The position numbers were made by a program, and so were the translations under genes. A stretch of DNA of 64,000 nucleotides from a virus: IMG/VR virus record IMGVR_UViG_3300020180_000015, positions 1 to 64,000 of that record. The stretch is one strand, 5' to 3'. The notes under the pieces were generated by a model that worked only from the letters and a program-made list of their open reading frames with translations, was not told the origin of the DNA and made no database searches. Every line of letters begins with the position of its first letter. Within the stretch, counting starts at the first letter, position 1. Shown here piece by piece: positions 1-64,000 of this stretch.

Positions 1-72
1 GCCCATGACTTGGATAATGCAACTAGGGGTGATATTAAACCCTGATAGATTAATCGCCTGTTTTTTAGCCAT
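1..72 (-). CDS. Partial small hypothetical protein (cut by window edge)
   Basis: Only the first 24 codons are visible. They start at ATG (70-72) behind GGGAGAAAACGAAC and read MAKKQAINLSGF onward, with no stop before the edge. I do not recognise a family. It is the first gene downstream of the consensus promoter at 116-144, so it is probably expressed from it. Confidence 0.6.
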   Translation of the reverse strand, partial: MAKKQAINLSGFNITPSCIIQVMG

Positions 73-115
73 GTTCGTTTTCTCCCGTATCGTCTTGCAC
101 TCAATCAATATACAC

Positions 116-144
116 ATTATATCCGAAATCGGACATATTGTCAA
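116..144 (-). promoter_or_regulatory. Consensus sigma70 promoter with operator dyad
   Basis: On the minus strand TTGACA (139-144) is followed by 17 bp and TATAAT (116-121), a perfect match to the consensus. The spacer contains TCCGA-TT-TCGGA, a dyad that could bind a repressor over the promoter. Confidence 0.8.
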
Positions 145-149
145 GTAGA

Positions 150-182
150 CAAAATAAAGCCCCTATTTTCTAGGGTCTGAGG
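150..182 (-). terminator. Intrinsic terminator
   Basis: On the minus strand CAGACCCTAGAAAATAGGGG is followed by CTTTATTTTG. It is a short G/C stem with a T-rich tail, ending the transcript of the frameshifted Ala-rich gene just before the next promoter. The copy at 2265-2297 pairs better. Confidence 0.6.
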
Positions 183-266
183 GAAGGCACTTTCTAGCGT
201 CCGCGTGGGGTGACGCCTCACCCCCGCCCCCTCTCCAAATGGAGAGAGGGGAGAGCGTGGATATAA

Positions 267-886
267 TCATAGTCGCGGGAACGGACAGTTAGGAATGACT
301 TCCCGCACGATCTCCGCGATCTCTTGTCGTGCCTCTTCCGACTCCGCCGCCCGCGCCGCCACCACCGACATCACCGCTGCCGTCACCGGACATAACCAAT
401 CCGCCGCTACCTCCCCCGACAATGCCGACTCAACCGCCCGCGATACCGCACGCGCCGCCCATAGCTCCGCCGACCACCCCGCCACAGCCCGCGATACCGC
501 CAGTGCCGCCGCAGTCGAAGCCGCCGCAGTCGAAGCCGCCGCAGTCGAAGCCGCCGCCATCACTCCGACCGCCTCCAACTCCTTTAGGGTGGCTTTTCCC
601 TTTGCCCATTTCTCGGTTGTAACAACCGCTGCTCGACTGTCCTCACTCAGTAAACGCCACACTACACCTCCGGCGATCTTTCGGATGATGAGGCACGATA
701 TAAGGGCTAATTGTTCCGGTGTGAGCGCACCGATAAGTCGTGCTACCCACAACATTTGTGGCCCGTCTGTCCACCCGTTCCATGCCTTCTGGGGGGTTCA
801 AAATTGCCCTCTCGCAACCACTTGGTTTCTGCCGATGATGTTCCGTACATTTCGATGAACTTCTCAATCCAACCCATGTTATTCAT
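267..886 (-). pseudogene. Ala-rich paralogue A (Imm5-like?), frameshifted
   Basis: Translation should begin at ATG 884-886 behind the shared leader hairpin and reads MNNMGWIEKFIEMYGTSSAE, matching the paralogue at 6880-7605. Near 795-800 one base is missing against that paralogue (GAACCCCCCAG where GAAACnCCCCAG is expected). After it the frame shifts to the 162-residue Ala-rich body ending at 267. The rest is intact: ...MLWVARLIGALTPEQLAL, an Ala/Val-rich middle and C-terminal EIAEIVREVIPNCPF. A 15-bp repeat (511-555) encodes TAAAS units. The N-terminal pattern (W...PQxAW...GxxMLWL) recalls the Imm5-like putative immunity family; this is from memory and unsearched. It is either a decaying copy or a sequencing error in a C run. 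Confidence 0.6.
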
Positions 887-894
887 TTCTTTCT

Positions 895-908
895 GCCCCT
901 TACGGGGC
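895..908 (-). promoter_or_regulatory. Leader hairpin 1 (GCCCC/GGGGC)
   Basis: On the minus strand GCCCC-GTAA-GGGGC is followed by AGAAAGAA and the start codon of the frameshifted paralogue. It is one of nine copies in this arm. Loop bases vary while the stem is kept. Confidence 0.7.
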
Positions 909-945
909 TGATTGTTGACGAGATGCTCCCGTCACGCTAATTACA

Positions 946-1572
946 CTACAAATTGTAAGCGGTTGGGGAAAGCGGTTTCGCCTTTCGTTGATAAATTACG
1001 TCCTCGCTATATACCCCGTCCCAATTGGGCGGGTCTCCCTGATACACCTCGTCCCATTCGCGATACATGAGATCGTAGAACTCGTCATTGGCAGTGCAAC
1101 CGCCTTTACCTTCTCCCACGTAAAAAATGAAATCGCCCGTGAAAGACCTAACGGCTTGATAAGCCGCGTCGCTTTCGTTGGGTATCCAGCACATAAATAA
1201 ATCACGATCTGGAAATTCCCTTATTTTGCGCTCATCCCCTTCTTTCACTTCTGCCCAATTCCCACCAGCGTAATGATTCTGATACGGTGCGATGTCGAAC
1301 GCTAGAACATCAACCCCGAACTGGGATAGATAATGCTTCCAGTATCCTGTTCCCGCACCGATCTCGATGAGGGACACAGAACGCTTGGCGATCTCGACGG
1401 CAAATTCATGCGTTGGGATACTCCACGCGAAGCGGCGAACTAATGCGAGTCTGTCTTCATAAACGCTCACCTCTTCGTCGCTGCGGATTAGCGCCGCGCC
1501 GTACTCATTTGCAATCTCGCCAAAAGGTGGGACTACGATTCGGTCAAGGTATCTACAGTGCGGACGACTCAT
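946..1572 (-). CDS. Class I SAM-dependent methyltransferase-like protein
   Basis: The 208-residue protein has a Rossmann motif I, LIEIGAGTGYW (about residues 69-79), followed by acidic motif-II-like VLAFDIAPY. This is the signature of class I methyltransferases. No DPPY, SPPY or PCQ catalytic motif is present, so DNA base methylation is not indicated and the substrate could be a protein, RNA or small molecule. The start at 1572 follows leader hairpin 2. It lies among single-gene accessory units, suggesting a moron-type function such as host modification or defence avoidance. The family call is fairly sure; the role is unknown. Confidence 0.65.
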   Translation of the reverse strand: MSRPHCRYLDRIVVPPFGEIANEYGAALIRSDEEVSVYEDRLALVRRFAWSIPTHEFAVEIAKRSVSLIEIGAGTGYWKHYLSQFGVDVLAFDIAPYQNHYAGGNWAEVKEGDERKIREFPDRDLFMCWIPNESDAAYQAVRSFTGDFIFYVGEGKGGCTANDEFYDLMYREWDEVYQGDPPNWDGVYSEDVIYQRKAKPLSPTAYNL

Positions 1573-1589
1573 GTTATTCAGTTCTTTCT

Positions 1590-1603
1590 GCCCCTTTCGG
1601 GGC
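1590..1603 (-). promoter_or_regulatory. Leader hairpin 2
   Basis: GCCCC-GAAA-GGGGC (minus strand), followed by AGAAAGAACTGAATAAC and the ATG of the methyltransferase-like gene. The upstream flank has a second short hairpin, GCGTC-cgcca-GACGC. Confidence 0.7.
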
Positions 1604-1632
1604 TAATTGTTGGCGTCTGGCGGACGCTTCGC

Positions 1633-1839
1633 TTATTTCCCCCAGTTGGGGTTGCCGACTTTGCGCGGCGGCGTGTCAATCCACGCCTGAAAGTCGTCCC
1701 GCGTAACTGCCCACGCAGTTCCTATTTTAGTTCCGCGTAGCCGTCCTCTCTCAATCGCACGCTTAACTTGATTCGCTGAGACAGCGCGCCCCATCGAACC
1801 AGACAGCGCGGCAGCGGTCTTTACACTGAGTATTTCCAT
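1633..1839 (-). CDS. Small HTH (excisionase/MerR-like) DNA-binding protein
   Basis: The 68-residue protein contains a winged-helix style segment, TAAALSGSMGRAVSANQVKR...IERGRLRGTKIG, ending in VTRDDFQAWI. That layout (helix-turn-helix, KIG wing, then a WL/WI helix) is typical of excisionase-like domains. The tail FQAWIDTPPR resembles FQAWMANPRR at the end of the protein encoded at 3353-3778, so the two share a domain. The start has AGGGGACAA upstream. It may regulate neighbouring accessory units or act as a recombination directionality factor; no integrase is visible. Confidence 0.6.
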   Translation of the reverse strand: MEILSVKTAAALSGSMGRAVSANQVKRAIERGRLRGTKIGTAWAVTRDDFQAWIDTPPRKVGNPNWGK

Positions 1840-1911
1840 TTGTCCCCTAGTGTCCCTGTCTCCTCAGTGGCGGGTGGGTATCCGCCAGACCCCCGAAGGG
1901 GTTTCGACTAT

Positions 1912-2193
1912 CTAGTCAATGCTGCTTTGCAGACACACCCAGTTATCGTCAATGCTGTTTTTCAGCAGTTGGATGTACGCCGCATAAATCGGGTTTTCAA
2001 ACTTGGTTTCAAACCGAGTAAAGCCGCGCCGTGCTGCGCCCATATACGCGCTTCTTAACGATGTCGGGATCACGCACGCTTTGAACGTTACGTAATTACC
2101 GATCTGTAAGTTGGATGCTCCCAACTTACGTAACATCCCGGCGTCCTGTCCCACACCAAACCCAAATTCCGTAGTCCGTTCAATTTCGCTCAT
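1912..2193 (-). CDS. Hypothetical protein, 93 aa
   Basis: I do not recognise this protein. It starts at ATG 2193 with a good Shine-Dalgarno (AGGAGACGAGTAA). It is the first gene after the promoter at 2232-2260. The sequence is mixed alpha/beta in character with one Cys (KACVIPTSLR) and an aromatic C-terminal half, and has no membrane segment. Confidence 0.6.
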   Translation of the reverse strand: MSEIERTTEFGFGVGQDAGMLRKLGASNLQIGNYVTFKACVIPTSLRSAYMGAARRGFTRFETKFENPIYAAYIQLLKNSIDDNWVCLQSSID

Positions 2194-2231
2194 TTACTCG
2201 TCTCCTAGTCTTGCACTCAATCAATATACAC

Positions 2232-2260
2232 ATTATATCCGACATCGGACATATTGTCAA
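2232..2260 (-). promoter_or_regulatory. Consensus sigma70 promoter with operator dyad
   Basis: Minus strand: TTGACA (2255-2260), 17-bp spacer, TATAAT (2232-2237). The spacer holds the TCCGA/TCGGA dyad. It drives the 93-aa gene and probably the genes below it. Confidence 0.8.
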
Positions 2261-2264
2261 GTAG

Positions 2265-2297
2265 ACAAAATAAAGCCCCTATTTTCTAGGGGCTGAG
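2265..2297 (-). terminator. Intrinsic terminator
   Basis: Minus strand AGCCCCTAGAAAATAGGGGCT followed by TTATTTTG: a 7-8 bp stem plus T-rich tail. It sits about 140 bp after the stop of the 284-aa gene and just before the next promoter. Confidence 0.75.
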
Positions 2298-2439
2298 GGA
2301 AGGCGCTTTCTACGATCCTACGTAGGGTGACGCCTCACCCCCGACCCCTCTCCCAGAAGCAGGAGAGGGGAGACAAGCGGCTTACGAACGGCTGCCCCGG
2401 CGCGGCTGACTAATCAACGTAAGGGTAGGGCGATAGAGT

Positions 2440-3294
2440 TTATTCGCTGTCGGCGAAGTTGCGACGCAACTTCGCTAGTGCGGCAGCACTCAAGAGCGCC
2501 TCGTCGTCCGGCTCGTCATCGTCGTATACGATAGGCGCGAGAATCTCTTCTTGCGCCGGGCGTGGCGTGTAGGCGTCCTCGACGTACTTTTGAATATTGG
2601 CGGCGATTTCCGCCAGATCGAATGGTGTGATATCAATGTACCATTCCGCCAACTGTGTGCTGTCTGGCGAAGCTGCTTGCGCCGAACGCCACATCATGGC
2701 GACTTCGCCTAAAGTATCCACACCGTCGTCATCGGTGTGAAACACTTGCCACCCAGACGATTGTTTATCGAGACAATATCGTCCTTCCGGTAGGTCATAT
2801 GCCGGGTTTGCGGGAACTCCGAACCATTCCCCGTCCTGTTGAATGATACGCAGGATAAAATTCGCCACGCCACTCATTGATTCCCGCCACAGAAATACTT
2901 CTTTGTCAGGAGATACGAGCAGCACCTCCCAGTGATCCCCAAAGTCGTCTGCCCAATATTTGGGCGGTAAGACGGGAATATTTTGTTGAATTTTCCCGTA
3001 CCACTCACCTTCTGGCATGGCGACCAGAAAGACTTTCGGTGAGACTCCGTCTGTTGAAACTCGAACGGCGTTTTCCCAATTGCCGCTGTTCTCGATCACC
3101 ACAAGGCGGAGCGTCCCGTTTTTACTCTGCACGATTTCATTTACCGTGCTGTGTAGCTCATATGCGACAAAAGAGTCGCGTGTCCCTCCGATAATGCGGG
3201 CAATCGCTCCCGCCTCGCTTATCCGGTGATGCAGCGCATCTGCGGCTGCGTGATTGCCGTTCGCTGTCATTTCGATAAGATCAATTGTGTTCAT
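2440..3294 (-). CDS. Hypothetical protein, about 284 aa
   Basis: I do not recognise this protein. I chose ATG 3294 over 3303 because AGAAGGAA lies about 9 bases upstream of it, while 3303 overlaps the Shine-Dalgarno, and other copies of this leader use the later ATG. The N-terminus (NTIDLIEMTANGNHAAADAL) is helical, the middle is beta-rich with many Trp residues, and the C-terminus is acidic (YDDDEPDDEALL). It is cytoplasmic in character and carries leader hairpin 3. Confidence 0.6.
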   Translation of the reverse strand: MNTIDLIEMTANGNHAAADALHHRISEAGAIARIIGGTRDSFVAYELHSTVNEIVQSKNGTLRLVVIENSGNWENAVRVSTDGVSPKVFLVAMPEGEWYGKIQQNIPVLPPKYWADDFGDHWEVLLVSPDKEVFLWRESMSGVANFILRIIQQDGEWFGVPANPAYDLPEGRYCLDKQSSGWQVFHTDDDGVDTLGEVAMMWRSAQAASPDSTQLAEWYIDITPFDLAEIAANIQKYVEDAYTPRPAQEEILAPIVYDDDEPDDEALLSAAALAKLRRNFADSE

Positions 3295-3310
3295 TTTATT
3301 CATTCCTTCT

Positions 3311-3323
3311 GCCCCAATGGGGC
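3311..3323 (-). promoter_or_regulatory. Leader hairpin 3
   Basis: GCCCC-ATT-GGGGC (minus strand) followed by AGAAGGAATGAATAAA and the ATG. The flank carries the related element gcgtccgctagtcgc. Confidence 0.7.
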
Positions 3324-3352
3324 TGATTGTTGGCGACTAGCGGACGCCTCGC

Positions 3353-3778
3353 TTACGAACGGCTGCCCCGGCGCGGATTAGCCATCCACGCCTGAAAATC
3401 GCCTACGCGGATGGCGTACCGCCCCTTCGCGTCTTTTTTGGCGGGCAACTTTCCCGCATTGATTTCATCCTGGATAAAACGCCGAGTCACCCCCGCACGC
3501 TCGGCGGCGTCGGTGACGCGGATTGTCTCATCGTCAAGAAGGACGCGCCCGCTTGCCCCCCGCGATGTTTGCCAGAGCCGGAAGGCTTTTGCGGCGACTT
3601 CCGGCTGCCCGTCCGCCAGCGCGCCGAGCGCCATGCGCGCCAAACTCCACTGTCCATTCGCGGGGTAAATCACGTCCTTTGACTCTGTCCATGCCCGCGC
3701 TGCTTCGAGCAGCGCCTCCTCTGCGGGCATTTTATCCGAGAGGGCGATGAACAGCGCCCGTGCCTCTTTAATTTCCAT
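3353..3778 (-). CDS. HTH-domain protein with helical N-terminus
   Basis: I place the start at ATG 3778 (MEIKEARALF) behind CAGAAAGAGACAAC. A GTG at 3850 would add 24 residues but lies only 10 bp from the previous stop and has a hairpin (CCGCTGA/TCAGCGG, 3851-3870) in front. The N-terminal 85 residues are helical (MPAEEALLEAARAW). The C-terminal 55 residues form an excisionase-like HTH (VTDAAERAGVTRRFIQDEI) ending FQAWMANPRR, shared with the 68-aa protein at 1633-1839. It is probably a DNA-binding regulator with a fused helical domain. Confidence 0.6.
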   Translation of the reverse strand: MEIKEARALFIALSDKMPAEEALLEAARAWTESKDVIYPANGQWSLARMALGALADGQPEVAAKAFRLWQTSRGASGRVLLDDETIRVTDAAERAGVTRRFIQDEINAGKLPAKKDAKGRYAIRVGDFQAWMANPRRGSRS

Positions 3779-3860
3779 GTTGTCTCTTTCTGAGCAGTTT
3801 AACGCCATGCTCAGGGCGATATTGGATAGTTCTTCTAATGCGCCCGTCACCGCTGAGTAT

Positions 3861-4493
3861 TCAGCGGGAGTCCCCAGTGGAGAACGGACAGACAGGCATG
3901 ACTTCCCGCACGATCTCCGCGATCTCCCGTCGTGCGGCTTCCGCCATCGCCATCGCCTCCACCGCCGACACCGACACCGGCGCCCACATCGCCTCCACCG
4001 CCGACATCACCGACGCCGCCACCGCCACCGCCTCCGCCGCCTCCTCTGCCAAGGGCGTCTCATCCACCGCCACCAGCGCCGATACCGCTCGCGCGGCCCA
4101 CACTTTCGACGCCCTTGATTGCCAGTCCTCATCCGCGCTCGCGTCCACCGCCGATGCGCACCACGCCGCTGCAACCATCGCAGCTTGTACTTCCGCTAGG
4201 CTGGCGTTGCCAGCCAACCATTTCTCGGTTGCAACAACCGCTGCCCGGCTGTCCTCGCTCAGTAAACGCCAGACTCCGCTGATTTTTCGGACTATGAGAC
4301 ATGAGATAAGGGCTGATTGTTCCGGTGTGAGCGCGTCGAGTTTGGACAAGAGCCACAGCATTTGCTCTCCGTCTTGCCACTCAGTCCATGCATTCTGCGG
4401 TGATACGAACCCACCTGCCCGCAGCAAGGTTGCTGCTTTCGGGCAGACATCGTATTCTTTGATAAACTCTTCGATCCAATTCATGTCCAACAT
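3861..4493 (-). CDS. Ala-rich paralogue B (Imm5-like?), 210 aa
   Basis: This is a full-length member of the four-copy family. The N-terminus MLDMNWIEEFIKEYDVCPKA is followed by PQNAWTEWQDGEQMLWLLSK and a conserved ALTPEQSALISC helix. Then comes GVWRLLSEDSRAAV, a 100-residue Ala/Val-rich helical repeat region, and C-terminal EIAEIVREVMPVCPF. The front half resembles the Imm5-like putative immunity family from memory. It may be a small toxin-immunity-like or defence-related moron, but no cognate toxin is seen nearby. The start at 4493 follows leader hairpin 4. Confidence 0.65.
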   Translation of the reverse strand: MLDMNWIEEFIKEYDVCPKAATLLRAGGFVSPQNAWTEWQDGEQMLWLLSKLDALTPEQSALISCLIVRKISGVWRLLSEDSRAAVVATEKWLAGNASLAEVQAAMVAAAWCASAVDASADEDWQSRASKVWAARAVSALVAVDETPLAEEAAEAVAVAASVMSAVEAMWAPVSVSAVEAMAMAEAARREIAEIVREVMPVCPFSTGDSR

Positions 4494-4508
4494 TGTTCAT
4501 TTCTTTCT

Positions 4509-4521
4509 GCCCCAATGGGGC
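4509..4521 (-). promoter_or_regulatory. Leader hairpin 4
   Basis: GCCCC-ATT-GGGGC (minus strand) before AGAAAGAAATGAACA and the start of paralogue B. The ATG inside the leader (GAAATGAAC) is in another frame from the gene. Confidence 0.7.
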
Positions 4522-4549
4522 TGATTTTGGCGACTGGCGGACGAAATGC

Positions 4550-5110
4550 TTACGAGCGCACATGGCGCTCGACGCGGGGTTCATTCGGCTTACGTAACAC
4601 AACATACTGTGGCGTCTCCGCCACGACCTCGTAGCCTGCCGCCAACAGCGCCGCAATTTTGCCACGTGCCGCCCCGTTGCTCACACGGGTGCGCGTTACC
4701 CATGTGTCCCCCGACACTCCGGGGTACATGACGACCCCGTCCTTATACCACCGCGTCCCACCGGGGGACGTGTGACGCAAGTCTTTCTCCGGGGGTGTCG
4801 CCCCGACGTATCTCTCTTCTTTCGACGGGAGATACGTATCTACAAATATAGATACGGTTTCCCCCTTTGCCAGCCGCCGCTTGACCTCATCGTCCGCCCA
4901 TGCGCGGACGGACGATTTTTTCACAACCATCGGGATCGCGCACTGAGCGCGTATCGACCCCGCCCCACGCGGGAAAGGTCTGACATGCCCGCCCACCGTT
5001 TCGGCGGCAGTGCCATAATCCTCATCGATTATGTCTCCCGCTAAAGCAGTATCCTCCTGGATCGCCCATACAAGGCGATCCAGTTCTGTTGCATGACTCT
5101 TGTAACCCAT
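4550..5110 (-). CDS. Hypothetical protein, 186 aa
   Basis: I do not recognise this protein. The start is ATG 5110 (MGYKSHATELDRL) behind AGAGGGAACGAACAAC in leader 5; an upstream extension would run through the leader. It has a helical N-terminus, a basic middle (VVKKSSVRAWADDEVKRRL) and a beta-rich C-terminal half (GVVMYPGVSGDTWVTRTRV...GYEVVAETPQYVVLRK). No Cys motifs or membrane segment are present. Confidence 0.6.
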   Translation of the reverse strand: MGYKSHATELDRLVWAIQEDTALAGDIIDEDYGTAAETVGGHVRPFPRGAGSIRAQCAIPMVVKKSSVRAWADDEVKRRLAKGETVSIFVDTYLPSKEERYVGATPPEKDLRHTSPGGTRWYKDGVVMYPGVSGDTWVTRTRVSNGAARGKIAALLAAGYEVVAETPQYVVLRKPNEPRVERHVRS

Positions 5111-5126
5111 GTTGTTCGTTCCCTCT

Positions 5127-5140
5127 GCCCCTCGCGGGGC
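5127..5140 (-). promoter_or_regulatory. Leader hairpin 5
   Basis: GCCCC-GCGA-GGGGC (minus strand) followed by AGAGGGAACGAACAAC-ATG. The flank carries GCGTC-cgcca-GACGC. Confidence 0.7.
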
Positions 5141-5261
5141 TGATTTTGGCGTCTGGCGGACGCCTCGCTTATTGCGATACAATGGGGGGCGGCTGAGAAG
5201 ACACCGCCCCAGTTTCCACCCCTCTCCTAAGCCGAAAACTTAGGAGAGGGCTTTCTGGGAT

Positions 5262-5480
5262 TTAGGAGCGGCGCTCGAAATTGCTACGCGCCGCGCTTTC
5301 CAGGCTGAGATTTGCCGACTTCACCCACTCCGGGCTCCCGTCAGCCGCTTCGTAGGGGATGAAGCTATCCCCCTTGATGCGACTAGGGGCAAACGCCCTG
5401 ATGAAAAATTCACCGGGCGCAGATTGCGCCACAATCATCCGATTACCATCTGTCCATTTATTGCGGTATTTACTTTTCAT
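5262..5480 (-). CDS. Hypothetical small protein, 72 aa
   Basis: I do not recognise this protein. ATG 5480 (MKSKYRNKWTDGNR) has AGGAG seven bases upstream. It is the first gene after the promoter at 5514-5543. The composition is basic and aromatic, with a beta-rich centre (GEFFIRAFAPSRI) and a helical end. An AAAACTTAGGAGAGGG-type hairpin (5224-5250) follows the stop. Confidence 0.6.
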   Translation of the reverse strand: MKSKYRNKWTDGNRMIVAQSAPGEFFIRAFAPSRIKGDSFIPYEAADGSPEWVKSANLSLESAARSNFERRS

Positions 5481-5513
5481 CTCAAACTCCTCAATCACTC
5501 AATCAATAACACC

Positions 5514-5543
5514 ATTATACTCCTAAAAACTTGTGAGTGTCAA
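5514..5543 (-). promoter_or_regulatory. Sigma70 promoter
   Basis: Minus strand TTGACA (5538-5543), 18-bp spacer, TATAAT (5514-5519). It is related to the promoters at 116 and 2232 but lacks the TCCGA/TCGGA dyad, so it may be regulated differently. Confidence 0.75.
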
Positions 5544-5552
5544 GTAGGCAAA

Positions 5553-5582
5553 ATAAAGCCCCCCTAGAAAAAGGGGGCTGAG
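5553..5582 (-). terminator. Intrinsic terminator overlapping a gene end
   Basis: Minus strand AGCCCCC-tttttcta-GGGGGGCT followed by TTATTTTG. The 5' side begins just past the stop at 5564, so the last codons of the 70-aa gene lie at the stem. Confidence 0.75.
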
Positions 5583-5776
5583 GGAATGCACTTTCTAGCG
5601 GCGGCGTGGGCGGCAAGCTGCTCGACGGCTTTGGCATATTCAGCGATGGCAAGCTCGCTTCTATCTAGCGCCGCCGCAGACCGTGTGTCCTTGTATGCAT
5701 AAAACGCATCCACGGCGGCTTCCAACAATTCGTCGGCTTTGTCCCTTAGTTCTTCAATTGCTGTCATGTCTAACAT
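5564..5776 (-). CDS. Hypothetical helical small protein, 70 aa
   Basis: I do not recognise a family. ATG 5776 (MLDMTAIEELRDKADELLEAA) follows AGAAGGAAACACGTT of leader 6. The protein is almost entirely alpha-helical and Ala-rich (AIAEYAKAVEQLAAHAAARK). Its MLDM start resembles that of the Ala-rich paralogues, but the body does not align. Confidence 0.55.
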   Translation of the reverse strand: MLDMTAIEELRDKADELLEAAVDAFYAYKDTRSAAALDRSELAIAEYAKAVEQLAAHAAARKCIPSAPFF

Positions 5777-5791
5777 AACGTGTTTCCTTCT

Positions 5792-5804
5792 GCCCTTTCG
5801 GGGC
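5792..5804 (-). promoter_or_regulatory. Leader hairpin 6
   Basis: A slightly shortened copy, GCCCC-GAAA-GGGC on the minus strand, before AGAAGGAAACACGTT-ATG. Confidence 0.6.
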
Positions 5805-5807
5805 TGA

Positions 5808-6314
5808 TTACTGGCGGACAGACATGACTTCCCGGACAATTCCTGCGATCTCTTGTTTTGCAGCCTTCGCCGCAGCGAGTGCCACTACCGCCGCCGCCTG
5901 TGGCGATGCAAACGCCAGCAGCGCCGCCGTGTTCGCCCGCACTACTGCCATCATCGCTACTTCCACCGCTACTGGCGATCCCGACAACACCGAGTCAACC
6001 GCCCGCGATACCGCCCGTGCTGCCCACAACGCCGCCGATGACTCTGACATCTCCTTACTGCCCGCTGTTTCCCGCCGCTGCACCAACAACAACAACGCTG
6101 CCGCCTCCGCCGCCTCCGCCAGCACTCCGACCGCCTCCAACTCCTTTAGGCTGGCTTTTCCGGCTATCCATTCCTCAATTGTTTCAATAGCTGATTTGCT
6201 AGGCTTGCTCAGAAAACGCCATGCCACACACCCGTCGATTTCTCGGATGACTCGACACGAGATAAGGGCTAATTGTTCCGCTGTGAGCGCGTTGGAATTC
6301 TCAAAAGCGTTCAT
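5808..6314 (-). CDS. Ala-rich paralogue C (N-terminally short), 168 aa
   Basis: ATG 6314 (MNAFENSNALTAEQLALISC) follows leader 7. Compared with paralogues B and D it lacks the first 40-odd residues (the NWxExF and AWxxxxxGxxML part) and begins directly at the ALTAEQLAL helix. It keeps CVAWRFLSKPSK, the SSAALWAARAVSRAVDSVLSG block shared with paralogue A, the Ala-rich repeats and IAGIVREVM at the end. The stop lies within leader 6. The missing N-terminus may make it a variant or a decaying copy. Confidence 0.6.
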   Translation of the reverse strand: MNAFENSNALTAEQLALISCRVIREIDGCVAWRFLSKPSKSAIETIEEWIAGKASLKELEAVGVLAEAAEAAALLLLVQRRETAGSKEMSESSAALWAARAVSRAVDSVLSGSPVAVEVAMMAVVRANTAALLAFASPQAAAVVALAAAKAAKQEIAGIVREVMSVRQ

Positions 6315-6329
6315 GCTGTGTTTCCTTCT

Positions 6330-6343
6330 GCCCCTTACGGGGC
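6330..6343 (-). promoter_or_regulatory. Leader hairpin 7
   Basis: GCCCC-GTAA-GGGGC (minus strand), then AGAAGGAAACACAGC-ATG. The upstream flank is the second hairpin type, GACGGG-CGCATT-CCCGTC. Confidence 0.7.
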
Positions 6344-6402
6344 TGATTGTTGACGGGAATGCGCCCGTCACGCTTTGGCTCAATAGAGGGTGGGGCGGTG
6401 AA

Positions 6403-6810
6403 TTATTCGGGGTCGGCGAACAGTTTGCGATTGCGAACTTTCGCAAGCATTCTCGCGCCCGCCAGCGCAATCGTGAGCGCCTCTTCGCGTTCGGCGGCAG
6501 ACTTATTGTACGCTGCCATTGCCCGATCAGATTCGCGCATCCATTGACCCAACGCGGCGCTGGAGCGTGCATTGAGTTCGAAGAGCGCCGCCTCGAATAG
6601 CGGAGCGAGGAGAACAAACGCCGCCGCAATCGCGTCGCCGAGTGATTTAGCAATCTGCTCAGTCTCATCGCCGTATGTATCCGCCGCCGCTTTACCAGCA
6701 ATGACGGCGCTCCCACGCAGGGACGCAACATCGAGAATCATCTCGTCGATCTCAATTGCCAAGTCTTCGAGGACACGTGCATTCGTGGTCATCTTCTCAA
6801 AAGTGTTCAT
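6403..6810 (-). CDS. Hypothetical helical protein, 135 aa
   Basis: I do not recognise this protein. ATG 6810 (MNTFEKMTTNARVLEDLAIE) lies behind leader 8. It is all-helical with heptad-like Leu/Ala spacing and a hydrophobic centre (LGDAIAAAFVLLAPLFEAALFEL) that is amphipathic, not clearly transmembrane. The C-terminus is basic (MLAKVRNRKLFADPE). Confidence 0.55.
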   Translation of the reverse strand: MNTFEKMTTNARVLEDLAIEIDEMILDVASLRGSAVIAGKAAADTYGDETEQIAKSLGDAIAAAFVLLAPLFEAALFELNARSSAALGQWMRESDRAMAAYNKSAAEREEALTIALAGARMLAKVRNRKLFADPE

Positions 6811-6826
6811 TTTATTCGTTCCTTCT

Positions 6827-6840
6827 GCCCCTCACGGGGC
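6827..6840 (-). promoter_or_regulatory. Leader hairpin 8
   Basis: GCCCC-GTGA-GGGGC (minus strand), then AGAAGGAACGAATAAA-ATG. The flank is GACGGG-CGCATC-CCGTC. Confidence 0.7.
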
Positions 6841-6879
6841 TGATTGTTGACGGTGATGCGCCCGTCACGCTGATTCGTG

Positions 6880-7605
6880 CTACTTAACGGGGAACGGACA
6901 TTCTGAAAATTCCTGACGGATAATATCAGCGATCTCTTGCCGTGCGGCTGCCCCCGCCGCCCCCACTTCTACTGCCGATCCCGCGACCCAAATTACAGAG
7001 GCAACGTGGGTCGCCGATTTCGCCGTCCGTGCCGCGCAACCTGCCGCCCACGCTGTTGCTGACAGTGCCGCAGACTTCGCTGCTGCCTCCAGCGCCGCTG
7101 TGTCAGCAGCCTTCCACGCTTCCGCACGCGCCTGCTCCTCTGACGGAGACGTGGGCGTATCCGTCGTCCACGCTTTCTCTACCAACAGATCCAACGCCGC
7201 CGCCGCCACTTCCGACGCCGCTTCCCCCACCGCCGCCGCTACTTCCAGAGCCGCCGCCACTGCCACTGCTCCTGCCGCTGCTGCTTGTACTTCCGATAGG
7301 CTGGCGTTGCCAGCCAGCCAAGACTCTGCTGTCGAGACGGCTTCCCGTAAAATGGGGTCGGCAAGTAAACTCCAAACGGCGCTGCCGCCGCTGACTTGCC
7401 GAACAATACGGCAAGCAACCGTGACTGCCGCATAGTTGCTCAACGATCCGGTTTGTCCCAACAGGCATAACATCCAGTCCCCGCGCCCGCACGCATCCCA
7501 TGCTTCTTGGGGAGTTTCAAAATTACCCGCACGCAACCACTTGGTTTCTGCCGATGATGTTCCGTACATTTCGATGAACTTTTCGACCCAATTCATGTTC
7601 AACAT
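6880..7605 (-). CDS. Ala-rich paralogue D (Imm5-like?), 241 aa
   Basis: The longest and probably reference copy of the family. Its N-terminus is MLNMNWVEKFIEMYGTSSAE, then TPQEAWDACGRGDWMLCLLG, the segment that most resembles Imm5-like putative immunity proteins as I remember them. A long Ala/Val/Glu-rich helical region follows (SEVQAAAAGAVAVAAALEVA) and the end is EIADIIRQEFSECPF. The first 80 bp are nearly identical to those of the frameshifted copy at 267-886. It follows leader 9. Function is unknown; a defence or immunity role is only a guess. Confidence 0.65.
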   Translation of the reverse strand: MLNMNWVEKFIEMYGTSSAETKWLRAGNFETPQEAWDACGRGDWMLCLLGQTGSLSNYAAVTVACRIVRQVSGGSAVWSLLADPILREAVSTAESWLAGNASLSEVQAAAAGAVAVAAALEVAAAVGEAASEVAAAALDLLVEKAWTTDTPTSPSEEQARAEAWKAADTAALEAAAKSAALSATAWAAGCAARTAKSATHVASVIWVAGSAVEVGAAGAAARQEIADIIRQEFSECPFPVK

Positions 7606-7620
7606 TATTCATTTCTTTCT

Positions 7621-7634
7621 GCCCCTTTCGGGGC
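7621..7634 (-). promoter_or_regulatory. Leader hairpin 9
   Basis: GCCCC-GAAA-GGGGC (minus strand), then AGAAAGAAATGAATA-ATG of paralogue D. The flank carries AACGGG-CGCATC-CCCGTC. Confidence 0.7.
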
Positions 7635-7676
7635 TACATACTGACGGGGATGCGCCCGTTACGCTTTGGCTCTATT

Positions 7677-7693
7677 TTGAAAACGGTTTTCAA
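7677..7693 (-). terminator. TTGAAAAC/GTTTTCAA palindrome at a gene end
   Basis: A perfect 8-bp inverted repeat with a one-base centre overlaps the stop codon of the 223-aa gene. It could be a weak terminator stem or a protein-binding site; there is no clear T tail. Confidence 0.35.
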
Positions 7694-8361
7694 GACGAGA
7701 TTTCATGTCCCGCGTCCGCTGCGGGCTGTTGGGAGTACGATGCTTCGCTCAATGTGGTGTACTCATATGACCCGTCGCGTCGCTGATAACTGTGGGTCAA
7801 TGAGTGGGTATTAGGAATCTCGCCAAACCACTTATCCCCGAACTCATGTACGTAGTATTCACCCTCGTATCCCGGCACGCCGATACGCCGTTGGCATCGG
7901 CACTTGCTGCAAACCTGATCCTTGTGCCAAGCGCCGATTTCACCTGTATGAATGTGCTGTTCGAATTCACCCGTAGTGATCCAGTCGTGTTCGCAGCCGG
8001 GGACGAACAACAGCCCCCTGTGATAGATACGAACTACCCCCTTGTTCTCGCCGTTCTCGAAACGATGAGTCATGTATATTGATTTTTGATCAATTGACTG
8101 TTCTTTGGCGCAAACTAGCGCCTCAGCCTCGTTGTCGAACACTCCTGTAGCACTCAGGATGTTATCAAACACGTTTGTCACGACAAACACTTGTTCTGGG
8201 TGTTGCAGATGTTCTGCGCCCAAGTACAAGTAATGGAAGCTCTTTGTGCTGTAGGAAAAGCACGCGGCGAAAACATCATAAACTTCGGTCACGTAGAAAT
8301 AATGACCATCTTTCCGATACTCCGCTGTGAGTTCAACAACATCACCCTTATTGATGCTCAT
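7690..8361 (-). CDS. Hypothetical protein with possible zinc site, 223 aa
   Basis: I do not recognise this protein. The start at 8361 has CGGAGCG ten bases upstream. The N-terminal part is beta-rich (MSINKGDVVELTAEYRKDGHYFYV). The middle contains CEHDW...HIH...HKDQVCSKCRCQRR, so Cys and His residues could form a zinc site around residues 120-160. The C-terminus is polar (HSYQRRDGSYEYTTLSEASY). It is the first gene upstream of the leader-hairpin series. Confidence 0.6.
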   Translation of the reverse strand: MSINKGDVVELTAEYRKDGHYFYVTEVYDVFAACFSYSTKSFHYLYLGAEHLQHPEQVFVVTNVFDNILSATGVFDNEAEALVCAKEQSIDQKSIYMTHRFENGENKGVVRIYHRGLLFVPGCEHDWITTGEFEQHIHTGEIGAWHKDQVCSKCRCQRRIGVPGYEGEYYVHEFGDKWFGEIPNTHSLTHSYQRRDGSYEYTTLSEASYSQQPAADAGHEISS

Positions 8362-8386
8362 TTTGCGCTCCGTAACTCTATGATTT

Positions 8387-8412
8387 CCCCGCCTTTAGCC
8401 GCTGTAGAGTGT
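8387..8412 (-). repeat. 26-bp repeat at a gene 3' end (also at 41569-41594, inverted)
   Basis: This segment covers the last codons and stop of the 87-aa gene and matches exactly, in reverse complement, 41569-41594 just after another gene. The core CCGCTGTAGAGTGT recurs a third time at 8673-8686. Confidence 0.75.
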
Positions 8413-8658
8413 GACGCGATAGACTGTAATATTGGGGCCGCATATTTCGCCATCCATCATGACCTGATAAACCCCGAAGCGCCCGTTTTGATAGTCCTTT
8501 AGGAGTCTCCCGACATACGACATATTCCGCCGGGATTCCTCTGGATCGGGCGTATGTTCCGTTGACGACACTATAACGCCGTCGGTGACAATCACCTCGT
8601 AGTATTTGTTGGCGAACTTGCCGTTGATGCTTGCATCTATAAAATCTTCACGCTTCAT
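8395..8658 (-). CDS. Hypothetical protein, 87 aa
   Basis: I do not recognise this protein. ATG 8658 has AAGGAGAAAACC in front. MKREDFIDASINGKFANKYY leads into two beta-rich stretches (YEVIVTDGVIVSS, FGVYQVMMDGEICGPNITVYRVTLYSG). Its final codons lie inside a dispersed 26-bp repeat. Confidence 0.6.
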   Translation of the reverse strand: MKREDFIDASINGKFANKYYEVIVTDGVIVSSTEHTPDPEESRRNMSYVGRLLKDYQNGRFGVYQVMMDGEICGPNITVYRVTLYSG

Positions 8659-8672
8659 GGTTTTCTCCTTAT

Positions 8673-8694
8673 CCGCTGTAGAGTGTCACAGCGG
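8673..8694 (-). terminator. Hairpin CCGCTGT/ACAGCGG after a stop codon
   Basis: A 7-bp stem with an 8-base loop sits directly after the stop of the 112-aa gene and contains the core of the dispersed gene-end repeat. No T tail is obvious, so it may be an RNA 3'-end stabiliser instead of a terminator. Confidence 0.45.
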
Positions 8695-9033
8695 CTACTC
8701 GTCTTGGGCGGGTTGCTCAACCGCTTGGCGGCGCATATATCGGCGATACAGACGCTTGCCGCGTCGCTTCCTTAGGTCAAAAATGATGTAGGCATCGCGG
8801 ATAAAGTCGATGCCATCCATCACAGTCGGTACACGTTCGCCGAAGGATGTGCGGATAAAGTCGGCATTTTTCTCGGCATGGAGTGCCAGATCGATCCACG
8901 ACTCACCTTGTGCTTCCGGCGGCATCAGCGTCGCGTTCTTTCGCTCATGCTCAAGTACCCGTGCAATGTGCCGATGCCATGCCCCTTTCGTGGCAAAGTA
9001 GCATCGGATCGCTTGTTTATCTTCGTTATTCAT
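8695..9033 (-). CDS. Hypothetical protein, 112 aa
   Basis: I do not recognise this protein. ATG 9033 overlaps the previous stop (ATGA), giving translational coupling, and GGGGGAGGTTGGGG precedes it. It is helical and very basic at the C-terminal end (DLRKRRGKRLYRRYMRR), which suggests nucleic-acid binding. The start MNNEDKQAIRCYFATKGAWH is unremarkable. Confidence 0.6.
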   Translation of the reverse strand: MNNEDKQAIRCYFATKGAWHRHIARVLEHERKNATLMPPEAQGESWIDLALHAEKNADFIRTSFGERVPTVMDGIDFIRDAYIIFDLRKRRGKRLYRRYMRRQAVEQPAQDE

Positions 9034-9596
9034 CCCCAACCTCCCCCATTTCTGACCGAACGCGGATGTGAGCGCTCGACGGCGTATACGTCGTTCAACA
9101 CGAAACAGTGCAGGGTCGGCGAGTCGGTCGCTTCAAACAGCGATCCCGCGAAATGATCCATGTACCACTCCCCGTACTCTTTGCCCCGCTTCCGCAAAAC
9201 CCAGAGCGCACCGCCGACCTCGATCACGTCATACGACTGCAATCCCCGTCCCATCACGGTCGCGCACTGCCGGATGCCGGTCATGTGCCAGCGAGAGTCT
9301 TTCGCGCCGAGGTAGCGCGGCGCCCACCGGATCGTGATCGGCAGTGCCTCGCGCAGTTCGCGCCGACCTATTTCGCCGTTCCAGTCGATCTTGCCGATCA
9401 ATGCTTCAATGCCGCTTAACCCGAAGCTATTCCGGATGCCGACCAACTCCTCGACGGGGGTCTGTACGTGAAGCTGATACCGCTCCAAGTGGCTGCTGTC
9501 CCGGCGCGTGATCGCAGTCAACATGCCGCTGACTAACGTGCCGCTGGGTCTGTCTAAATCGATGTTTTGGTCTTTCGTGATAATTGCCGCATCCAT
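9030..9596 (-). CDS. Hypothetical protein, 188 aa
   Basis: I chose ATG 9596 (MDAAIITKDQN) with AGGGAG upstream and the promoter at 9628-9655; earlier in-frame codons would overlap the promoter. The family is unknown. It contains GTLVSGMLTAITRRDSSHLERYQLHV and a basic, Trp-containing centre (ALPITIRWAPRYLGAKDSRW). It is coupled to the next gene by ATGA. Confidence 0.6.
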   Translation of the reverse strand: MDAAIITKDQNIDLDRPSGTLVSGMLTAITRRDSSHLERYQLHVQTPVEELVGIRNSFGLSGIEALIGKIDWNGEIGRRELREALPITIRWAPRYLGAKDSRWHMTGIRQCATVMGRGLQSYDVIEVGGALWVLRKRGKEYGEWYMDHFAGSLFEATDSPTLHCFVLNDVYAVERSHPRSVRNGGGWG

Positions 9597-9618
9597 GCGA
9601 ACTGCTCCCTTGCCCAAT

Positions 9619-9655
9619 ATACTCATAATTTTAACACTAAAGAGTATGAAGTCAA
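9619..9655 (-). promoter_or_regulatory. Promoter with ATACTC/GAGTAT operator
   Basis: Minus strand TTGACT (9650-9655), 16-bp spacer, TAAAAT (9628-9633). ATACTC and GAGTAT arms flank the -10 (9619-9624, 9642-9647). It is one of several promoters here that share CTTGACTTC at -35. Confidence 0.7.
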
Positions 9656-9668
9656 GCAACTGCCCATC

Positions 9669-11618
9669 TCACTCGATATGGGCTTGGATTTGTTCGGATA
9701 CAAGAAACCGCATCGTTTCGGAGTCGATTTTGGTACGCACCTTGGGGAAATCTAGCACCAGTGAGTCTTTAAGCGCACCGCCACGCACAAAAACGACGAT
9801 TTGCTCATCTCCCGGCATTTGTTCTAATCGTGCGATCACCCTTCGCAATCGATCCCGATCCTGTTCGGGGTATCCTGTGCGCTCCATGTCCAGCACCCAC
9901 TGCCGCTGCGACGCCGGCTTTGCGAGTTCGGCGATGAGCCGCCGCATTGCCGTGCTGTGCGCTATGATGGCGGACGCTTGCCCTTTTGTGAGGTTCTTGG
10001 CATTAGTGACGCCGAGTCGCCCTAAGCGCGTAATTTGCGCCTCTGACACCTTCGAGTCGCGCCAACGTGCATCCTTCGAGATCGGGCTGCCGCCGGATCG
10101 CCGTGCAGCCGCGTCGCCGCGCTGGACGAGAGTTGCAGCAGCGGCGTCTCGATCCATAAACACGACGGGCTTTTTGGGGCTATCCGGCACGCGATACAGG
10201 CGGTAATACTCGTCGGATTCCGGCGGCAGGATCACAACTGCTCCATCTCCGAATGCCAACATGCAAGACATCGATCCGTCATCTGCCGAGTACCATGCAG
10301 CAAAAGCATCGGCGAACAGCGGGTTGTAAGTCGAGGTGACGAGTTCCCCGCCTGTGTACTCCTCGTTCTGTTTCTTATCACCGAAGCCGCCGCCAGCGCC
10401 GCGAGGTCGGGGAGCGCCGCACAGCGAACACTTGTCGAGGAAGGCGTAGTATTCCGCCATGCACTTGGGGCAGGTGATCATCTTCCCCGCCAGCGTGCCG
10501 AAGTCGAGCATCTTGGTATCCTGCACCGCCATGTCGATCACGAGACACTGCGTCTTGCCGGGGAACAGCCGAACACCGCGACCGATGATCTGCGTGAGCA
10601 GAGTCCGGCTGCGCGTCGGGCGACCTAGAAAGATCACATCGGTGAGCGGTGCATCGAAACCCTCGGTAAGAACAGCAAAGTTTGACACGACCCGCAAGTC
10701 GCCATTGGAATACCGTTTCAAGATCGCGGCACGTTCCGGCTTCGGGGTCTCGCCGTCGATGTGGGCTGCCGCTATCCCCACCCCATTCAAGCCATCGGCC
10801 AACTGTCGACTCATAGTGATGGTCGGCATAAACGCTAAGGTCGAGCGTTCCGGCGAGACGTGATCGTGAAATGCTTTCAAGCACAGTTCTAGCCAGTTCT
10901 CTGCCTCAAGCGCCGAGACGAGTTTTGACTGGTCGTAATCGCCGCGCTGTGTTTTGATACTGTTGACATCGACCCGCGTTGCTACCCGAATGCGTGTGAT
11001 CGGCGCTAAGTGTCCTGCCATCACCGCATCGGCGATCATTAGTTCGTAGCAGATGGATGACCACAGTGACTCCAACGCATGTCGGTCACCGCGCTTCGGC
11101 GTGGCTGATAATCCAAAGCGTTTTAAACTAGGGTTTGCTGTTTCGAGAGTCTTTACGATGTCCCCGTAAGTATTTCCGCCGTAACTGTGATGCATCTCGT
11201 CTATAACGATAACATCAAACGCGCCGTGTTTCAGCAGTTTCTCCAGTCGCCGGCGATGCAGACTCTGGCGCGTGGCGACGACGATCCGTGCGTCACCGGC
11301 ATCCAGATCGCCCATCACCAGTCCGATTCCGGGCTTCATAAAACCAAAGTAATCGTCGAGCGCACCGCCAAATTGATTGGCGATGCGCTCGTATAACTGG
11401 TAGATGATCTCCGCCGTGTGCGCAATAACCAATGCCCGCTGCTGGTGCGGATTGACCATCTCGACCAGCGCCTGCGCGATGACCGTCGTCTTTCCTAAGC
11501 CCGTCGCCATCGCACAAATCGGTTTCTCCCCCTTGTCACAGGCGGCGCGGATCGCTGCGACCGCATCCTGTTGATACGGTCGCAGTACCTGCGGGATAGA
11601 CTGGCGTTCGGCGGACAC
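9669..11618 (-). CDS. Superfamily 2 DEAD/DEAH-type helicase with zinc ribbon
   Basis: The 649-residue protein has all core SF2 motifs: LRPYQQDAVAAI (Q-motif-like), ATGLGKTT (Walker A, about residue 38), DEMHH (Walker B, DEAH type, about 140), SATPKRG (motif III) and QIIGRGVRLFPGK (motif VI). After the helicase core is a four-Cys ribbon (CPKCMAEYYAFLDKCSLCG), then a 270-residue C-terminal part of unknown fold. Such proteins unwind DNA or RNA in phage replication and recombination (UvsW-like). GTG 11618 lies two bases after the clamp gene stop, so it is co-transcribed with dnaN. Confidence 0.9.
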   Translation of the reverse strand: MSAERQSIPQVLRPYQQDAVAAIRAACDKGEKPICAMATGLGKTTVIAQALVEMVNPHQQRALVIAHTAEIIYQLYERIANQFGGALDDYFGFMKPGIGLVMGDLDAGDARIVVATRQSLHRRRLEKLLKHGAFDVIVIDEMHHSYGGNTYGDIVKTLETANPSLKRFGLSATPKRGDRHALESLWSSICYELMIADAVMAGHLAPITRIRVATRVDVNSIKTQRGDYDQSKLVSALEAENWLELCLKAFHDHVSPERSTLAFMPTITMSRQLADGLNGVGIAAAHIDGETPKPERAAILKRYSNGDLRVVSNFAVLTEGFDAPLTDVIFLGRPTRSRTLLTQIIGRGVRLFPGKTQCLVIDMAVQDTKMLDFGTLAGKMITCPKCMAEYYAFLDKCSLCGAPRPRGAGGGFGDKKQNEEYTGGELVTSTYNPLFADAFAAWYSADDGSMSCMLAFGDGAVVILPPESDEYYRLYRVPDSPKKPVVFMDRDAAAATLVQRGDAAARRSGGSPISKDARWRDSKVSEAQITRLGRLGVTNAKNLTKGQASAIIAHSTAMRRLIAELAKPASQRQWVLDMERTGYPEQDRDRLRRVIARLEQMPGDEQIVVFVRGGALKDSLVLDFPKVRTKIDSETMRFLVSEQIQAHIE

Positions 11619-11620
11619 GG

Positions 11621-12751
11621 TTAGCGGTTTACCGCCATCGGCATAATGACGGCAGTGTAATCGTTCTGTCCTTCCTGTCGAACGACCAGCGGATGCGCCG
11701 CGCCGTTCGTCTCAAGAATGACCCGCTCCGTGCCGAGTACCTCAATGGCATCCATCAGGTACGCCGATCCGTATTTGGCGTACAGTTCCTCTCCTTCGAC
11801 TGCCGCATCCATCGTGCTTTCGCAGTCGCCGCGTTCGGCGGACACACCACGCACCAGTATATCGCCCGGATGGGTTGGGTTGGCTGGGGGGGATACGGTG
11901 ATGAGTACTGCACCGTTGGAATCCCGCCCGAAGATCGCCGCACGCTTCGTAACCGCTAGCAGGTCGGCGACATAAACTGTCGCCCGTGTTGACCACGATG
12001 TCGGGAAAATCGCGTCAAGGTCGGGGAATTTGCCGGACAAAAGTTGGGAGCGGATCAGCGTCGATCCGAAGGAGAACGATGCATAATCCCGCGTCAGATG
12101 AATGGTCACCTCCGCGTCAAAGCACAGCCGTGCAGTTTGCGCGAGTGCGGGTCCCGGAATGATAAAGTCGTCGCCGTCTTTGAGGACGTGTTCAGTTCCT
12201 GCCCCAAAGACGCGAATGGCGGCGCGGTATCCGTCCGCCGAAAGCCAACGAAGCTGACCATTTTTCATCTGGATACAAAGTCCGGTCAGGATGGGGCGCG
12301 ACTCCTCGCGGGAAACCGAATACATCACCTGATCGACAGCTTGTTTGAAGTCCTTCCCGCTCATCTTGAGCGACCATTCATCTGTTGCGTCGAGCAGCGG
12401 CGGAAACTCTGATGCGGCGATCCCTTTCAGATTCGATGTACTCGCGCCACAGCGCAGGTTCACAGTTTGCGTTGGGGCGTCTAAGGTCAGATCGATACGA
12501 TCTGGAGGGAAATTGTTTATCAGTTCCTGCAGCGTTTTCGCTGGCAGGGTGATCGCGCCGGGACGATCTACCTTCGCGCCGATGTAGGTGGTGATGCTCA
12601 TCTCGATAGTGGTAGCGGCGATCTTCAAACGCGCATCCTCTGTTTGAATGAGGATGTTCGCCAAGATGGGCAGCGTGGGACGGTTCAAAACTGCCTTGAT
12701 GACGGTGGTAATGGCGCGTTGCAGTTGATCTTGTAGGACTGATACTCGCAT
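11621..12751 (-). CDS. dnaN: DNA polymerase III beta subunit (sliding clamp)
   Basis: The 376-residue length is that of a bacterial beta clamp. Family features include N-terminal MRVSVLQDQLQRAI, RPTLPILANILIQ, FPPDRIDLTLDA and a C-terminal end with VVRQEGQNDYTAVIMPMAVNR, close to the usual YVxMPMRL tail. The clamp rings DNA and tethers polymerase and other proteins through short peptides (consensus QLSLF). A phage-encoded clamp suggests an independent replisome, though the polymerase is outside the window. A perfect hairpin follows the upstream gene, and the helicase gene starts right after this stop. Confidence 0.95.
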   Translation of the reverse strand: MRVSVLQDQLQRAITTVIKAVLNRPTLPILANILIQTEDARLKIAATTIEMSITTYIGAKVDRPGAITLPAKTLQELINNFPPDRIDLTLDAPTQTVNLRCGASTSNLKGIAASEFPPLLDATDEWSLKMSGKDFKQAVDQVMYSVSREESRPILTGLCIQMKNGQLRWLSADGYRAAIRVFGAGTEHVLKDGDDFIIPGPALAQTARLCFDAEVTIHLTRDYASFSFGSTLIRSQLLSGKFPDLDAIFPTSWSTRATVYVADLLAVTKRAAIFGRDSNGAVLITVSPPANPTHPGDILVRGVSAERGDCESTMDAAVEGEELYAKYGSAYLMDAIEVLGTERVILETNGAAHPLVVRQEGQNDYTAVIMPMAVNR

Positions 12752-12822
12752 CGTGTTCTCCGTGAATTTAGCCCGTTGTCGGACGGGTGCGGATTATGTG
12801 CCGCAAAGGGTGAAATTGACGC

Positions 12823-12850
12823 AACGGCGGCGTCTGCCAACGCCGCCGTT
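12823..12850 (-). terminator. Strong 11-bp hairpin between genes
   Basis: AACGGCGGCGT and its perfect complement are separated by six bases. It lies between the stop of the 299-aa gene (12858) and the clamp start (12751). The T tract is weak (GCGTCAATTTC), so termination may be partial. Confidence 0.6.
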
Positions 12851-12857
12851 GGGGTTT

Positions 12858-13757
12858 CTAATAAAGTGTTTCGCCGCGCACGACCTCGGTGATCATGTCA
12901 ACGATTGCAGCCGCCAAGCGATCCGCCGGAGTCTCGCTGGGGAGACCAAGGATCGCTCCCGAATTGCGGGCGACCTCCGTTTCACAGCGGGCATTCTCAG
13001 TCGCCCATGCATTTTCGACCTGATCGATGGCGTCCGCGATTTTGGCGCGGATCTCGATCCAGTCCCCGTCGATCTCGTGCGATTGCGCCACGATGCAAAC
13101 GGGCATTGACCCCGATCTCCAAAATGCCGAAGCAAGTCGCTTCGGCGCTGGCTTCCAAACGAGGAGTCTAAACCACCAGCAGTTGCGATCAAAGTTGAGC
13201 GGTTTCCCTTCGGTGAAATCCAGATCGGTCGAGCTTGATGTTTTCCGCGCGATGGCAAGGTAGATGCCGCTCGGACTCACCCACTCATTCTCCGATAACG
13301 GATCGATCCCAAAACCCAGCACCCTGCTCAACACCCGCCCAAGGATCGCTCCTTCGTCGGCGTTCTTCTCAGCAGCGGCACGTTCTTCGGCGGCGTTCTC
13401 GTCGGCTTCAATCCTGCGTTTGACTGCCTGTGCGTCGCGGATCGCCTTTTGCCATGCGGCACTTGCGCCGTTCACGCATTCAAAGTTCAGCATGGGTCCC
13501 GCCGTGTACAGTAGCTGATCTATCAGTCCCATCACGTCACCTACGAATATCACCGTCTGATCTGAAAACTTGATTTCGTAATTGTCGTTACCTTGGGTAT
13601 AGCGCCAGATCGCATCCGGCGTCAGCAAAAATCTTTCGAGAGTGGCGCGTGTAAAATAGGCAAACCCATCATCGCCGAGTTGCCCATCGATAACTGCGTC
13701 TCTGTTGAACTCCAACGGCAGTTTGAACTGCGCGGGAGTAAGTTTTGTTGTGATCAT
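12858..13757 (-). CDS. Hypothetical protein, 299 aa
   Basis: I do not recognise this protein. ATG 13757 is chosen over the adjacent GTG 13760. The first 95 residues are mixed alpha/beta. A charged coiled-coil-like stretch follows (AVKRRIEADENAAEERAAAEKNADEG), then a beta-rich half with several Trp (NCWWFRLLVWKPAPKR). It has its own strong promoter with an operator dyad and sits between the SPPY methyltransferase and the clamp, so a role in replication or modification is possible. Confidence 0.6.
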   Translation of the reverse strand: MITTKLTPAQFKLPLEFNRDAVIDGQLGDDGFAYFTRATLERFLLTPDAIWRYTQGNDNYEIKFSDQTVIFVGDVMGLIDQLLYTAGPMLNFECVNGASAAWQKAIRDAQAVKRRIEADENAAEERAAAEKNADEGAILGRVLSRVLGFGIDPLSENEWVSPSGIYLAIARKTSSSTDLDFTEGKPLNFDRNCWWFRLLVWKPAPKRLASAFWRSGSMPVCIVAQSHEIDGDWIEIRAKIADAIDQVENAWATENARCETEVARNSGAILGLPSETPADRLAAAIVDMITEVVRGETLY

Positions 13758-13768
13758 CACAGCTCTAA

Positions 13769-13818
13769 TTCGTATTGTTTATACGAAAGATTATAATCTG
13801 AATGGGGTCAAAAGTCAA
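13769..13818 (-). promoter_or_regulatory. Strong promoter with TTCGTAT/ATACGAA operator
   Basis: Minus strand TTGACT (13813-13818), 17-bp spacer, TATAAT (13790-13795), followed by a perfect 7-bp inverted repeat with a 5-base loop (13769-13787) that overlaps the likely transcription start. It drives the 299-aa gene and possibly dnaN. Confidence 0.8.
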
Positions 13819-13822
13819 GCGA

Positions 13823-15289
13823 TCAAAACAGCGACATCTGTTCTTTGCTTACCTTCGGCGGCGGTGATACTCGTTCGGTTTTTGCCCGAAACTGCGGGTC
13901 GTCGTTTAGACGACTAATCCGCGCCATCGTCAGTTTCCGGCAGTGCGGGTTGAGATCGACGCCGATCCAGCGGCGTGTATGCAGTTCGGCGGTCATCGCT
14001 GTCGTGCCGCTGCCCATAAACGGATCAAGCACGATCCCCGGCAGCGTGTCGGCGCAGTCGCACTCACACGCCTTCCTCCACCCCATTGTAGTGATTTCGC
14101 GTACTGCCTTCTCGTGCAGCGGGTCGGCGTAGCTGCCGCTCGTGCGTCCCGTCGCCTGATCGTGCTTCGTTGCCAAACGCGCACGGTGCGGGTTGTTGTC
14201 CTTGTACGGTTCGCGGTTGTTTGCGCCGTCGTTCGCGCCATTCGGCGACTCGTGGTAGCGGCGGGACTGCTTCTCGGTGGTGCGCGTGTAGGGGGTAGCG
14301 CACGCCGCGCACACGAACGGCGGGCAGCTTGAAAGCAGTGCTGGCTCGATCAGCGCACGGGGGTACGGTGCGAAATGGGCAAACCACGACATCTCGCCAC
14401 ATTTGGGGCAAGGGAGCATCTTCATCGCCTTCTCGCCCTGCTCGTTGGTTTCGATCTCGCGCAGGGCTTTGCGCTCCTTGCCGATGTAGAGCGCCGAGCA
14501 TGATCCACAGAAGTCGTAGCAGGATGGAGATGTCGCAACCGTCCAGACGCTGCGCTTGTTCCTGCCGCCCGGATGCAGTCCGAGTTCGCCAGTTTGCAAA
14601 AGATCATCCATATCGGCGTATCCGCCGCGATGGGCTTTCGGCTGTGCCAGCGAGTGCGCGTCCTGCCCATAATCGCCGTTGGTGTACTTGGTTGTACCAC
14701 GTCCGCGCATCTGCCGCTTGATCGAGACTTCCTTGAGCGGCTCTAAAACGGCAACGTAGTCGTACCAGTAGTGGGGTGATTTCGTCAGCATGAACATATA
14801 CTCGTGACTGATCGTTACGCGATCCGTCACCGAAGCCGGCATTGAATTTAATTTATTCCACACGCAGTCGGCGCGTAGATACCAACCATCGTCTTGCAGC
14901 GACAGCGCAACTCGCCAAGGAATACCGAGTAACTGCTTTTGATCAAACCCCTCCGTGTGTTTCCGCCCAAGTGCCTGCGCTTGGGCGGTTTTACCCATTA
15001 CGGTTCGGTGATGATCTGATGTGCCGCGTCCGCCCGCCGAGTACGAGTCGCCGATGTTAAGCCAGCACACCCCGTCGCGGCGAAGCACGCGCCGTACTTC
15101 GCGGAACACGCAGACCAACGACTCCACGTATTCACCCAGCGAGGCATCAATGCCAATCTCCCCTTCTCCGGCGGCATATTGCCGCTGCGAATAGTAAGGC
15201 GGCGAAGTGATGACGCAGTGAACGGATGAGTCCGGCAGCATCGATAAATCGCGTGCGTCGGTGACGTGAACGACGTTGGTTTCGATCAC
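13823..15289 (-). CDS. DNA methyltransferase (SPPY type) with zinc-ribbon insertions
   Basis: Motif IV is CVITSPPYYSQRQYA (about residues 31-45), and the SAM-binding FxGxG motif is VLDPFMGSGTTAMTAE near residue 424, the circularly permuted beta-class order. SPPY is typical of N4-cytosine and some N6-adenine enzymes. Between them are Cys clusters (CGSCSALY; CPKCGE; CAAC) forming likely zinc ribbons, perhaps for target recognition. The C-terminus is SKEQMSLF, where QMSLF matches the beta-clamp-binding consensus. GTG 15289 overlaps the upstream stop (GTGA). No restriction nuclease is adjacent. Confidence 0.9.
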   Translation of the reverse strand: MIETNVVHVTDARDLSMLPDSSVHCVITSPPYYSQRQYAAGEGEIGIDASLGEYVESLVCVFREVRRVLRRDGVCWLNIGDSYSAGGRGTSDHHRTVMGKTAQAQALGRKHTEGFDQKQLLGIPWRVALSLQDDGWYLRADCVWNKLNSMPASVTDRVTISHEYMFMLTKSPHYWYDYVAVLEPLKEVSIKRQMRGRGTTKYTNGDYGQDAHSLAQPKAHRGGYADMDDLLQTGELGLHPGGRNKRSVWTVATSPSCYDFCGSCSALYIGKERKALREIETNEQGEKAMKMLPCPKCGEMSWFAHFAPYPRALIEPALLSSCPPFVCAACATPYTRTTEKQSRRYHESPNGANDGANNREPYKDNNPHRARLATKHDQATGRTSGSYADPLHEKAVREITTMGWRKACECDCADTLPGIVLDPFMGSGTTAMTAELHTRRWIGVDLNPHCRKLTMARISRLNDDPQFRAKTERVSPPPKVSKEQMSLF

Positions 15290-16104
15290 GCCAACGCTTC
15301 CAGTTTCAGGCTTAACTGCATCGGCATGTCGGCAGTCACGTCCGTCGGTTCTGTGGTTTCAAGTCGCTGTGCAACTAAATCGGTATGCACAACGTGATAC
15401 CCGAACACCCAATACATACGGTGTGGGTTTTTGCACACCGAACCAAGCGCCGAGCGCAACTGCTCAAACTGATCAAACCCCATCGCCGACAGGTCGCGCC
15501 GACTAATCGCGCCGACCTTTTTTTCCTGAATCGACTCTAGCTGTATAAACCCGACGGTCGGCGTCGTGCTTTTGCCGAGTCGCTCGACAACCGCATACAC
15601 CCGTCCGATCATATACAGATCGTTATCGTTCGTTGAACCGTCATGAAAGAAGAAGGCGCGAACGCCCTTGATCTCGTTCTTCTCGACGTTCCACGCTGGC
15701 GCGTGGTTATTGCGCTGGGGTATCCAGTCGATGGTCTTGCGGCGTCCGGTGTGCGGCGACGCATTAAACAGCCATCGGTGGTTTTTCATCGTTAGCTGCC
15801 CAATGGGGTGATCCCACATCGGGTTTTCCGCGCTACCACTAGGGTCGAGACGCCACACATCGCCGGGATGCTGTAGATCGGCGTCTCGCCAATTAAAATT
15901 GTCGATAAAGTTCTGGAGGTCTTGGTGATCGTCGTCCTCCTCGTTCTTTGTCATAAAAAGGATCCGCCTACCTAGGCGGAGAGCGTAGCAAGGTTCGTGA
16001 AAGACCCCGCCGCTGGGGTCTATGTAGTCTATCGCGTAGCCGGTTGGTGCGACCAGCGAGTCGCCAATCAACAATCGATCCAGTTTGATCATCAGCTGAT
16101 TCAT
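15286..16104 (-). CDS. Hypothetical protein with clamp-motif-like C-terminus, 272 aa
   Basis: I do not recognise the fold. ATG 16104 has GGAGAAAATCGAAA in front and its own promoter (16209-16236). The body is beta-rich with many aromatic and His residues (NHRWLFNASPHTGRRKTIDW; HRMYWVFGYHVVHTDL). The C-terminus is MPMQLSLKLEALA; QLSLKL resembles the hexapeptide clamp-binding motif QLSLPL. It is translationally coupled to the SPPY methyltransferase, so it could be a partner of that enzyme or a nuclease; neither is shown. Confidence 0.6.
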   Translation of the reverse strand: MNQLMIKLDRLLIGDSLVAPTGYAIDYIDPSGGVFHEPCYALRLGRRILFMTKNEEDDDHQDLQNFIDNFNWRDADLQHPGDVWRLDPSGSAENPMWDHPIGQLTMKNHRWLFNASPHTGRRKTIDWIPQRNNHAPAWNVEKNEIKGVRAFFFHDGSTNDNDLYMIGRVYAVVERLGKSTTPTVGFIQLESIQEKKVGAISRRDLSAMGFDQFEQLRSALGSVCKNPHRMYWVFGYHVVHTDLVAQRLETTEPTDVTADMPMQLSLKLEALA

Positions 16105-16208
16105 TTTCGATTTTCTCCACGTACTTTAGTGCGCGGGCAAGTGTTCGGCTTGGTGTTCCGCACATCCTTCGGGCAACCTGCCAGTCGCCGTCAGTTTATA
16201 ATGTTTAC

Positions 16209-16236
16209 AGTATAGAGCCTGTTTCGCAACAGTCAA
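16209..16236 (-). promoter_or_regulatory. Promoter overlapping an upstream stop codon
   Basis: Minus strand TTGACT (16231-16236), 16-bp spacer, TATACT (16209-16214), then GTAAACATTATAAAC. The TGA of -35 is the stop codon of the preceding gene. Palindrome 1 lies immediately upstream of the -35. Confidence 0.75.
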
Positions 16237-16721
16237 CCAAATTCGACAATTTGTCGAATTTCATCAATCGCCGCCCTACCCGCCTCAGTCAATTCCCATC
16301 GATCTTCCTCGTATGGAATCTCGACGACCCACCCTTTTCGCTGCCAACTCTGAAGCTGTGCGGAGACCTGTGCGCGTTCGGCAGCGCGTTCCTGAAAAAT
16401 ATCGTCGACCGCCAGCGCCGTGCCGAAGGCGACGGTCACTGCAGTGACCTCGTTATAGCGTTCAAACGCGATCTTCCAGTCGATCTTGCCATCGCGCAGA
16501 TCGCGGTAGGCGTCGACAGCCTTGCCCAGCGCGAACTGGATGCCCCACCCCTCTTTGATTTCCAGATTACGCTTCGAGATCGGAAGTAATCGTATGCACT
16601 CGTTCTGTTCGTGCTTCAGCGCATATAGAAACAGTTGGGTCATACTTTCGCCGGTTGGTTGCTTCGGCATCAAGCGCAGACACTCTTCGCGTACCTTCTT
16701 CGCGTCGGGCGAGAGCGTCAC
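16233..16721 (-). CDS. Hypothetical winged-helix-like protein, 162 aa
   Basis: GTG 16721 overlaps the helicase stop (GTGA). The first 110 residues are helical. The last 45 (AQVSAQLQSWQRKGWVVEIPYEEDRWELTEAGRAAI) look like a winged-helix domain ending in the LTEAGRxAIxE helix common to such domains. The final codons RQIVEFG lie inside a dispersed 23-bp palindrome. It may be a DNA-binding accessory protein of the replication operon. Confidence 0.6.
   Translation of the reverse strand: MTLSPDAKKVREECLRLMPKQPTGESMTQLFLYALKHEQNECIRLLPISKRNLEIKEGWGIQFALGKAVDAYRDLRDGKIDWKIAFERYNEVTAVTVAFGTALAVDDIFQERAAERAQVSAQLQSWQRKGWVVEIPYEEDRWELTEAGRAAIDEIRQIVEFG
16239..16261. repeat. Dispersed palindrome, copy 1
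   Basis: Perfect 11-bp arms AAATTCGACAA and TTGTCGAATTT around one T. It overlaps the last codons of a gene and lies directly upstream of the next gene's -35 element. Confidence 0.85.
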
Positions 16722-18172
16722 GGTAGACTCACATTCACGCGACCAAACGGCGTAAATAGGTTGCGCTCCGGCGTGTACTGAAACTCGGCATACTGCCCCT
16801 GCGCGTCGCTGCCGTTCCGGTCGGCAAGGACATGCACTTCCGTAAGCCCCGTCCCGCCAGTGATGCCGTAATAGGCATCGCGGTACAGTCCCATGATCAC
16901 CTGTGCGTTTCGCTGCGCCCCGCTGGACTCCGCCAGATCGCTCAATCGCGGACGCTTGTCGTTGCGTTTATTGGCGTCACCGTTGTACTGGTGTGTGATC
17001 CAGATTGGGATGTTGAAATCGCGGGCGACGTTGATCAGGTCGCGCAGAATGTAACCGACTGCCGCCGGACGATCCTCGGTGCGACTGAGGGATTTGCCGT
17101 TGTCATCGATGTACTGCATCAACCACAATCCGTCGATGATCACCAGATCGAGCGGGATGCGTTGGTGCTGGATCATGGTACGCAGCCGCCGCCGCAGTTG
17201 GATTGGCGTAAGCGCCGGGAACTCATCGATCATGTGGATGCCCCAATTGCCGATACGTCCCATCGCCTCGTTGAAAAGCAACCACTGCTTCGGCGTCAAG
17301 TCAAAGCCCTTAAAGGCGCGTTTGGCGATCCCTGTTTCCATTGCCGTGAAGGACGATACCAGTTCCTGCGCTTGCTGCTCCAGTGTGAAAATAGCGATTC
17401 TTTTGCCTTCTAACGCGAGGTTTCGCGCCGCGCACAGGCAGAATGTCGTCTTGCCCATCTTCGGAGCGCCAGCAATCACGCTCACTTCGCCGGGGACGCT
17501 GACTCGCAGCAGCGCGTCAATATTGGGGTATCCGTAGCCAACGCCGCGCACAACCCCGCCGCCGCGCACCATTTCGGCGGCATCCATGAAACCCTGCACC
17601 GCTGCCGCCATCGACGTATCGGTCATTTTGATCTGCTGATCCGTCGCCGCGAACAGTAATCGGTTCGCTTCGTCGACCGCCGCCTCGATGGTGTAGTATT
17701 TAGAGCGGTCACCAGCGACTCGCTTGATGGCGTCGGTAGCGATGATCATTCGCATCCGCGTCGCCGAGTCCCTGACCATGCGGGCGTAGGCTTCGGCGCT
17801 TTCGGCGCGATCCGCTGTGCTGGCGACTTGCGCCAACCAGAGCGCCGTATTGCCGTCGTACCCCTCCGGAGACGGAAACTTGATCACATCAAGATCATCT
17901 GCAACCGTGATCATGTCAATGGGGTCGCCGCGTCCGGTGATGCGATCAAAACTGTGCCACACATATCCGTAGTACGTCTCGTGGAAATCGCCGGGTTGAA
18001 GGATTTCCGAAACCGAGGCGTAGACTTCCGGGACTTGAAGCACCGCGCTGATCACGGCGCGTTCGGCAGCGTGATTCCAAATATCAATGCGATCCTTGTG
18101 CTGCTGGGAAGCATCCGGCAGTTGCACGATTTTGCCCGTGACCCGTTCACGCTTAATTGTCTGCTGTATCAT
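16718..18172 (-). CDS. dnaB: DnaB-type replicative DNA helicase
   Basis: The 484-residue protein has a DnaB N-terminal domain (AAERAVISAVLQVPEVY...ILQPGDFHETYYGYVWHSF) and a RecA-like C-terminal domain. Walker A is GAPKMGKTT (about residue 233), Walker B is LDLVIIDGLWLMQ, and THQYNGDANKR plus PRLSDLAESSGAQRNAQVI match helicase motifs H3-H4. It unwinds DNA at the fork as a hexamer. It overlaps the initiator gene by 4 bp (ATGA), the usual initiator-helicase pairing in phages. Confidence 0.93.
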   Translation of the reverse strand: MIQQTIKRERVTGKIVQLPDASQQHKDRIDIWNHAAERAVISAVLQVPEVYASVSEILQPGDFHETYYGYVWHSFDRITGRGDPIDMITVADDLDVIKFPSPEGYDGNTALWLAQVASTADRAESAEAYARMVRDSATRMRMIIATDAIKRVAGDRSKYYTIEAAVDEANRLLFAATDQQIKMTDTSMAAAVQGFMDAAEMVRGGGVVRGVGYGYPNIDALLRVSVPGEVSVIAGAPKMGKTTFCLCAARNLALEGKRIAIFTLEQQAQELVSSFTAMETGIAKRAFKGFDLTPKQWLLFNEAMGRIGNWGIHMIDEFPALTPIQLRRRLRTMIQHQRIPLDLVIIDGLWLMQYIDDNGKSLSRTEDRPAAVGYILRDLINVARDFNIPIWITHQYNGDANKRNDKRPRLSDLAESSGAQRNAQVIMGLYRDAYYGITGGTGLTEVHVLADRNGSDAQGQYAEFQYTPERNLFTPFGRVNVSLP

Positions 18173-19290
18173 TGCGATCCCCTTTTAAATTTAGCGATGA
18201 CAGATGCGAACGTGGCGGCAGCGATTTGGCGCTGATCGTCGTTGATGATTGGCTCATCTTGGTCGGCTTCCGACTCGTGCTGCCCCTGTGCGGCGATCTG
18301 TGCCGCCGCTTCGCGGTCAAGGCGGTAACGCTCCACCAGTCGATCATGTGCCGGGTCCGCGCGGAATTTAGCGACCTGCATATTCATCTTGTCGCAAGCA
18401 GATGGCATATCAATGCCGGGTGATTTTTGCTTGTACCAGCGCCCGAATGCGCCGATCTCATCAATCGTCATGCCGGGGTTGATCTGGTACTCGAAGAATA
18501 CGCCGTTTCGTTTGGGCTTTTCGCCCTTCGTGCGCGGGGTTGTGTATTCAGGGGTTGTCCCCATAAAAAAGTTCGCCCACTTTTCGATCAGTCCGTAATT
18601 TGCAGTTCTTACATCGAGTGCCGCTTCAACAGCCATATGTCGTAAATCGTGTGCCGTCGGCGGCGCCATCCCGTTCAGTACAGTTACTGACGCTAAAGTG
18701 TCCTCATTGCCGACTGGATCACCTGATCCTTTCGAAGATAAAGCGTCACCGCCGACGGGCGGAGTCTCTTGATCTTCTGTAGTCTCTGTTGAAGTCTCTG
18801 TGTTAGTCTCTGTAGTGCCTAAACCCTGATCATTTTGATCAGCCCCCCTGATCATTTTGATCAGCCCCCCCTGATCATTTTGATCAGCCCCCCTGTGGCG
18901 GCGAACGCGCGGACGGTTTGTTACCTCAAAGACTCCAAGCATTTCTTCGAGTCGTCCATAATTGATCGTGATCCATGATCCCTTTTGGGTATCATCATGC
19001 GTCCGGGTGATAATCAGGGCTTCCAGTTCCAGATCGGCAAAAATGCGACGGATTGTCGGGACAGACCAAAACCTGAAATCGGATTTGTGCCACTCGCTCC
19101 AAGTGTTGTAAACCCACCACGAGTCATCAAAGAAATGATCTGTTTTCTTCGCCTTCTCGTTAATGCCCATCCAGTAGTGAATTTGCTGTAGTGCGATGGC
19201 ACGCCGATCTCCAATGATCACGGCTAGTTTTGTTTGCAACACCAGCAAGTCGTCGTCGTCAATGAGTAGATCGCTTTTCTTTGCCATCAT
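18169..19290 (-). CDS. Phage replication initiator (O/DnaD-like) with internal origin repeats
   Basis: The 373-residue protein has an N-terminal winged helix with the ALQQIHYWMGIN motif (about residues 33-44) typical of phage replisome organisers, then YNTWSEWHKSDFRFWSVPTIRRIFADLE. A hydrophilic linker (about 140-200) is encoded by three DNA iterons (ADQNDQG / LIKMI / ADQNDQG) and TET repeats. The C-terminal half contains a DnaD-like helical part. It should bind its own origin and load the DnaB helicase encoded next. Its ATG overlaps the stop of a 27-aa leader ORF (ATGATG). Confidence 0.8.
   Translation of the reverse strand: MMAKKSDLLIDDDDLLVLQTKLAVIIGDRRAIALQQIHYWMGINEKAKKTDHFFDDSWWVYNTWSEWHKSDFRFWSVPTIRRIFADLELEALIITRTHDDTQKGSWITINYGRLEEMLGVFEVTNRPRVRRHRGADQNDQGGLIKMIRGADQNDQGLGTTETNTETSTETTEDQETPPVGGDALSSKGSGDPVGNEDTLASVTVLNGMAPPTAHDLRHMAVEAALDVRTANYGLIEKWANFFMGTTPEYTTPRTKGEKPKRNGVFFEYQINPGMTIDEIGAFGRWYKQKSPGIDMPSACDKMNMQVAKFRADPAHDRLVERYRLDREAAAQIAAQGQHESEADQDEPIINDDQRQIAAATFASVIAKFKRGSQ
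18768..18815. repeat. 12-bp tandem AGTCTCTGT repeats beside the iterons
   Basis: AGTCTCTGT recurs at 12-bp spacing three times, in phase with codons (Thr-Glu-Thr units). It lies directly next to the iterons and may be part of the origin or only coding low complexity. Confidence 0.5.
18826..18887. repeat. Three 17-bp palindromic iterons: candidate replication origin
   Basis: CTGATCATTTTGATCAG occurs identically at 18826-18842, 18848-18864 and 18871-18887, separated by C tracts of 5 and 6 bases. Each is itself a dyad (CTGATCA/TGATCAG). Spacings of 22 and 23 bp place the middle copy in a different reading frame, so it is the DNA that is conserved. Lambda-type phages carry such iterons inside the initiator gene. 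Confidence 0.8.
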
Positions 19291-19370
19291 CGAACCTCGC
19301 CTTCGGTACGGCGGAGTAAACAGGGGATCGCTGTTTTGACAGGGGAATACGAATAAATCGGAGATTTCAT
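19287..19370 (-). CDS. 27-aa leader ORF coupled to the replication initiator
   Basis: ATG 19370 has a strong Shine-Dalgarno (AAGAGGTAG) and reads MKSPIYSYSPVKTAIPCLLR onward to a TGA that overlaps the initiator's start (ATGATG). This arrangement gives coupled translation. The peptide has no recognisable family. It could set initiator dosage. Confidence 0.5.
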   Translation of the reverse strand: MKSPIYSYSPVKTAIPCLLRRTEGEVR

Positions 19371-19435
19371 GATTCTACCTCTTGTACCATCGGTTAAATT
19401 GAGGTAGACTATGCAGTAATTGCATAATTCTACCT
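19371..19435. promoter_or_regulatory. Operator region: ATTCTACCT half-sites and ATGCA/TGCAT dyad
   Basis: GGTAGA (19403-19408) and TCTACC (19429-19434) flank ATGCA-gtaat-TGCAT, and a further ATTCTACCT lies at 19372-19380. The cluster sits upstream of the initiator leader ORF and just downstream of the HTH gene, which makes autoregulation by that HTH protein likely. A hairpin (AACGACGC/GCGTCGTT, about 19439-19475) ends the HTH gene's transcript. Confidence 0.6.
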
Positions 19436-19498
19436 ACGGAACGACGCGCATCATGGGGATGAGGGGCGTCGTTTTCGTTTTGTCTGCTAACCACGATC

Positions 19499-19849
19499 CT
19501 ATAATCTTTCTGCTAAAAGATCAAGTGGTTGCGGCGTTTTGGTCGGCACTTCGTTTTTCACCCCATTGCCGTCTTGCCGGATGTCGCGTAGGCTGCGGCG
19601 CACCAGTCGGCGAAACTGCCTATCGTCGATGCTGAAGACCTTGCACAGCTTTTCGCGGTTGATCTTTCCCGGCTTCGTCCACCCTTCTTCCCACGCATAC
19701 ACGACGCTGTTACTCGTGCCGATGGCTTTCGCCAGATCGCGCTGGGACCAACGGCGGCTCTTATGGGCGCGCAGTTCGTAGATCGTATCGCCGTAGGCTT
19801 TAGCGATGATTATCACGGGACGCACCATCTTGCGGTCGCTGCGTCTCAT
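19499..19849 (-). CDS. XRE-family HTH transcriptional regulator, 116 aa
   Basis: The HTH core is WSQRDLAKAIGTSNSVVYAW (about residues 34-53) followed by EEGWTKPGKINREKLCKVF, the typical Cro/C1-type layout. It overlaps the dUTPase stop by 4 bp. The C-terminal tail is basic and Pro-rich. It lies beside the initiator control region, so it may act as a repressor of replication genes. Confidence 0.75.
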   Translation of the reverse strand: MRRSDRKMVRPVIIIAKAYGDTIYELRAHKSRRWSQRDLAKAIGTSNSVVYAWEEGWTKPGKINREKLCKVFSIDDRQFRRLVRRSLRDIRQDGNGVKNEVPTKTPQPLDLLAERL

Positions 19850-20289
19850 CGCCCCGTCCTTTCGCCGAAGCCCTTCTCGCCCCTATCGCTCGACTCTAGG
19901 TCGGCGGCATCCGGCACGTATACGATCCCCGGAGTAATATTACTCACCAGCAACAGTTGGACGATGCGTTCGCGGGCGCGAAACCGGATCGGCAGCCACG
20001 CCGTGTTGTAAAGGACGACCTTCAGTTCTCCGCGATAGGACTCATCGACAATGCCGCCCAAAACAACGATCCCGCGTTTGGCGGCACTGCTCCGAGCGCC
20101 GATAAAACCAACTGTCCCTTTCGGCAGTTGGACATATACTCCTGTTTCGATCAGTTTGCGGCGCTTCGGCAAGAGCCACACGTCATCCAGCAGGTGGATG
20201 TCGTAGCCTGCGTCTCCCGACTTCGGCGGTGTGATATTGTGCTGGTCTGCGCAAACCGACATCGGCTGGTCATCTCGTGAATGTGCCAT
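19846..20289 (-). CDS. dut: dUTPase (trimeric, Dut family)
   Basis: All five motifs are visible in 147 residues: motif 1 SGDAGYDIH, motif 2 ARSSAAKRG, motif 3 GGIVDESYRGELKV, motif 4 RERIVQLLL, motif 5 RGEKGFGERTG. Motif 5 has an extra Arg and Glu for Ser against GFGSTG. The enzyme hydrolyses dUTP to dUMP and pyrophosphate, lowering uracil in DNA and supplying dTMP synthesis. It lies between the methyltransferase operon and the HTH gene, with GGAGTAGCA upstream. Confidence 0.92.
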   Translation of the reverse strand: MAHSRDDQPMSVCADQHNITPPKSGDAGYDIHLLDDVWLLPKRRKLIETGVYVQLPKGTVGFIGARSSAAKRGIVVLGGIVDESYRGELKVVLYNTAWLPIRFRARERIVQLLLVSNITPGIVYVPDAADLESSDRGEKGFGERTGR

Positions 20290-20291
20290 TG

Positions 20292-21140
20292 CTACTCCTG
20301 TGCTTGAATAAACTGAAACATCGGCAGATCGGGCAGATCGGAATCCGCCTCAATGGGGTGTGGATCGAACGGCATTCGCAGTCGCCTTTGGGCGATGGCG
20401 ACGTACTTTGGGTTAAGATCGCAGCCGACGTAGTGCCGTTTATGCCAACGTGCGACGAGTGCTGTCGTTCCGCTACCCATAAACGGATCAAGAACAACAT
20501 CCCCTTTGAAGCTGTAATAGCGGATGAGTTCGGCGGCGAGTTTGTCAGGGAAGATGGCGGGATGATCGGCACTGCTGCTCGGCGCAATGTCCCATATATT
20601 CGTTCTTTCGTACTCGCCTTCCACAAGTGACCCGGTGATAACTGCGCTGTCGTGTGAGCGGATATTCATGTCGATTAAGTGCGGACTCTTTTTGCGATAG
20701 ACCATGAGGTACTCAGTGACAATGTTCGGCTTATACGCCATTGGTCGACGGTGACGGTTAAACCCTGCCGTCCGGTTAATCGCCGCCGGATCGGGTTTGC
20801 GCCAGATAATGTCGTCGATAAACCAGAAGCCCTGCCGCTCGGCGATGCTGTTGAGGTGAAACGGGATTGCCAAGCGCCGAGATTGATACTGGCGAGATTT
20901 ACGCGGCACGATGACTGGCGATGTGTTCAATGCAAAGAAACAGCCCGCCTTGAGGACGCGGTTGATCTCGCCGATGATCTGCCGCATAAAACCGAGATAC
21001 TCTTTGTACGTCGCCCATGTCGCATACTCAGGACGGGCGTTGAAGTACGGCGGCGAAGTGATGCAGAGATCAACGCACTCATCCGGTAGGGACCGCAAAT
21101 AGGCGATGGCGTCGGCGCAGATGATCTGATCAACGTCCAT
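20292..21140 (-). CDS. DNA methyltransferase (SPPY, N4-C or N6-A)
   Basis: The start ATG 21140 overlaps the upstream stop as TGATG, which favours MDVDQIICADAIAYL over longer forms. Motif IV is CITSPPYFNARPEY and the SAM loop is VVLDPFMGSGTTALVA, in beta-class order. About 282 residues, normal for a stand-alone enzyme. The C-terminus RLRMPFDPH...DLPDLPMFQFIQ shares the PFD...DLPxF tail with two neighbours. Fourth and last member of a TGATG-coupled run, with no nuclease partner. Confidence 0.9.
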   Translation of the reverse strand: MDVDQIICADAIAYLRSLPDECVDLCITSPPYFNARPEYATWATYKEYLGFMRQIIGEINRVLKAGCFFALNTSPVIVPRKSRQYQSRRLAIPFHLNSIAERQGFWFIDDIIWRKPDPAAINRTAGFNRHRRPMAYKPNIVTEYLMVYRKKSPHLIDMNIRSHDSAVITGSLVEGEYERTNIWDIAPSSSADHPAIFPDKLAAELIRYYSFKGDVVLDPFMGSGTTALVARWHKRHYVGCDLNPKYVAIAQRRLRMPFDPHPIEADSDLPDLPMFQFIQAQE

Positions 21141-22492
21141 CAGGTGGACTCCTCTTTGTAGGTTAAAATGCGGCGACCTATCCACTCCAGCACAGGTACG
21201 GCGCCGCCATTGCCGCACTGTGAATACCGCTGCGCGTCGCTCTGTTCCCTGCCGTCGCCGCGCCAGCGCGTCCAGTCATCCGGCAACCCCTGCAAACGTT
21301 CTGTCTCGACGGGCGTAAAGCGGCGGATACCGAGGGGCAAAATCACACCGGATTTATTGAGAGTAGAACGCAGTGACAGTGCTTCGCCGTGCGCGAATTT
21401 GGTTGTCGCATCACCGTTGAAAGCGATTACGGGATTCTGGTAGTTCAGACTCCATCCCCCCGTTTTCTTGCTTTGCAGAGTGCCACTGATCTCGTCATTG
21501 GTGACCATGTTGCGGACATCCAGAGTCGCCGCGATCACATCGCGGTACATGGTCGTCCCGATTAGGGTACGCTTCGGGTCTTTCGCCTCCGATTCACGCA
21601 ATGTCGCGGCAGAGTCGTCCTCTACATATGTTCCAATGTCAGTGCGGCGGTACGTGGTCGTTACTAGGAATTCATTCGCTGTGTCTGAAGAGCCTGTTCG
21701 GGAACCGCTCGCCGCCAGTGTCGGCGCGACATCGTAAAATGCCACGGACGCGGCGGCGTCGGCGTGTACGTCTTGCCCTGAAACTCTGCGACCGCTCGTA
21801 GGAGCAGTTCCTCCAGCAGCGGCGGTAGTAACTTTTTTCGCCGTTTTGCGCGGCGGTAAATGCCAGCTAAGGCTCTCACACTCAAATAGTATTTCTGCAG
21901 GACTTCCTCCGGCGGCTGCAAGATGTCCGACAACGAAGATGCGACGGCGTCGCTGCGGGACTCCGAAGTAACGAGCGTCAAGAGTTCTCCATGCCACATT
22001 GTAGAAAAGTCCGTTGGCGATGCCGCTGTTTCGCCAACCGCCGCGAGGAATTGTCTGAACGACTCCGGTAAATCCGCTGAGGACAATTGCGAAGTCGATC
22101 CCCTTTCGTTTGTTTCCTGTAGCCGTGTCAACGGGACCGCTTGAGAGTACGCCGGGGACGTTCTCCCAGATAAACCAAGTCGGGCGATGCTCGACAAGAA
22201 GGCGGTGATATTCGTACCAGAGTTGGCTCTCGCCCTCCATGCCTTCACGTCGTCCAGCGACAGAGAAGGATTGGCAGGGGCTTCCACCAACGAGAAGATC
22301 GAAAGGGTCATCAATGCTTTCTTTTTTGACATCGTGAATATCCTTAAATTTAGGTACGTCGGGGAACTGCCGCAGCAGCACGGATTGGCAGTGGGCGTCA
22401 ATTTCAATCTGGGCGACGGGCGGTTCAAACCCGGCATCCATCAATCCCTTGTCGAACATGCCGACGCCGGTAAACGCTGATAAAAAGCGCAT
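21140..22492 (-). CDS. C5-cytosine DNA methyltransferase (Dcm-like)
   Basis: Motifs in order: FTGVGMFDKGL (I), VGGSPCQSFSVAGRR with catalytic Cys (IV), WFIWENVPGV (VI), YFGVPQRRRRIFVVG (VIII), RFTPVETERLQGLPDDW (IX), YSQCGNGGAVPVLEWIGRRI (X). The variable region between VIII and IX is long (about 200 residues), allowing an unusual target-recognition domain. It transfers methyl from SAM to C5 of cytosine. ATG 22492 overlaps the previous stop (TGATG). It is the only C5 enzyme in the cluster and lacks the DLPxF tail. Confidence 0.95.
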   Translation of the reverse strand: MRFLSAFTGVGMFDKGLMDAGFEPPVAQIEIDAHCQSVLLRQFPDVPKFKDIHDVKKESIDDPFDLLVGGSPCQSFSVAGRREGMEGESQLWYEYHRLLVEHRPTWFIWENVPGVLSSGPVDTATGNKRKGIDFAIVLSGFTGVVQTIPRGGWRNSGIANGLFYNVAWRTLDARYFGVPQRRRRIFVVGHLAAAGGSPAEILFECESLSWHLPPRKTAKKVTTAAAGGTAPTSGRRVSGQDVHADAAASVAFYDVAPTLAASGSRTGSSDTANEFLVTTTYRRTDIGTYVEDDSAATLRESEAKDPKRTLIGTTMYRDVIAATLDVRNMVTNDEISGTLQSKKTGGWSLNYQNPVIAFNGDATTKFAHGEALSLRSTLNKSGVILPLGIRRFTPVETERLQGLPDDWTRWRGDGREQSDAQRYSQCGNGGAVPVLEWIGRRILTYKEEST

Positions 22493-23274
22493 CAAGTGGA
22501 CTCCTCTACTGCGCGAAACATCGGCAGATCGCCTACGTAGTCCGACATAAACATTGACCGTGTGTCAAACGGCATCCGCAGTCGGTCCCGTGCGATGAGG
22601 ACGTTTTTCTCCAGCATGTCGCAGCCGACAAAGTTCCGTTTCCAGTTCCGAGCCGCGATCAGTGTTGTGCCGCTGCCCGCAAACAAGTCGACAACGAGAT
22701 CGCCTTCGTTGGTGATCAGACGGATGATCCTCTCCATGAGTCCGAGTGGTTTTTGGGTAGGATGAAAACGCTGCTCCCGCGTTTGACCGATGTTCCAGAC
22801 ATCGTGCAGGTTCGATCCGCCGTTCATGCGCTTTGCATCGTCGGTGTTGTATGTCCACCCCGTACCGTCCGGGCAGTACCAGAAGAACTCCTCGGTGGAG
22901 AAGGTCATCATGCGTCCGCTGAAATTGGGCGCTGGATCGGTCTTATGCCACACGATCCGGTTTAACGCCCTCCACCCCATCCGCCGCGCTTCGGCGTGGA
23001 TAATGCCCATCGAGTCCCACGACCCGAAGGCGACGACGCTGCCGCCCGGCTTCAGCTTAGGTCGGCACAACTCCATCCACTCAATCGGCACGAACCGATC
23101 CCACTCCTCGTTGACACGGTTGTAGCGCCCGCCGGAGTCGGGATCGATGATAACTGGCACGTTGTTCGATATGCCGTAGGGAGGATCAACGACAAAGGCA
23201 TCCACACTGCTGTCGTCGAGCGCCGCGATCAGTTCCAGATCGAGGCAATGATGTACGGTGTTCAATTCAAGCAT
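22492..23274 (-). CDS. DNA methyltransferase (DPPYG, N6-adenine type)
   Basis: FVVDPPYGISNNVPVI is motif IV, and VVDLFAGSGTTLIAARNW is motif I further along, the beta-class order. HPTQKPLGLMERIIRL matches the conserved segment preceding motif I. DPPY favours N6-adenine methylation. The C-terminus RLRMPFDTRSM...VGDLPMFRAVEEST carries the shared DLPMF tail. Coupled to its neighbours at both ends by TGATG. Confidence 0.92.
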   Translation of the reverse strand: MLELNTVHHCLDLELIAALDDSSVDAFVVDPPYGISNNVPVIIDPDSGGRYNRVNEEWDRFVPIEWMELCRPKLKPGGSVVAFGSWDSMGIIHAEARRMGWRALNRIVWHKTDPAPNFSGRMMTFSTEEFFWYCPDGTGWTYNTDDAKRMNGGSNLHDVWNIGQTREQRFHPTQKPLGLMERIIRLITNEGDLVVDLFAGSGTTLIAARNWKRNFVGCDMLEKNVLIARDRLRMPFDTRSMFMSDYVGDLPMFRAVEEST

Positions 23275-24107
23275 CACCGTGCCTCCATGCTGAATAGTGG
23301 CAAATCGGATACATCGTCGTCTCCCGCCACGATGTGCGGATCGAACGGCAGCCGAAGGCGCTCCTGCCCGATCAACACATATGGCAGCGACGTATCCCCG
23401 CAGATGAACTCGCGTTTGGCGCTACGTGCTGCAACTGCTGTTGTGCCGCTGCCGCAGCACGGATCGAACACAAGATCACCCTCGCTCGTGTACGTGCGGA
23501 TTAGATACTCGAATAGCGCGACGGGCTTCTGCGTCGGATGTAATCCGCGTTCGCACGCAAACTCTACGACGCTGCTCGGCACACGGTTATCTGGATCACC
23601 GTGCCTCATATGGGTTTCGGCAGCACCGCCGTAGACCTCGCGCTTTTTAGCGTAGGGATTAACGGCGTATCGACTCCGCGATGCTCCCGACTCGGTTCGC
23701 TTCTTGGGCTGCGGGAAATAGTGCAATGTCCCCTTTCCAAACACGCAAACATCCTCATGCTCTTTCATCGGGACATAATCGGTGTTCAGGAAATTCGATC
23801 CCATGTTTTTCACCCAGACCCACGAATAACGAAACCAGTCCAAGTTGCTCATGACAAGTGCCGCTGTGAAGGGCTGACTCGCCGTCAATACAATCGCGCA
23901 ATTCGGTTTAATCACCCGCGAAAATGCCGACCACATCAGGTCAAATGGGATCACCGTGTCCCACGAACACGCTGTTGTACCGTAGGGCAAATCGCAGAGG
24001 ATCATGTCCACGGACTCCGGCGGCAGACTGTTGGCAAGTTCGAGTGCGTCGGCGCACACGATCTGGTTGAGAGGCATATTCGACAAATTGTCGATTTTGG
24101 CATCCAT
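23274..24107 (-). CDS. DNA methyltransferase (DLPYG variant)
   Basis: Motif IV is the variant CDLPYGTTACSWD, a form seen in phage and prophage adenine methyltransferases. Motif I is VFDPCCGSGTTAVAA, with HPTQKPVALFEYLIR before it. I place the start at ATG 24107 (MDAKIDNLSNMPLNQ), coupled by TGATG; a start at MPLNQ (24074) is possible and would leave dispersed palindrome 2 upstream of the gene. The C-terminus RLRLPFDPH...VSDLPLFSMEAR has the shared tail. Confidence 0.9.
   Translation of the reverse strand: MDAKIDNLSNMPLNQIVCADALELANSLPPESVDMILCDLPYGTTACSWDTVIPFDLMWSAFSRVIKPNCAIVLTASQPFTAALVMSNLDWFRYSWVWVKNMGSNFLNTDYVPMKEHEDVCVFGKGTLHYFPQPKKRTESGASRSRYAVNPYAKKREVYGGAAETHMRHGDPDNRVPSSVVEFACERGLHPTQKPVALFEYLIRTYTSEGDLVFDPCCGSGTTAVAARSAKREFICGDTSLPYVLIGQERLRLPFDPHIVAGDDDVSDLPLFSMEAR
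24076..24098. repeat. Dispersed palindrome, copy 2
   Basis: ATTCGACAA-A-TTGTCGATTTTG: the inner nine bases on each side pair perfectly. It covers codons 4-10 of the DLPYG methyltransferase. Confidence 0.75.
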
Positions 24108-24907
24108 CACTTCACCCCCGCGAACATCGAGATCGTGGAGTCGGTTCGCGCTTTGTGCAGTGAGACCCCGGTTAATCGCTGGTTTGTCTGCGCGACGGCA
24201 TCGGCATCCACGTCCCCGCCGATGTATCTACGTCCTAGTTCTTTCGCTGCATACAGTGTTGTGCCGCTACCCGCAAATGGATCGCACACAAACCCGCCAT
24301 CGTCGCTGCTGGCTTTGATCAGCATCTGCAGTAGTCGGATCGGCTTCTCATACGGATGTACGAGTTGAGTCGGATGCACCTTCTGCAGACGAACAATGTC
24401 CGGCAGGCGATTCCCGCGCAGCAAATGTCGCCCCTTGGATGAAAACACGATCATCTCGTGCTGCGGAGCGTAGCTGCCCTGTAAATCACCACTGCCGTGC
24501 TGTCCTTTGTCCCAAACCAACCAATTTTTCACGTCAAAACCAGCGGCGCGAATATGCCGCGTCCAGATGTCGATATTGACCCACTTGCAGAATACGTACA
24601 GCGCCCCACCCTCTTTGAGTGCGGCATACGCCGGGCGTATCCATGTCGCATCGATCTGACTTGCGCCGACGATCTCGCGGAATTTCTCCTCGCGGTCGTT
24701 ATGCTGGCTCACCTGAGTACCGACTCCATACGGGGGATCAGTGACAATCAGGTCGAGCGTGGCGGTACCGATCAGTTCAATCAGGCTCGTCGCGTCGTTG
24801 TGATGCACCGTATCATGCAGCGCGGACAGCGGCGGCGAGGCGCACCAGTCTGTATCCGAAGGAATGCCGAGTGAAGTGATCGGCAAACTGCCGCCCCAAT
24901 CAGACAT
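24107..24907 (-). CDS. DNA methyltransferase (DPPYG, N6-adenine type)
   Basis: LIVTDPPYGVGTQVSQHND (motif IV), HPTQLVHPYEKPIRLLQMLI and VCDPFAGSGTTLYAAKELGRRYIGGDV (motif I) show a beta-class adenine methyltransferase of 266 residues. The start overlaps the preceding gene by 8 bp. The C-terminus TRTDSTISMFAGVK contains ISMF, a weak match to a clamp-binding pentapeptide. It is the first methyltransferase gene of the operon. Confidence 0.92.
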   Translation of the reverse strand: MSDWGGSLPITSLGIPSDTDWCASPPLSALHDTVHHNDATSLIELIGTATLDLIVTDPPYGVGTQVSQHNDREEKFREIVGASQIDATWIRPAYAALKEGGALYVFCKWVNIDIWTRHIRAAGFDVKNWLVWDKGQHGSGDLQGSYAPQHEMIVFSSKGRHLLRGNRLPDIVRLQKVHPTQLVHPYEKPIRLLQMLIKASSDDGGFVCDPFAGSGTTLYAAKELGRRYIGGDVDADAVAQTNQRLTGVSLHKARTDSTISMFAGVK

Positions 24908-25139
24908 GATTTCCGCCGATCAGTGCGCCGAAGGCGACTACGGCATCTTGAAAGCCGTAGACACGCTTCGGTTGACAGTTGACCGCGCCGAAAGTGAACA
25001 TGTCGAGCGCATCGTTCACGCTGAAATTGAATTCGCGGTCGTCACAGGTTAGGGAGTCGAAGGCAATCGAGCATCCCTGTGCGCTGATAGTTTGACTTCT
25101 TAGCAGCGCGTTGAAAGCGATCATTTCAGGACTGCTCAT
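24900..25139 (-). CDS. Hypothetical protein, 79 aa
   Basis: I do not recognise this protein. ATG 25139 (MSSPEMIAFNALL) overlaps the previous stop (ATGA). It contains SIAFDSLTCDDREFNFSVNDALDMFTFGAVNC and no clear domain. Its position at the head of the methyltransferase operon, with overlaps on both sides, supports it being real. Confidence 0.6.
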   Translation of the reverse strand: MSSPEMIAFNALLRSQTISAQGCSIAFDSLTCDDREFNFSVNDALDMFTFGAVNCQPKRVYGFQDAVVAFGALIGGNHV

Positions 25140-25612
25140 GCCCACCCCCAACGCTTATTGAATTCCATCTCATCTTGGAGATAGGCGTTCTCGGCGGAAA
25201 TCTTGCGGTCGCGCCGCGCCGCCATGCGGATCATGCCGTTCAAATTGGAGTCGAGTCTGTAGTCGGGGATGCTGCCGAGTCGATAAACCGTGTTGTGCCA
25301 GTACCCGTCCGCGCCGGGTTGTTCCTGACTAAAGTACGGCTTCTGTCGCCAGTAGCAGATTTCCGATGCCAGCGTCGGTAAATGCGCCGTTGAGTTGCGC
25401 CGGAGTTGCTCGACGCTGATGCGCCAAAACATGCGGAATGTATGCTTGATATAGCTCGGTGCGTGGATGCTGCCGGGTGCAGCGAGGATGATCCGTGCGG
25501 TTTCGGGTGTGCCGATCACGTCGCCGGGACGTAGGTCGATAACCCGCACGGTTTGAATCTTGTTAGCTTCGATCACTTGCAGTAATGTGTTTGGAAATGT
25601 ACAATTATTCAT
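25136..25612 (-). CDS. Hypothetical protein, 158 aa
   Basis: First gene of the methyltransferase operon. ATG 25612 (MNNCTFPNTLLQVIEA) is chosen; GTG 25621 is the alternative, and neither has a strong Shine-Dalgarno. A beta-rich N-terminal part (VRVIDLRPGDVIGTPETARIIL) resembles a small barrel, then aromatic, basic helices (YIKHTFRMFWRISVEQLRR; GMIRMAARRDRKISAENAYL). The family is unknown. Confidence 0.6.
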   Translation of the reverse strand: MNNCTFPNTLLQVIEANKIQTVRVIDLRPGDVIGTPETARIILAAPGSIHAPSYIKHTFRMFWRISVEQLRRNSTAHLPTLASEICYWRQKPYFSQEQPGADGYWHNTVYRLGSIPDYRLDSNLNGMIRMAARRDRKISAENAYLQDEMEFNKRWGWA

Positions 25613-25702
25613 TGGATGCACTCGCCTGCCAGCTACTGCATTCTACAGGAAACGTATCGTCGTTTTCTCCACCGTGCGAAGGACTGTCGGGTCTTAGCAC
25701 AT

Positions 25703-25750
25703 GCGGGTAACCGCACAGAGGGGAGCGGTTAAACCCGCTCTCTCTCTTTT
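25703..25750 (+). terminator. Long stem-loop with T-rich 3' side
   Basis: GCGGGT-AACCGC ... GCGGTT-aa-ACCCGC forms a 12-bp stem, followed on the plus strand by ctctctctctttttg. It could terminate plus-strand transcripts, or act within the 5' leader of the minus-strand operon. Confidence 0.5.
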
Positions 25751-25884
25751 TGTACACCCCACTGTAGAACAAGTTTGCGATAAACACAACTCCACTACGC
25801 TATTTTTGGACATATGGACAAATCTGCGCGGGCTGCCGGGAGTTGTTCGTTTGCCGCCGCGTCGATTTGTCCTCGATTGCTTCC

Positions 25885-25914
25885 ATCTTACCACGATAGA
25901 TTATAAACTGTCAA
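25885..25914 (-). promoter_or_regulatory. Promoter of the methyltransferase operon
   Basis: Minus strand TTGACA (25909-25914), 18-bp spacer, TAAGAT (25885-25890). Confidence 0.6.
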
Positions 25915-25970
25915 GCATCGTTCTCGCTCAATCTACGCCGATTCCAGCGTCATCGTGCCTTGCGCCAAAT

Positions 25971-25998
25971 ACCAGACCGTATATGCTGTAAACACGGT
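25971..25998 (+). promoter_or_regulatory. Probable promoter of the partition operon
   Basis: CGTGCC-TTGCGC, 16 bp, TATGCT, followed by GTAAACACGG and a GGAGAG Shine-Dalgarno before ATG 26022. The CGTGCCTTG upstream element recurs at late promoters in the right arm. Confidence 0.5.
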
Positions 25999-26021
25999 AA
26001 TTACGGTGATGGAGAGAAAGT

Positions 26022-26252
26022 ATGGATGAGCAGCAGAGTTTATTCGGTTTTATTTTGGGAATTGTCGCTGCCGCCAACGGCGAGTGGATGACGAGGCAGC
26101 AGATCGGCGAGAAGATCGGGCGACCGAAGAATCAGCTTGTGCCGCACGACGTGAAGGTGCTAGAGGAACTTATCGCCTCTGGTTTGATCATTGGCGACCG
26201 CCGCAAAGTGGGAGCCGTCCGCACTGAATATGTTTACCGGGTGGAGGTGTAG
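26022..26252 (+). CDS. Small winged-helix DNA-binding protein, 76 aa
   Basis: The chain GFILGIVAAANGEWMTRQQIGEKIGRPKNQLVPHDVKVLEELIASGLIIGDRRKVGAVRTEYVYRV has the helix-helix-recognition helix-wing pattern of a winged-helix domain (conserved spacing; wing IIGDRRKVG). It is the first gene of an operon with ParM- and ParR-like genes, two bases before the actin gene. It may be an operon repressor or a centromere co-factor. Confidence 0.65.
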   Translation: MDEQQSLFGFILGIVAAANGEWMTRQQIGEKIGRPKNQLVPHDVKVLEELIASGLIIGDRRKVGAVRTEYVYRVEV

Positions 26253-26254
26253 CG

Positions 26255-27328
26255 ATGACTATTTCCAAACGTAAATCCGTAGTCGACGAACGCGAAACGG
26301 AGCCTGCGGCGTTCGTGTTAGGTTTGGATATTGGTTTCGGCGTCACCAAGGTTTATGACGGACGGAGTTCGATCATGTTCCCGTCAGTTTGGGGACCGCG
26401 CCGAGTGCTAAAGTTTCAGGAGTCCGAAATCAAAGGTCGCTATCCCGGCGACTGGATTGTCGATGACGACGGCGAATGGTTTGTTGGTGATCTTGCGGCG
26501 AGTCAGTTGCCCACCGGGGCGCAGCGTCGCTTACGTGGACGTACTGCGGACGATGCGGCTCTGAGTAACGCCGCACGGGTGCGATTGGCGAAAGTTGCGC
26601 TCGGCAAGTTATTCCCCAACATCCAGAACGGCGACGTTGTTCAAGTCCGAATTGCAACGGGGCTTCCAGTCGATCACATGCGCGGGACGGGGGACTTAAA
26701 AGCAGCACTTTTGGGGCAGCACCGCATTAGTACAGATCGCGCCGATTTTGTTGCCAATGTGACCGATGTTATGGTCATGCCGCAGCCTTACGGCACGATC
26801 TACGCAAACACTCTGTTGCCGACCGGTCGATTGAATCCGCATCACGTCGCAAAGCGCACAGGCGTTTGCGACATCGGGACGTATACGATTGATGTGGCTC
26901 TCGATGATGATGGCGAATTTATCGATGCAGCCAGCGGCAGCACCGAAGCGGGCATGTATATGGCGCAGGATATGATCGCTACCCTGTACGAGCAGGAATA
27001 CCGCGAGAAGCCATCGTACAAGATCATCAGCGAAGCAATGACGAAGGGTTATCTCCGCATCAGAGGCGAAAACGAGAATATCGAGGATGACCTAGAGAGC
27101 GCGTTGGACCCGGTTCGCCAAGCCGCGATTGAATTGATGACTGATAAGTGGGGGTCGGGCGTCAGTGTGGATACCATTTACTGCAGCGGCGGCGGCGCTT
27201 CTCGTGCATTTAGAGCCATTGGCGCGGCTTTTAAACACGCCATCCTCATGGACAACGCGCAGATGGCGAACGCGATAGGGTATCGTAATTACGCTATGAA
27301 ACGCGAACTGGATCGCAACCCGCGCTAA
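26255..27328 (+). CDS. parM: ParM/StbA-like actin-type ATPase (plasmid segregation family)
   Basis: The 357-residue protein has actin-fold signatures: phosphate-1 GLDIGFGVTKVYDG (about residues 24-37), phosphate-2 VCDIGTYTIDVALDDDGEF (about 206-224) and the adenosine motif YCSGGGASRAF (about 309-319). Length and motif order fit ParM/Alp proteins, which form filaments that push DNA copies apart. With the ParR-like gene next door and repeated sites between them it looks like a type II partition module. That fits a phage-plasmid, or a phage cytoskeleton that positions replicating genomes. GGTGGAGGTGTAGCG precedes the start. Confidence 0.85.
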   Translation: MTISKRKSVVDERETEPAAFVLGLDIGFGVTKVYDGRSSIMFPSVWGPRRVLKFQESEIKGRYPGDWIVDDDGEWFVGDLAASQLPTGAQRRLRGRTADDAALSNAARVRLAKVALGKLFPNIQNGDVVQVRIATGLPVDHMRGTGDLKAALLGQHRISTDRADFVANVTDVMVMPQPYGTIYANTLLPTGRLNPHHVAKRTGVCDIGTYTIDVALDDDGEFIDAASGSTEAGMYMAQDMIATLYEQEYREKPSYKIISEAMTKGYLRIRGENENIEDDLESALDPVRQAAIELMTDKWGSGVSVDTIYCSGGGASRAFRAIGAAFKHAILMDNAQMANAIGYRNYAMKRELDRNPR

Positions 27329-27340
27329 TCGTGGTAGAAT

Positions 27341-27369
27341 GTCTTACAGCTGTAAGACACCTGTAAGAC
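27341..27369. promoter_or_regulatory. Three CTGTAAGAC half-sites (operator or centromere)
   Basis: GTCTTACAG-CTGTAAGAC is a perfect 18-bp palindrome, followed after AC by another CTGTAAGAC. The cluster is directly upstream of the ParR-like gene and overlaps a TAGAAT -10-like box. It is a candidate ParR binding site (parC) or autorepression operator. Confidence 0.7.
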
Positions 27370-27386
27370 ATATATGCGGGGCAGAT

Positions 27387-27944
27387 ATGGCAAAGGATAA
27401 GCGAGTCACTCTAACGATCAAACTACTGCCAGACGCAGACTCGGACATCATTAAATGGTGGTCGAGTCTGCCGCTTGGCAGTAACAAAAACACCACTGGT
27501 AGTCGCAATACCTATGCCAAGACCGTGCTGCGGTATGCGATCAAAGAAGAGGATCATATCCGTGAATTAGAGGCTGAAAAGGTGGAGCTTGCGTCTCAAC
27601 TCCAGCTTGAGCAGACACGGGTACACGATCTGCAAGGCGACATTGATCTGCTGCGTCGGCAGGCGACTAAGGCTTATGATCAACAGGATCGTGACATTAA
27701 TGAGTTAAGAACGATATTGTCCCGACTCCCTATTATTGCCGAGAAAGCCGTGCAGCAATTTGTGCCAACGCAGTCCGACGCCGGGCGTTTAGACGATATT
27801 CAGCAGCAGCTAAATGAACTTATGGAACGTATCGAGGAAGTAGCAAAGACGCGCGGGACGGCTGAAAAGCCCACAAAAAAGCGGACACTTTCAGAGGAGG
27901 AACTTGCTGATCGTGATCGCCGGATGCAAAGAACGAACTGGTGA
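27387..27944 (+). CDS. ParR-like adaptor, coiled-coil protein, 185 aa
   Basis: ATG 27387 (MAKDKRVTLTIKLLPDADSD) has GGGGCAG upstream. The N-terminus resembles a ribbon-helix-helix domain: a short basic strand (RVTLTIKL) then helices with YAKTVLRYAI. A long coiled coil follows (about residues 65-150, ELEAEKVELASQLQLEQ). The C-terminus is basic (EKPTKKRTLSEEELADRDRR). A small DNA-binding domain plus coiled coil next to a ParM-like gene is the usual adaptor layout. Assignment rests on context and architecture, not sequence identity. Confidence 0.6.
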   Translation: MAKDKRVTLTIKLLPDADSDIIKWWSSLPLGSNKNTTGSRNTYAKTVLRYAIKEEDHIRELEAEKVELASQLQLEQTRVHDLQGDIDLLRRQATKAYDQQDRDINELRTILSRLPIIAEKAVQQFVPTQSDAGRLDDIQQQLNELMERIEEVAKTRGTAEKPTKKRTLSEEELADRDRRMQRTNW

Positions 27945-27960
27945 CGCCGGAATGCTATAA

Positions 27961-27999
27961 AAAACGCGCCGCCCGGCATACACCGGGCGGCGCGTTTTC
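27961..27999. terminator. Strong bidirectional terminator
   Basis: ACGCGCCGCCCGG and its perfect complement (13-bp stem, 6-base loop) with AAAA before and TTTTCGTTT after. It separates the converging ParR-like gene and the minus-strand gene at 28014. Confidence 0.9.
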
Positions 28000-28013
28000 G
28001 TTTCGGTCGGCAG

Positions 28014-28322
28014 TTATTTCCTGCCGAGCAGCCGTTTCATCGCCAATCCCTCCGGCGTAATCTGGTAGGCGGCGTCGCTCCGTTCGCCTCGCTTCTCCAG
28101 CGCACCAGACATATGAAGCGCTTGGAATTGTTCGCTCAACGCACGGCTGCCGAACTCGGCAAAGCGCGGATCGCGGCTCATGTTCATAGACGGCTTGAAA
28201 TCGTCCTTATTTAGATACTCAAAGATGGCACGGCGCAGCTTCCGCCGGGCATCCTCTGGCAAGTCGATCAGCGTCGGCTTGAACTGTCCCTGTTTTTGCT
28301 CGGTTATCACCATTTTACCCAT
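28014..28322 (-). CDS. Hypothetical winged-helix-like protein, 102 aa
   Basis: The C-terminal half (SRALSEQFQALHMSGALEKRGERSDAAYQITPEGLAMKRLLG) has a winged-helix look, with the ITPEGLAM helix typical of such domains. The N-terminus is VVITEQKQGQFKPTLIDLPED-like and helical. It is seven bases downstream of the 262-aa gene, in the same operon. It is probably a DNA-binding protein of unknown role. Confidence 0.55.
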   Translation of the reverse strand: MGKMVITEQKQGQFKPTLIDLPEDARRKLRRAIFEYLNKDDFKPSMNMSRDPRFAEFGSRALSEQFQALHMSGALEKRGERSDAAYQITPEGLAMKRLLGRK

Positions 28323-28329
28323 CCCTTTG

Positions 28330-29118
28330 TTATCCTCCCACTGCGACTAGCTCGACGACGTGAAGGTACTCCTTCACCTTGCCATCGGGTTGGGGTGCGT
28401 GCTGAACTTGTGCGGTAAAACGCCACTGCCCGTGTGCCTCAACCTTGCCCTCATCGACGCTCAGTCCGAGCGCCTTGAGCAGTTCTCCTGCGACACTCCA
28501 GTCTTTCGAGTCGCCGCCGCTTTTCCCCTTCACGTAAACCGTGTGAAGCGGATACTTGACCCCGGCGGGTCCCCAAAACTGATAAGTCGGCGATCCGGCG
28601 TTCGTGCTTTTGACGATCTTATTGACTAGCCAACTCACGGTATCGCCGTTTTTGAACTGCGGGTTGTTGAGTGCCGACGCTCTTATCGAGTACTGACTGC
28701 CGTTCGGCGATTGCTGCGCCGCTGGGGGCTGCTGTGGCGTATTTACCACTGGCGGCTCACCAACGTCCCCCAACGGCGTTCCCGTCGCCAACAGCATGGC
28801 TGCGGTCATTAGCTGCTGCGGTGTGGTCGTTTCGGTTGCGATGAGCGTTATAGATCGCCCATCGATAACCGTCGTCATTTTTGCCACGATGCTCGGCATA
28901 TCCGACGGCGGCGTGATCTGACATGCGACGTTCTTCTCGTCACTCTTTTTACCCGCCTGCAGCAATTTATCCACGTAGCGCACAACTCGCAACGTCTCTC
29001 TCAGTATCTCCGTCGTACAAAGCGGCATGACCCACACGGCATATCGCGTCTTACCTTCTGTCCACACACGTTCCCCGATGACCGCCTGCCCGGTCGCCAG
29101 TGTCGGCTGACTTTCCAT
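28330..29118 (-). CDS. Hypothetical protein, possibly OB-fold at C-terminus, 262 aa
   Basis: I do not recognise this protein. Residues 1-125 are alpha/beta (ERVWTEGKTRYAVWVMPLC). A Pro/Gln-rich linker (VVNTPQQPPAAQQSPNG) leads to a C-terminal beta-rich domain (NGDTVSWLVNKIVKSTN...WRFTAQVQHAPQPDGKVKEYLHVVELV) that could be a nucleic-acid-binding barrel. The start at 29118 lies downstream of a promoter whose -35 overlaps the preceding gene's stop. Confidence 0.55.
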   Translation of the reverse strand: MESQPTLATGQAVIGERVWTEGKTRYAVWVMPLCTTEILRETLRVVRYVDKLLQAGKKSDEKNVACQITPPSDMPSIVAKMTTVIDGRSITLIATETTTPQQLMTAAMLLATGTPLGDVGEPPVVNTPQQPPAAQQSPNGSQYSIRASALNNPQFKNGDTVSWLVNKIVKSTNAGSPTYQFWGPAGVKYPLHTVYVKGKSGGDSKDWSVAGELLKALGLSVDEGKVEAHGQWRFTAQVQHAPQPDGKVKEYLHVVELVAVGG

Positions 29119-29142
29119 TACGCTAAGCCCTCCATCCTTTAT

Positions 29143-29172
29143 ATCCTAGATTATAAAGCTGTTACACGTCAA
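29143..29172 (-). promoter_or_regulatory. Promoter overlapping an upstream stop codon
   Basis: Minus strand TTGACG (its TGA is the stop of the 53-aa gene), 18 bp, TAGGAT. The -10 is weak but the position fits the 262-aa gene. Confidence 0.45.
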
Positions 29173-29330
29173 GAGGCGGATATTAATTCGTCGATCTCTC
29201 GGATCGCTTGTTTGCGTCCGTCTCTCTCGACACGGGTTTGAAACGGCATCGACTCAAGGATCACCAGCGCAAGTCGTGCGATGCGTAACGACTGCCGCCG
29301 TATCAAATTCGTCAATTTGTCGAATTTCAC
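29169..29330 (-). CDS. Small protein, 53 aa, starting within palindrome 3
   Basis: GTG 29330 follows AAGGGGGATAGG and opens a 54-codon frame reading MKFDKLTNLIRRQSLRIARL and ending ...AIREIDELISAS. It is basic and helical, likely DNA- or RNA-binding. Codons 2-8 are the dispersed palindrome. It fills what would otherwise be a 290-bp gap. Confidence 0.55.
   Translation of the reverse strand: MKFDKLTNLIRRQSLRIARLALVILESMPFQTRVERDGRKQAIREIDELISAS
29305..29327. repeat. Dispersed palindrome, copy 3
   Basis: AAATTCGTCAA-T-TTGTCGAATTT: one mismatch pair (T/T) in otherwise perfect 11-bp arms. It overlaps the start of the 53-aa gene and lies just upstream of divergent promoters. Confidence 0.85.
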
Positions 29331-29340
29331 CCTATCCCCC

Positions 29341-29395
29341 TTGACTTCATATTCTTTCCATTATACATTATAACCATTGTAGGCGGGCGAGTAAA
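29341..29395. promoter_or_regulatory. Overlapping divergent promoters
   Basis: Plus: TTGACT (29341-29346), 17 bp, TACATT (29364-29369), for the membrane protein gene. Minus: TTTACT (29390-29395), 17 bp, TATAAT (29367-29372), for the 53-aa gene and below. The two -10 boxes overlap, so they probably exclude one another. Confidence 0.7.
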
Positions 29396-29407
29396 GGGAC
29401 GAACGAA

Positions 29408-29749
29408 ATGAAAGCAGTTACAGCGGTAGGCGGATCGGTTATAAAGTTCTTCTGGTTCATGATTTCATCGGTTATCTACGTGGTCGCACTCGCAGCATAT
29501 CACGCGCTGCGAATCGCCTTCCGGTTCTTGCAGTCGGTGCTGGTCGCCATCGCTTTCGCATTTTTAGCCTTCGCTTATTTTAACGCGACGCCAGACGGCA
29601 AGTCAAAGATCGGGCGGATCATGCAGTGGGTGGTGGGCGAGGCACCGAAGCAGGATGCCGACTCCAAGCGGAAGCTGATGGCTACCCGTGTCCGCGCTGG
29701 CGGCAAGAATAAACGCACGAAGGTTTACGACAAAGCCTTTGGGCGTTAA
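29408..29749 (+). CDS. Small membrane protein, 113 aa
   Basis: Two hydrophobic segments follow a short N-terminus: FFWFMISSVIYVVALAAY (about residues 14-31) and FLQSVLVAIAFAFLAFAYF (about 39-57), with AALRIAFR-type residues between. The C-terminal half is soluble and strongly basic (RVRAGGKNKRTKVYDKAFGR). It could be an inner-membrane anchor contacting DNA or the actin system; no holin-type evidence beyond size and hydrophobicity. Confidence 0.65.
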   Translation: MKAVTAVGGSVIKFFWFMISSVIYVVALAAYHALRIAFRFLQSVLVAIAFAFLAFAYFNATPDGKSKIGRIMQWVVGEAPKQDADSKRKLMATRVRAGGKNKRTKVYDKAFGR

Positions 29750-29771
29750 GATTATCAAGACGCGAATCGAC

Positions 29772-29796
29772 GCGCCGCAGCAATGCGGCGCTTTAT
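29772..29796 (+). terminator. Intrinsic terminator
   Basis: GCGCCGCA-GCAA-TGCGGCGC (perfect 8-bp stem, GCAA loop) followed by TTTAT, right after the membrane protein gene. Confidence 0.8.
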
Positions 29797-29810
29797 CATG
29801 GGGGGTCACG

Positions 29811-30173
29811 ATGTCAGAGGGGAAAGAGGTGCTGCGAACATTGATCACATTAAAGGTGATGGCGCAGTTTTTACAGGACACTGGGAAACATCCAAGACCC
29901 CGTGATCTGTTATCGCCGGGATTTACTATCCGTGCGGAATGGGAGCGGCTCGGCATCCACAAGGAATACCCGCACCAGATGCATCTGCCGCACTTGTACG
30001 CGGCATTCTGGGATCTCAAGGGGCTTGGGTTGATCGACGACGTGGGTGATGGTCGTGTGGATCGGAACGTGCCGCAGTTTCAATTGAGTGAGCGCGGCGT
30101 GCAAGCCGCCGCGATGTTGGGTAACGATTGGCGGCAATGGAAAACGCCGGAGGAACTAGCCAATGCTGTTTAA
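29811..30173 (+). CDS. Hypothetical winged-helix-like protein, 120 aa
   Basis: ATG 29811 (MSEGKEVLRTLITLKVMAQF) has GGGGGTCACG before it; an upstream extension would cross the terminator. Helices are followed by YAAFWDLKGLGLIDDVGDGRVDRNVPQFQLSERGVQAAAML, a wing-and-helix pattern (Q/LSERGxxAA) like MarR or winged-helix domains. It overlaps the next short gene by 11 bp. Confidence 0.55.
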   Translation: MSEGKEVLRTLITLKVMAQFLQDTGKHPRPRDLLSPGFTIRAEWERLGIHKEYPHQMHLPHLYAAFWDLKGLGLIDDVGDGRVDRNVPQFQLSERGVQAAAMLGNDWRQWKTPEELANAV

Positions 30174-30324
30174 ACCGGAACATATTCTGCCGATCATTGA
30201 GGATCGGAAAACTCAGACGCGCCGCGAGTACCGGGAAGGGGAACACCTCGATTCGTATTGGGGCGGGAAAGTCCGCGCATGGAAGATCGACTTTAAACGC
30301 CTGAAGGTTTCGGAGTCGACGTGA
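30163..30324 (+). CDS. Short ASCH-like protein, 53 aa (possibly truncated)
   Basis: The frame reads MLFKPEHILPIIEDRKTQTR onward. The MLFKPEH...DRKTQTRR opening is characteristic of ASCH/PUA-like domains (RNA binding or nucleoside deamidation). Only about 53 residues remain, against 100 or more expected, ending KVRAWKIDFKRLKVSEST. It is therefore a fragment or a minimal form. It overlaps the preceding gene. Confidence 0.5.
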   Translation: MLFKPEHILPIIEDRKTQTRREYREGEHLDSYWGGKVRAWKIDFKRLKVSEST

Positions 30325-30423
30325 AGAGCTATAGTTAAAACAGGTCGGTGTGGCAGCCGACCTATCATCGTTAATTAATGCCTCCGCCGAACACGGAGGC
30401 ACAAGAAAGGTGCTGGCAGGCAG

Positions 30424-31323
30424 ATGGTTTTCGATTCTCTATCCCCCGAACAACAGAAGCAAGTTCAAGACATTTTAGGTGAACTCAGAGTCAATAGCGG
30501 TAGGCTAGTGCGGATACGTATTGAGCAAGGGCAGCGTTTGCTGCGTCTTAAGGCAGTCGTCGGTCACGGCGGTTGGTTGTCGTGGTTGATCTCCTGCGAC
30601 ACAAATAGCGGCTACAAGTCGATTAAGACTGTTGAACGCGACATGATGCTGGCGGAAGCCCTGACGCCACACCTTATTGGTCTGACCGACGATATGCTCT
30701 CCGATCTAACCAACCTCACGGCGATGCGTGAACTCAGCGGCGACGAGAACGCCGATGCGCTCGACACGGCGATCCACCTGATGAAACAGGGGATCAGAGT
30801 CAACGGCGGTGCGGCGACGAAATTATCTGCCATTCACGCTGTGTCACCGGAACTCGGCATCCGGGTGCGTGATGGCAAGATCACGGTCGACGACGCCTAC
30901 GCGGTTGCTCGGCGTATTGACGAAGTGAAACCCGCGCAGAAAGTGGTCGATCTGATTGTGCAATCGGGCGTCAAGTCGGGCGGGGTAGTGGATGCGCTGT
31001 CGTTGATGCATGATGAGCAGCGCGTGAAGTTTGAGGAAGTCGTCGCCAGTGGATCGATCTACAATGCCGCAACGGGGCAGGAAGTGCCGCTCGGCGAGGC
31101 ATCCCTTGCTGACGCGACCTTAGCCGTCAACGACGAGGACGCCGAACGCGAACGCCGCCGCCGGGAGTACATTCAGGCGTGGCGTGATGAGCAACCGGAA
31201 CGCATCGCCGTGATCAGCGGTACTCGCGCCGAAGTGATCGCCCAGCTTGCCAAAGTCATCACCGCCGAAGAGTCGGTGAAGATTTATGTCTATCCCCAAG
31301 CGGTTTCGATCCCAACTGAATAG
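30424..31323 (+). CDS. DUF3102-like phage protein, 299 aa
   Basis: The N-terminal region (GRLVRIRIEQGQRLLRLKAVVGHGGWLSWLISCDTNSGYKSIKTVERDM, about residues 23-72) matches the DUF3102 pattern: a helix, LLxxKxxVGHGxWxxWL, then a repeat helix. The rest is helical with a long charged stretch (NDEDAERERRRREYIQAW) and an alpha/beta C-terminus (ERIAVISGTRAEVIAQLAKVI). Such proteins occur in phages and plasmids, function unclear. Upstream are two hairpins (GGTCGG/CCGACC and GCCTCC/GGAGGC, 30339-30403). Confidence 0.65.
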   Translation: MVFDSLSPEQQKQVQDILGELRVNSGRLVRIRIEQGQRLLRLKAVVGHGGWLSWLISCDTNSGYKSIKTVERDMMLAEALTPHLIGLTDDMLSDLTNLTAMRELSGDENADALDTAIHLMKQGIRVNGGAATKLSAIHAVSPELGIRVRDGKITVDDAYAVARRIDEVKPAQKVVDLIVQSGVKSGGVVDALSLMHDEQRVKFEEVVASGSIYNAATGQEVPLGEASLADATLAVNDEDAERERRRREYIQAWRDEQPERIAVISGTRAEVIAQLAKVITAEESVKIYVYPQAVSIPTE

Positions 31324-31374
31324 GAAGTGCAGATGGATAAGCGCATTGCCGAAATGGATCGACTGCTTTAAAAC

Positions 31375-31426
31375 CGACGCGGGCGGCGGGGCAAGACTCG
31401 CAACCCGCGTTTTGATTGCTATTTGA
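31375..31426 (+). terminator. Probable terminator
   Basis: ACGCGGG ... CCCGCGT-TTTG, a 7-bp stem with a 20-base loop and a short T run. It follows the DUF3102-like gene and a 12-codon frame of doubtful reality (31333-31371). Confidence 0.5.
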
Positions 31427-31439
31427 TCAACGCAAATGC

Positions 31440-31481
31440 TTGACTTCGATCTCTGTTTAGCTTATACTCTTTACTGTAAAG
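31440..31481 (+). promoter_or_regulatory. Strong promoter with CTTTAC-T-GTAAAG operator
   Basis: TTGACT (31440-31445), 17 bp, TATACT (31463-31468), immediately followed by a perfect 13-bp palindrome (31469-31481) covering the expected start point. It drives the DUF932-like gene. Confidence 0.8.
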
Positions 31482-31503
31482 ATTATAAAAAGGCAGGCGG
31501 GAA

Positions 31504-32589
31504 ATGGCACACGGGATTTTAGGTCAACGCTTTTTCAACAACCGGACTCAACCAGCGTGGCACGAACTCGGCGTCAACACGGAAGAGGCACACACGGCGG
31601 AAGAGGCACTACGACGGCTTGGGCTTTACGCGGTCACCAAGCGCCCGATGTTTACACACTACGACGGCGCGATGCGTAAGACGGGTTGGTACTCGCTGAT
31701 GCGCGAACCGATCCCTGAAGACCCGGAATGGCGAGCCTTCGGCACTCCGGTGAGCGAGGACTACGAACTGGTGGATCCGATGTCTTGCGTGAAAGCGTGG
31801 GACGGCGCGGTCAAGGACGCGCACGGAAAGCCTGTCTCAATTGAGACGTTCGGAGTGCTGGGGAAGGGCGAACAGATTTTCATCAGCGTCAAGCTGCCCA
31901 AGACAATCGTCGTGCGCGGCGACGAAATAGACACTTATTTGCTTTATAACAACCCGATGTCAAACGGGTTCACCTGCGGTGGTTACACGACAGGCGTGAG
32001 GGTGGTCTGTCAGAATACGCTGAACGCGGCGCTACGTGGCACGATTCAAAGTTTCGCGGTGACACACACCAGCGGGGCGATTGAGCGATTGAGCAAGTGG
32101 CTCGGACAGATTTACGCGACTGCAATCGCCTCAACCGAAGTGCTGCAGGCGGGGTACGAAGCCCTCGCCGACAAGCGGATCAGTAACGATGCGGCGCGCT
32201 GGGTCATTGAAAAGACCTACGAACTGCCGAGGATGCCGGATCAGACTGATCCAGAGGATCGGGGGACGCTCGACATCGAAGAGCGTATGAAGCGGTACGA
32301 CCGCGAACGTGACCTTATCCGCCGACTGCGGCAGAAAGCCTACAGCTTTTGGGAAGGCGAAGGCACGGGGATGGATACGCCAGCGGTTCAGGGGACCGCG
32401 TTCGGAGTGTGGAACGCGGTCACCGAACTCGAAACGTACCGCAAAGGGGACTTGAGCAAGGCGACTGCCCAACTGCTGAATGGCGCACGGGCGGATCGCA
32501 TCCGAAACTCCTACACCTTGGCGCTGCACGCGGATCGTTGGCAAACGATCAGCGACAGCGAACTGAAGCTGAAGAAAGTCCGCGTCTAA
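31504..32589 (+). CDS. DUF932-family phage/plasmid protein, 361 aa
   Basis: The N-terminus (LGQRFFNNRTQPAWHELGVNTEEAHTAEEALRRLGL) and the core YLLYNNPMSNGFTCGGYTTGVRVVCQNTLNAAL (about residues 141-175) match the DUF932/TIGR03299 phage-plasmid family. The VRVVCxNTL motif is diagnostic. Members are common in plasmids and phages and in some cases have been linked to DNA recombination or defence, without firm biochemistry. Shine-Dalgarno AGGCAGGCGGGAA. Confidence 0.8.
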   Translation: MAHGILGQRFFNNRTQPAWHELGVNTEEAHTAEEALRRLGLYAVTKRPMFTHYDGAMRKTGWYSLMREPIPEDPEWRAFGTPVSEDYELVDPMSCVKAWDGAVKDAHGKPVSIETFGVLGKGEQIFISVKLPKTIVVRGDEIDTYLLYNNPMSNGFTCGGYTTGVRVVCQNTLNAALRGTIQSFAVTHTSGAIERLSKWLGQIYATAIASTEVLQAGYEALADKRISNDAARWVIEKTYELPRMPDQTDPEDRGTLDIEERMKRYDRERDLIRRLRQKAYSFWEGEGTGMDTPAVQGTAFGVWNAVTELETYRKGDLSKATAQLLNGARADRIRNSYTLALHADRWQTISDSELKLKKVRV

Positions 32590-32660
32590 CAAAGTTACCC
32601 GGTGCGCCGCCTGCCGAACACAGGCAGCGCACCTTCGCAGAGATTAGTGGAGGAACGAAG

Positions 32661-33053
32661 ATGCCTTACGACAAACAAATCCCGGAAGATGAGTATGTTC
32701 TAACGGGGCGGCAAGCACCGCACATGGGGGAAGTCATCGCGCCGATGCGTTTGCTGCGCGGCGTGGCAGGGGCGTATGGCACGCTCTTCTATGATGCTGA
32801 TACCGACGAATGGGGGGGGGTAGTTGAATCCCACATCAGTGACACGTATGTCCCTTGCCGCATCCGGCGAGGCGAGGACGGTAAAGCCGAAACGGTGTTT
32901 GATTTTTGCGACGAAGGTGCCGTGCCGATCCACAGCATGATCGGGGTGGATAATACGCTGCTCGGCGCAATGTCCCGGATGGTCGCTTACCTCAATCCGC
33001 CGGATGACGATAACAGTGGCGGGAATATGCCCGTCAAAACGGAGGCGCACTGA
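32661..33053 (+). CDS. Hypothetical protein, 130 aa
   Basis: ATG 32661 (MPYDKQIPEDEYVLTGRQAP) follows a strong GGAGG. The family is unknown. An acidic, beta-rich protein (GTLFYDADTDEWGGVVESHISDTYVPCRIRR). A run of nine G (32812-32820) encodes Trp-Gly-Gly, a site prone to frameshift or sequencing error, but the frame is kept. It overlaps the next gene by one base (TGATG). Confidence 0.6.
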   Translation: MPYDKQIPEDEYVLTGRQAPHMGEVIAPMRLLRGVAGAYGTLFYDADTDEWGGVVESHISDTYVPCRIRRGEDGKAETVFDFCDEGAVPIHSMIGVDNTLLGAMSRMVAYLNPPDDDNSGGNMPVKTEAH

Positions 33054-33301
33054 TGCGCCAACTAAGCCCAAAGGAGGCGGCGGCACTGCGCCGCCTCCAA
33101 GATGAGCTAATCGAAGCAGGGGTGCAGTTCGGTTGGCGACCCCATGTGCCGATCAGCGCGGAACTGCCGCCCCATGTCACCTTAAGCTACTTAAAGAGTC
33201 AGCTTGTGCCGGAATATGCTGGCGAGTTTCGCAGTATCGTGAATACGTTGTGCGGATTCAACCCCGCCGACCTGCCAACCGAGGAGATTATCCGTGGATA
33301 A
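33053..33301 (+). CDS. Hypothetical protein, 82 aa
   Basis: I do not recognise this protein. MRQLSPKEAAALRRLQDELIEAGVQFGWRPHVPI is helical and basic, then a segment LPPHVTLSYLKSQLVPEY. It is coupled to both neighbours (TGATG upstream, 8-bp overlap downstream). Confidence 0.6.
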   Translation: MRQLSPKEAAALRRLQDELIEAGVQFGWRPHVPISAELPPHVTLSYLKSQLVPEYAGEFRSIVNTLCGFNPADLPTEEIIRG

Positions 33302-33722
33302 CAAGAAGCTGAAGGCACTCCGCGAGATGGCGGGATGCCGCGCCGCCATCGGTACGCTGCAAGAAACCGTGCCGCGCCGTACCTCGGAGTTTAGTGACCT
33401 GACGGCACAGGCGCTGGCGCTTGATTCTGAACTTGCCAAGTCTGTGTCCGAACTGCTCAATCATATAGACAGCACGGATGCGGCGCACTCGAAACTGATC
33501 TTTATGTTGGTGATGCGGCAGGGCGAACTGCGGATGGTCATCGACGATCTTGCGCCGGATCATCCGATCCTAACTCGCGTCCCTCGTTTATGGATCAACC
33601 AACTGGTCGACCACCTGCGAGAAGGGCTGATCGAGATTGCCGAACTCGACGGCAATGCGGCTGCTATAGCACGAGCGCGGTTGGATACACAGCCGCTGCC
33701 AGAGGACGCCGACGAGTCTTAA
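33294..33722 (+). CDS. Hypothetical helical protein, 142 aa
   Basis: I do not recognise this protein. It is all-helical with a hydrophobic stretch (KLIFMLVMRQGELRMVIDDL) and an acidic end (PLPEDADES). It is the last gene of the 32661-33722 operon. Confidence 0.55.
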   Translation: MDNKKLKALREMAGCRAAIGTLQETVPRRTSEFSDLTAQALALDSELAKSVSELLNHIDSTDAAHSKLIFMLVMRQGELRMVIDDLAPDHPILTRVPRLWINQLVDHLREGLIEIAELDGNAAAIARARLDTQPLPEDADES

Positions 33723-33744
33723 GTGCCGCTGGGTCGTGTGTTGA

Positions 33745-33778
33745 CCGACGCGCACGACCAGCCCATAATGTATCGTAT
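33745..33778 (+). promoter_or_regulatory. Probable promoter
   Basis: TTGACC, 17 bp, CATAAT, then TATCGTATAAAGAGTAC; it lies ahead of the 122-aa gene. Confidence 0.5.
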
Positions 33779-33804
33779 AAAGAGTACAAAGCAACGAGGC
33801 GCAG

Positions 33805-34173
33805 ATGTTTAAGTATTATACGCCACAGAATATCCCGCACTTCGGCGAACGTCGCAGTGATCGGATCGTCGTAATCCCGATCAACAGCGGCAATGTCGTC
33901 GGCAAATGCTGGATTGCGGAATGGGCGCATATTCAGACTGAAATAGCACGACGCGGGCAAGACGATCTCGGACTCGTCGTGATGGATGCAAAGGCGGCAC
34001 TGATCGCCGCGACCTACGATGACGCAGCTGCAATGTGGGAACCAATTGTTATCAAGTCCGACAGTGGGGCAGTGGTCGCGGTGGTGATGACGCTCGACTG
34101 CTTCACGGTCGGACTTGATTGGTTGAAATATCGACTCGAAGAAACGGGCGAATGGGGTATCGCAGTCAAGTAG
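33805..34173 (+). CDS. Hypothetical protein, 122 aa
   Basis: I do not recognise this protein. GAGGCGCAG precedes ATG 33805. Mixed alpha/beta (DRIVVIPINSGNVVGKCWIAEW; GLVVMDAKAALIAATYDD; SGAVVAVVMTLDCFTVGLDW), a compact single-domain length. It is monocistronic with its own promoter. Confidence 0.6.
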   Translation: MFKYYTPQNIPHFGERRSDRIVVIPINSGNVVGKCWIAEWAHIQTEIARRGQDDLGLVVMDAKAALIAATYDDAAAMWEPIVIKSDSGAVVAVVMTLDCFTVGLDWLKYRLEETGEWGIAVK

Positions 34174-34247
34174 CAGTACCGCCCACAGCGAAGCGCCGAT
34201 ACGCCGAGCGGGGCAATAACACATCGATGGCTTAAGCAATTGAGGAC

Positions 34248-34517
34248 ATGGCAGTGTCACAGATCACGATTCAATACTCCCAAACAGAAACAGAACAACC
34301 AGAAAAATGCTGTCAGGATTGCGGTGCGCCGCTGCGGATGGATTGGTTTCCATCCTTCTTGGGTCGACACGGATATTGGTCGGCTACGTGCGATACGACG
34401 ACGTGCGAACTCGAAGGAGTCACGCTGTCTGTTCATCGCTTCCCTCTGCCTGAAGAAACGGCAGAGAGCTACCGCCGCCCGTTTCGCAACCGAAAGGACA
34501 ACCACAGCGCCGGGTAG
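34248..34517 (+). CDS. Small zinc-ribbon-like protein, 89 aa
   Basis: ATG 34248 (MAVSQITIQYSQTETEQPEK) with GAGGAC upstream is preferred to the GTG in another frame at 34240. CCQDCG (about residues 21-26) and CDTTTC (about 48-53) could bind zinc. The tail is basic and polar. Function is unknown. Confidence 0.5.
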   Translation: MAVSQITIQYSQTETEQPEKCCQDCGAPLRMDWFPSFLGRHGYWSATCDTTTCELEGVTLSVHRFPLPEETAESYRRPFRNRKDNHSAG

Positions 34518-34537
34518 TCTGTTAGCTCTTTCACCCG

Positions 34538-34565
34538 ACCAATTTACCCTGACCGGTAAATTGGT
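34538..34565. promoter_or_regulatory. ACCAATTTACC palindrome upstream of marR
   Basis: A perfect 11-bp inverted repeat with a 6-base centre lies 67 bp before the MarR-type gene. MarR proteins bind such palindromes next to their own genes, so autoregulation is likely. No T tail, so a terminator is less likely. Confidence 0.6.
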
Positions 34566-34632
34566 CGACCATGGGGAACGCCCGCCGCAAGGCGTCGTGC
34601 TTGGACAAATTAACTAGGGAAAGGGGATCGCC

Positions 34633-35061
34633 GTGAAATCGTTGTTCGCACAGGTTGTGCAGTTAGATCGTCTGGTTGCCATCGTCGCCGACCAGCACAT
34701 CGCTACGGCAGGGGTCGATTTGAAAGTCGTCCACGTCATTATTCTCGCCGCGTTGTATGAGCGCAACGGACGCCGCGCCAAAGACTTGGCAGCCGCCATC
34801 GGGTTTCCGGCAACATCGTTCACGCCGAGTCTTGATAGTGCTGAATCCGACGGATTGGTTGAGCGACGCGCAGATAAACTGGATCGCCGCGCCGTCAATA
34901 TTTATCTGACGCCGAAAGCCGAAGCGATGCGCGATCAGGTGCTGGCGGCGTATGCCGCCATGGAGCATGGCATCCGTATCCAGATCGACGACTTCGTGTC
35001 GAGACTGCCCGAAATGACCGACCACGAGCTCGCCATTGCACTTGCGCGAGTGCTGGCATAA
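34633..35061 (+). CDS. MarR-family transcriptional regulator, 142 aa
   Basis: GTG 34633 follows AAGGGGATCGCC. The winged-helix core (RAKDLAAAIGFPATSFTPSLDSAESDGLVERRADKLDRRAVNIYLTPKAEAM, about residues 50-100) has the MarR recognition helix and the DRRAxxxxLTxKG-like wing. Length and flanking dimerisation helices fit. It probably binds the palindrome at 34538-34565. A hairpin (AACCCG/CGGGTT, about 35073-35095) follows. Confidence 0.8.
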   Translation: MKSLFAQVVQLDRLVAIVADQHIATAGVDLKVVHVIILAALYERNGRRAKDLAAAIGFPATSFTPSLDSAESDGLVERRADKLDRRAVNIYLTPKAEAMRDQVLAAYAAMEHGIRIQIDDFVSRLPEMTDHELAIALARVLA

Positions 35062-35217
35062 GCATCGGCAAACCCGTCGCGCTGTGGCGGGTTGTGTGGA
35101 AGGAATAGGCAAGCGCCGATCCTAATGCCGTACCGACGCGGCGTTGCCCGTCGTGCGGCGATTTCGGCACATCGTTCAATTTAGCGGCGGGTACTGCGGA
35201 AACCACAGGAGAGCTTG

Positions 35218-35718
35218 ATGGCACTTTATATTTTCGATCTGGACGGCACATTGGTACGCGGCGTGAATGGGGTGAAAGTCCCTAAACGTCACGAGCAGCA
35301 GGAAATAATCCCCGGCGTCATCGAGAAGTGCGCCACACTTCTCGCCGAAGGACATCTACTTGCGATTGCTTCAAATCAGGGCGGAGTCGCCCATGCGCTG
35401 TGCAGTGTGCCGGACTCGGTTGATCGGGTGCGGGCTGCAAGTGAAGCGATAGGCGGCGCATCGGGTTGGATGATTTCGCTCTATCATGTGGATGGTCACG
35501 ACGTGAGTCCTCTGCACATGCCGCGACACGGAATCGCCGCGACCCCATTCTATCGCAAACCCCAGCCGGGGATGTTGCTGCATCTGATGCTCACTCTTGG
35601 GTCGACTGCGCCGAACACAGTCTTTGTCGGCGACATGCAAAGCGATGCGGATGCGGCGCGAAACGCGGGTATCGCGTTTGAGTGGGCGGAAAAGTTTTTC
35701 GCTAGAGGGGCGACATGA
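35218..35718 (+). CDS. HAD-superfamily phosphatase (HisB-N/GmhB/PNKP-like)
   Basis: Catalytic motifs of 166 residues: FDLDGTLV (motif I, nucleophile Asp), ASNQGG (motif II), RKPQPGML (motif III Lys) and GDMQSDADAARNAG (motif IV). SNQGG and KPxPGML fit the class with small cap that includes histidinol-phosphatase, GmhB and polynucleotide 3'-phosphatase. In a phage, DNA end repair (3'-phosphatase) is plausible; no kinase domain is fused. ATG 35218 with GGAGAGC upstream. Confidence 0.8.
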   Translation: MALYIFDLDGTLVRGVNGVKVPKRHEQQEIIPGVIEKCATLLAEGHLLAIASNQGGVAHALCSVPDSVDRVRAASEAIGGASGWMISLYHVDGHDVSPLHMPRHGIAATPFYRKPQPGMLLHLMLTLGSTAPNTVFVGDMQSDADAARNAGIAFEWAEKFFARGAT

Positions 35719-35942
35719 GCGAAAATACAGAAGAAAAACAAGAATATACCTATCTTGATGGTACGAGCGCGGGGTTGCTGAGTGAGAGTGAGGCTGCTGA
35801 TGCGGGTTTTTGTCCCGGCTGCGGCTGCTTTGTCGCGGGAACTGAACGTGAGAGTTACTCAATGCTGGTTTACGGTTTATGTGACGAGTGCGTTTACTCT
35901 TTCGACGATCACGATCAAGGCGACTTGATTGGCGAGGGATGA
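35715..35942 (+). CDS. Small protein with two CxxC motifs, 75 aa
   Basis: CPGCGC (about residues 33-38) and CDEC (about 57-60) form a probable zinc ribbon. The rest is acidic (SENTEEKQEYTYLDG; FDDHDQGDLIGEG). The start overlaps the HAD gene by 4 bp (ATGA). The partner is unknown. Confidence 0.6.
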   Translation: MSENTEEKQEYTYLDGTSAGLLSESEAADAGFCPGCGCFVAGTERESYSMLVYGLCDECVYSFDDHDQGDLIGEG

Positions 35943-35951
35943 GGTGGGTCA

Positions 35952-36392
35952 ATGCTTGAATTGCAACCGATCAGTTATTTGGAAGCTTGTACCTTCATCA
36001 ACAAAAACCATAGCCACCACCGTGCGCCGCAAGGGTGGAAGTTCGGCATTGCTGTTAATGACGGTGAAAAAGTTGTTGGTGTAATCACCGTTGGCCGTCC
36101 GGTGTCTCGGATACTTGATAACGGATGGACACTAGAGGTAACGAGGTGCTGTACCGACGGCACTAAGAACGCGGCAAGTAAACTTTATGGCGCGGCAGCG
36201 CGGGCAGCTTCCGCTTTGGGGTATAAGCGACTTATCACCTACACGCTTCAATCGGAAACGGGTACTTCTCTATTGGCGGCGGGGTGGAAATCGCTTTATG
36301 TGACGCCGGGTCGACCATGGAATTCGGCGAGTCGTCCGCGTGTGGACACTCACCCTTTAGGGCAAAAGACACTTTGGGAAGCTGTTCTGTAA
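35952..36392 (+). CDS. XF1762-family (GNAT-like) protein, 146 aa
   Basis: Conserved segments NHSHHRAPQGWKFGIAV, VVGVITVGRPVSRILDNG, TLEVTRCCTDGTKNAASKLYGAA and YKRLITYTLQSETGTSLLAAGW are those I associate with the XF1762 family of phage and prophage proteins, related to N-acetyltransferases. The substrate is unknown. Shine-Dalgarno GAGGTGGGTCA. Confidence 0.8.
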   Translation: MLELQPISYLEACTFINKNHSHHRAPQGWKFGIAVNDGEKVVGVITVGRPVSRILDNGWTLEVTRCCTDGTKNAASKLYGAAARAASALGYKRLITYTLQSETGTSLLAAGWKSLYVTPGRPWNSASRPRVDTHPLGQKTLWEAVL

Positions 36393-36481
36393 GGCGGGCG
36401 AATACGACGACGAGCACGCCGACTTGTATGACTACTAAGCGGCGCGGGTCTGAACTATCAGACCCGCCAGTGCAGGGGGGC

Positions 36482-36901
36482 ATGATGAGTATGTTTGTTA
36501 TCTGGCGTGTTGATCAAGCCTACGTTTGCGGACCCGGCATTGACGGCGATATTTACGATTCAGAAGAATGGGCAAACGACGTGCGTTGGGCAACAGCACG
36601 CGAGACACCCGACTTCACCATCCTAGAATATGTCGATTGCGACCCGCCGCCCGCGCTCGATTACGCGGCGCTCTCAGACGGCGAACGCGCCGCCGTCGAT
36701 ATGCTCTACCACGGGGAGTTGCAGCAGTACGAACAGCGCCATATGCCCTGCACTAAGCGCGAGATCGCCCGGCTTGTGAAGCAAGGGTGGATTGGCGAGG
36801 ATAAGGAATGGTTTGACGAGCGTTGCTACCATGGAAGCGCCTATCATCCGGCGGTTTACTGGATCACGCTGGGGGGGATAGAGGCGATAAGTAGCGAGTA
36901 G
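36482..36901 (+). CDS. Hypothetical protein, 139 aa
   Basis: I place the start at ATG 36482 (MMSMFVIWRVDQAYVC), with GGGGGGC just upstream; the open frame runs back over the XF1762 gene end but without a ribosome site. The chain is acidic with several Cys and a helical middle (CTKREIARLVKQGWIGEDKEWF) ending in a winged-helix-like YWITLGGIEAISSE. The family is unknown. Confidence 0.55.
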   Translation: MMSMFVIWRVDQAYVCGPGIDGDIYDSEEWANDVRWATARETPDFTILEYVDCDPPPALDYAALSDGERAAVDMLYHGELQQYEQRHMPCTKREIARLVKQGWIGEDKEWFDERCYHGSAYHPAVYWITLGGIEAISSE

Positions 36902-36966
36902 CGGGAATGGGGTAGGGGTTGCTGCCGTGTCTGGTTTACGTGGCGGTTTTATATTACGCTAAAATC

Positions 36967-36989
36967 AAATTCGACAATTTGACGATTTT
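36967..36989. repeat. Dispersed palindrome, copy 4
   Basis: AAATTCGACAA-T-TTGACGATTTT: diverged right arm. It ends eight bases before the ParB-like/methyltransferase start and covers its ribosome-binding region. Confidence 0.75.
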
Positions 36990-36997
36990 GAGGTCAC

Positions 36998-38293
36998 ATG
37001 TCAGACGATCCACGCATCAAACATTCAAAGCTGAAGGACTTCACCCAAGACCTTGAAAACGCGAATTTAGGCAGCGAACGCGGACAGCAAATGATCGAGG
37101 ACTCCTTCCGAGAGTTAGGCGCGGCGCGTTCGATGGTCGCGGATAAGAACCGCACACTGATCGCCGGAAACAAGTCCGCCGAGGCAGCCATCGCCGCTGG
37201 ACTTGAGGACGTGATCGAAGTTCACACGACGGGTAAAGAGGTGGTGATCGTCGTGCGTGACGACGTTGACTTGCTCGATGAAAGCGACTCGAAGGGTCGC
37301 CAGATCGCGTATCGAGATAATCGCTCCGCACAGGTATCCATGACGTGGGACGCAGCGCGGTTGCTCGTCGACATGAAAACCCGTCCGGAAATCCTAGCAA
37401 AGATATTCACAGCCGATGAATTAAAGGTGTTGATCGCTCCGGCACTCGAAGCTGGCACAGGGGATGTGCCGGATGCCAAACTGGATCAGATCGAAGAAAT
37501 TCATAAGAAGTGGGGCGCGAAAGAAGGCGACCTATGGCTCATCGAGTCAAAGTCGGGTTTCGGCGATCACCGGGTATTTTGCGGCGACTCGACCAAAGAT
37601 GAGGATGTGCGCCTCGCCATCGGCGCACTGCATCCGAATCTGTGCATGACCGACCCGCCGTATGGAGTTGATTACGATCCGGCATGGCGCGAGGATATGG
37701 ACATCGCACGCGGCGGCACGGGCGGCAACCACGCGATTGGCAAAGTACAGAACGACGATATTGTCGACTGGAGCGCCGCGTATCGCCTGTTCCCCGGCAA
37801 CGTGCTGTATGTGTGGCACGCCGGAGTATTCGCGCCGGAGGTCGGTATTAGCATCAAGGCGAGTGGATTTGATATTCGCGGTCAGATCATCTGGCGGAAA
37901 CAAGCGCCTGTGATGAGCCGGGGCGCGTACCACTGGCAACATGAGCCAGCATTCTACTCAGTCCGGCATGGGCAGACGGCGAACTGGAAAGGGGATCGCA
38001 AACAATCCACGATCTGGGACATCGCCAACATGAGCGCCGTGCAGGGCAGCGCCGAAGATAAACCGACGGGGCATTCTACCCAAAAACCCGCATCTGTTTT
38101 TACCCGATGCTTCCTGAACCACTCCCTTGCATCAGATGCAATCTACGATCCGTTTCTCGGATCGGGGACGGCGATTGCTGCGGCTGAGTCGTTGAGCCGC
38201 ATCGGGTGCGGGTTGGAGATCGATCCTCGCTATGTTTCGTTGGTCATGGAACGACTGTCGGATATGGGATTATCACCGAGGAGAGGCGAATGA
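36998..38293 (+). CDS. ParB-like nuclease domain fused to DNA methyltransferase
   Basis: Residues 1-110 resemble the ParB/sulfiredoxin-like domain found ahead of phage methyltransferases (PRIKHSKLKDFTQDLENANL...NRTLIAGNKSAEAAIAAGL). The C-terminal domain has CMTDPPYGVDYDP (motif IV), STQKPASVFTRCFLNHS and IYDPFLGSGTAIAAAESLSR (motif I), a beta-class adenine methyltransferase. This fusion is common next to terminases, as here (terminase begins 40 bp on), and may modify virion DNA before packaging. The methyltransferase call is firm, the N-terminal call is moderate. Confidence 0.85.
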   Translation: MSDDPRIKHSKLKDFTQDLENANLGSERGQQMIEDSFRELGAARSMVADKNRTLIAGNKSAEAAIAAGLEDVIEVHTTGKEVVIVVRDDVDLLDESDSKGRQIAYRDNRSAQVSMTWDAARLLVDMKTRPEILAKIFTADELKVLIAPALEAGTGDVPDAKLDQIEEIHKKWGAKEGDLWLIESKSGFGDHRVFCGDSTKDEDVRLAIGALHPNLCMTDPPYGVDYDPAWREDMDIARGGTGGNHAIGKVQNDDIVDWSAAYRLFPGNVLYVWHAGVFAPEVGISIKASGFDIRGQIIWRKQAPVMSRGAYHWQHEPAFYSVRHGQTANWKGDRKQSTIWDIANMSAVQGSAEDKPTGHSTQKPASVFTRCFLNHSLASDAIYDPFLGSGTAIAAAESLSRIGCGLEIDPRYVSLVMERLSDMGLSPRRGE

Positions 38294-38333
38294 ATAGCCT
38301 CATGAAATTAACGTCACCTTATGGATAATCGCC

Positions 38334-38981
38334 ATGCGCTGTGCAGCGAAGTCTAAGCAATCCGGCGAGCAATGTAAGCGCCACGCTACGCCGGGTAGAA
38401 ACGTTTGCGTGATCCACGGCGGCAAGTCCCTCGCGGGACCGTTGTCGGCAACGTATATCCACGGGCGCTATTCTAAGTACCTGCCACACGGACTCGCGGC
38501 GAAGTACGAAGAAGCCATAACCGATCCTGACTTACTGAACCTCTCCGGCGAGATCGCGCTCGTGGATGCGCGGGCGATGGAGTTGCTCTCTGCGGTGAAT
38601 TCCGGCGACGCCCCGGCGCTGTGGGGCAAGTTACAAAAGGCATCGGGGGAACTCACAGCCGCGCAACAGACGGGGGATGCGTTCAAACTAGCGATTGCGC
38701 TGAACGACATGCTCGACCTGATCCATCGGGGATCGGCGGAAGCGGCGCGTTGGCAGGAAATCTATAACCTATTTGAACGCCGCCGTAAGCTGGTGGACTC
38801 CGAGCGCCGCCGACGTGAAGCGATGCAAAACTCAGTGAACGCCGAAGGAATGATGCTGCTTATTGCCGCAATAGCCGACTTGGTGAATCAGAATGTTACC
38901 GATCCTAAAGCCCGAACCGCCATTAGCGGAGGACTTGCTAACCTTATCTCTGCGCGAACTTCAACGACTCATCGATCCTGA
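38334..38981 (+). CDS. Putative terminase small subunit, 215 aa
   Basis: The N-terminus RCAAKSKQSGEQCKRHATPGRNVCVIHGGKS is a Cys/His motif (C...C...C..HGG) common in phage small-terminase-like and HGGxxS proteins. The rest is helical with a basic region (FERRRKLVDSERRRREAMQ). It precedes and overlaps the large terminase gene by 89 bp, the expected position for the DNA-recognition subunit. Confidence 0.65.
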   Translation: MRCAAKSKQSGEQCKRHATPGRNVCVIHGGKSLAGPLSATYIHGRYSKYLPHGLAAKYEEAITDPDLLNLSGEIALVDARAMELLSAVNSGDAPALWGKLQKASGELTAAQQTGDAFKLAIALNDMLDLIHRGSAEAARWQEIYNLFERRRKLVDSERRRREAMQNSVNAEGMMLLIAAIADLVNQNVTDPKARTAISGGLANLISARTSTTHRS

Positions 38982-40407
38982 TGCCGAGCAGCCGGCAGCG
39001 CCGCTATGGACGCCGTTGCCGGGTCCGCAAACGGATGCATACAATTCCCTTGCCGATGAGTTGTTCTACGGCGGCGCGGCGGGCGGCGGTAAAAGTTGGC
39101 TCGTGTTGGGGTTGGCGCTCACGGCGCATCGCCGCTCGATCATCTTCCGCCGCGAACACACGCAGTTAAGGCAATTGATCGACGACTCCCGCAAACTGCT
39201 TACAGGCAGGGGAGCGCGGTACAACGGACAGGATCACGTTTGGCGCGGCATCCCCGGTGCGCGGATATTGGAGTTCGGCGGTGTGCCACACGAAACAAAC
39301 GTGGAGCGGTATCAGGGTCGCGGTCACGACTTCAAAGCATTTGATGAAATCCCAACGTTCACCGGGCGTCAGTTCCGATTCCTGAAAGGGTGGATGCGTA
39401 CCGATATGCCGGGACAGCGAACGCGCACGGTATGCACTGGCAACCCGCCGACTGATCCAGAGGGGGAGTGGGTCGTCAAGTATTGGGCACCGTGGCTCGA
39501 TGCCGATCACCCTGACTACCCCGAAATCCCCGGCAAGCTGCGCTGGTTTGCCGTCATCGGCGAGAGCGACGTTGAGGTAGAGTCAGGGTCGCCGTTCATG
39601 CACGACGGCGAAGAAATCCAACCCCAATCGCGTACTTTTATCCCTGCACGCATTGAGGACAATCCGATCTACATGCAGACGGGGTATAAGTCTGTGCTGC
39701 AGTCCCTGCCCGAACCACTCCGCAGCAAGTTCCTATTCGGCGACTTCTCGGCTGCCGCAAATGATAACCCTTGGCAGGTGATCCCGACTGAATGGATACG
39801 GGCTGCACAAAGGCGATGGGACGGGATGGAGAAGCCCGAACTAGAACTGCGCTGCCTGAGTGCCGATGTCGCACGGGGCGGCGATGACAGCACGGTGATC
39901 GCACGGATGTTTGGGAACTGGATCGCGCCGTTGGAGAAGTTTCCCGGCAAGGACACGCCGGATGGGATCGCGGTCGCTGACTTGATCGGCAGCCGCTTGA
40001 GCGGCGATGCGGTCGCATTTATCGACGTGATCGCCGTTGGTACATCGCCGTATGACATTCTACGGATGCGTAAGAAGCGCGTCTACGGTGTGAACTTCAG
40101 TACCGCGTCAACAGTGAAGGATAAAACGAGGACGCTTGAATTTAGCAACCTACGCGCCGAAGTGTACTGGCGTGCGCGGGAAATGCTCGACCCCGCAAGT
40201 GAGTGGCAGATCGCGCTGCCGCCGGATCGTGAACTGCTGGTCGATCTCGCCGCACCGCGCTATTCGGCGGACGGACGCAAGGTGAAGATTGAACTGAAGG
40301 ACGAGATCAAGAAGCGTATCGGCAGATCACCAGACAAGGGCGACGCTGTTGTTATGCTGCTGTGGGGGGCGTATATGGGCGCAGGGCGTTCGGTCAGGAT
40401 GGTGTAA
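38893..40407 (+). CDS. terL: Terminase large subunit
   Basis: The 504-residue protein has the packaging ATPase motifs: Walker A GGAAGGGKS (about residues 60-68), the adenine-binding/arginine region RRSIIFRREHTQLRQL, Walker B region FKAFDEIP (about 150), and a C-terminal RNase H-like nuclease with LSADVARGGDDSTVI and DKGDAVVMLLWG. It translocates DNA into the prohead and cuts concatemers. ATG 38893 lies inside the small subunit gene. Confidence 0.95.
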   Translation: MLPILKPEPPLAEDLLTLSLRELQRLIDPDAEQPAAPLWTPLPGPQTDAYNSLADELFYGGAAGGGKSWLVLGLALTAHRRSIIFRREHTQLRQLIDDSRKLLTGRGARYNGQDHVWRGIPGARILEFGGVPHETNVERYQGRGHDFKAFDEIPTFTGRQFRFLKGWMRTDMPGQRTRTVCTGNPPTDPEGEWVVKYWAPWLDADHPDYPEIPGKLRWFAVIGESDVEVESGSPFMHDGEEIQPQSRTFIPARIEDNPIYMQTGYKSVLQSLPEPLRSKFLFGDFSAAANDNPWQVIPTEWIRAAQRRWDGMEKPELELRCLSADVARGGDDSTVIARMFGNWIAPLEKFPGKDTPDGIAVADLIGSRLSGDAVAFIDVIAVGTSPYDILRMRKKRVYGVNFSTASTVKDKTRTLEFSNLRAEVYWRAREMLDPASEWQIALPPDRELLVDLAAPRYSADGRKVKIELKDEIKKRIGRSPDKGDAVVMLLWGAYMGAGRSVRMV

Positions 40408-40462
40408 CCAAAAACCCGCCGTGCGGCGGGTGTGGGCGAACGTGGGGCGGCAGCGTCGGCGG

Positions 40463-40894
40463 CTAGTGTCCGGCGCAGATGTCGACGCGCCACACACTAC
40501 CGGCAATTTGCCAGTCGATGTATCCGTCCCGTTCAAGCCGCCAGAGCGCCCACTCGCGTTCTTTCCGATCCCGTTCTGTTGCCAAGTGATGCGATTCCGG
40601 GTAAACGTTCAGTGGCATGCCCCATTGCGGCGCATTGTTGATACTGTATCCGGAATGCGTCGCCAGTGCAGGACGCAGTATTTCAAACAAAACATCTGTC
40701 GGTAAATCGTAAACCGCAGTAAATTCCCGGCGATATTCATACTTCCCATCAATGCGCGTCAGTATCCCGCACTCGACTGCACGTTTACGGTCTGCTTTCG
40801 ATAACCGCCGCATGTCGAATGAAACGTTGTCGCGCCAAGCAGAGATCAGATTAACAAGTGTGGTGCTCTTTAGCGGTGTGGTGACTTCAGGCAC
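40463..40894 (-). CDS. Minus-strand moron, hypothetical 143 aa
   Basis: A gene transcribed against the virion block. GTG 40894 follows GGGGTAAG and has its own promoter (40932-40960). The protein is basic and Trp-rich (ERDRKEREWALWRLERDGYIDWQIAGSVWRVDICAGH), with a helical N-terminal half. The family is unknown. Position between terminase and head genes with a private promoter is typical of lysogenic-conversion morons. Confidence 0.65.
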   Translation of the reverse strand: MPEVTTPLKSTTLVNLISAWRDNVSFDMRRLSKADRKRAVECGILTRIDGKYEYRREFTAVYDLPTDVLFEILRPALATHSGYSINNAPQWGMPLNVYPESHHLATERDRKEREWALWRLERDGYIDWQIAGSVWRVDICAGH

Positions 40895-40931
40895 GGCGGC
40901 TTACCCCATTTATAATCTTTCACGTAAAGAA

Positions 40932-40960
40932 ATGATAACTCTTGTTCGGTGTGAAGTCAA
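40932..40960 (-). promoter_or_regulatory. Promoter of the minus-strand moron
   Basis: Minus strand TTGACT (40955-40960), 17 bp, TATCAT (40932-40937), then CTTTACGTGAAAG, a variant of the operator seen at 31469. Confidence 0.75.
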
Positions 40961-40978
40961 GCGGCAAACGAGCGTGTC

Positions 40979-41008
40979 TTGTTCAAACCAAAAGCCTCCG
41001 CTTATCCT
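40979..41008 (+). promoter_or_regulatory. Late-type promoter
   Basis: GCGTGTC-TTGTTC, 18 bp, TATCCT. The flank AAGCCTCCGC is shared with the promoter at 63353. It is divergent from the moron promoter. Confidence 0.5.
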
Positions 41009-41038
41009 ATAGGGCAACAAAACAAGGAGATCAATCTG

Positions 41039-41566
41039 GTGACCGATGCAGCAGGGTTATTCCACATTCAGGACTTATGGCAGGAAATACTCCGGGATGC
41101 GATGCCGGATGAGCGCCGGGCGCGTGTTCACGTCGTCGGCACTGACGGAGACGTGATCAAGGCAACTGTGACCCTTCGCACCGGGCGGGTGAGTATCGGA
41201 TTTGCAGTGCCGACAGAAAGTGCCGGCGATCCGACGACGGTTGTAGTGCTGTTTAACCGAGCCGTTGCCGATGCGGGGTACGCCGGGAATATCAACGTGC
41301 GCGTGCCGCCCGTTTCGCAACTAGAGGAGTCGCCGGCGTTGACCGACGACCAGCGGCAGCAGATCGCAGCAACGCTCGGATTGCCGCCGCTTCATATCGC
41401 CGCCAGTGGCACTGTCACTGGTACTATGTTTGGCGTAGCCTACCCGTTGCCGATTGCGAATGGGGCGGTTGCTACGGCGATCTTCGAGATTGGTGACACA
41501 GACGTTAGCTCGACGCCCGATCCGGCAGTTAATCCACCCGTTGCCAAGCGGACGCCGAAGAAATAG
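41039..41566 (+). CDS. Hypothetical protein, 175 aa
   Basis: GTG 41039 has AAGGAGATCAATCT in front, better than the upstream ATG 40979, which lies in the promoter. Beta-rich (ARVHVVGTDGDVIKATVTLRTGRVSIGFAVP...TTVVVLFNRAVA), with a Pro/Thr-rich C-terminus (VSSTPDPAVNPPVAKRTPKK). The family is unknown; a virion accessory is possible from context. Confidence 0.55.
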   Translation: MTDAAGLFHIQDLWQEILRDAMPDERRARVHVVGTDGDVIKATVTLRTGRVSIGFAVPTESAGDPTTVVVLFNRAVADAGYAGNINVRVPPVSQLEESPALTDDQRQQIAATLGLPPLHIAASGTVTGTMFGVAYPLPIANGAVATAIFEIGDTDVSSTPDPAVNPPVAKRTPKK

Positions 41567-41568
41567 CG

Positions 41569-41594
41569 ACACTCTACAGCGGCTAAAGGCGGGG
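41569..41594 (+). repeat. 26-bp gene-end repeat (inverted copy of 8387-8412)
   Basis: Exact reverse complement of 8387-8412. It begins three bases after a stop codon, as the other copies also lie at gene 3' ends. Confidence 0.75.
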
Positions 41595-41680
41595 GTATCC
41601 CGCGCCGACTTGATGATTTATGCACACCACTCGTTCTCGACGGTTGCAAAGTCGCTCTCTTGGTTAGGGCTATTCGTCGC

Positions 41681-41708
41681 TTGTTAGAACAGCGTTTCGG
41701 CGTATAAT
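41681..41708 (+). promoter_or_regulatory. Promoter ahead of a non-coding stretch
   Basis: TTGTTA (41681-41686), 16 bp, TATAAT (41703-41708). No gene begins within 270 bp downstream. Confidence 0.6.
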
Positions 41709-41714
41709 CTTGAT

Positions 41715-41912
41715 CATACGGTACTCGCCCGACTTCGCGGGTATCGTTGGCGGCAGCGCACAGATAGCCCTACCGTGATGCCGTGTCGGGCAGTTGGACT
41801 TGCCGCAGTTTATGTCTGCTGCGCCCGGTTTGATAAAGACAATAGCCCCGTGCGAGCGAGCGCTCCCCCGGTTTCACTACGGGATAGCACTCTGCTTGTC
41901 GGGGTTTTTATT
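41715..41912 (+). ncRNA. Candidate structured non-coding RNA
   Basis: About 200 bases lie between the promoter at 41681-41708 and a terminator-like CCCCG...CGGGG-TTTTTATTT. No gene with a ribosome site is present. Stems can be drawn: GTACTCGC with GCGGGTAT, GGCGGCA with TTGCCGC, and CCCCG with CGGGG. It does not fold as a tRNA and matches no RNA family I know. Alternatively it is a long leader of the 296-aa gene. Confidence 0.3.
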
Positions 41913-41922
41913 TACCGATGAC

Positions 41923-41951
41923 TTGCTATTCATATTCTTTCACGTTAAAAT
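41923..41951 (+). promoter_or_regulatory. Promoter
   Basis: TTGCTA, 17 bp, TAAAAT; the spacer holds ATTCTTTCACGT, a form of the CTTTAC operator. It drives the 296-aa gene. Confidence 0.6.
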
Positions 41952-41985
41952 TATGGGTATCGAATTAAGTAGGACAGGGGTTGAA

Positions 41986-42876
41986 ATGGCGAACAAATCG
42001 GCGGCACTCGCTGCGGCGATCAATGGGAAATTAGCGGCGTGGCGTTTGAACGCACCAGCGAAAGCGGACGCGGTCAAGTCGCTCGACGGATGGATACGGG
42101 ACGCCGGGATTATCGGCGATGCTGCTGCAGTGGAGTATTTGAGGCAAGCCGTCGCAGCCGCCGAGAAGGTCGGCGCGGTGAAATCAGCATCGCCTTGGGG
42201 TAAAGTGATTAAGAGCGCCGCCGCCGCCGTGAAAGTACTCAAGGGCGCGACTGTGAAAGCTGACGCGGTTACCGAGGGTCGTCGCATTGTGGGGCGGTTC
42301 CTAGCACGAAATCGCGGCACGGTACAGACGCCGGGCGACGTTGACGATCTGGTATCCAACATGCGCCGCTTGTTCGGCGGGACGCCGACGATGGTCGCAT
42401 TGGGGCAGCCGCTTCAGTATCTGGATACGGTTGGCGACGATGCCGCCGCAATCCCATATGTAGAGCGGGTACTACGCATTCTTAACCGTCTAGCGGTGAA
42501 AGCTGCGAAGGCTGAACCGACTGATGTTGACTTCTTGGTGATGTACGTGTCCAATGCGTCGGGGCAACGCCGCCAGTTAGTCGAGATAGTCAATGAAGGT
42601 GCGGAGGAGGGTGATATTCCTAAGCTACAAAGGATCGCCGACAGGGTTACGCAGAGCGCAGGGAAATTGCAGGGCGATGCTCGTGTGCAATCCGAGGGCA
42701 TGGTACAGCAGATCAATGCGGCGATCACGCTTCTTCAGCGAGGGGATAAACGCAGCGCGGAACTGCCGCTCGTGAGCGCCGAGACGTATGCCAATCGAAT
42801 GCTTCTCGCGCTTGAACGACAGTTGACCGTAGCGAAGCTTGAGGCAGTGTTACGGCGAAATCCAAGTCGCCGTTAG
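41986..42876 (+). CDS. Hypothetical Ala/Lys-rich helical protein, 296 aa
   Basis: ATG 41986 (MANKSAALAAAINGKLAAWR) has GGACAGGGG upstream; earlier in-frame starts fall inside the promoter. It is almost all helical with Lys-Ala-rich stretches (VIKSAAAAVKVLKGATVKADA), no Cys, and a basic end (LRRNPSRR). The composition recalls internal head or DNA-binding proteins, but no family is recognised. Confidence 0.55.
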   Translation: MANKSAALAAAINGKLAAWRLNAPAKADAVKSLDGWIRDAGIIGDAAAVEYLRQAVAAAEKVGAVKSASPWGKVIKSAAAAVKVLKGATVKADAVTEGRRIVGRFLARNRGTVQTPGDVDDLVSNMRRLFGGTPTMVALGQPLQYLDTVGDDAAAIPYVERVLRILNRLAVKAAKAEPTDVDFLVMYVSNASGQRRQLVEIVNEGAEEGDIPKLQRIADRVTQSAGKLQGDARVQSEGMVQQINAAITLLQRGDKRSAELPLVSAETYANRMLLALERQLTVAKLEAVLRRNPSRR

Positions 42877-42962
42877 GCGAAAGCTAGTCGATCAATCCGA
42901 TTCGGTGCGATTGCGATCATGACGACCATCGCTGCCGAGTTAAAAAAATAAGGGAGTCAGCG

Positions 42963-45218
42963 ATGCCATATATGGCAATTGAACGAGACGGTAAATTTAT
43001 GGTGTATGTGAGGGGCGCCGACAACAAACCCAAAGGGCGATCTCGCGGCACTTACACAGGCGATGATGCAAAGGATCAGGCGGCGGAGCAGTTAGATAAC
43101 CTACGGACTGTCGAACGCGGCGAACAGCAAAACCGCCGTCGCTACAATGGGCTTGATCTAGCTCCGCCTTCCGGCGTCCGTGCTGCGTGTCAGCGAGGAT
43201 TAGATCAAGAAGGCGGCACGGCGCTTCAGCGGCAAGCTGCCGAACTGATCACGTCCGGTTCGCAGTTATCCGTTCTCGCGATTCGCACTGTTGCGCGGCA
43301 GTTTAATAAGTCGCGCAAGTCGGGTGACGACCAACAGCATCTGCTGCGCGGCGGCGATGCTGGCGCGGTGTGGTTCAAGACCATGGCGGCGGCACTCGAT
43401 AATATGGACAGCGGCGTGAAGTCGGCAAAAGAAGTTGGTGAAGGCACGGAACGACGCCGTGAACGCGATGGGCCGTCCGGCATGGGCTTCGGCAGCGGCG
43501 GCGACTTTCGTCCGATTGATTATGACGCCTTGTCTCGTGAGTCATCGCGCCTGCAAAGGATGATGACAAGCGGTGATCTCGGACTCCCTGCGGCGTTGGG
43601 CGCGTTTGAACGAACCGTGCGCGAGGCGGCGAGTTTTGCAGGGGGTAGCAAACGACAGGCACTGTCCCGCGCCGCTGATGACATCGAGAAAGGCATTCCC
43701 CTGTTCAAGTCGCCGATGCCGTCCGATGATAACTCATCAGCAATGTCGCCGCACGAACGCGGCATCGCAATGTTGAAGAATGCATTCGTGGCAATACGAA
43801 TCGTGGCGAGTGCAAAGGCGATCACGGCATCCAACGCAAGCGGCGCGGGGTTTAGCATACCGCCGGATGACGACGGACTAGGAGCGACGGTGAGTATGCG
43901 TAAGGGCATGGAGGTTTACGTGAAGTCCACTGGCGAGATCGGCACGGTGCGCGGCGTGAAGCGAGTCGGCGACGGCGTGCGTTACAAGGTCGAGACGCCG
44001 AGCGGGTTTACGATCTGCAGCCGCAAGGGGATTATGTCGGCACGGGCGAAGGCGATCAAAGAAGCTGCCGTTGCATGTGACACGATCCAGAAGGCAGCGG
44101 ACGCTGAAACAGTCGATGCCGAAACAGTGAAAGCGGCGCTCAAGGCACTGGCGACCAGTTGGAAGATCGCCGATATGTCGACCCGCGAGAAGATGCAAAC
44201 ATCCTATGATGCGCTGATCGCCGCCCGTGCGATCCTGACGGCGTCGCCGGATGAATCAGACTTGGCGAAAAAGTATCTGGCGATGGCGAAAGCAGGACTC
44301 GATCCTATTGCCGAAGAAGGTGTGAAGGCATCTTACGACAATGGGGTGAAGCGGGCTGTCCAACTCCTGCAGATGGTTCGGGCGAGTTTGTCAGTCGATT
44401 CTCAACCGCAGCGATTGGGGAACGTGCGACTTTTAAACAAAGTCGACGGACTCCTTTCCCGATTGCTCACGACGGCATCGCCGAACGGACAGCGCGTGTT
44501 TCGCGGCATCCAAGAAACGCTGTCGCGGTTCACGGATAACGAGGAGTCGTGGTACCCGGCACAGACGCCGATCAGCGAGTGGGAGCAGGGGATCAGTGAT
44601 GCTTTGCGGCAGATGATAGCATTTGCCGGGGGGAGGGGCATTAAGGCGGAAGGTGAAGTCGAAAAGATGCGCGAAGTATTGATCAGCGCGTACAACGACA
44701 GGATCATCACCGGAGATGAAAGTAAACAGCTTGATCAACTGCGTCACCAGACGAAAAACCCGATCGGCGACCTCGATTACTTTGATTATTCGATCAACGC
44801 ATACGGCACGAAACCTGAATATCTCGCCAAACGTAAAAAGGTACTGCAGCGACTCAACAGCATTATTCGGAAGCGCAATCGCCTAGTCGACGAGATCAAT
44901 CAGCGGGCGGCAAAACCTCAGACAAAGAATACGGCGGAAGCGGCGCTGAAGGCACTGCAGGACGTGGTCGGCGAGATCACGACCGCTGGAGCATCAACCG
45001 ATGACCAGCAGGAGCGAATGCTTGAAGCCGTCGATACGTTACATCTGTACGCCGCCGCCGCCGGAGAAAAGGCGATCAAGAGCCTTGAGCCACTCGAAGA
45101 GGCGTTATACGCAGAACCTGACGACGGACTGAGCGAGTGGCAGCAGCGGGTTGTCAGCATGATCGAAGATTACCAAGCGAAGATCGCCAGTGAACCAGAA
45201 CCAGAAGCGGTGACCTAA
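42963..45218 (+). CDS. Hypothetical large protein between terminase and portal, 751 aa
   Basis: I do not recognise this protein. AAATAAGGGAGTCAGCG precedes ATG 42963. The N-terminus (MAIERDGKFMVYVRGADNKPKGRSRGTYTGDDAKDQAAEQL) is basic; the remainder is mostly helical. A small beta domain lies near residues 305-340 (MRKGMEVYVKSTGEIGTVRGVKRVGDGVRYKV), KOW/SH3-like in pattern. It overlaps the portal start by one base (TAATG). A structural or ejected internal protein is possible. Confidence 0.6.
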   Translation: MPYMAIERDGKFMVYVRGADNKPKGRSRGTYTGDDAKDQAAEQLDNLRTVERGEQQNRRRYNGLDLAPPSGVRAACQRGLDQEGGTALQRQAAELITSGSQLSVLAIRTVARQFNKSRKSGDDQQHLLRGGDAGAVWFKTMAAALDNMDSGVKSAKEVGEGTERRRERDGPSGMGFGSGGDFRPIDYDALSRESSRLQRMMTSGDLGLPAALGAFERTVREAASFAGGSKRQALSRAADDIEKGIPLFKSPMPSDDNSSAMSPHERGIAMLKNAFVAIRIVASAKAITASNASGAGFSIPPDDDGLGATVSMRKGMEVYVKSTGEIGTVRGVKRVGDGVRYKVETPSGFTICSRKGIMSARAKAIKEAAVACDTIQKAADAETVDAETVKAALKALATSWKIADMSTREKMQTSYDALIAARAILTASPDESDLAKKYLAMAKAGLDPIAEEGVKASYDNGVKRAVQLLQMVRASLSVDSQPQRLGNVRLLNKVDGLLSRLLTTASPNGQRVFRGIQETLSRFTDNEESWYPAQTPISEWEQGISDALRQMIAFAGGRGIKAEGEVEKMREVLISAYNDRIITGDESKQLDQLRHQTKNPIGDLDYFDYSINAYGTKPEYLAKRKKVLQRLNSIIRKRNRLVDEINQRAAKPQTKNTAEAALKALQDVVGEITTAGASTDDQQERMLEAVDTLHLYAAAAGEKAIKSLEPLEEALYAEPDDGLSEWQQRVVSMIEDYQAKIASEPEPEAVT

Positions 45219-48187
45219 TGGGGTTGTTAAACGAGATAGGGCAAGTTTACGGCGACGGCGTGAAGGCTGCTGTGAAGTCGCTGAGTAATCTACCGCGCCG
45301 TCCGGCGGCGACACGCTACCAGCGTCAAGCGCCGTTTGTGCGCGGCGCTCCTGCTCGGCGGCAGCAGTCGTTGATCATCAATGACGAACTGCAGCACGCG
45401 GTCAAGTCCGTCTCGTATAGCGATTTCATAAACGACTTCATAAATGCCGAAGGTACGAACTGGCGGAACAATTACTCCGAACAGCAGATCGAGTCGGCGT
45501 ATGCCACGTCGGTTTACCTGTTTGCGGCGATGCGCCGCGTGGCGAACCTGTTCTCCATGGTGCGCTTTGTCGCCGAAGTCGACAAGGGCGGCGATTGGCA
45601 GCGGCTGCCAGATACTCACCACTTAAATAAAATATTCACAGTCGCCGGCGCACGGTTCATGTACCACCTGTATATGTATTACGCGCTCTACGGCACGACG
45701 CTTGTTTATAAACGCAAGACCCGTAAGGCACTCGCCGCCTACCAGCGTGGCAAACTAATCAGCGGGTATTTGGAGGGCGGGATCGCAGGATTATCGGTCA
45801 TCCCTAATTCGCGCTGGGAGATATTCGAGGACGAGTATCAGGGCGAGATTCAGGGATTTAGCCTGAACGAGCCGATGGGCGAACTGAAGGCGGGGATGCG
45901 GGATCGGGACGAGTTCGTGTACATCCACGACTTTGACCCGCGCTTTTTGAACAACGGCATCTCGATGGTAAGTCTAGCGATCAACAACGCGATCACCAAT
46001 GCCGCCATCGCACGATGGGCGGCACACTACTTTATGTCCGGCGCTATGCCGCTGCTGCTCATCAGCACTGAAGAAGACCCGGCGATGCAGACCGAAGCGG
46101 ACTTGATCCGGCAAAAGAATTTTATCGAGCGGGCGTGGCAAGGGTTGTTCGGCAAGTTTGCGATGCGTGCCGTATTCACGGATCGCAAACTGAACGTGCA
46201 GCAAGCCGGGATTGATGCCGAGAAAGTTCAAGCACCGGATTTGAACCGTGACTCATTGAACGCCATCGCTTCGGTATTCCAGATCGCGCCGGATTTAATC
46301 GTCCCGCCCGAAGGCGGCAGCGACAACGCACGGCATAAGTTCCTCATGATGGATGCATTTCGTTCGGCGATCCTGCCTGTCGCATGGCAGATGACAGACG
46401 TATTCAATGCCGACATGGGGCTGCACGATGCGAACGTGCGGATCGTGGTCGCAGAAGATGAGATCACGGCGCTGGATGCAGATCGCGCCGACAATGCGAC
46501 CACTGAAACAGGGCTGTTTACCTCCGGTATCCAGACGTTCGGGGAAACCCGTGACCAGATGCGCTTCAAGCCATCGCCGGGACTCAAGCTGCTGGAGAGC
46601 TTTATCAATATCAATGGGCGGCTTCAGTCGGTTGAGCGAGTCCTGCGGGATGACCAACTGCCAAGCGACTTTATCATGCAGTACGCGCCGACTGCGTGGG
46701 ATGCCGGGATCGTCAAGCGTTCCGAAGTGCGAAAGCTAATGTTTAATCTGCCGACGCCTGCCGCTGAGGACGGGTACAAGTATGAAGTAGTGCCAGACCC
46801 ATCGGCGGGCGGCGGCTTCGGCGGAGGTGGTACGCCGTCACCAGAACCGCCTGAAAACGGCGGAGGTTCGCTTCCTGCGGGTGATCGTCCCCAACTGCCC
46901 GGCAAAACGCCACAGGGCGGCACGGTCGCGCCGACGGTCGCTCCGACGGACGGTGACAAGGCAGTCGATCAAAATCGTCAAATTGTCGATTTTGCCGGGA
47001 TCGAAAGCGCCGAGACGGATGGGCGGATCATCCCGGTGACTCCGGTTGCGCGTTTGACGGCGAGTGCCACACAGCAGCATTCGGCATGTGCGTTACTCAT
47101 GATCGGCGACGACCCACTGATCCAGACGGTTGCCACGCAGTTAGAGATCATGCTCGACGGCGTCCCTGCTATTTGGCAAGACCCTGAAACGTATCACTGT
47201 ACCCTCGTTTACAGTGATCATGCGACGGACGACCAGATCGCGGCGGCGCAGAAACTTATGCCGGAATACATGCCGGACATCACTTTGCGCGTGGATGGGT
47301 TGATCACGTTTGAGACGCAGGATGGTTTGTGCATCGCGCTGCGTGTGGATACGACGCAGGGATTGGAAGGGTTGCAGAGCCACACTCGCACGTCGTTCAG
47401 TAACGCGGCGCTGCCGATTTCGCCTTACTCTGCTTCGGGGGCGTATATGCCACATATCACGCTGTGCTATGTGCCGGACGAGACTCCCGTGCCGGAATTC
47501 ACCTGCGCGATCAGCGTCGTGCCGCAGTGTATCCAAGTCACCCGCGACGAGTACAAAGTGGTCTTTGAACTGCCGTCGATCCGCGAGGCAGCGGGGGACG
47601 ACCCGAACCACGCGCACAACCGACAGATGCTGATCGACGACGCCGAGATTACACGGCAGTTCGTGCAGTCGGCGCTGCGGACATGGCGCGATACGGGGGA
47701 GCCGGGTCCCGGCTTGAGCGACGCGGTCAAGAACGTGGTACGTGAAGCACTGGCGCAGGATGCGGCGATGGCGTGGGACGCCGCGCTGAAGGCGTGCGAT
47801 GACGGGTACTTTGACGACAGCGCCGATTTGACGGACGGGCATAATCCGATATTGGGTGTAATGGCAAAGGCGAAACTAGCGATGCAGGAAACACCTGAAG
47901 CCGAACTGGATGCGTGGGAACGCTCCGCGTTCCGTAATGGGGTATCGAAGGCGGCGAGTCGGTTTGAAGTGAACCTGCTACCATTGGCGCTTGAGCAGAC
48001 GGTGAAGGCGAGACTTGCCGATGTCAAAACGAAAACGGAAATCAAACTCGTGTTCAATGACGCCCGTGCCGCACTCGCCGAGAGTGCGCCGAAGGCAGTG
48101 GACGAGGACTCGCTGATGGCATGGGCGGAACGGGTCGCCGGGATGGACGGGTTGGGCGACTTGCTCGACGATGACTTGACTTCCTAA
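45218..48187 (+). CDS. Portal protein fused to a 2H phosphoesterase-like domain
   Basis: Residues 1 to about 520 are a phage portal: AYATSVYLFAAMRRVANLFSMV, WEIFEDEYQGEIQGF, VSLAINNAITNAAIARWAAHYF, SLNAIASVFQIAPDLIVPPEG and FNADMGLHDANVRIV fit the HK97/SPP1-like fold. A Gly/Pro linker (about 525-590) follows. Residues about 610-780 hold two HxT motifs, YHCTLVYSDH (His660, Thr662) and MPHITLCYV (His746, Thr748), spaced as in 2H (LigT/CPDase) phosphoesterases. The C-terminal 200 residues are helical. The 2H part may hydrolyse cyclic nucleotides or 2'-5' bonds. At 989 residues it is far longer than a normal portal. Confidence 0.85.
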   Translation: MGLLNEIGQVYGDGVKAAVKSLSNLPRRPAATRYQRQAPFVRGAPARRQQSLIINDELQHAVKSVSYSDFINDFINAEGTNWRNNYSEQQIESAYATSVYLFAAMRRVANLFSMVRFVAEVDKGGDWQRLPDTHHLNKIFTVAGARFMYHLYMYYALYGTTLVYKRKTRKALAAYQRGKLISGYLEGGIAGLSVIPNSRWEIFEDEYQGEIQGFSLNEPMGELKAGMRDRDEFVYIHDFDPRFLNNGISMVSLAINNAITNAAIARWAAHYFMSGAMPLLLISTEEDPAMQTEADLIRQKNFIERAWQGLFGKFAMRAVFTDRKLNVQQAGIDAEKVQAPDLNRDSLNAIASVFQIAPDLIVPPEGGSDNARHKFLMMDAFRSAILPVAWQMTDVFNADMGLHDANVRIVVAEDEITALDADRADNATTETGLFTSGIQTFGETRDQMRFKPSPGLKLLESFININGRLQSVERVLRDDQLPSDFIMQYAPTAWDAGIVKRSEVRKLMFNLPTPAAEDGYKYEVVPDPSAGGGFGGGGTPSPEPPENGGGSLPAGDRPQLPGKTPQGGTVAPTVAPTDGDKAVDQNRQIVDFAGIESAETDGRIIPVTPVARLTASATQQHSACALLMIGDDPLIQTVATQLEIMLDGVPAIWQDPETYHCTLVYSDHATDDQIAAAQKLMPEYMPDITLRVDGLITFETQDGLCIALRVDTTQGLEGLQSHTRTSFSNAALPISPYSASGAYMPHITLCYVPDETPVPEFTCAISVVPQCIQVTRDEYKVVFELPSIREAAGDDPNHAHNRQMLIDDAEITRQFVQSALRTWRDTGEPGPGLSDAVKNVVREALAQDAAMAWDAALKACDDGYFDDSADLTDGHNPILGVMAKAKLAMQETPEAELDAWERSAFRNGVSKAASRFEVNLLPLALEQTVKARLADVKTKTEIKLVFNDARAALAESAPKAVDEDSLMAWAERVAGMDGLGDLLDDDLTS
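46970..46994. repeat. Dispersed palindrome, copy 5
   Basis: CAAAATCGTCAA-A-TTGTCGATTTTG, 12-bp arms with one mismatch. It lies in the linker of the portal gene, just before the 2H domain begins. Confidence 0.8.
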
Positions 48188-48203
48188 TCTTTCGAGTTAA
48201 GAT
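48176..48203 (+). promoter_or_regulatory. Promoter, diverged copy of the cassette promoter
   Basis: TTGACT, 16 bp, TAAGAT; the CTTGACTTCC...AATCTTT.GAGTTAAGATG block matches the promoters at 55688, 56187 and 58500. Confidence 0.75.
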
Positions 48204-48242
48204 GTGTATCAATAGTGTGCTGAAAAGCGAAAGGGAAATACG

Positions 48243-48644
48243 ATGGTCACAAAACGGCAATTGGCAATCAAGGCGGCACGAGTGCGTAGCCTGAAAACTG
48301 CGCCAGTCACGGCGGCATGGTTTAATCGTGCGGGCATCACGGTTGCGCGGATGCAGCGCACATGGGGTGCGCGGCAGGGGCTGGTGTGGGCGGATTTCGT
48401 TAGTATCTGGTCTCCAATTAACGGATACAGAAACGACCTACCGCCGAGCATCGTTCGTGCAGCCGGTCAACTGTACGACGTGGCTGCAAATCTGAACGGA
48501 CATCGCGCAGAGACCCAACCGCAGGGTTGGATGCCGGGGATGGTATTCCCGGCGGAAACCAGAAACTGGAAGCGGGTAGACGGATTACTCGCTCGGTTGA
48601 AGGCGGAACTTGCCGATGCCGCCGACACACTATCAAGCGGTTAA
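48243..48644 (+). CDS. Small basic protein, distant relative of the RQ-IKAA family
   Basis: MVTKRQLAIKAARVRSLKTA aligns with MNRRQKVVIKAAVKRG of the three cassette genes downstream, and its promoter is also related. The body (TAAWFNRAGITVARMQRTWGARQGLVWADF) is Trp-containing and helical. It lacks the conserved right end of the other cassettes. GGGAAATACG precedes the start. Function is unknown. Confidence 0.55.
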   Translation: MVTKRQLAIKAARVRSLKTAPVTAAWFNRAGITVARMQRTWGARQGLVWADFVSIWSPINGYRNDLPPSIVRAAGQLYDVAANLNGHRAETQPQGWMPGMVFPAETRNWKRVDGLLARLKAELADAADTLSSG

Positions 48645-48661
48645 ACCCCGCCGTTCGTGCC

Positions 48662-48710
48662 TGTCCCGTAACGTGAAGCCCTGCTACGCTATCAGCAGGG
48701 CTTTTATATT
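48662..48710 (+). terminator. Terminator hairpin with a -10 box in its loop
   Basis: AAGCCCTGCT/AGCAGGGCTT (48676-48685/48694-48703) followed by TTATATT. TACGCT (48685-48690) in the loop stands 17 bp after TGTCCC of CGTGCCTGTCCC, so a promoter for the next gene appears to overlap the terminator. Confidence 0.65.
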
Positions 48711-48721
48711 GGGGCGGCGGC

Positions 48722-49510
48722 ATGGACGACATAGCGGTCAAAGGCATCATCGGCGATAAGGTACGCGACATCATCCGGCGGTTGGGGCAGGGGCTGAGGA
48801 ACATCCTTCCCCGCGAACCAACGCCAGAGGAGTCGGCGCGTTACCGCGAAAGTCGGCGACCCAGGTCGGAAGTCGAAGCCGAACAGCGGCAACAAGTCGC
48901 CATCGAAAAGATACGCCGATACCAAGTGGCGTTCAATGAGCAGGTGACGGCACTCGCCGCCCAGCTTGCCGCGAAGGACATCTCGCCGCAGGAGTTTCGT
49001 GCCATGATGCTAATCGAGATTCGATTCAACCTACTCACGGCGGCGGCGGCAGCGGCGGGGAGTATCGGAAGTCTATCACCGATGGATTTAAACCGCGTCG
49101 ATATGAGGGTGCGGGAACAGGCGCGGTTTCTCGACAACTGGATCGCGCAGATCGAACGGCAGCCGGATAAAGACTGGTCGCCGGGTGCGCTCGGCGTTCG
49201 CGCGCGGATGTACGCGGGCAGCGCCGAAACCCTAGCCGCCGAAACAGTCGACAAGAACGTGCATCGGGAGTTTCCCGATTTGCCGTTTTACCCGGCACAA
49301 AAAACGGCGTGCCGTGCGAACTGCCGCTGCCGCTGGGAGTGGCGGAGCGTGGATCGAGAGAAGGGCGACGCCGACGTGTACTGGCTGCTGGGAGTGGCGG
49401 AGCATTGCAAACAGTGCCTTGCCCGCGCCGATGTGTTCTCGCCGATGCAAATTAGAAACTGGAAGATCGTCAACATGCCGGCGGATATTCGTGACTTAAT
49501 CGTAGGGTAG
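48722..49510 (+). CDS. MuF-like minor head protein, 262 aa
   Basis: The helical N-terminal part (RPRSEVEAEQRQQVAIEKIRRYQ; LAAKDISPQEFRAMMLIEI) is followed by RARMYAGSAETLAAE and the Cys cluster CRANCRCRWEW...CKQC, which fits the C-terminal region of MuF-type head morphogenesis proteins. It comes right after the portal, the usual position. MuF-like proteins help DNA injection or head assembly. Confidence 0.65.
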   Translation: MDDIAVKGIIGDKVRDIIRRLGQGLRNILPREPTPEESARYRESRRPRSEVEAEQRQQVAIEKIRRYQVAFNEQVTALAAQLAAKDISPQEFRAMMLIEIRFNLLTAAAAAAGSIGSLSPMDLNRVDMRVREQARFLDNWIAQIERQPDKDWSPGALGVRARMYAGSAETLAAETVDKNVHREFPDLPFYPAQKTACRANCRCRWEWRSVDREKGDADVYWLLGVAEHCKQCLARADVFSPMQIRNWKIVNMPADIRDLIVG

Positions 49511-49605
49511 GGCGGCAGATTTTCGCGTCGCGTTTGTGATAAACTGTGACAAGCCTTAACGATTAAGCGGACGATTGAGAGTGATAATCAACGAGTTTTA
49601 TTGCT

Positions 49606-50226
49606 ATGTCGCGTAACAAAAATGTTATCTCTAAAAACGTTCTTGAGGTCGGCAACCCCGACTCCCTGAAAAAGGCGGCGGATCGGGTCGGGCGGCAAGC
49701 GTCCGATTTGCGGCAGCATCTGCGTGTGGCTGTGCCGCAGACGGCGGGGGTGATTAGGACGCAAGTAGTGAAGCCCATGCTGGAGAAACTCGGCATTTAC
49801 CCGCCGCGCTGGATCGGCATGAAGATGCGTTGGAAGTCGGCAAAGCAGCGGCGCTACGTCATGATGAAATTACGCGCCGAAGGAAACCTGCCGCGCAAAC
49901 GGACGTTCAAACTGCGGCAGGGATGGGTATCGACCGTCGAGGTCGATACCAAAAACGGGGCAATTAAGGTGACGGTTGAGAATACGGCGACCTCGCCGGA
50001 CTCGCGGGGACGGATGACAAGGTATCAGCCTTTTGTATCAGGGGACATTGGACTCGGCGTGAGCCGCAGATCGATGCAGCGTTACGACAAACCGATACAG
50101 CCATTTCACAAGGATCGGGGTTGGAATCCCGCAGCACCGATCATTCAACAATACTACGCCTTATCAATAGACAAGGCGGAGGAGTTTCTAGGCAAGATTA
50201 TCATTCGCATCATCCGGAGGCAGTGA
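49606..50226 (+). CDS. Putative neck/tail-completion-like protein, 206 aa
   Basis: MKMRWKSAKQRRYVMMKLRAEGNLPRKRTFKLRQGWVSTV resembles the [RK]TxxLRxxW core of HK97-gp10-like and similar neck proteins. Basic, with helices at both ends. The family call is tentative. ATG 49606 has no strong Shine-Dalgarno. Confidence 0.45.
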   Translation: MSRNKNVISKNVLEVGNPDSLKKAADRVGRQASDLRQHLRVAVPQTAGVIRTQVVKPMLEKLGIYPPRWIGMKMRWKSAKQRRYVMMKLRAEGNLPRKRTFKLRQGWVSTVEVDTKNGAIKVTVENTATSPDSRGRMTRYQPFVSGDIGLGVSRRSMQRYDKPIQPFHKDRGWNPAAPIIQQYYALSIDKAEEFLGKIIIRIIRRQ

Positions 50227-50227
50227 C

Positions 50228-50449
50228 ATGCAGCACACCGTTGACGACATGGCTAAACTGCTCGATACCCTACGCCGATCAACATTGGGTGAGATCAGTG
50301 CCATTGAACAAATTGATAAAGCAAACTACCCCGGCGATCTAGCCAAGTTCCTAGACGCATCGCGCCGCTCCAAACTGCAAATAGTCGCGCAGATCGACAG
50401 GATGCTCTACGGCAAACGGAAGGAGCGCCGCAAAAAGTCGAAGAATTGA
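50228..50449 (+). CDS. Hypothetical small basic protein, 73 aa
   Basis: It begins one base after the previous stop (TGACATG). All-helical, ending in a strongly basic tail (YGKRKERRKKSKN). The family is unknown; it is co-expressed with the neck-like gene. Confidence 0.55.
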   Translation: MQHTVDDMAKLLDTLRRSTLGEISAIEQIDKANYPGDLAKFLDASRRSKLQIVAQIDRMLYGKRKERRKKSKN

Positions 50450-50456
50450 TCGTGCC

Positions 50457-50486
50457 TTGCTGTCTTGCCCTGAATTGTAGTACTCT
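50457..50486 (+). promoter_or_regulatory. Late-type promoter for the capsid gene
   Basis: CGTGCC-TTGCTG, 18 bp, TACTCT, followed by GGCAGAGTAGG. Confidence 0.45.
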
Positions 50487-50520
50487 GGCAGAGTAGGCTC
50501 ACACGTAGTTAACGTCCCAG

Positions 50521-50551
50521 CCCGCATGGAAACTTCCATGCGGGTTTTTTG
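50521..50551 (+). terminator. Intrinsic terminator just before the capsid gene
   Basis: CCCGCATGGA-aact-TCCATGCGGG (10-bp stem) then TTTTTTG. It lies 17 bp before the capsid start and about 35 bp after the -10 above, so it would also face transcripts from that promoter. Confidence 0.85.
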
Positions 50552-50567
50552 TTTTAGTCGAGGTGTC

Positions 50568-52916
50568 GTGACCGGAATTCTGCTCCATAAGGCGGGCGGC
50601 GCAATCAAATCCGTACAGCGCGGTAACGGGCTAATCGAGGGGTATTTGATCTCCTTCGGCGGACCCGCGGATACCGATCTGGAGGGGCAGTGGTTCACGC
50701 CACGCACAGACATCCGTGAGGACTATTTCCGCGACTATCCGATGCTGTTTCATCACGGCATGGATTCGGCAGTGGGGTTAGACCCCATTGGGCGGATTTT
50801 GCGGGTCGACAAAGACAACGTGGGATGGCACGCCAAAGCCCAGCTTGATCTTCACGATCAATACGGGCGGCAGGTGAGTGAACTGCTTGATCTTTACCCG
50901 TTGGGGTGGAGTAGCGGTTCAGTGGATCACCTTGTCGTAATTGCGGACACTGGCGAAATTCTGGTGTGGCCCCTCTTTGAGGGGACTGTCACGCCGACGC
51001 CGGCGCAGTCTCGCAAAACGTCGGTGCGGGCTTTGAAAGCGGTGTTAACTCGCGGTCAAACGGGAATTCCGAGAGGGCTTCGTGCTAGAGCGGATGCCGG
51101 GATCGCTGCCAATCTCGAAAGCAGTGGAGGAACGGTCATGGCGTTGAGCGCGCGTAGAAGCACGGCTCAGTACGTGAAGAGTGTACTTAAGAAGGCGGGG
51201 TTTAAACCGACCCCCGAAGAAGAGATGGCGATTGCTGCCGATCTCGAAAGCAGTGGAGGAACGGTCATGGCGTTGAGAGCGCGTAGAAGCACGGTTCAGT
51301 ACGTGAAGAGCGTACTCAAGAAGATGGGGTTTAAAGCGACCCCCGAAGAAGAGATGGCGATTGCTGCCGATCTCGAAGTACAGGATGCGATGCTGTCGGA
51401 TGATGAGTTTGGCGATGCAACGTTGGCGGATGATGAGTTTGACGATGCAATGATGTCGGATGATGAGTTCGGCGACGCGATGCTGTCGGATGATGAGTTC
51501 GGCGACGCGATGATGTCGGATGATGAGTTCGGCGACGCGATGCTGTCGGATGATGAGTTCGGCGACGCGATGCTGTCGGATGATGAGTTCGGCGACGCGA
51601 TGCTGTCGGATGATGAGTTCGGCGACGCGATGCTGTCGGATGATGAGTTCGATCCGGCGATGCTGAGTTACCGCAAGTCGCGCCGCCGGACAGCGCGTTC
51701 GCGTCAGAAGTCGATGACTGTGGATCAGTCGCAGGAGATCAACGCCATGAGGCGGCGCATCAATGCGTTGGAATTGCAAGAAGCGCCGGGGGAGCGGATG
51801 ATCGGTATGAAATCACTGCGTGTGACACGAGATCGGGCGGATCAGCCCGGTGCGTACAAGTCGGTATTCACCAAGTACATACGCTTCGGTGAGTTCCGCA
51901 TGAACGACGATGATCGCCGTACTCTGCGAAAAGGGCAGGTGGATTACGGTGCAGCCGACCGGGTGACGGGCGTCAAGGCTTTGACATCCAGCACATCGGG
52001 CAGCGTCGGGTTTTCCGTGCCGGACGACTTCATTGCGGAATTGAACCGCAACATCATGGTTGATGCAGTGACGGCGAATGAGTGTAAGCGCCGCACCACG
52101 ACCAGCGATACGGTCTTGATCCCCGATCTGCAGACGACTGATGCTCGCCGTGCGTATGCCGGGCGCACCACATGGATCGGCGAAACTGCCGCAAACCAAG
52201 CGGAGACGGATGTGACGCCGATCACAATGGGGCAGATTCAACTGCCGATTCACGTCTTACTCGTCTCGACCGTCGCATCACTTTCCAGTCTCGAAGATAG
52301 CGCGTTCGATTTACAGGCGTACATCACTGAGGCGTTCAGCGAAATGATCGCCATCGAACACGAAGAATTGATCTGGTCGGGCAACGGGCAGGGGAAGATG
52401 CGCGGCATCGTCACCGATACTCGCGTGACTGGCAGCGCGTCGACGGGTGTGTCCAGCGTGAGCGGATTCATCGCCAGCGGCAGCGCGGCGTCCATTGCCG
52501 ACGCCGACAAAATCCGGTCATTGACCATGCACTTGCCGCCTCAATACCGGGCGCGTGCCAAGTGGTACATGAACAGCAACACGGCAAACATCATCATGCA
52601 GTTGAAGGACGCGAACGGGCGTTATCTGTGGGGCGATGAACAGGGTTTGAATCAGGGTGCGCCAACCACACTCCTGAACAAGCCGATTGTGTTCAATGAA
52701 TGGGCATCGGACGTGGCGGCGGGAGCATTCCCGATCTTACTCGCCGATCTCAGTCGTGGGTACACCATCGCTAATCGTGTGGAATTCAGCGTCCGCCGCT
52801 TTGATGACAGCACCTATGCGGTACAAGACAACACGCTCGTGTTGGGGCGTGCGCGTATGGGCGGCATGGTCACACAGCCCATTGCTATCAAGGCACTGAA
52901 GATCGCCGTCAGCTAA
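50568..52916 (+). CDS. HK97-type protease-scaffold-major capsid single polypeptide
   Basis: I place the start at GTG 50568 (MTGILLHKAGGAIKSV) behind GAGGTG, since ATG 50526 lies in the terminator. Residues about 15-135 match HK97-type prohead protease (GYLISFGGPADTDLEG; YPMLFHHG with catalytic-type His; LYPLGWSSGSVDHL with Ser). Two 43-residue repeats (about 182-267) and nine acidic DDEF(G/D)-type 10-residue repeats (about 275-364) form a scaffold-like delta region. Residues from about 411 are an HK97-fold major capsid (SGSVGFSVPDDFIAELNRN; TTWIGETAANQAETD; NRVEFSVRRFDDSTYAVQDN). Normally these are two or three genes. Confidence 0.88.
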   Translation: MTGILLHKAGGAIKSVQRGNGLIEGYLISFGGPADTDLEGQWFTPRTDIREDYFRDYPMLFHHGMDSAVGLDPIGRILRVDKDNVGWHAKAQLDLHDQYGRQVSELLDLYPLGWSSGSVDHLVVIADTGEILVWPLFEGTVTPTPAQSRKTSVRALKAVLTRGQTGIPRGLRARADAGIAANLESSGGTVMALSARRSTAQYVKSVLKKAGFKPTPEEEMAIAADLESSGGTVMALRARRSTVQYVKSVLKKMGFKATPEEEMAIAADLEVQDAMLSDDEFGDATLADDEFDDAMMSDDEFGDAMLSDDEFGDAMMSDDEFGDAMLSDDEFGDAMLSDDEFGDAMLSDDEFGDAMLSDDEFDPAMLSYRKSRRRTARSRQKSMTVDQSQEINAMRRRINALELQEAPGERMIGMKSLRVTRDRADQPGAYKSVFTKYIRFGEFRMNDDDRRTLRKGQVDYGAADRVTGVKALTSSTSGSVGFSVPDDFIAELNRNIMVDAVTANECKRRTTTSDTVLIPDLQTTDARRAYAGRTTWIGETAANQAETDVTPITMGQIQLPIHVLLVSTVASLSSLEDSAFDLQAYITEAFSEMIAIEHEELIWSGNGQGKMRGIVTDTRVTGSASTGVSSVSGFIASGSAASIADADKIRSLTMHLPPQYRARAKWYMNSNTANIIMQLKDANGRYLWGDEQGLNQGAPTTLLNKPIVFNEWASDVAAGAFPILLADLSRGYTIANRVEFSVRRFDDSTYAVQDNTLVLGRARMGGMVTQPIAIKALKIAVS
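51111..51371 (+). repeat. Two 129-bp direct repeats in the capsid gene
   Basis: About 51111-51239 and 51240-51368 are near-identical and encode LESSGGTVMALxARRSTxQY plus KSVLKK and TPEEEMAIAAD. A third copy starts and stops after one turn. In frame, so likely a recent tandem duplication. Confidence 0.85.
51384..51663 (+). repeat. 30-bp tandem repeats encoding acidic decapeptides
   Basis: About nine copies of a 30-bp unit encode D-A-M-L/M-S-D-D-E-F-G. The first units are the most diverged and the last ones nearly identical, suggesting recent expansion. The long open frame on the opposite strand is a by-product of this repeat. Confidence 0.9.
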
Positions 52917-52958
52917 GGCTGGGGTGATCTTCACCTTCCGAAAGGGGAGAGTAAAACA

Positions 52959-53363
52959 ATGCGAATGAGAACCTACAGTGACGAGGTCGCACCGAAGCTG
53001 CTGGCATCGGCATCCTCATCCACCTATACCCAAGTGTGGACAACCGTACTCGCCGACTGCGAACGAGTTGTCTATACCCTGATCGCACATGCGTCCTGTG
53101 ACGTGGCGTTTAACGTCCAGATTGCATCGGACTCCAGCGGCACGGGCGCGGCGTCCGTGACGACGACTATCACCGCGAACGCGGCATCCAAAATCCACAC
53201 CATCGAGATCAGTCCCGGCGCACTGACGACTGCCAAACAGCACGTCTCGGCGCTGGTGACCCGCACGGCGGGATCGTACACGCTGATCGAACAGCGATTC
53301 GATATGCGTATTTCGCCGCCGACTGCCGACTCGACAGTCGGGACTCAGTCCGAGGCGTACTAA
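52959..53363 (+). CDS. Putative capsid-associated beta protein, 134 aa
   Basis: I do not recognise the family. Beta-rich Thr/Ser/Ala sequence (VVYTLIAHASCDVAFNVQIASDSSGTG...IHTIEISPGALTTAKQHVSALVTRTAG), with the look of a beta-sandwich. It directly follows the capsid gene with GGGGAGAG upstream. A decoration role is an inference from position. Confidence 0.55.
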   Translation: MRMRTYSDEVAPKLLASASSSTYTQVWTTVLADCERVVYTLIAHASCDVAFNVQIASDSSGTGAASVTTTITANAASKIHTIEISPGALTTAKQHVSALVTRTAGSYTLIEQRFDMRISPPTADSTVGTQSEAY

Positions 53364-53417
53364 AGCGACAGGGCAGGGGTGTAACAACCCCTACCCCGCT
53401 TAAGGGAGGAATAAAAG

Positions 53418-54185
53418 ATGGCGAACACAAATATTGCATGGAATCAGGGCGGCAATCATGCGCTCCTCGGTGACGCGGCAGGGTTTCCGTCCGAACACAT
53501 TTGGAGCGATCAGCAGGGCGTCGCTGCGAACTCCGGTGCAGAGGGGTACGTCGGCTTCTGGGATGATTTTCTCGGTGACTTGATCGTTGACGAGTGGGCG
53601 GCGAACCTGAGCAGCAGCAGCACGGCGGCGATTAACGCGCAGACTCCCGGTGTGGCGCGTTTGACCACGCACACCGACGACAACGCCAATGCCACACTGG
53701 TACTTGGACTGCACTGGCTTGTCAGCAACGGATGGACGGTGTTTAAAGCGCGTGTGAAGAACGTCACGGCGATCACTGCCCGCGCCGTCGAGATCGGTCT
53801 GTCCGACGCGCTGTCGGATGCGAATGGGCAAGCCTTCACCAGTCACGATGAGACTCCGGTTGCAGTGGCGACCAATGCCGCTTTGTTCGGATTCAACGCA
53901 GACGACTCCATGACCACGTTCAGCGCCTGTTCGGTGAACGCCGATGTAGCCGCCGTGACGGTCAGTGCGGGGACTCCAGCGGCGACTTACACGAAGTACG
54001 AAATCCGCATCAGTGCGGCTGGGACGGCGTATTTCTTTGTGAACAATGTGAGAGTAGCGACTCATGCACTGGCTGTGGCGACAACCGCCGTGCTGACGCC
54101 GTGGATCAGTGTCACTAACTTGACTGCGGCAACCGCCCGAAGCATCGACGTGGATTACGTCGGCGTGTGGGGAGTGCGAGTCTAA
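53418..54185 (+). CDS. Putative virion beta-sandwich protein (lectin/LamG-like), 255 aa
   Basis: WDDFLGDLIVDEWAANLSSSSTAAINAQTPGVARLTTHTDDNANATLVLG and the end YTKYEIRISAAGTAYFFVNNVRVATH...ARSIDVDYVGVWGVRV fit a concanavalin-like jelly roll seen in phage structural proteins. AAGGGAGGAATAAAAG is a strong ribosome site. Likely a decoration or surface protein, perhaps glycan-binding; this is from pattern only. Confidence 0.6.
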   Translation: MANTNIAWNQGGNHALLGDAAGFPSEHIWSDQQGVAANSGAEGYVGFWDDFLGDLIVDEWAANLSSSSTAAINAQTPGVARLTTHTDDNANATLVLGLHWLVSNGWTVFKARVKNVTAITARAVEIGLSDALSDANGQAFTSHDETPVAVATNAALFGFNADDSMTTFSACSVNADVAAVTVSAGTPAATYTKYEIRISAAGTAYFFVNNVRVATHALAVATTAVLTPWISVTNLTAATARSIDVDYVGVWGVRV

Positions 54186-54533
54186 ATGGACGCCGTGACG
54201 CTGCAAGACGCAACTGCGTATAATGCGTCAACACTCACCGGAACGACATTGCCCACACGTTTGTTCAACACGGCGCTCGTCTGGTTTACGCTAGGTGCTT
54301 CCTACGACGGCACGGCGACCTTTGAGATCAGCCCCGATAACGGAACAACGTGGTTCGGTATTCAAGCCGAGGCGTTGTCTGCCATTGGGACGTATGTTTC
54401 CGCACTCGCCCCTCCGACTGCGACGCCGCTGTACCGTATCCGCGTTCCTGCGGCAAGCGTGCTGCGCGTTCGCATGAGCGGTGGGTCGGTCGGAACACTT
54501 ACCGTGCAGGCATTGCTAACCTACGGACTCTAA
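54186..54533 (+). CDS. Putative virion beta-rich protein, 115 aa
   Basis: It starts immediately after the previous stop. SYDGTATFEISPDNGTTWFGIQAEAL...LYRIRVPAASVLRVRMSGGSVGTLTVQ is a beta-sandwich-like sequence resembling phage decoration or fibre domains (SxDNGxTW motif). The family is unsure. Confidence 0.55.
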   Translation: MDAVTLQDATAYNASTLTGTTLPTRLFNTALVWFTLGASYDGTATFEISPDNGTTWFGIQAEALSAIGTYVSALAPPTATPLYRIRVPAASVLRVRMSGGSVGTLTVQALLTYGL

Positions 54534-54539
54534 CCCACC

Positions 54540-55691
54540 ATGCTGACCTATGCTACGCTGCAGACATTTGCCAAAGTCAAAGGGATCAGCCTCGATCTAT
54601 TATCTGACGAGGATGGCAGAATGCTGCGGGAATACCTGCGGCGTGGCACACGCGAGATTGATCGGATCACGCGGCGGCGATTCTTTCCGTTTCACATGAC
54701 TCGCCGTTACAGCATCCCGATGACTTATGCCGATCTACGTAACCGCGCACTGATCCACGAGGACTTACAACTCGACGCCGATCTCATGGAAGTCGTCCGG
54801 GTACAGGTGGGTACTGGCACCGTGATCGACTCCGGCGAGGATGTGCCGCTCGGCGGACTGACGGCGATTGCGACGACCTTCACTGCAACTGATGCCGATG
54901 GGCTTGACGATCAGAACATTGATCGCTTTGCCGTCGGGGTCGTACTGCAGATCAAGAACGAGCAATGCGTTATCCGCGCACGGGATACTGGTACCAACGT
55001 CGTCACCTTAGAGCGCGGCGCATTCGGCACAATAGCCGCAGCCCACGCCGCCGGAGTGCAAATCTCCAAGAATGTCCTGACGACACTCGAACCGGGGATC
55101 GACTTTCATCTGCTCGACTTCAACATCAACCCGAAGTTTGCTATCCGGCTTGTGTTTCCGAACACGTGGGCGGGTCGCTATACAGGCGTGGCGTGGAGGT
55201 CGCGTTATCCTCAAATCTATGTCACAGGCTTTTGGGGGTTTCACGATCAGATGCAGGAGGCGTGGGTCAATACCAACGACCCCATTCCTTCGGGCGGGAT
55301 TACTGCCGTTGCGACGACATGGAATGCCCTCGCGGTGGATGGCACGGACGCCGCGAATGAGCTTCGCTTCCTTGTGGATCACCTGTACCGCGTCGAGAAT
55401 GAATTGATGTGGTTGACGGCTGCCGACGATAACACTGGCGCGTTGACGGTGCTACGCGGGCAGCATGGCACACTCGTTGCCGCGCACGCCGCCGGAACAC
55501 CAGTCTATCGATTCGCCGTGTTGGAGGATATTCGGAAGTCGTGCTTCAATATCGCCAAGACGCTACGGGACTCTGACGACAGCGTTGGCGGGCGTCAGGG
55601 CGTGACCGAAGTGAGCGTTGGGGTGAAGATCACCTATGCCGCCGATGTTGCCGAAACATTGAAGCATTACATCCGGTCGTATATCGCTTGA
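54540..55691 (+). CDS. Head-tail connector-like protein with beta repeats, 383 aa
   Basis: The N-terminal helices (YATLQTFAKVKGISL...LREYLRRGTREIDRITRRRFFPF) resemble the head-tail connector/adaptor family. Two homologous beta segments follow: GLTAIATTFTATDADGLDDQ...TNVVTLERGAFGTIAAAHAAG and GITAVATTWNALAVDGTDAA...LTVLRGQHGTLVAAHAAG, an internal duplication of about 80 residues. The C-terminus is helical. It ends IA* (GCTTGA), where TGA forms part of the next promoter's -35. Confidence 0.65.
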   Translation: MLTYATLQTFAKVKGISLDLLSDEDGRMLREYLRRGTREIDRITRRRFFPFHMTRRYSIPMTYADLRNRALIHEDLQLDADLMEVVRVQVGTGTVIDSGEDVPLGGLTAIATTFTATDADGLDDQNIDRFAVGVVLQIKNEQCVIRARDTGTNVVTLERGAFGTIAAAHAAGVQISKNVLTTLEPGIDFHLLDFNINPKFAIRLVFPNTWAGRYTGVAWRSRYPQIYVTGFWGFHDQMQEAWVNTNDPIPSGGITAVATTWNALAVDGTDAANELRFLVDHLYRVENELMWLTAADDNTGALTVLRGQHGTLVAAHAAGTPVYRFAVLEDIRKSCFNIAKTLRDSDDSVGGRQGVTEVSVGVKITYAADVAETLKHYIRSYIA

Positions 55692-55716
55692 CTTCCATAA
55701 TCTTTTGAGTTAAGAT
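55688..55716 (+). promoter_or_regulatory. Cassette promoter, copy 1
   Basis: TTGACT (55688-55693), 17 bp, TAAGAT (55711-55716). The TGA is the stop codon of the connector gene. Confidence 0.8.
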
Positions 55717-55771
55717 GGCGTTAGATTGAGTGCATAATTCCCCGCGTTGCGGGGGGGGGTGGTGGTTGGAA

Positions 55772-56134
55772 ATGAACAGACGGCAAAAAGTGGTAATCAA
55801 AGCGGCGGTCAAGCGGGGCGTAGCAAGAAGGTTAACTGATCCAGCAGTACGCTCGACACTAGTCGCTTTTATAACAAGAATTAGATCGTCGCTCCGACGT
55901 GGGTACGTGAATAGCGATGATTCAGAGGGGCTATACCTTTACATTATCAAACAAGGAGATGATACACCCGAATTAGGTAGGATCTGGAGAGCGGCGTGGC
56001 GTATCCGTCTAATTGTCGCCGGCTCTCCGAGCGAGGGTCAAATGAAGGAAATTAATGCCAAGTCGAAGGCGGTGATCGAGGCTTGGATGCGGACGTTGTT
56101 AGAGCATCTTCGCTCTACCAATATTCCTTCTTGA
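55772..56134 (+). CDS. Cassette gene 1 (RQ-VVIKAA family), 120 aa
   Basis: MNRRQKVVIKAAVKRGVARR is the conserved N-terminus shared by all three cassette genes. The body aligns with cassette gene 2 (LTDPAVRS...AFITRIRSSL.RGYVNS.DS.GL). It is small, basic and helical. Upstream is a GCGGGG hairpin. The C-terminal residues TNIPS fall in the cassette's right end. Function is unknown. Confidence 0.65.
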   Translation: MNRRQKVVIKAAVKRGVARRLTDPAVRSTLVAFITRIRSSLRRGYVNSDDSEGLYLYIIKQGDDTPELGRIWRAAWRIRLIVAGSPSEGQMKEINAKSKAVIEAWMRTLLEHLRSTNIPS

Positions 56135-56186
56135 TGCGCCGCAGCGGATTACGGACATGGCTTATGACTCATCGTCGCTGATCCGC
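56123..56186 (+). pseudogene. Duplicated 5' fragment of the 168-aa gene
   Basis: About 64 bp match the first codons of the gene at 56617 (LLDAPQRI.DMAYDSSSLIR), but the start is ATA instead of ATG and the frame runs into the next cassette promoter. It marks a tandem duplication that copied the cassette together with the beginning of the following gene. Confidence 0.75.
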
Positions 56187-56215
56187 TTGACTTCCATAAT
56201 CTTTTGAGTTAAGAT
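56187..56215 (+). promoter_or_regulatory. Cassette promoter, copy 2
   Basis: TTGACT (56187-56192), 17 bp, TAAGAT (56210-56215). Confidence 0.8.
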
Positions 56216-56268
56216 GGCGTTGGATTGAGTGTATAATTCCCCGCGTTGCGGGGGGGAAGTGGTTGGAA

Positions 56269-56613
56269 ATGAACAGACGGCAAAAAGTGGTAATCAAAGC
56301 GGCGATCAAATTGGGCGTAGAAAAAAGGTTAACTGATCCAGCAGTACGGTCAAGAATAGCCGCTTTTATAACAAGAATTAGATCATCACTTCAACGTGGT
56401 TACGTGAACAGCCAAGATTCAAATGGGTTGTTCGACTACGTTACCGCGCAAGCAGAAAATATTCCCGGAATGCGTGCGAGTTGGAAACCGGTGACACGTA
56501 TTCAGCGAATTGTCGACGATCTTCCGGGTGATGGGCAGATGAAGGAGATTGATGCCGAGTCGAAGGCGGGCATAGAAGTTGGGCTACGGGTGTTGTTAGA
56601 GTATCTTCGATAA
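56269..56613 (+). CDS. Cassette gene 2 (RQ-VVIKAA family), 114 aa
   Basis: MNRRQKVVIKAAIKLGVEKR begins at ATG 56269 (a TTG at 56263 is the alternative). It is homologous to cassette gene 1 along its length with many substitutions (QDSNGLFDYVTAQAENIPGM), so the duplication is not brand new or the copies are under diversifying change. The last codon ends four bases before the next gene's ATG. Confidence 0.65.
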   Translation: MNRRQKVVIKAAIKLGVEKRLTDPAVRSRIAAFITRIRSSLQRGYVNSQDSNGLFDYVTAQAENIPGMRASWKPVTRIQRIVDDLPGDGQMKEIDAESKAGIEVGLRVLLEYLR

Positions 56614-56616
56614 CCA

Positions 56617-57123
56617 ATGTTACTTCTTGATGCGCCGCAGCGGATTGCGGATATGGCTTATGACTCATCGTCGCTGATCCGCTTCACGGCGCACCTGCGG
56701 CAGTCGTCTCTCGACAGCCTCAAGCGTCCGGCGGTACTGGTGGAGGCGAATGATGCCGAGTATCCGCCGACTGCGGCGGGGATCGAGAAACCGACTGAGA
56801 CGTTTATCCTGTCGGTTGTCGGACAGAAATACGGCGTGGGTGCGCCGGGGGCAGCCGAACTCGAACTCCGGCAGGTCGCGCACGATTTGGCGGTGTACTT
56901 TTGGCGGCGGTCTCAGCTTCAATTCAGCAATCTGCGCGGCGCAAAGTCGAGCGAACTGCCGCCACTCACCGGAGTGGAGTCGAGCCGCCTAAGCCGCCGA
57001 TCCTTTGTGACAACGGTCACACGAGGAGAGGACGGGGAGGGATCGTTTTGGGGGACAGAATTCACGCTCACGCTCACGCTGGCTGCGCGTGCGCTTGAAG
57101 TACTTGTGCCGAATAGGGGGTGA
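56617..57123 (+). CDS. Hypothetical neck/tail-region protein, 168 aa
   Basis: I do not recognise a specific family. Position between connector and tail tube suggests tail completion. Mixed helix/strand (SLIRFTAHLRQSSLDSLKRPAVLVEAND; TEFTLTLTLAARALEVLV). There is no Shine-Dalgarno at ATG 56617, so translation may depend on the upstream cassette gene that stops just before it. Its 5' end is duplicated at 56123. Confidence 0.55.
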   Translation: MLLLDAPQRIADMAYDSSSLIRFTAHLRQSSLDSLKRPAVLVEANDAEYPPTAAGIEKPTETFILSVVGQKYGVGAPGAAELELRQVAHDLAVYFWRRSQLQFSNLRGAKSSELPPLTGVESSRLSRRSFVTTVTRGEDGEGSFWGTEFTLTLTLAARALEVLVPNRG

Positions 57124-57126
57124 AAT

Positions 57127-57151
57127 CAAATTCGTCAAATTGTCGAATTTG
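57127..57151. repeat. Dispersed palindrome, copy 6
   Basis: CAAATTCGTCAA-A-TTGTCGAATTTG: 12-bp arms with one mismatch pair. It lies directly after a stop codon and 12 bp before the start of the 30-aa ORF. Confidence 0.85.
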
Positions 57152-57162
57152 GGGGGGGCGGC

Positions 57163-57255
57163 ATGAAACAGGTCAAGTTTGTCCTTATCCGCATTGCCGA
57201 CTGGATCGACGATAAGGTACGCAGTCGGCGTACCTTGTTTCCTATCGCAATCTAA
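57163..57255 (+). CDS. Small protein, 30 aa
   Basis: MKQVKFVLIRIADWIDDKVR begins behind GGGGGGGGCGGC and ends at TAA 57253-57255. Its small size makes reality uncertain, but the ribosome site is good and the amphipathic basic helix is plausible. It is preceded by palindrome 6. Confidence 0.4.
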   Translation: MKQVKFVLIRIADWIDDKVRSRRTLFPIAI

Positions 57256-57299
57256 TTCATACTGTGATCATATCATCTAATCGTCCGCACGATATGTCC

Positions 57300-57338
57300 C
57301 GGCGCACCAGAGAAGTTCTCTGGTGCGCCGTTTTTTTG
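57300..57338 (+). terminator. Intrinsic terminator before the tail tube gene
   Basis: CGGCGCACCAGAG-aagtt-CTCTGGTGCGCCG (13-bp stem) then TTTTTTT. It ends 17 bp before the tail protein start; GGGGAAAGGG after it is the ribosome site. Confidence 0.9.
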
Positions 57339-57354
57339 GGGAAAGGGAACAACA

Positions 57355-58242
57355 ATGGCACAAATTGAAAGTGGTGGGCAGCACGGCTTGTATAAGATCG
57401 TCGCCCAACTCGTCGGCAGCGACGGCGTGAGCTATGGGGTTGCGGGCAGCGGCATTGCCGCCGGATCGACCAGTAACGCTTACGTGCTGGATCATCCGGT
57501 GAATGCGAATATCACCCTGCCGGACGGGGCGACGATAGATTTCACCGCGTCCGACCAATGGGTCACATCGTACCAGTATGGTCCCAGTTCGATGGGATCA
57601 TTCGACTTCGAGTTAGAAAATCTTGACTCGAATTTCATCGCACTCTGCACAGGAACACTGTCAGATCAGACAACGAATGCGCTCTGGACTGAATACACAC
57701 ATAATGCCCACGCCGGCAATTTCCCGCAGATCAGTCTGATGTTCATTTATCGCATCCAGTCGTTTGAAGCGGCGACATTCGGCGCGACCAAGTACCTGCA
57801 CACGATCTACCCGCGCAATTGGGTGCGCCCGAAGAAAAACGCGCAGCAGTATCAGCAAAAATCGACATCGCCGTATCAGGTGACTCCGGCGGGCGGCGCT
57901 CGGCATATCAACGGTCACTTGTTCGGCACGAACTTAGCGTCGACGGATAACCGGGTGGTGAGTTACAACATCATCACCGACAACCCGCTGCACATGGCGG
58001 TCTGTCATGTTGATGGCTCACCCGAAAGCATTATCACGGCGTATCAGCCTGTGAGCAGCGCAGTCGGCACATCGTCGAGTACCCGCAATCAACTCGTCAA
58101 GTGGATATCGCCGACGGCGACGCTCGGCGTGGCGGATACGATCACGACAGCCACTGGAACGTTTGCAGTCGGCACGGCGCTCACCGTCGCATCCGGCAAC
58201 ATCGTAACCGTGCTGTACGAAACAGCCTACGTGCCAGTGTAG
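57355..58242 (+). CDS. Putative major tail (tube) protein, 295 aa
   Basis: A beta-rich protein with YVLDHPVNANITLPDGATIDFTASDQWVTSYQYG, FDFELENLDSNFIALCTG and VTPAGGARHINGHLFGTN, as expected of tail tube proteins. Position is right: after neck genes, before chaperones and tape measure. Strong ribosome site and its own terminator-insulated leader fit high expression. Family call by pattern and context. Confidence 0.65.
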   Translation: MAQIESGGQHGLYKIVAQLVGSDGVSYGVAGSGIAAGSTSNAYVLDHPVNANITLPDGATIDFTASDQWVTSYQYGPSSMGSFDFELENLDSNFIALCTGTLSDQTTNALWTEYTHNAHAGNFPQISLMFIYRIQSFEAATFGATKYLHTIYPRNWVRPKKNAQQYQQKSTSPYQVTPAGGARHINGHLFGTNLASTDNRVVSYNIITDNPLHMAVCHVDGSPESIITAYQPVSSAVGTSSSTRNQLVKWISPTATLGVADTITTATGTFAVGTALTVASGNIVTVLYETAYVPV

Positions 58243-58248
58243 CCGCCG

Positions 58249-58503
58249 ATGGACGAGCGATTAGGGCAGCGAAATGAAACAGGGGCGGTGATCCAGTATC
58301 CCGCCCTGTACGCCAACGGTGCGCCGTTCACGCCGCGCACGGGCATCACAACGGTAAAGGTGGGGCGGGGCTATTTTTACGCGCTGCAACCCGGCATTGC
58401 GGTCGCGCCGAACCACGCCGAACTGGGCGCGCTGGCTGCGCCGCCGCCGGAAGTGGACACCGATGAGGACGGGGATTATCCAGTCGCCGCCGAAATCGCT
58501 TGA
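58249..58503 (+). CDS. Hypothetical tail-region protein, 84 aa
   Basis: Six bases after the tail tube stop. Pro/Ala-rich (GALAAPPPEVDTDEDGDYPVAAEIA), with RTGITTVKVGRGYFYALQPG. The family is unknown. It ends IA* with TGA inside the following cassette's -35, the same junction as the connector gene. Confidence 0.55.
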   Translation: MDERLGQRNETGAVIQYPALYANGAPFTPRTGITTVKVGRGYFYALQPGIAVAPNHAELGALAAPPPEVDTDEDGDYPVAAEIA

Positions 58504-58528
58504 CTTCCATAATCTTTTGAGTTAAGAT
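58500..58528 (+). promoter_or_regulatory. Cassette promoter, copy 3
   Basis: TTGACT (58500-58505), 17 bp, TAAGAT (58523-58528). Confidence 0.8.
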
Positions 58529-58579
58529 AGCGTTAGATTGAGTGCATAATTCCCCGCGTTGCGGGGGGGGTGGTTGGAA

Positions 58580-59026
58580 ATGAACAGTCGGCAAAAAGTG
58601 GTAATCAAAGCGGCGATCAAGCGGGGCGTGCCGCGCACGAAAGACATCACCAGCGGAATACAAGAGGGCGTCGGCTCGTTGATGAGACAGGTTAGTCGCG
58701 CATCCGAACAGGGCGGTAATCCTAATTCCCCGGCGACAGATGTTTACAACGCTGCCGATCTCTACAAATTGGCGCAGGGATCGCGGTCATTACTCATGCG
58801 AGTACAGAACCTCCCCGATGGGTTTCTCAAGGACAAGGTAGGCGGCTCTTTAAACAGAGCAAACGCCGGTTTGAATAAGCTGAGTGCCAAGCTCGGACAG
58901 CGAACTGCGGGCGAGGCGAGATGGCAGTTACAAAGTATCAGCTTGACTCTTGAGGATGCCGATAAATGGCTGGCTAATCACCGCGTTATAATTGAACGGC
59001 GGCGGCTAACCAATGTTACTTCTTGA
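58580..59026 (+). CDS. Cassette gene 3 (RQ-VVIKAA start, different body), 148 aa
   Basis: MNSRQKVVIKAAIKRGV is the shared N-terminus, after which the sequence diverges completely: helical and Ser/Ala/Leu-rich (SLMRQVSRASEQGGNPNSPA; AKLGQRTAGEARWQLQSISL). The end LTNVTS lies in the conserved right end. It looks like a chimera of the shared leader peptide and another coding body. Confidence 0.65.
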   Translation: MNSRQKVVIKAAIKRGVPRTKDITSGIQEGVGSLMRQVSRASEQGGNPNSPATDVYNAADLYKLAQGSRSLLMRVQNLPDGFLKDKVGGSLNRANAGLNKLSAKLGQRTAGEARWQLQSISLTLEDADKWLANHRVIIERRRLTNVTS

Positions 59027-59040
59027 TGCGCCGCTAACCC

Positions 59041-59064
59041 AACACCCCGCACGGGGTGTTTTTT
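59041..59064 (+). terminator. Intrinsic terminator
   Basis: AACACCCCG-ca-CGGGGTGTT followed by TTTTG, right after cassette 3. Confidence 0.85.
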
Positions 59065-59079
59065 GTTCCCCAGCGTGTC

Positions 59080-59107
59080 TTGCTGCGAGTGCCGCGTTGC
59101 GTAGACT
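59080..59107 (+). promoter_or_regulatory. Late-type promoter
   Basis: GCGTGTC-TTGCTG, 16 bp, TAGACT, 35 bp before the 75-aa gene. Confidence 0.55.
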
Positions 59108-59141
59108 GTAGGTATATTCAGCGTACAGGAGAAAACGGAAC

Positions 59142-59369
59142 ATGGTTCGCGTACCCGATGAAGACCTGATCCCTACCACACCCGATGACGAAGATACCCG
59201 TGATCCAGAAGCGCCGCCTGTCGAGGATCGAATCGGCATTACGGTGACGCTGGATGATGACCCTGATTTTGACGACGCCGCCGGATTCGAGGTGTCCTCC
59301 GGTTGGGTGACTACCCGTGAGCCGATGCGCGACCCTATGGTGACCGAATTTGATGGCGTGCCGTTCTAA
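59142..59369 (+). CDS. Hypothetical acidic protein, 75 aa
   Basis: Very acidic and Pro-rich (EDLIPTTPDDEDTRDPEAPPVEDRIGITVTLDDDPDFDD). AGGAGAAAACGGAAC precedes ATG 59142. The family is unknown; it is the first gene after the cassette in the chaperone region. Confidence 0.55.
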   Translation: MVRVPDEDLIPTTPDDEDTRDPEAPPVEDRIGITVTLDDDPDFDDAAGFEVSSGWVTTREPMRDPMVTEFDGVPF

Positions 59370-59382
59370 GTATCGGCGTGTC

Positions 59383-59429
59383 TGTTCAGTCACTTAGCAT
59401 CCTGCTACATTGTAAGCAGGATGTTTTTT
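59383..59429 (+). terminator. Terminator hairpin with a -10 box in its loop
   Basis: CATCCTGCT/AGCAGGATG (59398-59406/59415-59423) then TTTTTTG. TACATT (59406-59411) lies at the loop, 17 bp after TGTTCA of GCGTGTCTGTTCA (59383-59388), so a promoter for the next gene overlaps it. Confidence 0.7.
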
Positions 59430-59452
59430 GTTTACGGGGGGGGGCAGAGACA

Positions 59453-59965
59453 ATGGTAGGTACGAATCGGGTTTCATTCCTATACGACATGATCAGCGCA
59501 GATGTTTTCCGCAGCCGAACATATTCGCTCGACGAGCGAGTCCTAGTAACCGAGGCGGCGATCACTGCCATCGTCGGCAAAGAGGACGGCTACCACTACG
59601 CGCTGTCCGAATGCGTCACTTACACGAAGGATTTAACCTTCGCGTGGATCGACGGCGTCCCCGACGAGTTCCGGGCATTTGAAGAGTTCTGGGCGCTGTA
59701 CAAACGCGGCGTCGCAGTTGACGTGTGGTTTCCCTTCTACGCGGAGCAGGTCGACAACATCGTATTGATCGGGCAGCGCGAACAAACCCGCATCGAACCG
59801 ACAGTTCCCGGCGACGAGCAGTCCGCAGTCAGTCATTCTTCTTTGCCGCGTGTGATGGGATGGCACGGCGCACTTGCCGCCGGGATGAAAACGTGGTCGC
59901 CGCCGACAGCGTGGAAGCTGTTTAGCGAACTGCCGGAGGATCAGCGCAGAGACCCTTTGGAATAA
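59453..59965 (+). CDS. Putative tail assembly chaperone, upstream frame, 170 aa
   Basis: ATG 59453 (MVGTNRVSFLYDMISADVFR) is behind a G run. The family is not firmly recognised, but the gene ends in GAC CCT TTG GAA TAA, containing the slippery heptamer C CCT TTG (59953-59959) just before the stop, and the -1 frame stays open to 60279. This layout before a tape measure gene is that of G/GT-type tail chaperones. Contains RVMGWHGALAAGMKTWSPPTAWKLF near the end. Confidence 0.55.
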   Translation: MVGTNRVSFLYDMISADVFRSRTYSLDERVLVTEAAITAIVGKEDGYHYALSECVTYTKDLTFAWIDGVPDEFRAFEEFWALYKRGVAVDVWFPFYAEQVDNIVLIGQREQTRIEPTVPGDEQSAVSHSSLPRVMGWHGALAAGMKTWSPPTAWKLFSELPEDQRRDPLE

Positions 59966-60279
59966 AGGAGCATTGGCGAGTCCGGTTCGAATTCGTGGAC
60001 TTGATCCGCCGCTCCGTCGTACAGAAAGATAACGGCAGGGTATTCGGCATCGGCAGCGACTGGAGACCAGACAGCCCACCCGCCAAGGCATATAAGGCGT
60101 GGGCAATCTGGCGATCTTCGGGGAAAACGCGCTACCCCACCCCGGAGGAGGTCGATGCGTTGCCCGACGACTGGATCAGTGATATTCACTTGATCGAGCA
60201 GATCGCCGAGTGGATCGGCAATAATTCGGCGCAGATGCAGTCGTTCAATAATGATGCAAACAAAAATCCCGCCGAGTAA
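59953..60279 (+). CDS. Downstream -1 frame of the tail assembly chaperone pair
   Basis: From the slip site the -1 frame reads GIKEHWRVRFEFVDLIRRSV and ends ...NNDANKNPAE at 60279. There is no ATG near its start and GTG 59995 has no Shine-Dalgarno at proper spacing, which supports production by frameshift from the upstream gene (fusion of about 275 residues). Helical, acidic C-terminus. A short stand-alone protein from GTG 59995 remains possible. Confidence 0.55.
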   Translation, partial: PFGIKEHWRVRFEFVDLIRRSVVQKDNGRVFGIGSDWRPDSPPAKAYKAWAIWRSSGKTRYPTPEEVDALPDDWISDIHLIEQIAEWIGNNSAQMQSFNNDANKNPAE

Positions 60280-60325
60280 CGCCGCATCGGATTCCATGTT
60301 ACACTTTACCGAAAAAGGGTGTAGC

Positions 60326-60667
60326 ATGGATGCAGAGACAAAAGACCAGTTGTCGGCAGCAAAACTCCTGATTGCTCGTAAAGACTACCGCAAAGCGCGT
60401 CTCGTTCTTGAGGATGTCGATGATCCCATTGCCGACAAGTGGCTCGACAAACTAGACCTGATCGCGCCGGAACGCCGCTCGATCTTCCTCGGTTGGACTC
60501 CGGCGTTCACCGCGTTCGTGATCGGCATGATCATCGTGGCGGTTATTGTTGCCGTCGTCGCACTCAACACTGCGACTGCTGGTAGTCGTGCGATCCGAGA
60601 GAACGCCTGTAGTGATCGCTATGATCGATACTCCGCCGAATGGCAAAACTGCACACGTGGGTACTAG
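60326..60667 (+). CDS. Single-pass membrane protein, 113 aa
   Basis: ATG 60326 (MDAETKDQLSAAKLLIARKD) follows AAAAAGGGTGTAGC. Soluble helical N-terminus (TPR-like KLLIARKDYRKARLVLEDV), then a membrane segment WTPAFTAFVIGMIIVAVIVAVVALNTA (about residues 58-84), then a short Cys-containing tail. Position between chaperones and tape measure; role unknown. Confidence 0.65.
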   Translation: MDAETKDQLSAAKLLIARKDYRKARLVLEDVDDPIADKWLDKLDLIAPERRSIFLGWTPAFTAFVIGMIIVAVIVAVVALNTATAGSRAIRENACSDRYDRYSAEWQNCTRGY

Positions 60668-60676
60668 TACCGTGTC

Positions 60677-60705
60677 TGTTTTTTAAATCCTAAATCGAAT
60701 AAGCT
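60677..60705 (+). promoter_or_regulatory. Late-type promoter
   Basis: CCGTGTC-TGTTTT, 17 bp, TAAGCT, followed by TATAAATG. It has the same CGTGTCTGTT element as 59383 and 63353. Confidence 0.45.
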
Positions 60706-60720
60706 ATAAATGTCTACGCG

Positions 60721-60760
60721 ACAGCCCCGACACGAAATATCGTGTCGGGGCTGTTTTTAT
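60721..60760 (+). terminator. Intrinsic terminator before the tape measure gene
   Basis: ACAGCCCCGACACG-aaatat-CGTGTCGGGGCTGT (14-bp stem) then TTTTATTT; TTTGGAG right after it is the tape measure ribosome site. Confidence 0.9.
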
Positions 60761-60774
60761 TTGGAGATCATGAC

Positions 60775-63318
60775 TTGAGCGGCGTTTCGGTTTGGGAACT
60801 CAAAGCGACAGGTGGCGAGGCTACCGCAAAGACTCTTTCCGGGATCGGAAAAGAGTTAGTTGGCGTTTCCAAAGTCACCGCCAACCTCAAGAAAGGTGGC
60901 GGTGTTTCTGCGGCGCTTGGCGACGCCAAGAACATGTCGGCAGCGAAAAAACTCCAGTCGCAATTGACAGCCGAGATCACAAAGCAGAAACAAGCCTACG
61001 CCGAGCTTCAAAAATCAATTGACGCTTCCGACAACATAAAAACATGGCGTCAATTAAAGGTTGAGGCGTCGGATGCCCGTGACGGCATCACTTCTCTCGA
61101 AAAAGAACTCGAAACTGTTCAAAAGCGTCTACGCGGCATCCGCGTTGACTCGGAAGATGCATTTGACAATTTCGGCGGCGGCAGCGCGGGGATGGCATTC
61201 ACGTCCGGCGCGAGAACCATCGGGCAGGCAGTCGGCGGATCATCCTTCGATGGTGCTGGCGCCAAGATCGCAGCATCGGCGAATAGCGTCGCCGAGTTTG
61301 CCGATAACGCCAGTCAGTTAAAAGAAACACTCCAGTCCCTCGCCCCGGTTGTTACTGAAACTGTAGCTTCTTTCCGACCCCTCGGCACTGGCTTAAAAGG
61401 CGTTTTTGACGGTTTGAAGGCTGGCACGGCGGGACTCGCAGCATCGCTAACAGTTGTCGGCGTGGCGGCGGTTGGTATCACCATCGCGCTCGTCGCCGTC
61501 AGTAAGATTTTTGAAGCGCTACAGGCATCCACTGATCGTGCGCGGGTAGCAACAGAGCAATACATCGAAGCCAGCCGCACGGCAATGGAACTTGACCTCC
61601 AGATTAATGCGTTGATCGCAGCGGGCGATGCCGAGTCATTGAGGCAGCAGATCGCCGAGCAAACGGCGCAAAGGGCGGGCTTTCAGGCTTTAATCGATGA
61701 CTACAATGTAATAATTGGAATGATCGATCAAGCATATGCGAATTCCAGTAATTGGACTGATCGTAATGAACTCGCCGAGTCCGGCAGGTTGATACGCGAA
61801 GATCTCGCTGCGACAGAGCAGCAATTCCGTGCAGTCTCCGCAACATTAAACACGCTTCAGTTTTCGTACCCCAATGCACAGCGTGCCGAGATAGCACGCG
61901 CTGCGGCGGAGCGGGTCACGGACGCTGAATCGGAGTTAACGCAGACTCGGTTGCAAGCACGCGACTCGACGATCCAGTTTGCCAAGTCGCTGCAAGAATT
62001 CACCGAGAACGTTACCTACGAGCGCGGCAAACTTCTCGCCGAACGTGAACGAGAGGACACGCGCTCCACGCGCGATCATCTGCGCGATCTTGCGCGACTC
62101 AACAGCGATGGCGCAAAAGCCATCGCTGGGATCAACCGCGAGTACTGGAAGTCACTCGCCGGAATCGCAAAGGAAGAACTAAAAGCCCAAGCTAACGCGC
62201 TTAAAGAGTTCGGCAAGTCAAACATCAAGATCGAGTTCGACTACAATCGTTCGGTTGTCCGCGCATACGAACAGCGGAACAAGAACCTCGCCAAAGAGCA
62301 AAGACGCGCTGACAAGGAGGCGCTGCGGCAAAAGGAAGACCTCAACGATACGCTCTTCGATGCCGAACTCGACAACAACGTCATCTCCTTCCTACAAGCG
62401 AAGCGGGACGCCGACAAGCAAGCGAAGCGGGACGCTGAGGACAAAGCTGAATCGGCGGCGGAGGAGCGCGAGGCATTCCAAGAGAACCTCGACGATCTGC
62501 GGACTCAGCGCGATGAGGCACGCGCCGACCTACTTACATCGTTTCGAGAGGAAGCGGCGGATCGGCGTGAAGCACTGACGGAGCGTCTCGGCGAGGAACG
62601 CGAAAGCTACATGGCGCGGCTCACCGAGCAACGACAGTCGAACTCCGAAGCACGCGCCGAAGCACGGGCGGCATACACGTCACAGCGTGCCGACCTGATC
62701 GAGCAACGGCAGTGGGAAGATGTCCAAACCGCCGAGGCGAATCGGCGGCAGCTTGAGCAAATGACCAGCGCACACGAGGAGCAGCTTGCCGAACTCGGCG
62801 CACGAGAAGCCAATCTACTGCGCGTCATTGAAACAGGCGGCGAATGGCAGATCGCCGAAATCACCTACCAGCAACTGGAAATGGTCGAGGTGTATCGGCG
62901 CGGCGGCATGTTGGCGGCGGCGGCGGCACGCGATGCACTCGCTGGTAGTCGTGGCACACTGCCGCGCACGGGCGCAGGTAGCGGCGGGATGCGCGGCAGA
63001 CGGGGGGATGAGATTGCGTTCCCCGGTCGCCCCGGTGTATTTGCCGACAGCGGCGGCGTGTTCAATCGTCCTACGTTCGCGCTACTGGGGGAGCGCCGTC
63101 CTGAAGCCGTGATCCCATTATCGCCGTCGGGCGGGTTGGCGAACGACGTGATGCGGTTGCTCGGCGGGGTAGGGCAGCGCATGTCTTTTGATTTCAGCGG
63201 CATGTCCATTGGCAGCGGCGTCTCAGAAGAGACGATTAAATACAACCTTCAGCTATTGGCACACACGATAGTTAAAGCGATCAGTGACTCCCGGCAGGGT
63301 GTGCCGTTCAAATACTAA
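60775..63318 (+). CDS. Tail tape measure protein
   Basis: TTG 60775 (MSGVSVWELKATGGEATAKT) is chosen: GGAG lies eight bases upstream and the longer frame runs back through the terminator. The 847-residue protein is largely coiled coil, with a hydrophobic patch (AGLAASLTVVGVAAVGITIALVAVSKIF, about residues 220-247). A long charged coil follows (about 480-690: KSNIKIEFDYNRSVVRAYEQ, EREAFQENLDDLRTQRDEAR). The C-terminal signature FNRPTFALLGERRPEAVIPLS is typical of tape measure proteins. It sets tail length and makes a siphovirus-like tail likely. Confidence 0.92.
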   Translation: MSGVSVWELKATGGEATAKTLSGIGKELVGVSKVTANLKKGGGVSAALGDAKNMSAAKKLQSQLTAEITKQKQAYAELQKSIDASDNIKTWRQLKVEASDARDGITSLEKELETVQKRLRGIRVDSEDAFDNFGGGSAGMAFTSGARTIGQAVGGSSFDGAGAKIAASANSVAEFADNASQLKETLQSLAPVVTETVASFRPLGTGLKGVFDGLKAGTAGLAASLTVVGVAAVGITIALVAVSKIFEALQASTDRARVATEQYIEASRTAMELDLQINALIAAGDAESLRQQIAEQTAQRAGFQALIDDYNVIIGMIDQAYANSSNWTDRNELAESGRLIREDLAATEQQFRAVSATLNTLQFSYPNAQRAEIARAAAERVTDAESELTQTRLQARDSTIQFAKSLQEFTENVTYERGKLLAEREREDTRSTRDHLRDLARLNSDGAKAIAGINREYWKSLAGIAKEELKAQANALKEFGKSNIKIEFDYNRSVVRAYEQRNKNLAKEQRRADKEALRQKEDLNDTLFDAELDNNVISFLQAKRDADKQAKRDAEDKAESAAEEREAFQENLDDLRTQRDEARADLLTSFREEAADRREALTERLGEERESYMARLTEQRQSNSEARAEARAAYTSQRADLIEQRQWEDVQTAEANRRQLEQMTSAHEEQLAELGAREANLLRVIETGGEWQIAEITYQQLEMVEVYRRGGMLAAAAARDALAGSRGTLPRTGAGSGGMRGRRGDEIAFPGRPGVFADSGGVFNRPTFALLGERRPEAVIPLSPSGGLANDVMRLLGGVGQRMSFDFSGMSIGSGVSEETIKYNLQLLAHTIVKAISDSRQGVPFKY

Positions 63319-63352
63319 CAACTTGACGGCGCCGCAAGCCATTCGGCGTGTC

Positions 63353-63401
63353 TGTTCAAACCCAAAGCCTCCGCGTACTCTGAAGTAAACGGAGGCTTTT
63401 T
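63353..63401 (+). terminator. Terminator hairpin with a -10 box in its loop, abutting a start codon
   Basis: AAAGCCTCCG/CGGAGGCTTT (63364-63373/63390-63399), T run, then ATG at 63404. TACTCT (63376-63381) in the loop is 17 bp after TGTTCA (63353-63358) of GCGTGTCTGTTCA. The next gene has no conventional ribosome site apart from GGAGG in the stem's 3' arm (63391-63395), free only if the hairpin does not form. Confidence 0.75.
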
Positions 63402-63403
63402 GT

Positions 63404-63871
63404 ATGCCTGATACAGGATGGCTTTGGGCACCGACTCATATCAGTGCGACGACGCTAGTCGGCACATCAACAAACGACATCGGCAACTATACGCGACAGT
63501 CGGATATGTCCGTCGGTAGGGATTGGCTACGCCCCGGCAACGCGGCGGACTTGATCGATGACGACGGCGAGGTTGTCGACGGCACGAACGGGTATCGGTT
63601 CGGTTACGGCGGGGCGGCGATCAAGTGGTCGCTTCACCTGCTCACGCCGAAGATGGTCGCGTATGTCTTAAGCACAAACTTTCCCGGCGGCGTGTGGTCA
63701 CACCCTGCAACGATTGCCGTGCCGTTCAGTCGATCCATCGGCGCATCGGCTAAGTATTACCAGTGCATCGCCACACGCACAAAGTTCAGCGAAGCCGAAC
63801 TCGTGGCGGGCGGTTTGGATGCGTGGGTTATCGAATTTAGCGACGTGGGTGAGATCGCAGCGCCGCCATAA
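63404..63871 (+). CDS. Hypothetical tail protein, 155 aa
   Basis: MPDTGWLWAPTHISATTLVG begins just after the terminator. Beta-rich with aromatics (DMSVGRDWLRPGNAADLIDDDGEVVDGTNGYRFGYGGAAIKWSLHLL). The position after the tape measure suggests a distal-tail or baseplate component. The family is not recognised. Its GGAGG ribosome site is sequestered in the hairpin, so read-through transcripts should be poorly translated. Confidence 0.6.
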   Translation: MPDTGWLWAPTHISATTLVGTSTNDIGNYTRQSDMSVGRDWLRPGNAADLIDDDGEVVDGTNGYRFGYGGAAIKWSLHLLTPKMVAYVLSTNFPGGVWSHPATIAVPFSRSIGASAKYYQCIATRTKFSEAELVAGGLDAWVIEFSDVGEIAAPP

Positions 63872-63924
63872 GCAGTTCTTATGTCGGGACGGCTGATTAA
63901 ATTGGCGATTCTAGGGGGGTGATT

Positions 63925-64000
63925 ATGGAACAGGGCATCACAGACGCACTTCGACACGCAGCGGCGAATTTCAGGCGGGTACTGCCGCAGCACGGGCTAT
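63925..64000 (+). CDS. Partial gene at window edge
   Basis: ATG 63925 behind AGGGGGGTGATT reads MEQGITDALRHAAANFRRVL and runs off the window. Helical start; no family can be named from 25 residues. Confidence 0.6.
   Translation, partial: MEQGITDALRHAAANFRRVLPQHGL

Follow-up and report, generated by a model that had tools for sequence, protein, structure and literature searches.

Three units with common left and right ends lie between the tail genes of a virus with an 83,551-bp record in IMG/VR, of which bases 1-64,000 are hereafter the window. Among the products encoded in the window are a TerL (38893-40407), a portal-domain protein (45218-48187), a major head protein (50526-52916) and a ParM-like actin (26255-27328), along with at least seven methyltransferase-like proteins; the virus is a tailed phage, probably a siphophage.

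Anatomy of the units and their cargo

The units, all on the plus strand, begin at positions 55684, 56184 and 58496; their similarity is far beyond chance, and the 83,551-bp record holds no further copy besides these three. The left homology comprises ~135 bp (55683-55821, 56184-56318 and 58495-58629; 94-98% identical), with 8/134 mismatches between copies 1 and 2, 3/133 between copies 1 and 3 and 7/132 between copies 2 and 3. A right-end repeat of 28 nt is found at 56115, 56611 and 59007, copy 3 being exactly copy 2. The original prediction, made from the letters of the window, had described the same three units with ends of ~125 bp and ~26 bp, and the elements that it listed (TTGACT-17-TAAGAT, a CCCCGC-GTT-GCGGGG hairpin, GGTTGGAA-ATG and MN[R/S]RQKVVIKAA) are all in place.

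Unit 1 follows gene A (54540-55691), which encodes a 383-aa tail/neck-type protein (PHROG tail protein phrog_1101, E=1.5e-14) and whose TGA stop falls within the -35 region of the unit. The TTGACT-17-TAAGAT promoter (55688-55716) overlaps an operator-like palindrome (55696-55720) and is followed by the leader motif GATTGAGTG (55724-55732) and by the hairpin with its G9 run (55740-55759); the G run 3' of the hairpin is 9, 7 and 8 long in copies 1, 2 and 3, respectively. Overall, the 5'UTR folds no better than shuffled sequences, while the G-C hairpin itself is strong. Judged by its sequence, this hairpin is not an intrinsic terminator, because no U tract comes after it. Cargo gene 1 (55772-56134) encodes 120 aa, and a relic of the start of gene B, its start codon lost, occupies 56117-56191. 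Unit 2 consists of a promoter (56187-56215) and cargo gene 2 (56269-56613; 114 aa), whose TAA stop lies 3 nt 5' of the start codon of gene B (56617-57123), a 168-aa protein without a family match. Unit 3 (58495-59034) has its promoter at 58500-58528, cargo gene 3 (148 aa) at 58580-59026 and the right-end repeat at 59007-59034. A terminator (59041-59060) that was probably originally that of the neighbouring gene 58249-58503 follows unit 3, and none follows units 1 and 2.

The cargo proteins 1 and 2 are 62% identical. Body 3 shares only the first 17 codons with them and has no significant similarity once the 18 N-terminal residues are removed, as the original prediction had it. Codon adaptation of the cargo genes is 0.53, 0.53 and 0.61 versus 0.63-0.75 in structural neighbours; for units 1 and 2 both codon adaptation and GC3 are the lowest among the structural-region genes measured, unit 3 being intermediate. 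No useful match to the cargo was obtained in Pfam, PHROGs, NCBIfam, PDB or plasmids, nor did a fold search with predicted models yield a match at E ≤ 0.001. The models of cargo 2 and 3 are helical bundles of low confidence (pLDDT 69 and 75) with a similar order of helices. A profile of cargo 1/2 gave four matches in 274 genomes of the Ottowia class (E ~0.003-0.009), which were taken as chance. An anti-defence or exclusion role of the cargo would be a guess based on the size of the genes, their variability and their duplication.

A diverged relative was also proposed upstream, and in part it holds. A related operator-promoter (48176-48203, plus strand), whose sequence supplies the portal-domain gene with its stop, precedes a 133-aa gene (48243-48644, plus strand; weak tail-protein profile match, E=0.0012) with IKAA at residues 9-12. 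The promoter spacing is 16 rather than 17, the 5'UTR differs from that of the units, there is no right end, and a terminator follows the gene. That this gene keeps IKAA at residues 9-12 despite a different 5'UTR hints that the N-terminal peptide may matter as protein. An N-terminal sequence common to four genes with otherwise different bodies, which likewise hints at a role at the protein level, counts against a plain moron.

Control sequences at the left end

The left end of each of the three units is promoter-like, TTGACT-17-TAAGAT overlapping a palindrome of the form ATCTT-7-AAGAT, and the sequence at 48176 is likewise promoter-like. Ten further sites of this operator-like palindrome are found in the phage outside the units. 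Eight of the ten overlap a TTGAC..-10 promoter, compared with 1.65% of positions, a contrast whose probability is overstated since the palindrome itself includes a -10-like sequence, while the TTGAC at the right spacing does not depend on it. When eight palindromes from other places in the phage were made into a matrix, the unit sites being left out, the latter scored 19.6-19.9 and the site at 48183 scored 16.3, among the best remaining matches. Eight Markov sequences gave best scores of 12-22 by chance, so single sites are not significant by the matrix alone, and it is the overlap with promoters that carries weight. A MarR-type protein (34633-35061) is a candidate regulator of the palindrome.

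The leader motif connects the units to another part of the genome as well: GATTGAGTG stands after the -10 of the units and, in almost the same position, behind three early promoters with 12/12 consensus matches (144, 2260 and 5543, minus strand). Because both the palindrome-promoter family and the GATTGAGTG leader occur elsewhere in the phage, the left end is, on sequence grounds, the phage's own control sequence, a member of a phage-wide operator-promoter family. The three early promoters belong to the left arm (~0.1-7.7 kb, minus strand), where they form terminator-promoter-leader composites. The same arm has eight near-identical leaders with a GCCCC-GGGGC hairpin, each directly 5' of a different gene, and all eight GCCCC..GGGGC hairpins of the record are located there. 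One may see in the late units a tail-region version of this left-arm module habit.

Duplication, insertion and divergence of the bodies

The right end consists of the opening codons of gene B (MLLLDAP...), the repeat at 56611-56638 being the source, in which the cargo 2 stop is joined to the first gene B codons. In copy 1 the right repeat extends over 75 nt (56117-56191 versus 56613-56687), and the relic joins unit 2 at CGCTT, a sequence shared by gene B (CCGCTTCAC) and the end of gene A (TCGCTTGAC). Since the repeat enters the gene B relic and joins unit 2 at CGCTT, units 1 and 2 are, on the evidence of this junction, a tandem duplication with its breakpoint at a 5-bp microhomology inside gene B. 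In T4, tandem duplication of an anti-defence locus occurs at microhomologies of 6-10 bp (PMC9391042).

Unit 3 opens with ATCGCTTGAC, like unit 1, and closes with the true start of gene B. On the left it is nearest to unit 1 and on the right it matches gene B at unit 2 exactly, as would be expected of a copy taken from a gene A-unit-gene B locus. Apparently it was inserted after the final sense codon of gene 58249-58503, ahead of a TAA followed by the terminator. When unit 3 is removed and the flanks are joined, the gene ends ...VAAE* (GAA-TAA), with an in-frame stop immediately before the terminator at 59041. Unit 3 is thus probably an insertion with a reconstructed empty site, which is supported but not proven, since a stop at the flank junction arises by chance in ~1/20 of cases. 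The earlier proposal that units enter between genes without damage to them is accordingly supported for copy 3.

The divergence of copies 1 and 2 is distributed very unevenly. Their flanks differ by 5% and their bodies by 31%, a difference of about six-fold: mismatches number 4/84 in the promoter and UTR, 2/42 in the first 14 codons and 3/56 in the noncoding relic, versus 63/206 in codons 46-114 (Fisher 4e-7 and 4e-5). Synonymous divergence follows the same pattern, with a dS of 0.61 in the body versus 0.13 in codons 1-17. Protein-level selection would not increase dS, so the common ancestor of the bodies should be much older than that of the flanks. These values, together with an unrelated body 3 between ends that are ~95% identical, agree with the earlier idea that the cargo is swapped, and most likely the bodies were exchanged, not mutated in place. 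Either one body was replaced after the duplication, or the pair may have been made in one step from two related phages that carried different alleles; gene conversion keeping the flanks alike could be a third route, and all three involve recombination.

Comparative evidence is thin because no close relative was found. The nearest TerL is 56% identical, and the TerL search led to three IMG/VR loci (49-56%) and an Ottowia prophage; the best of these TerL-matched loci has neither gene A nor cargo. The TerL is akin to that of Bordetella phage BPP-1. Exact and degenerate searches with the left end gave no match in 50,697 GenBank phage records and IMG/VR, and IMG/VR queried with gene A, cargo 2, cargo 3 and the major head protein gave no relatives. 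As no relative with the gene A/gene B locus was found in the IMG/VR and GenBank phage searches, the exchange of bodies is read from a single genome. The case rests on strong evidence within that genome that bodies appear to have been exchanged, and the lack of relatives is its main weakness.

Origin of the units and their precedents

With moderate confidence, we propose that the units are moron-like accessory gene modules under the control of the phage, which microhomology recombination has spread and homologous exchange has varied. A module would comprise a phage-controlled promoter with its operator, a hairpin leader and a small fast-varying gene. Its ancestral home would be the junction of gene A and gene B, where related phages would have other bodies, exchanged via homologous recombination in the common ends. 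Extra copies would result from illegitimate recombination between short matches, and units 1 and 2 possibly stem from one unequal event that involved two related phages. More speculatively, the products might be made early or from a prophage and have a part in conflicts of the phage with its host or with other phages (anti-defence, exclusion), which would explain their variability, duplication and foreign composition.

The original prediction had favoured a self-contained mobile element with conserved ends. A true mobile cassette, a single piece with fixed ends that a trans-acting enzyme would move and that picks up varied cargo, would account for matching ends on three units at two loci, and for the clean-looking insertion of unit 3 into an apparent empty site with undamaged neighbours. 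We nevertheless regard it as quite improbable. What were taken for its ends are the operator-promoter and early leader of the phage on one side and coding sequence of the neighbouring gene B on the other; the right homology, 75 nt in copy 1 and 28 nt in copy 3, has no fixed boundary, and the promoter end occurs elsewhere in the phage without the remainder of the unit. The marks of a transposable element are missing at the units, which have neither inverted ends nor a target duplication nor a recombinase; copies 1 and 2 are explicable by tandem duplication at a microhomology, and the left end had zero matches in the phage records or IMG/VR. Targeted diversification, for example by a diversity-generating retroelement, is suggested by conserved ends around a variable body and by the relation of the TerL to that of BPP-1. 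It is extremely improbable: body 3 is a different sequence and not a mutated version, no reverse transcriptase was found in the record (positive controls were run), and the changes have no adenine bias.

An old simple duplication, the bodies diverging fast under diversifying selection without sequence exchange, fits the even spread of body mismatches over codon positions (20, 20 and 24 of 69), as expected under weak constraint. Its probability is low, since protein selection would not raise the synonymous divergence of the bodies, which is 0.61 while the noncoding relic differs by 5%, and since body 3 is wholly different between near-identical ends. Ongoing gene conversion in a paralogous family, the ends kept alike while the bodies drifted too far to convert, is consistent with the gradient of identity from the ends to the middle of copies 1 and 2, and possibly with the similar helix order in the low-confidence models of cargo 2 and 3. 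We consider it unlikely, as the right homology of unit 3 is just 28 nt, short for a conversion tract, and body 3 retains no residual sequence similarity. Gene conversion among copies could, on the other hand, likewise keep flanks similar, which counts against the exchange reading. We view as rather unlikely a cassette system in which operator-promoter, leader and N-terminal peptide (RQKVVIKAA/KRQLAIKAA) are a fixed front behind which bodies swap; the peptide would there be a functional tag, for example for binding to the virion or a partner, and not a by-product of duplication.

To call the units undescribed, as was first done, is too strong, because morons and the modules of T4-like phages are close precedents. 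Morons of lambdoid and Mu-like phages are single genes with their own promoter, situated between structural genes and of atypical composition, the mechanism of their acquisition being unclear (PMC4378225). The units resemble them in having their own promoter-like sequence, in their placement between structural genes and in a composition unlike that of their neighbours (less clearly so for unit 3). They differ in being present in three copies per genome with near-identical starts and different bodies, in having a terminator only after unit 3 (and after the 48243 relative), and in that their promoter is not a lone one but belongs to a phage regulon. In T4-like phages, promoter-early stem-loop (PeSL) elements are proposed, in the parts of the accounts drawn on here (Arbiol 2010 and Comeau 2014, via PMC4503421 and PMC3950731), to shuffle genes by recombination. 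As outlined there, they have in common with the units a reiterated promoter and stem-loop ahead of variable small genes, with no transposase. The repeats of the units, in contrast, also take in the opening codons as well as part of the gene that follows, the late-unit hairpin is not a terminator, and the phage is not T4-like; the left-arm composites (144, 2260 and 5543) correspond to the composite terminator-promoter form of PeSL, so far as it is outlined in these accounts, better than the late units do. Consensus-promoter anti-defence genes of archaeal viruses (PMC11065993) are similar in that many small unrelated or duplicated genes stand behind one near-identical promoter, with side-by-side duplicates, whereas here the promoter is of bacterial type, the place is a tail gene region and an anti-defence role of the cargo is a guess. 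As in the segmental amplification of dmd-tifA in T4 (PMC9391042), a small accessory gene is tandemly duplicated at a short microhomology, but here the divergence between the two copies is much greater in the bodies than in the flanks.

It has long been asked how phages, without a transposase, acquire small accessory genes inside blocks of essential genes. One genome displays here the marks of a proposed route, namely a regulated promoter module, a tandem copy made at a microhomology, a datable noncoding relic, an insertion with an apparent empty site and the divergence of bodies. If relatives confirm it, shared control modules would promote gene exchange beyond the T4 group, and the operator or leader motif would serve as a tag by which accessory genes, possibly with anti-defence roles, could be located in related phages.

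Dispersed palindromes and the operator-promoter family

Near-perfect AAATTCG[A/T]CAAATTGTCGAATTT palindromes are dispersed at seven positions, six in the window (16239, 24076, 29305, 36967, 46971 and 57128) and one at 83208 of the record. They differ from the promoter operator, the palindrome overlapping phage promoters, and possibly constitute a partition site or a repressor site; a ParM-like gene is present in the phage that carries them. The operator-promoter family itself is spread phage-wide, with a consensus near TATAATCTTTNNNGTAAAGATTATA, and its sites overlap promoters (window 9624, 13771, 16197, 25881, 29348, 31463, 33764, 40911 and 41931). The MarR-type protein encoded at 34633-35061 is a candidate regulator of this family.

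Methyltransferase-like, head and tail genes

Window 13823-24907 and 36998-38293 hold at least seven genes that resemble DNA methyltransferases, including a run of five consecutive ones, and a weak Mom-like match was found at 35952-36392. A portal domain is contained in a 989-aa protein (45218-48187), whose residues 655-761 weakly match RNA-ligase-like sequence. Inside the major head protein gene, at 51101-51695, tandem repeats comprise a 129-nt pair plus about nine units of 30 nt each. In the tail region, runs of 7-9 G at 55751, 56250, 57151, 58563 and 59436 lie a short way upstream of start codons, the run length varying (9, 7 and 8) among the three promoter-gene units.

Reiterated gene-start segments

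Gene-start segments of about 125 bp are also reiterated near the ends of the relative found through TerL (record G001, loci L010/L012; 52975-55761 and 1-159).

On the minus strand of window 92-7665, reiterated leaders precede the early genes of an array. Three of these leaders are terminator-promoter-GATTGAGTG composites (144, 2260 and 5543), and the other eight carry a GCCCC hairpin (908, 1603, 3323, 4521, 5140, 6343, 6840 and 7634). The genes behind them are different or partly paralogous. This arrangement looks like modular shuffling of the PeSL type (promoter-early stem-loop modules of T4-like phages), and the left-arm array may be of greater interest than the three units.
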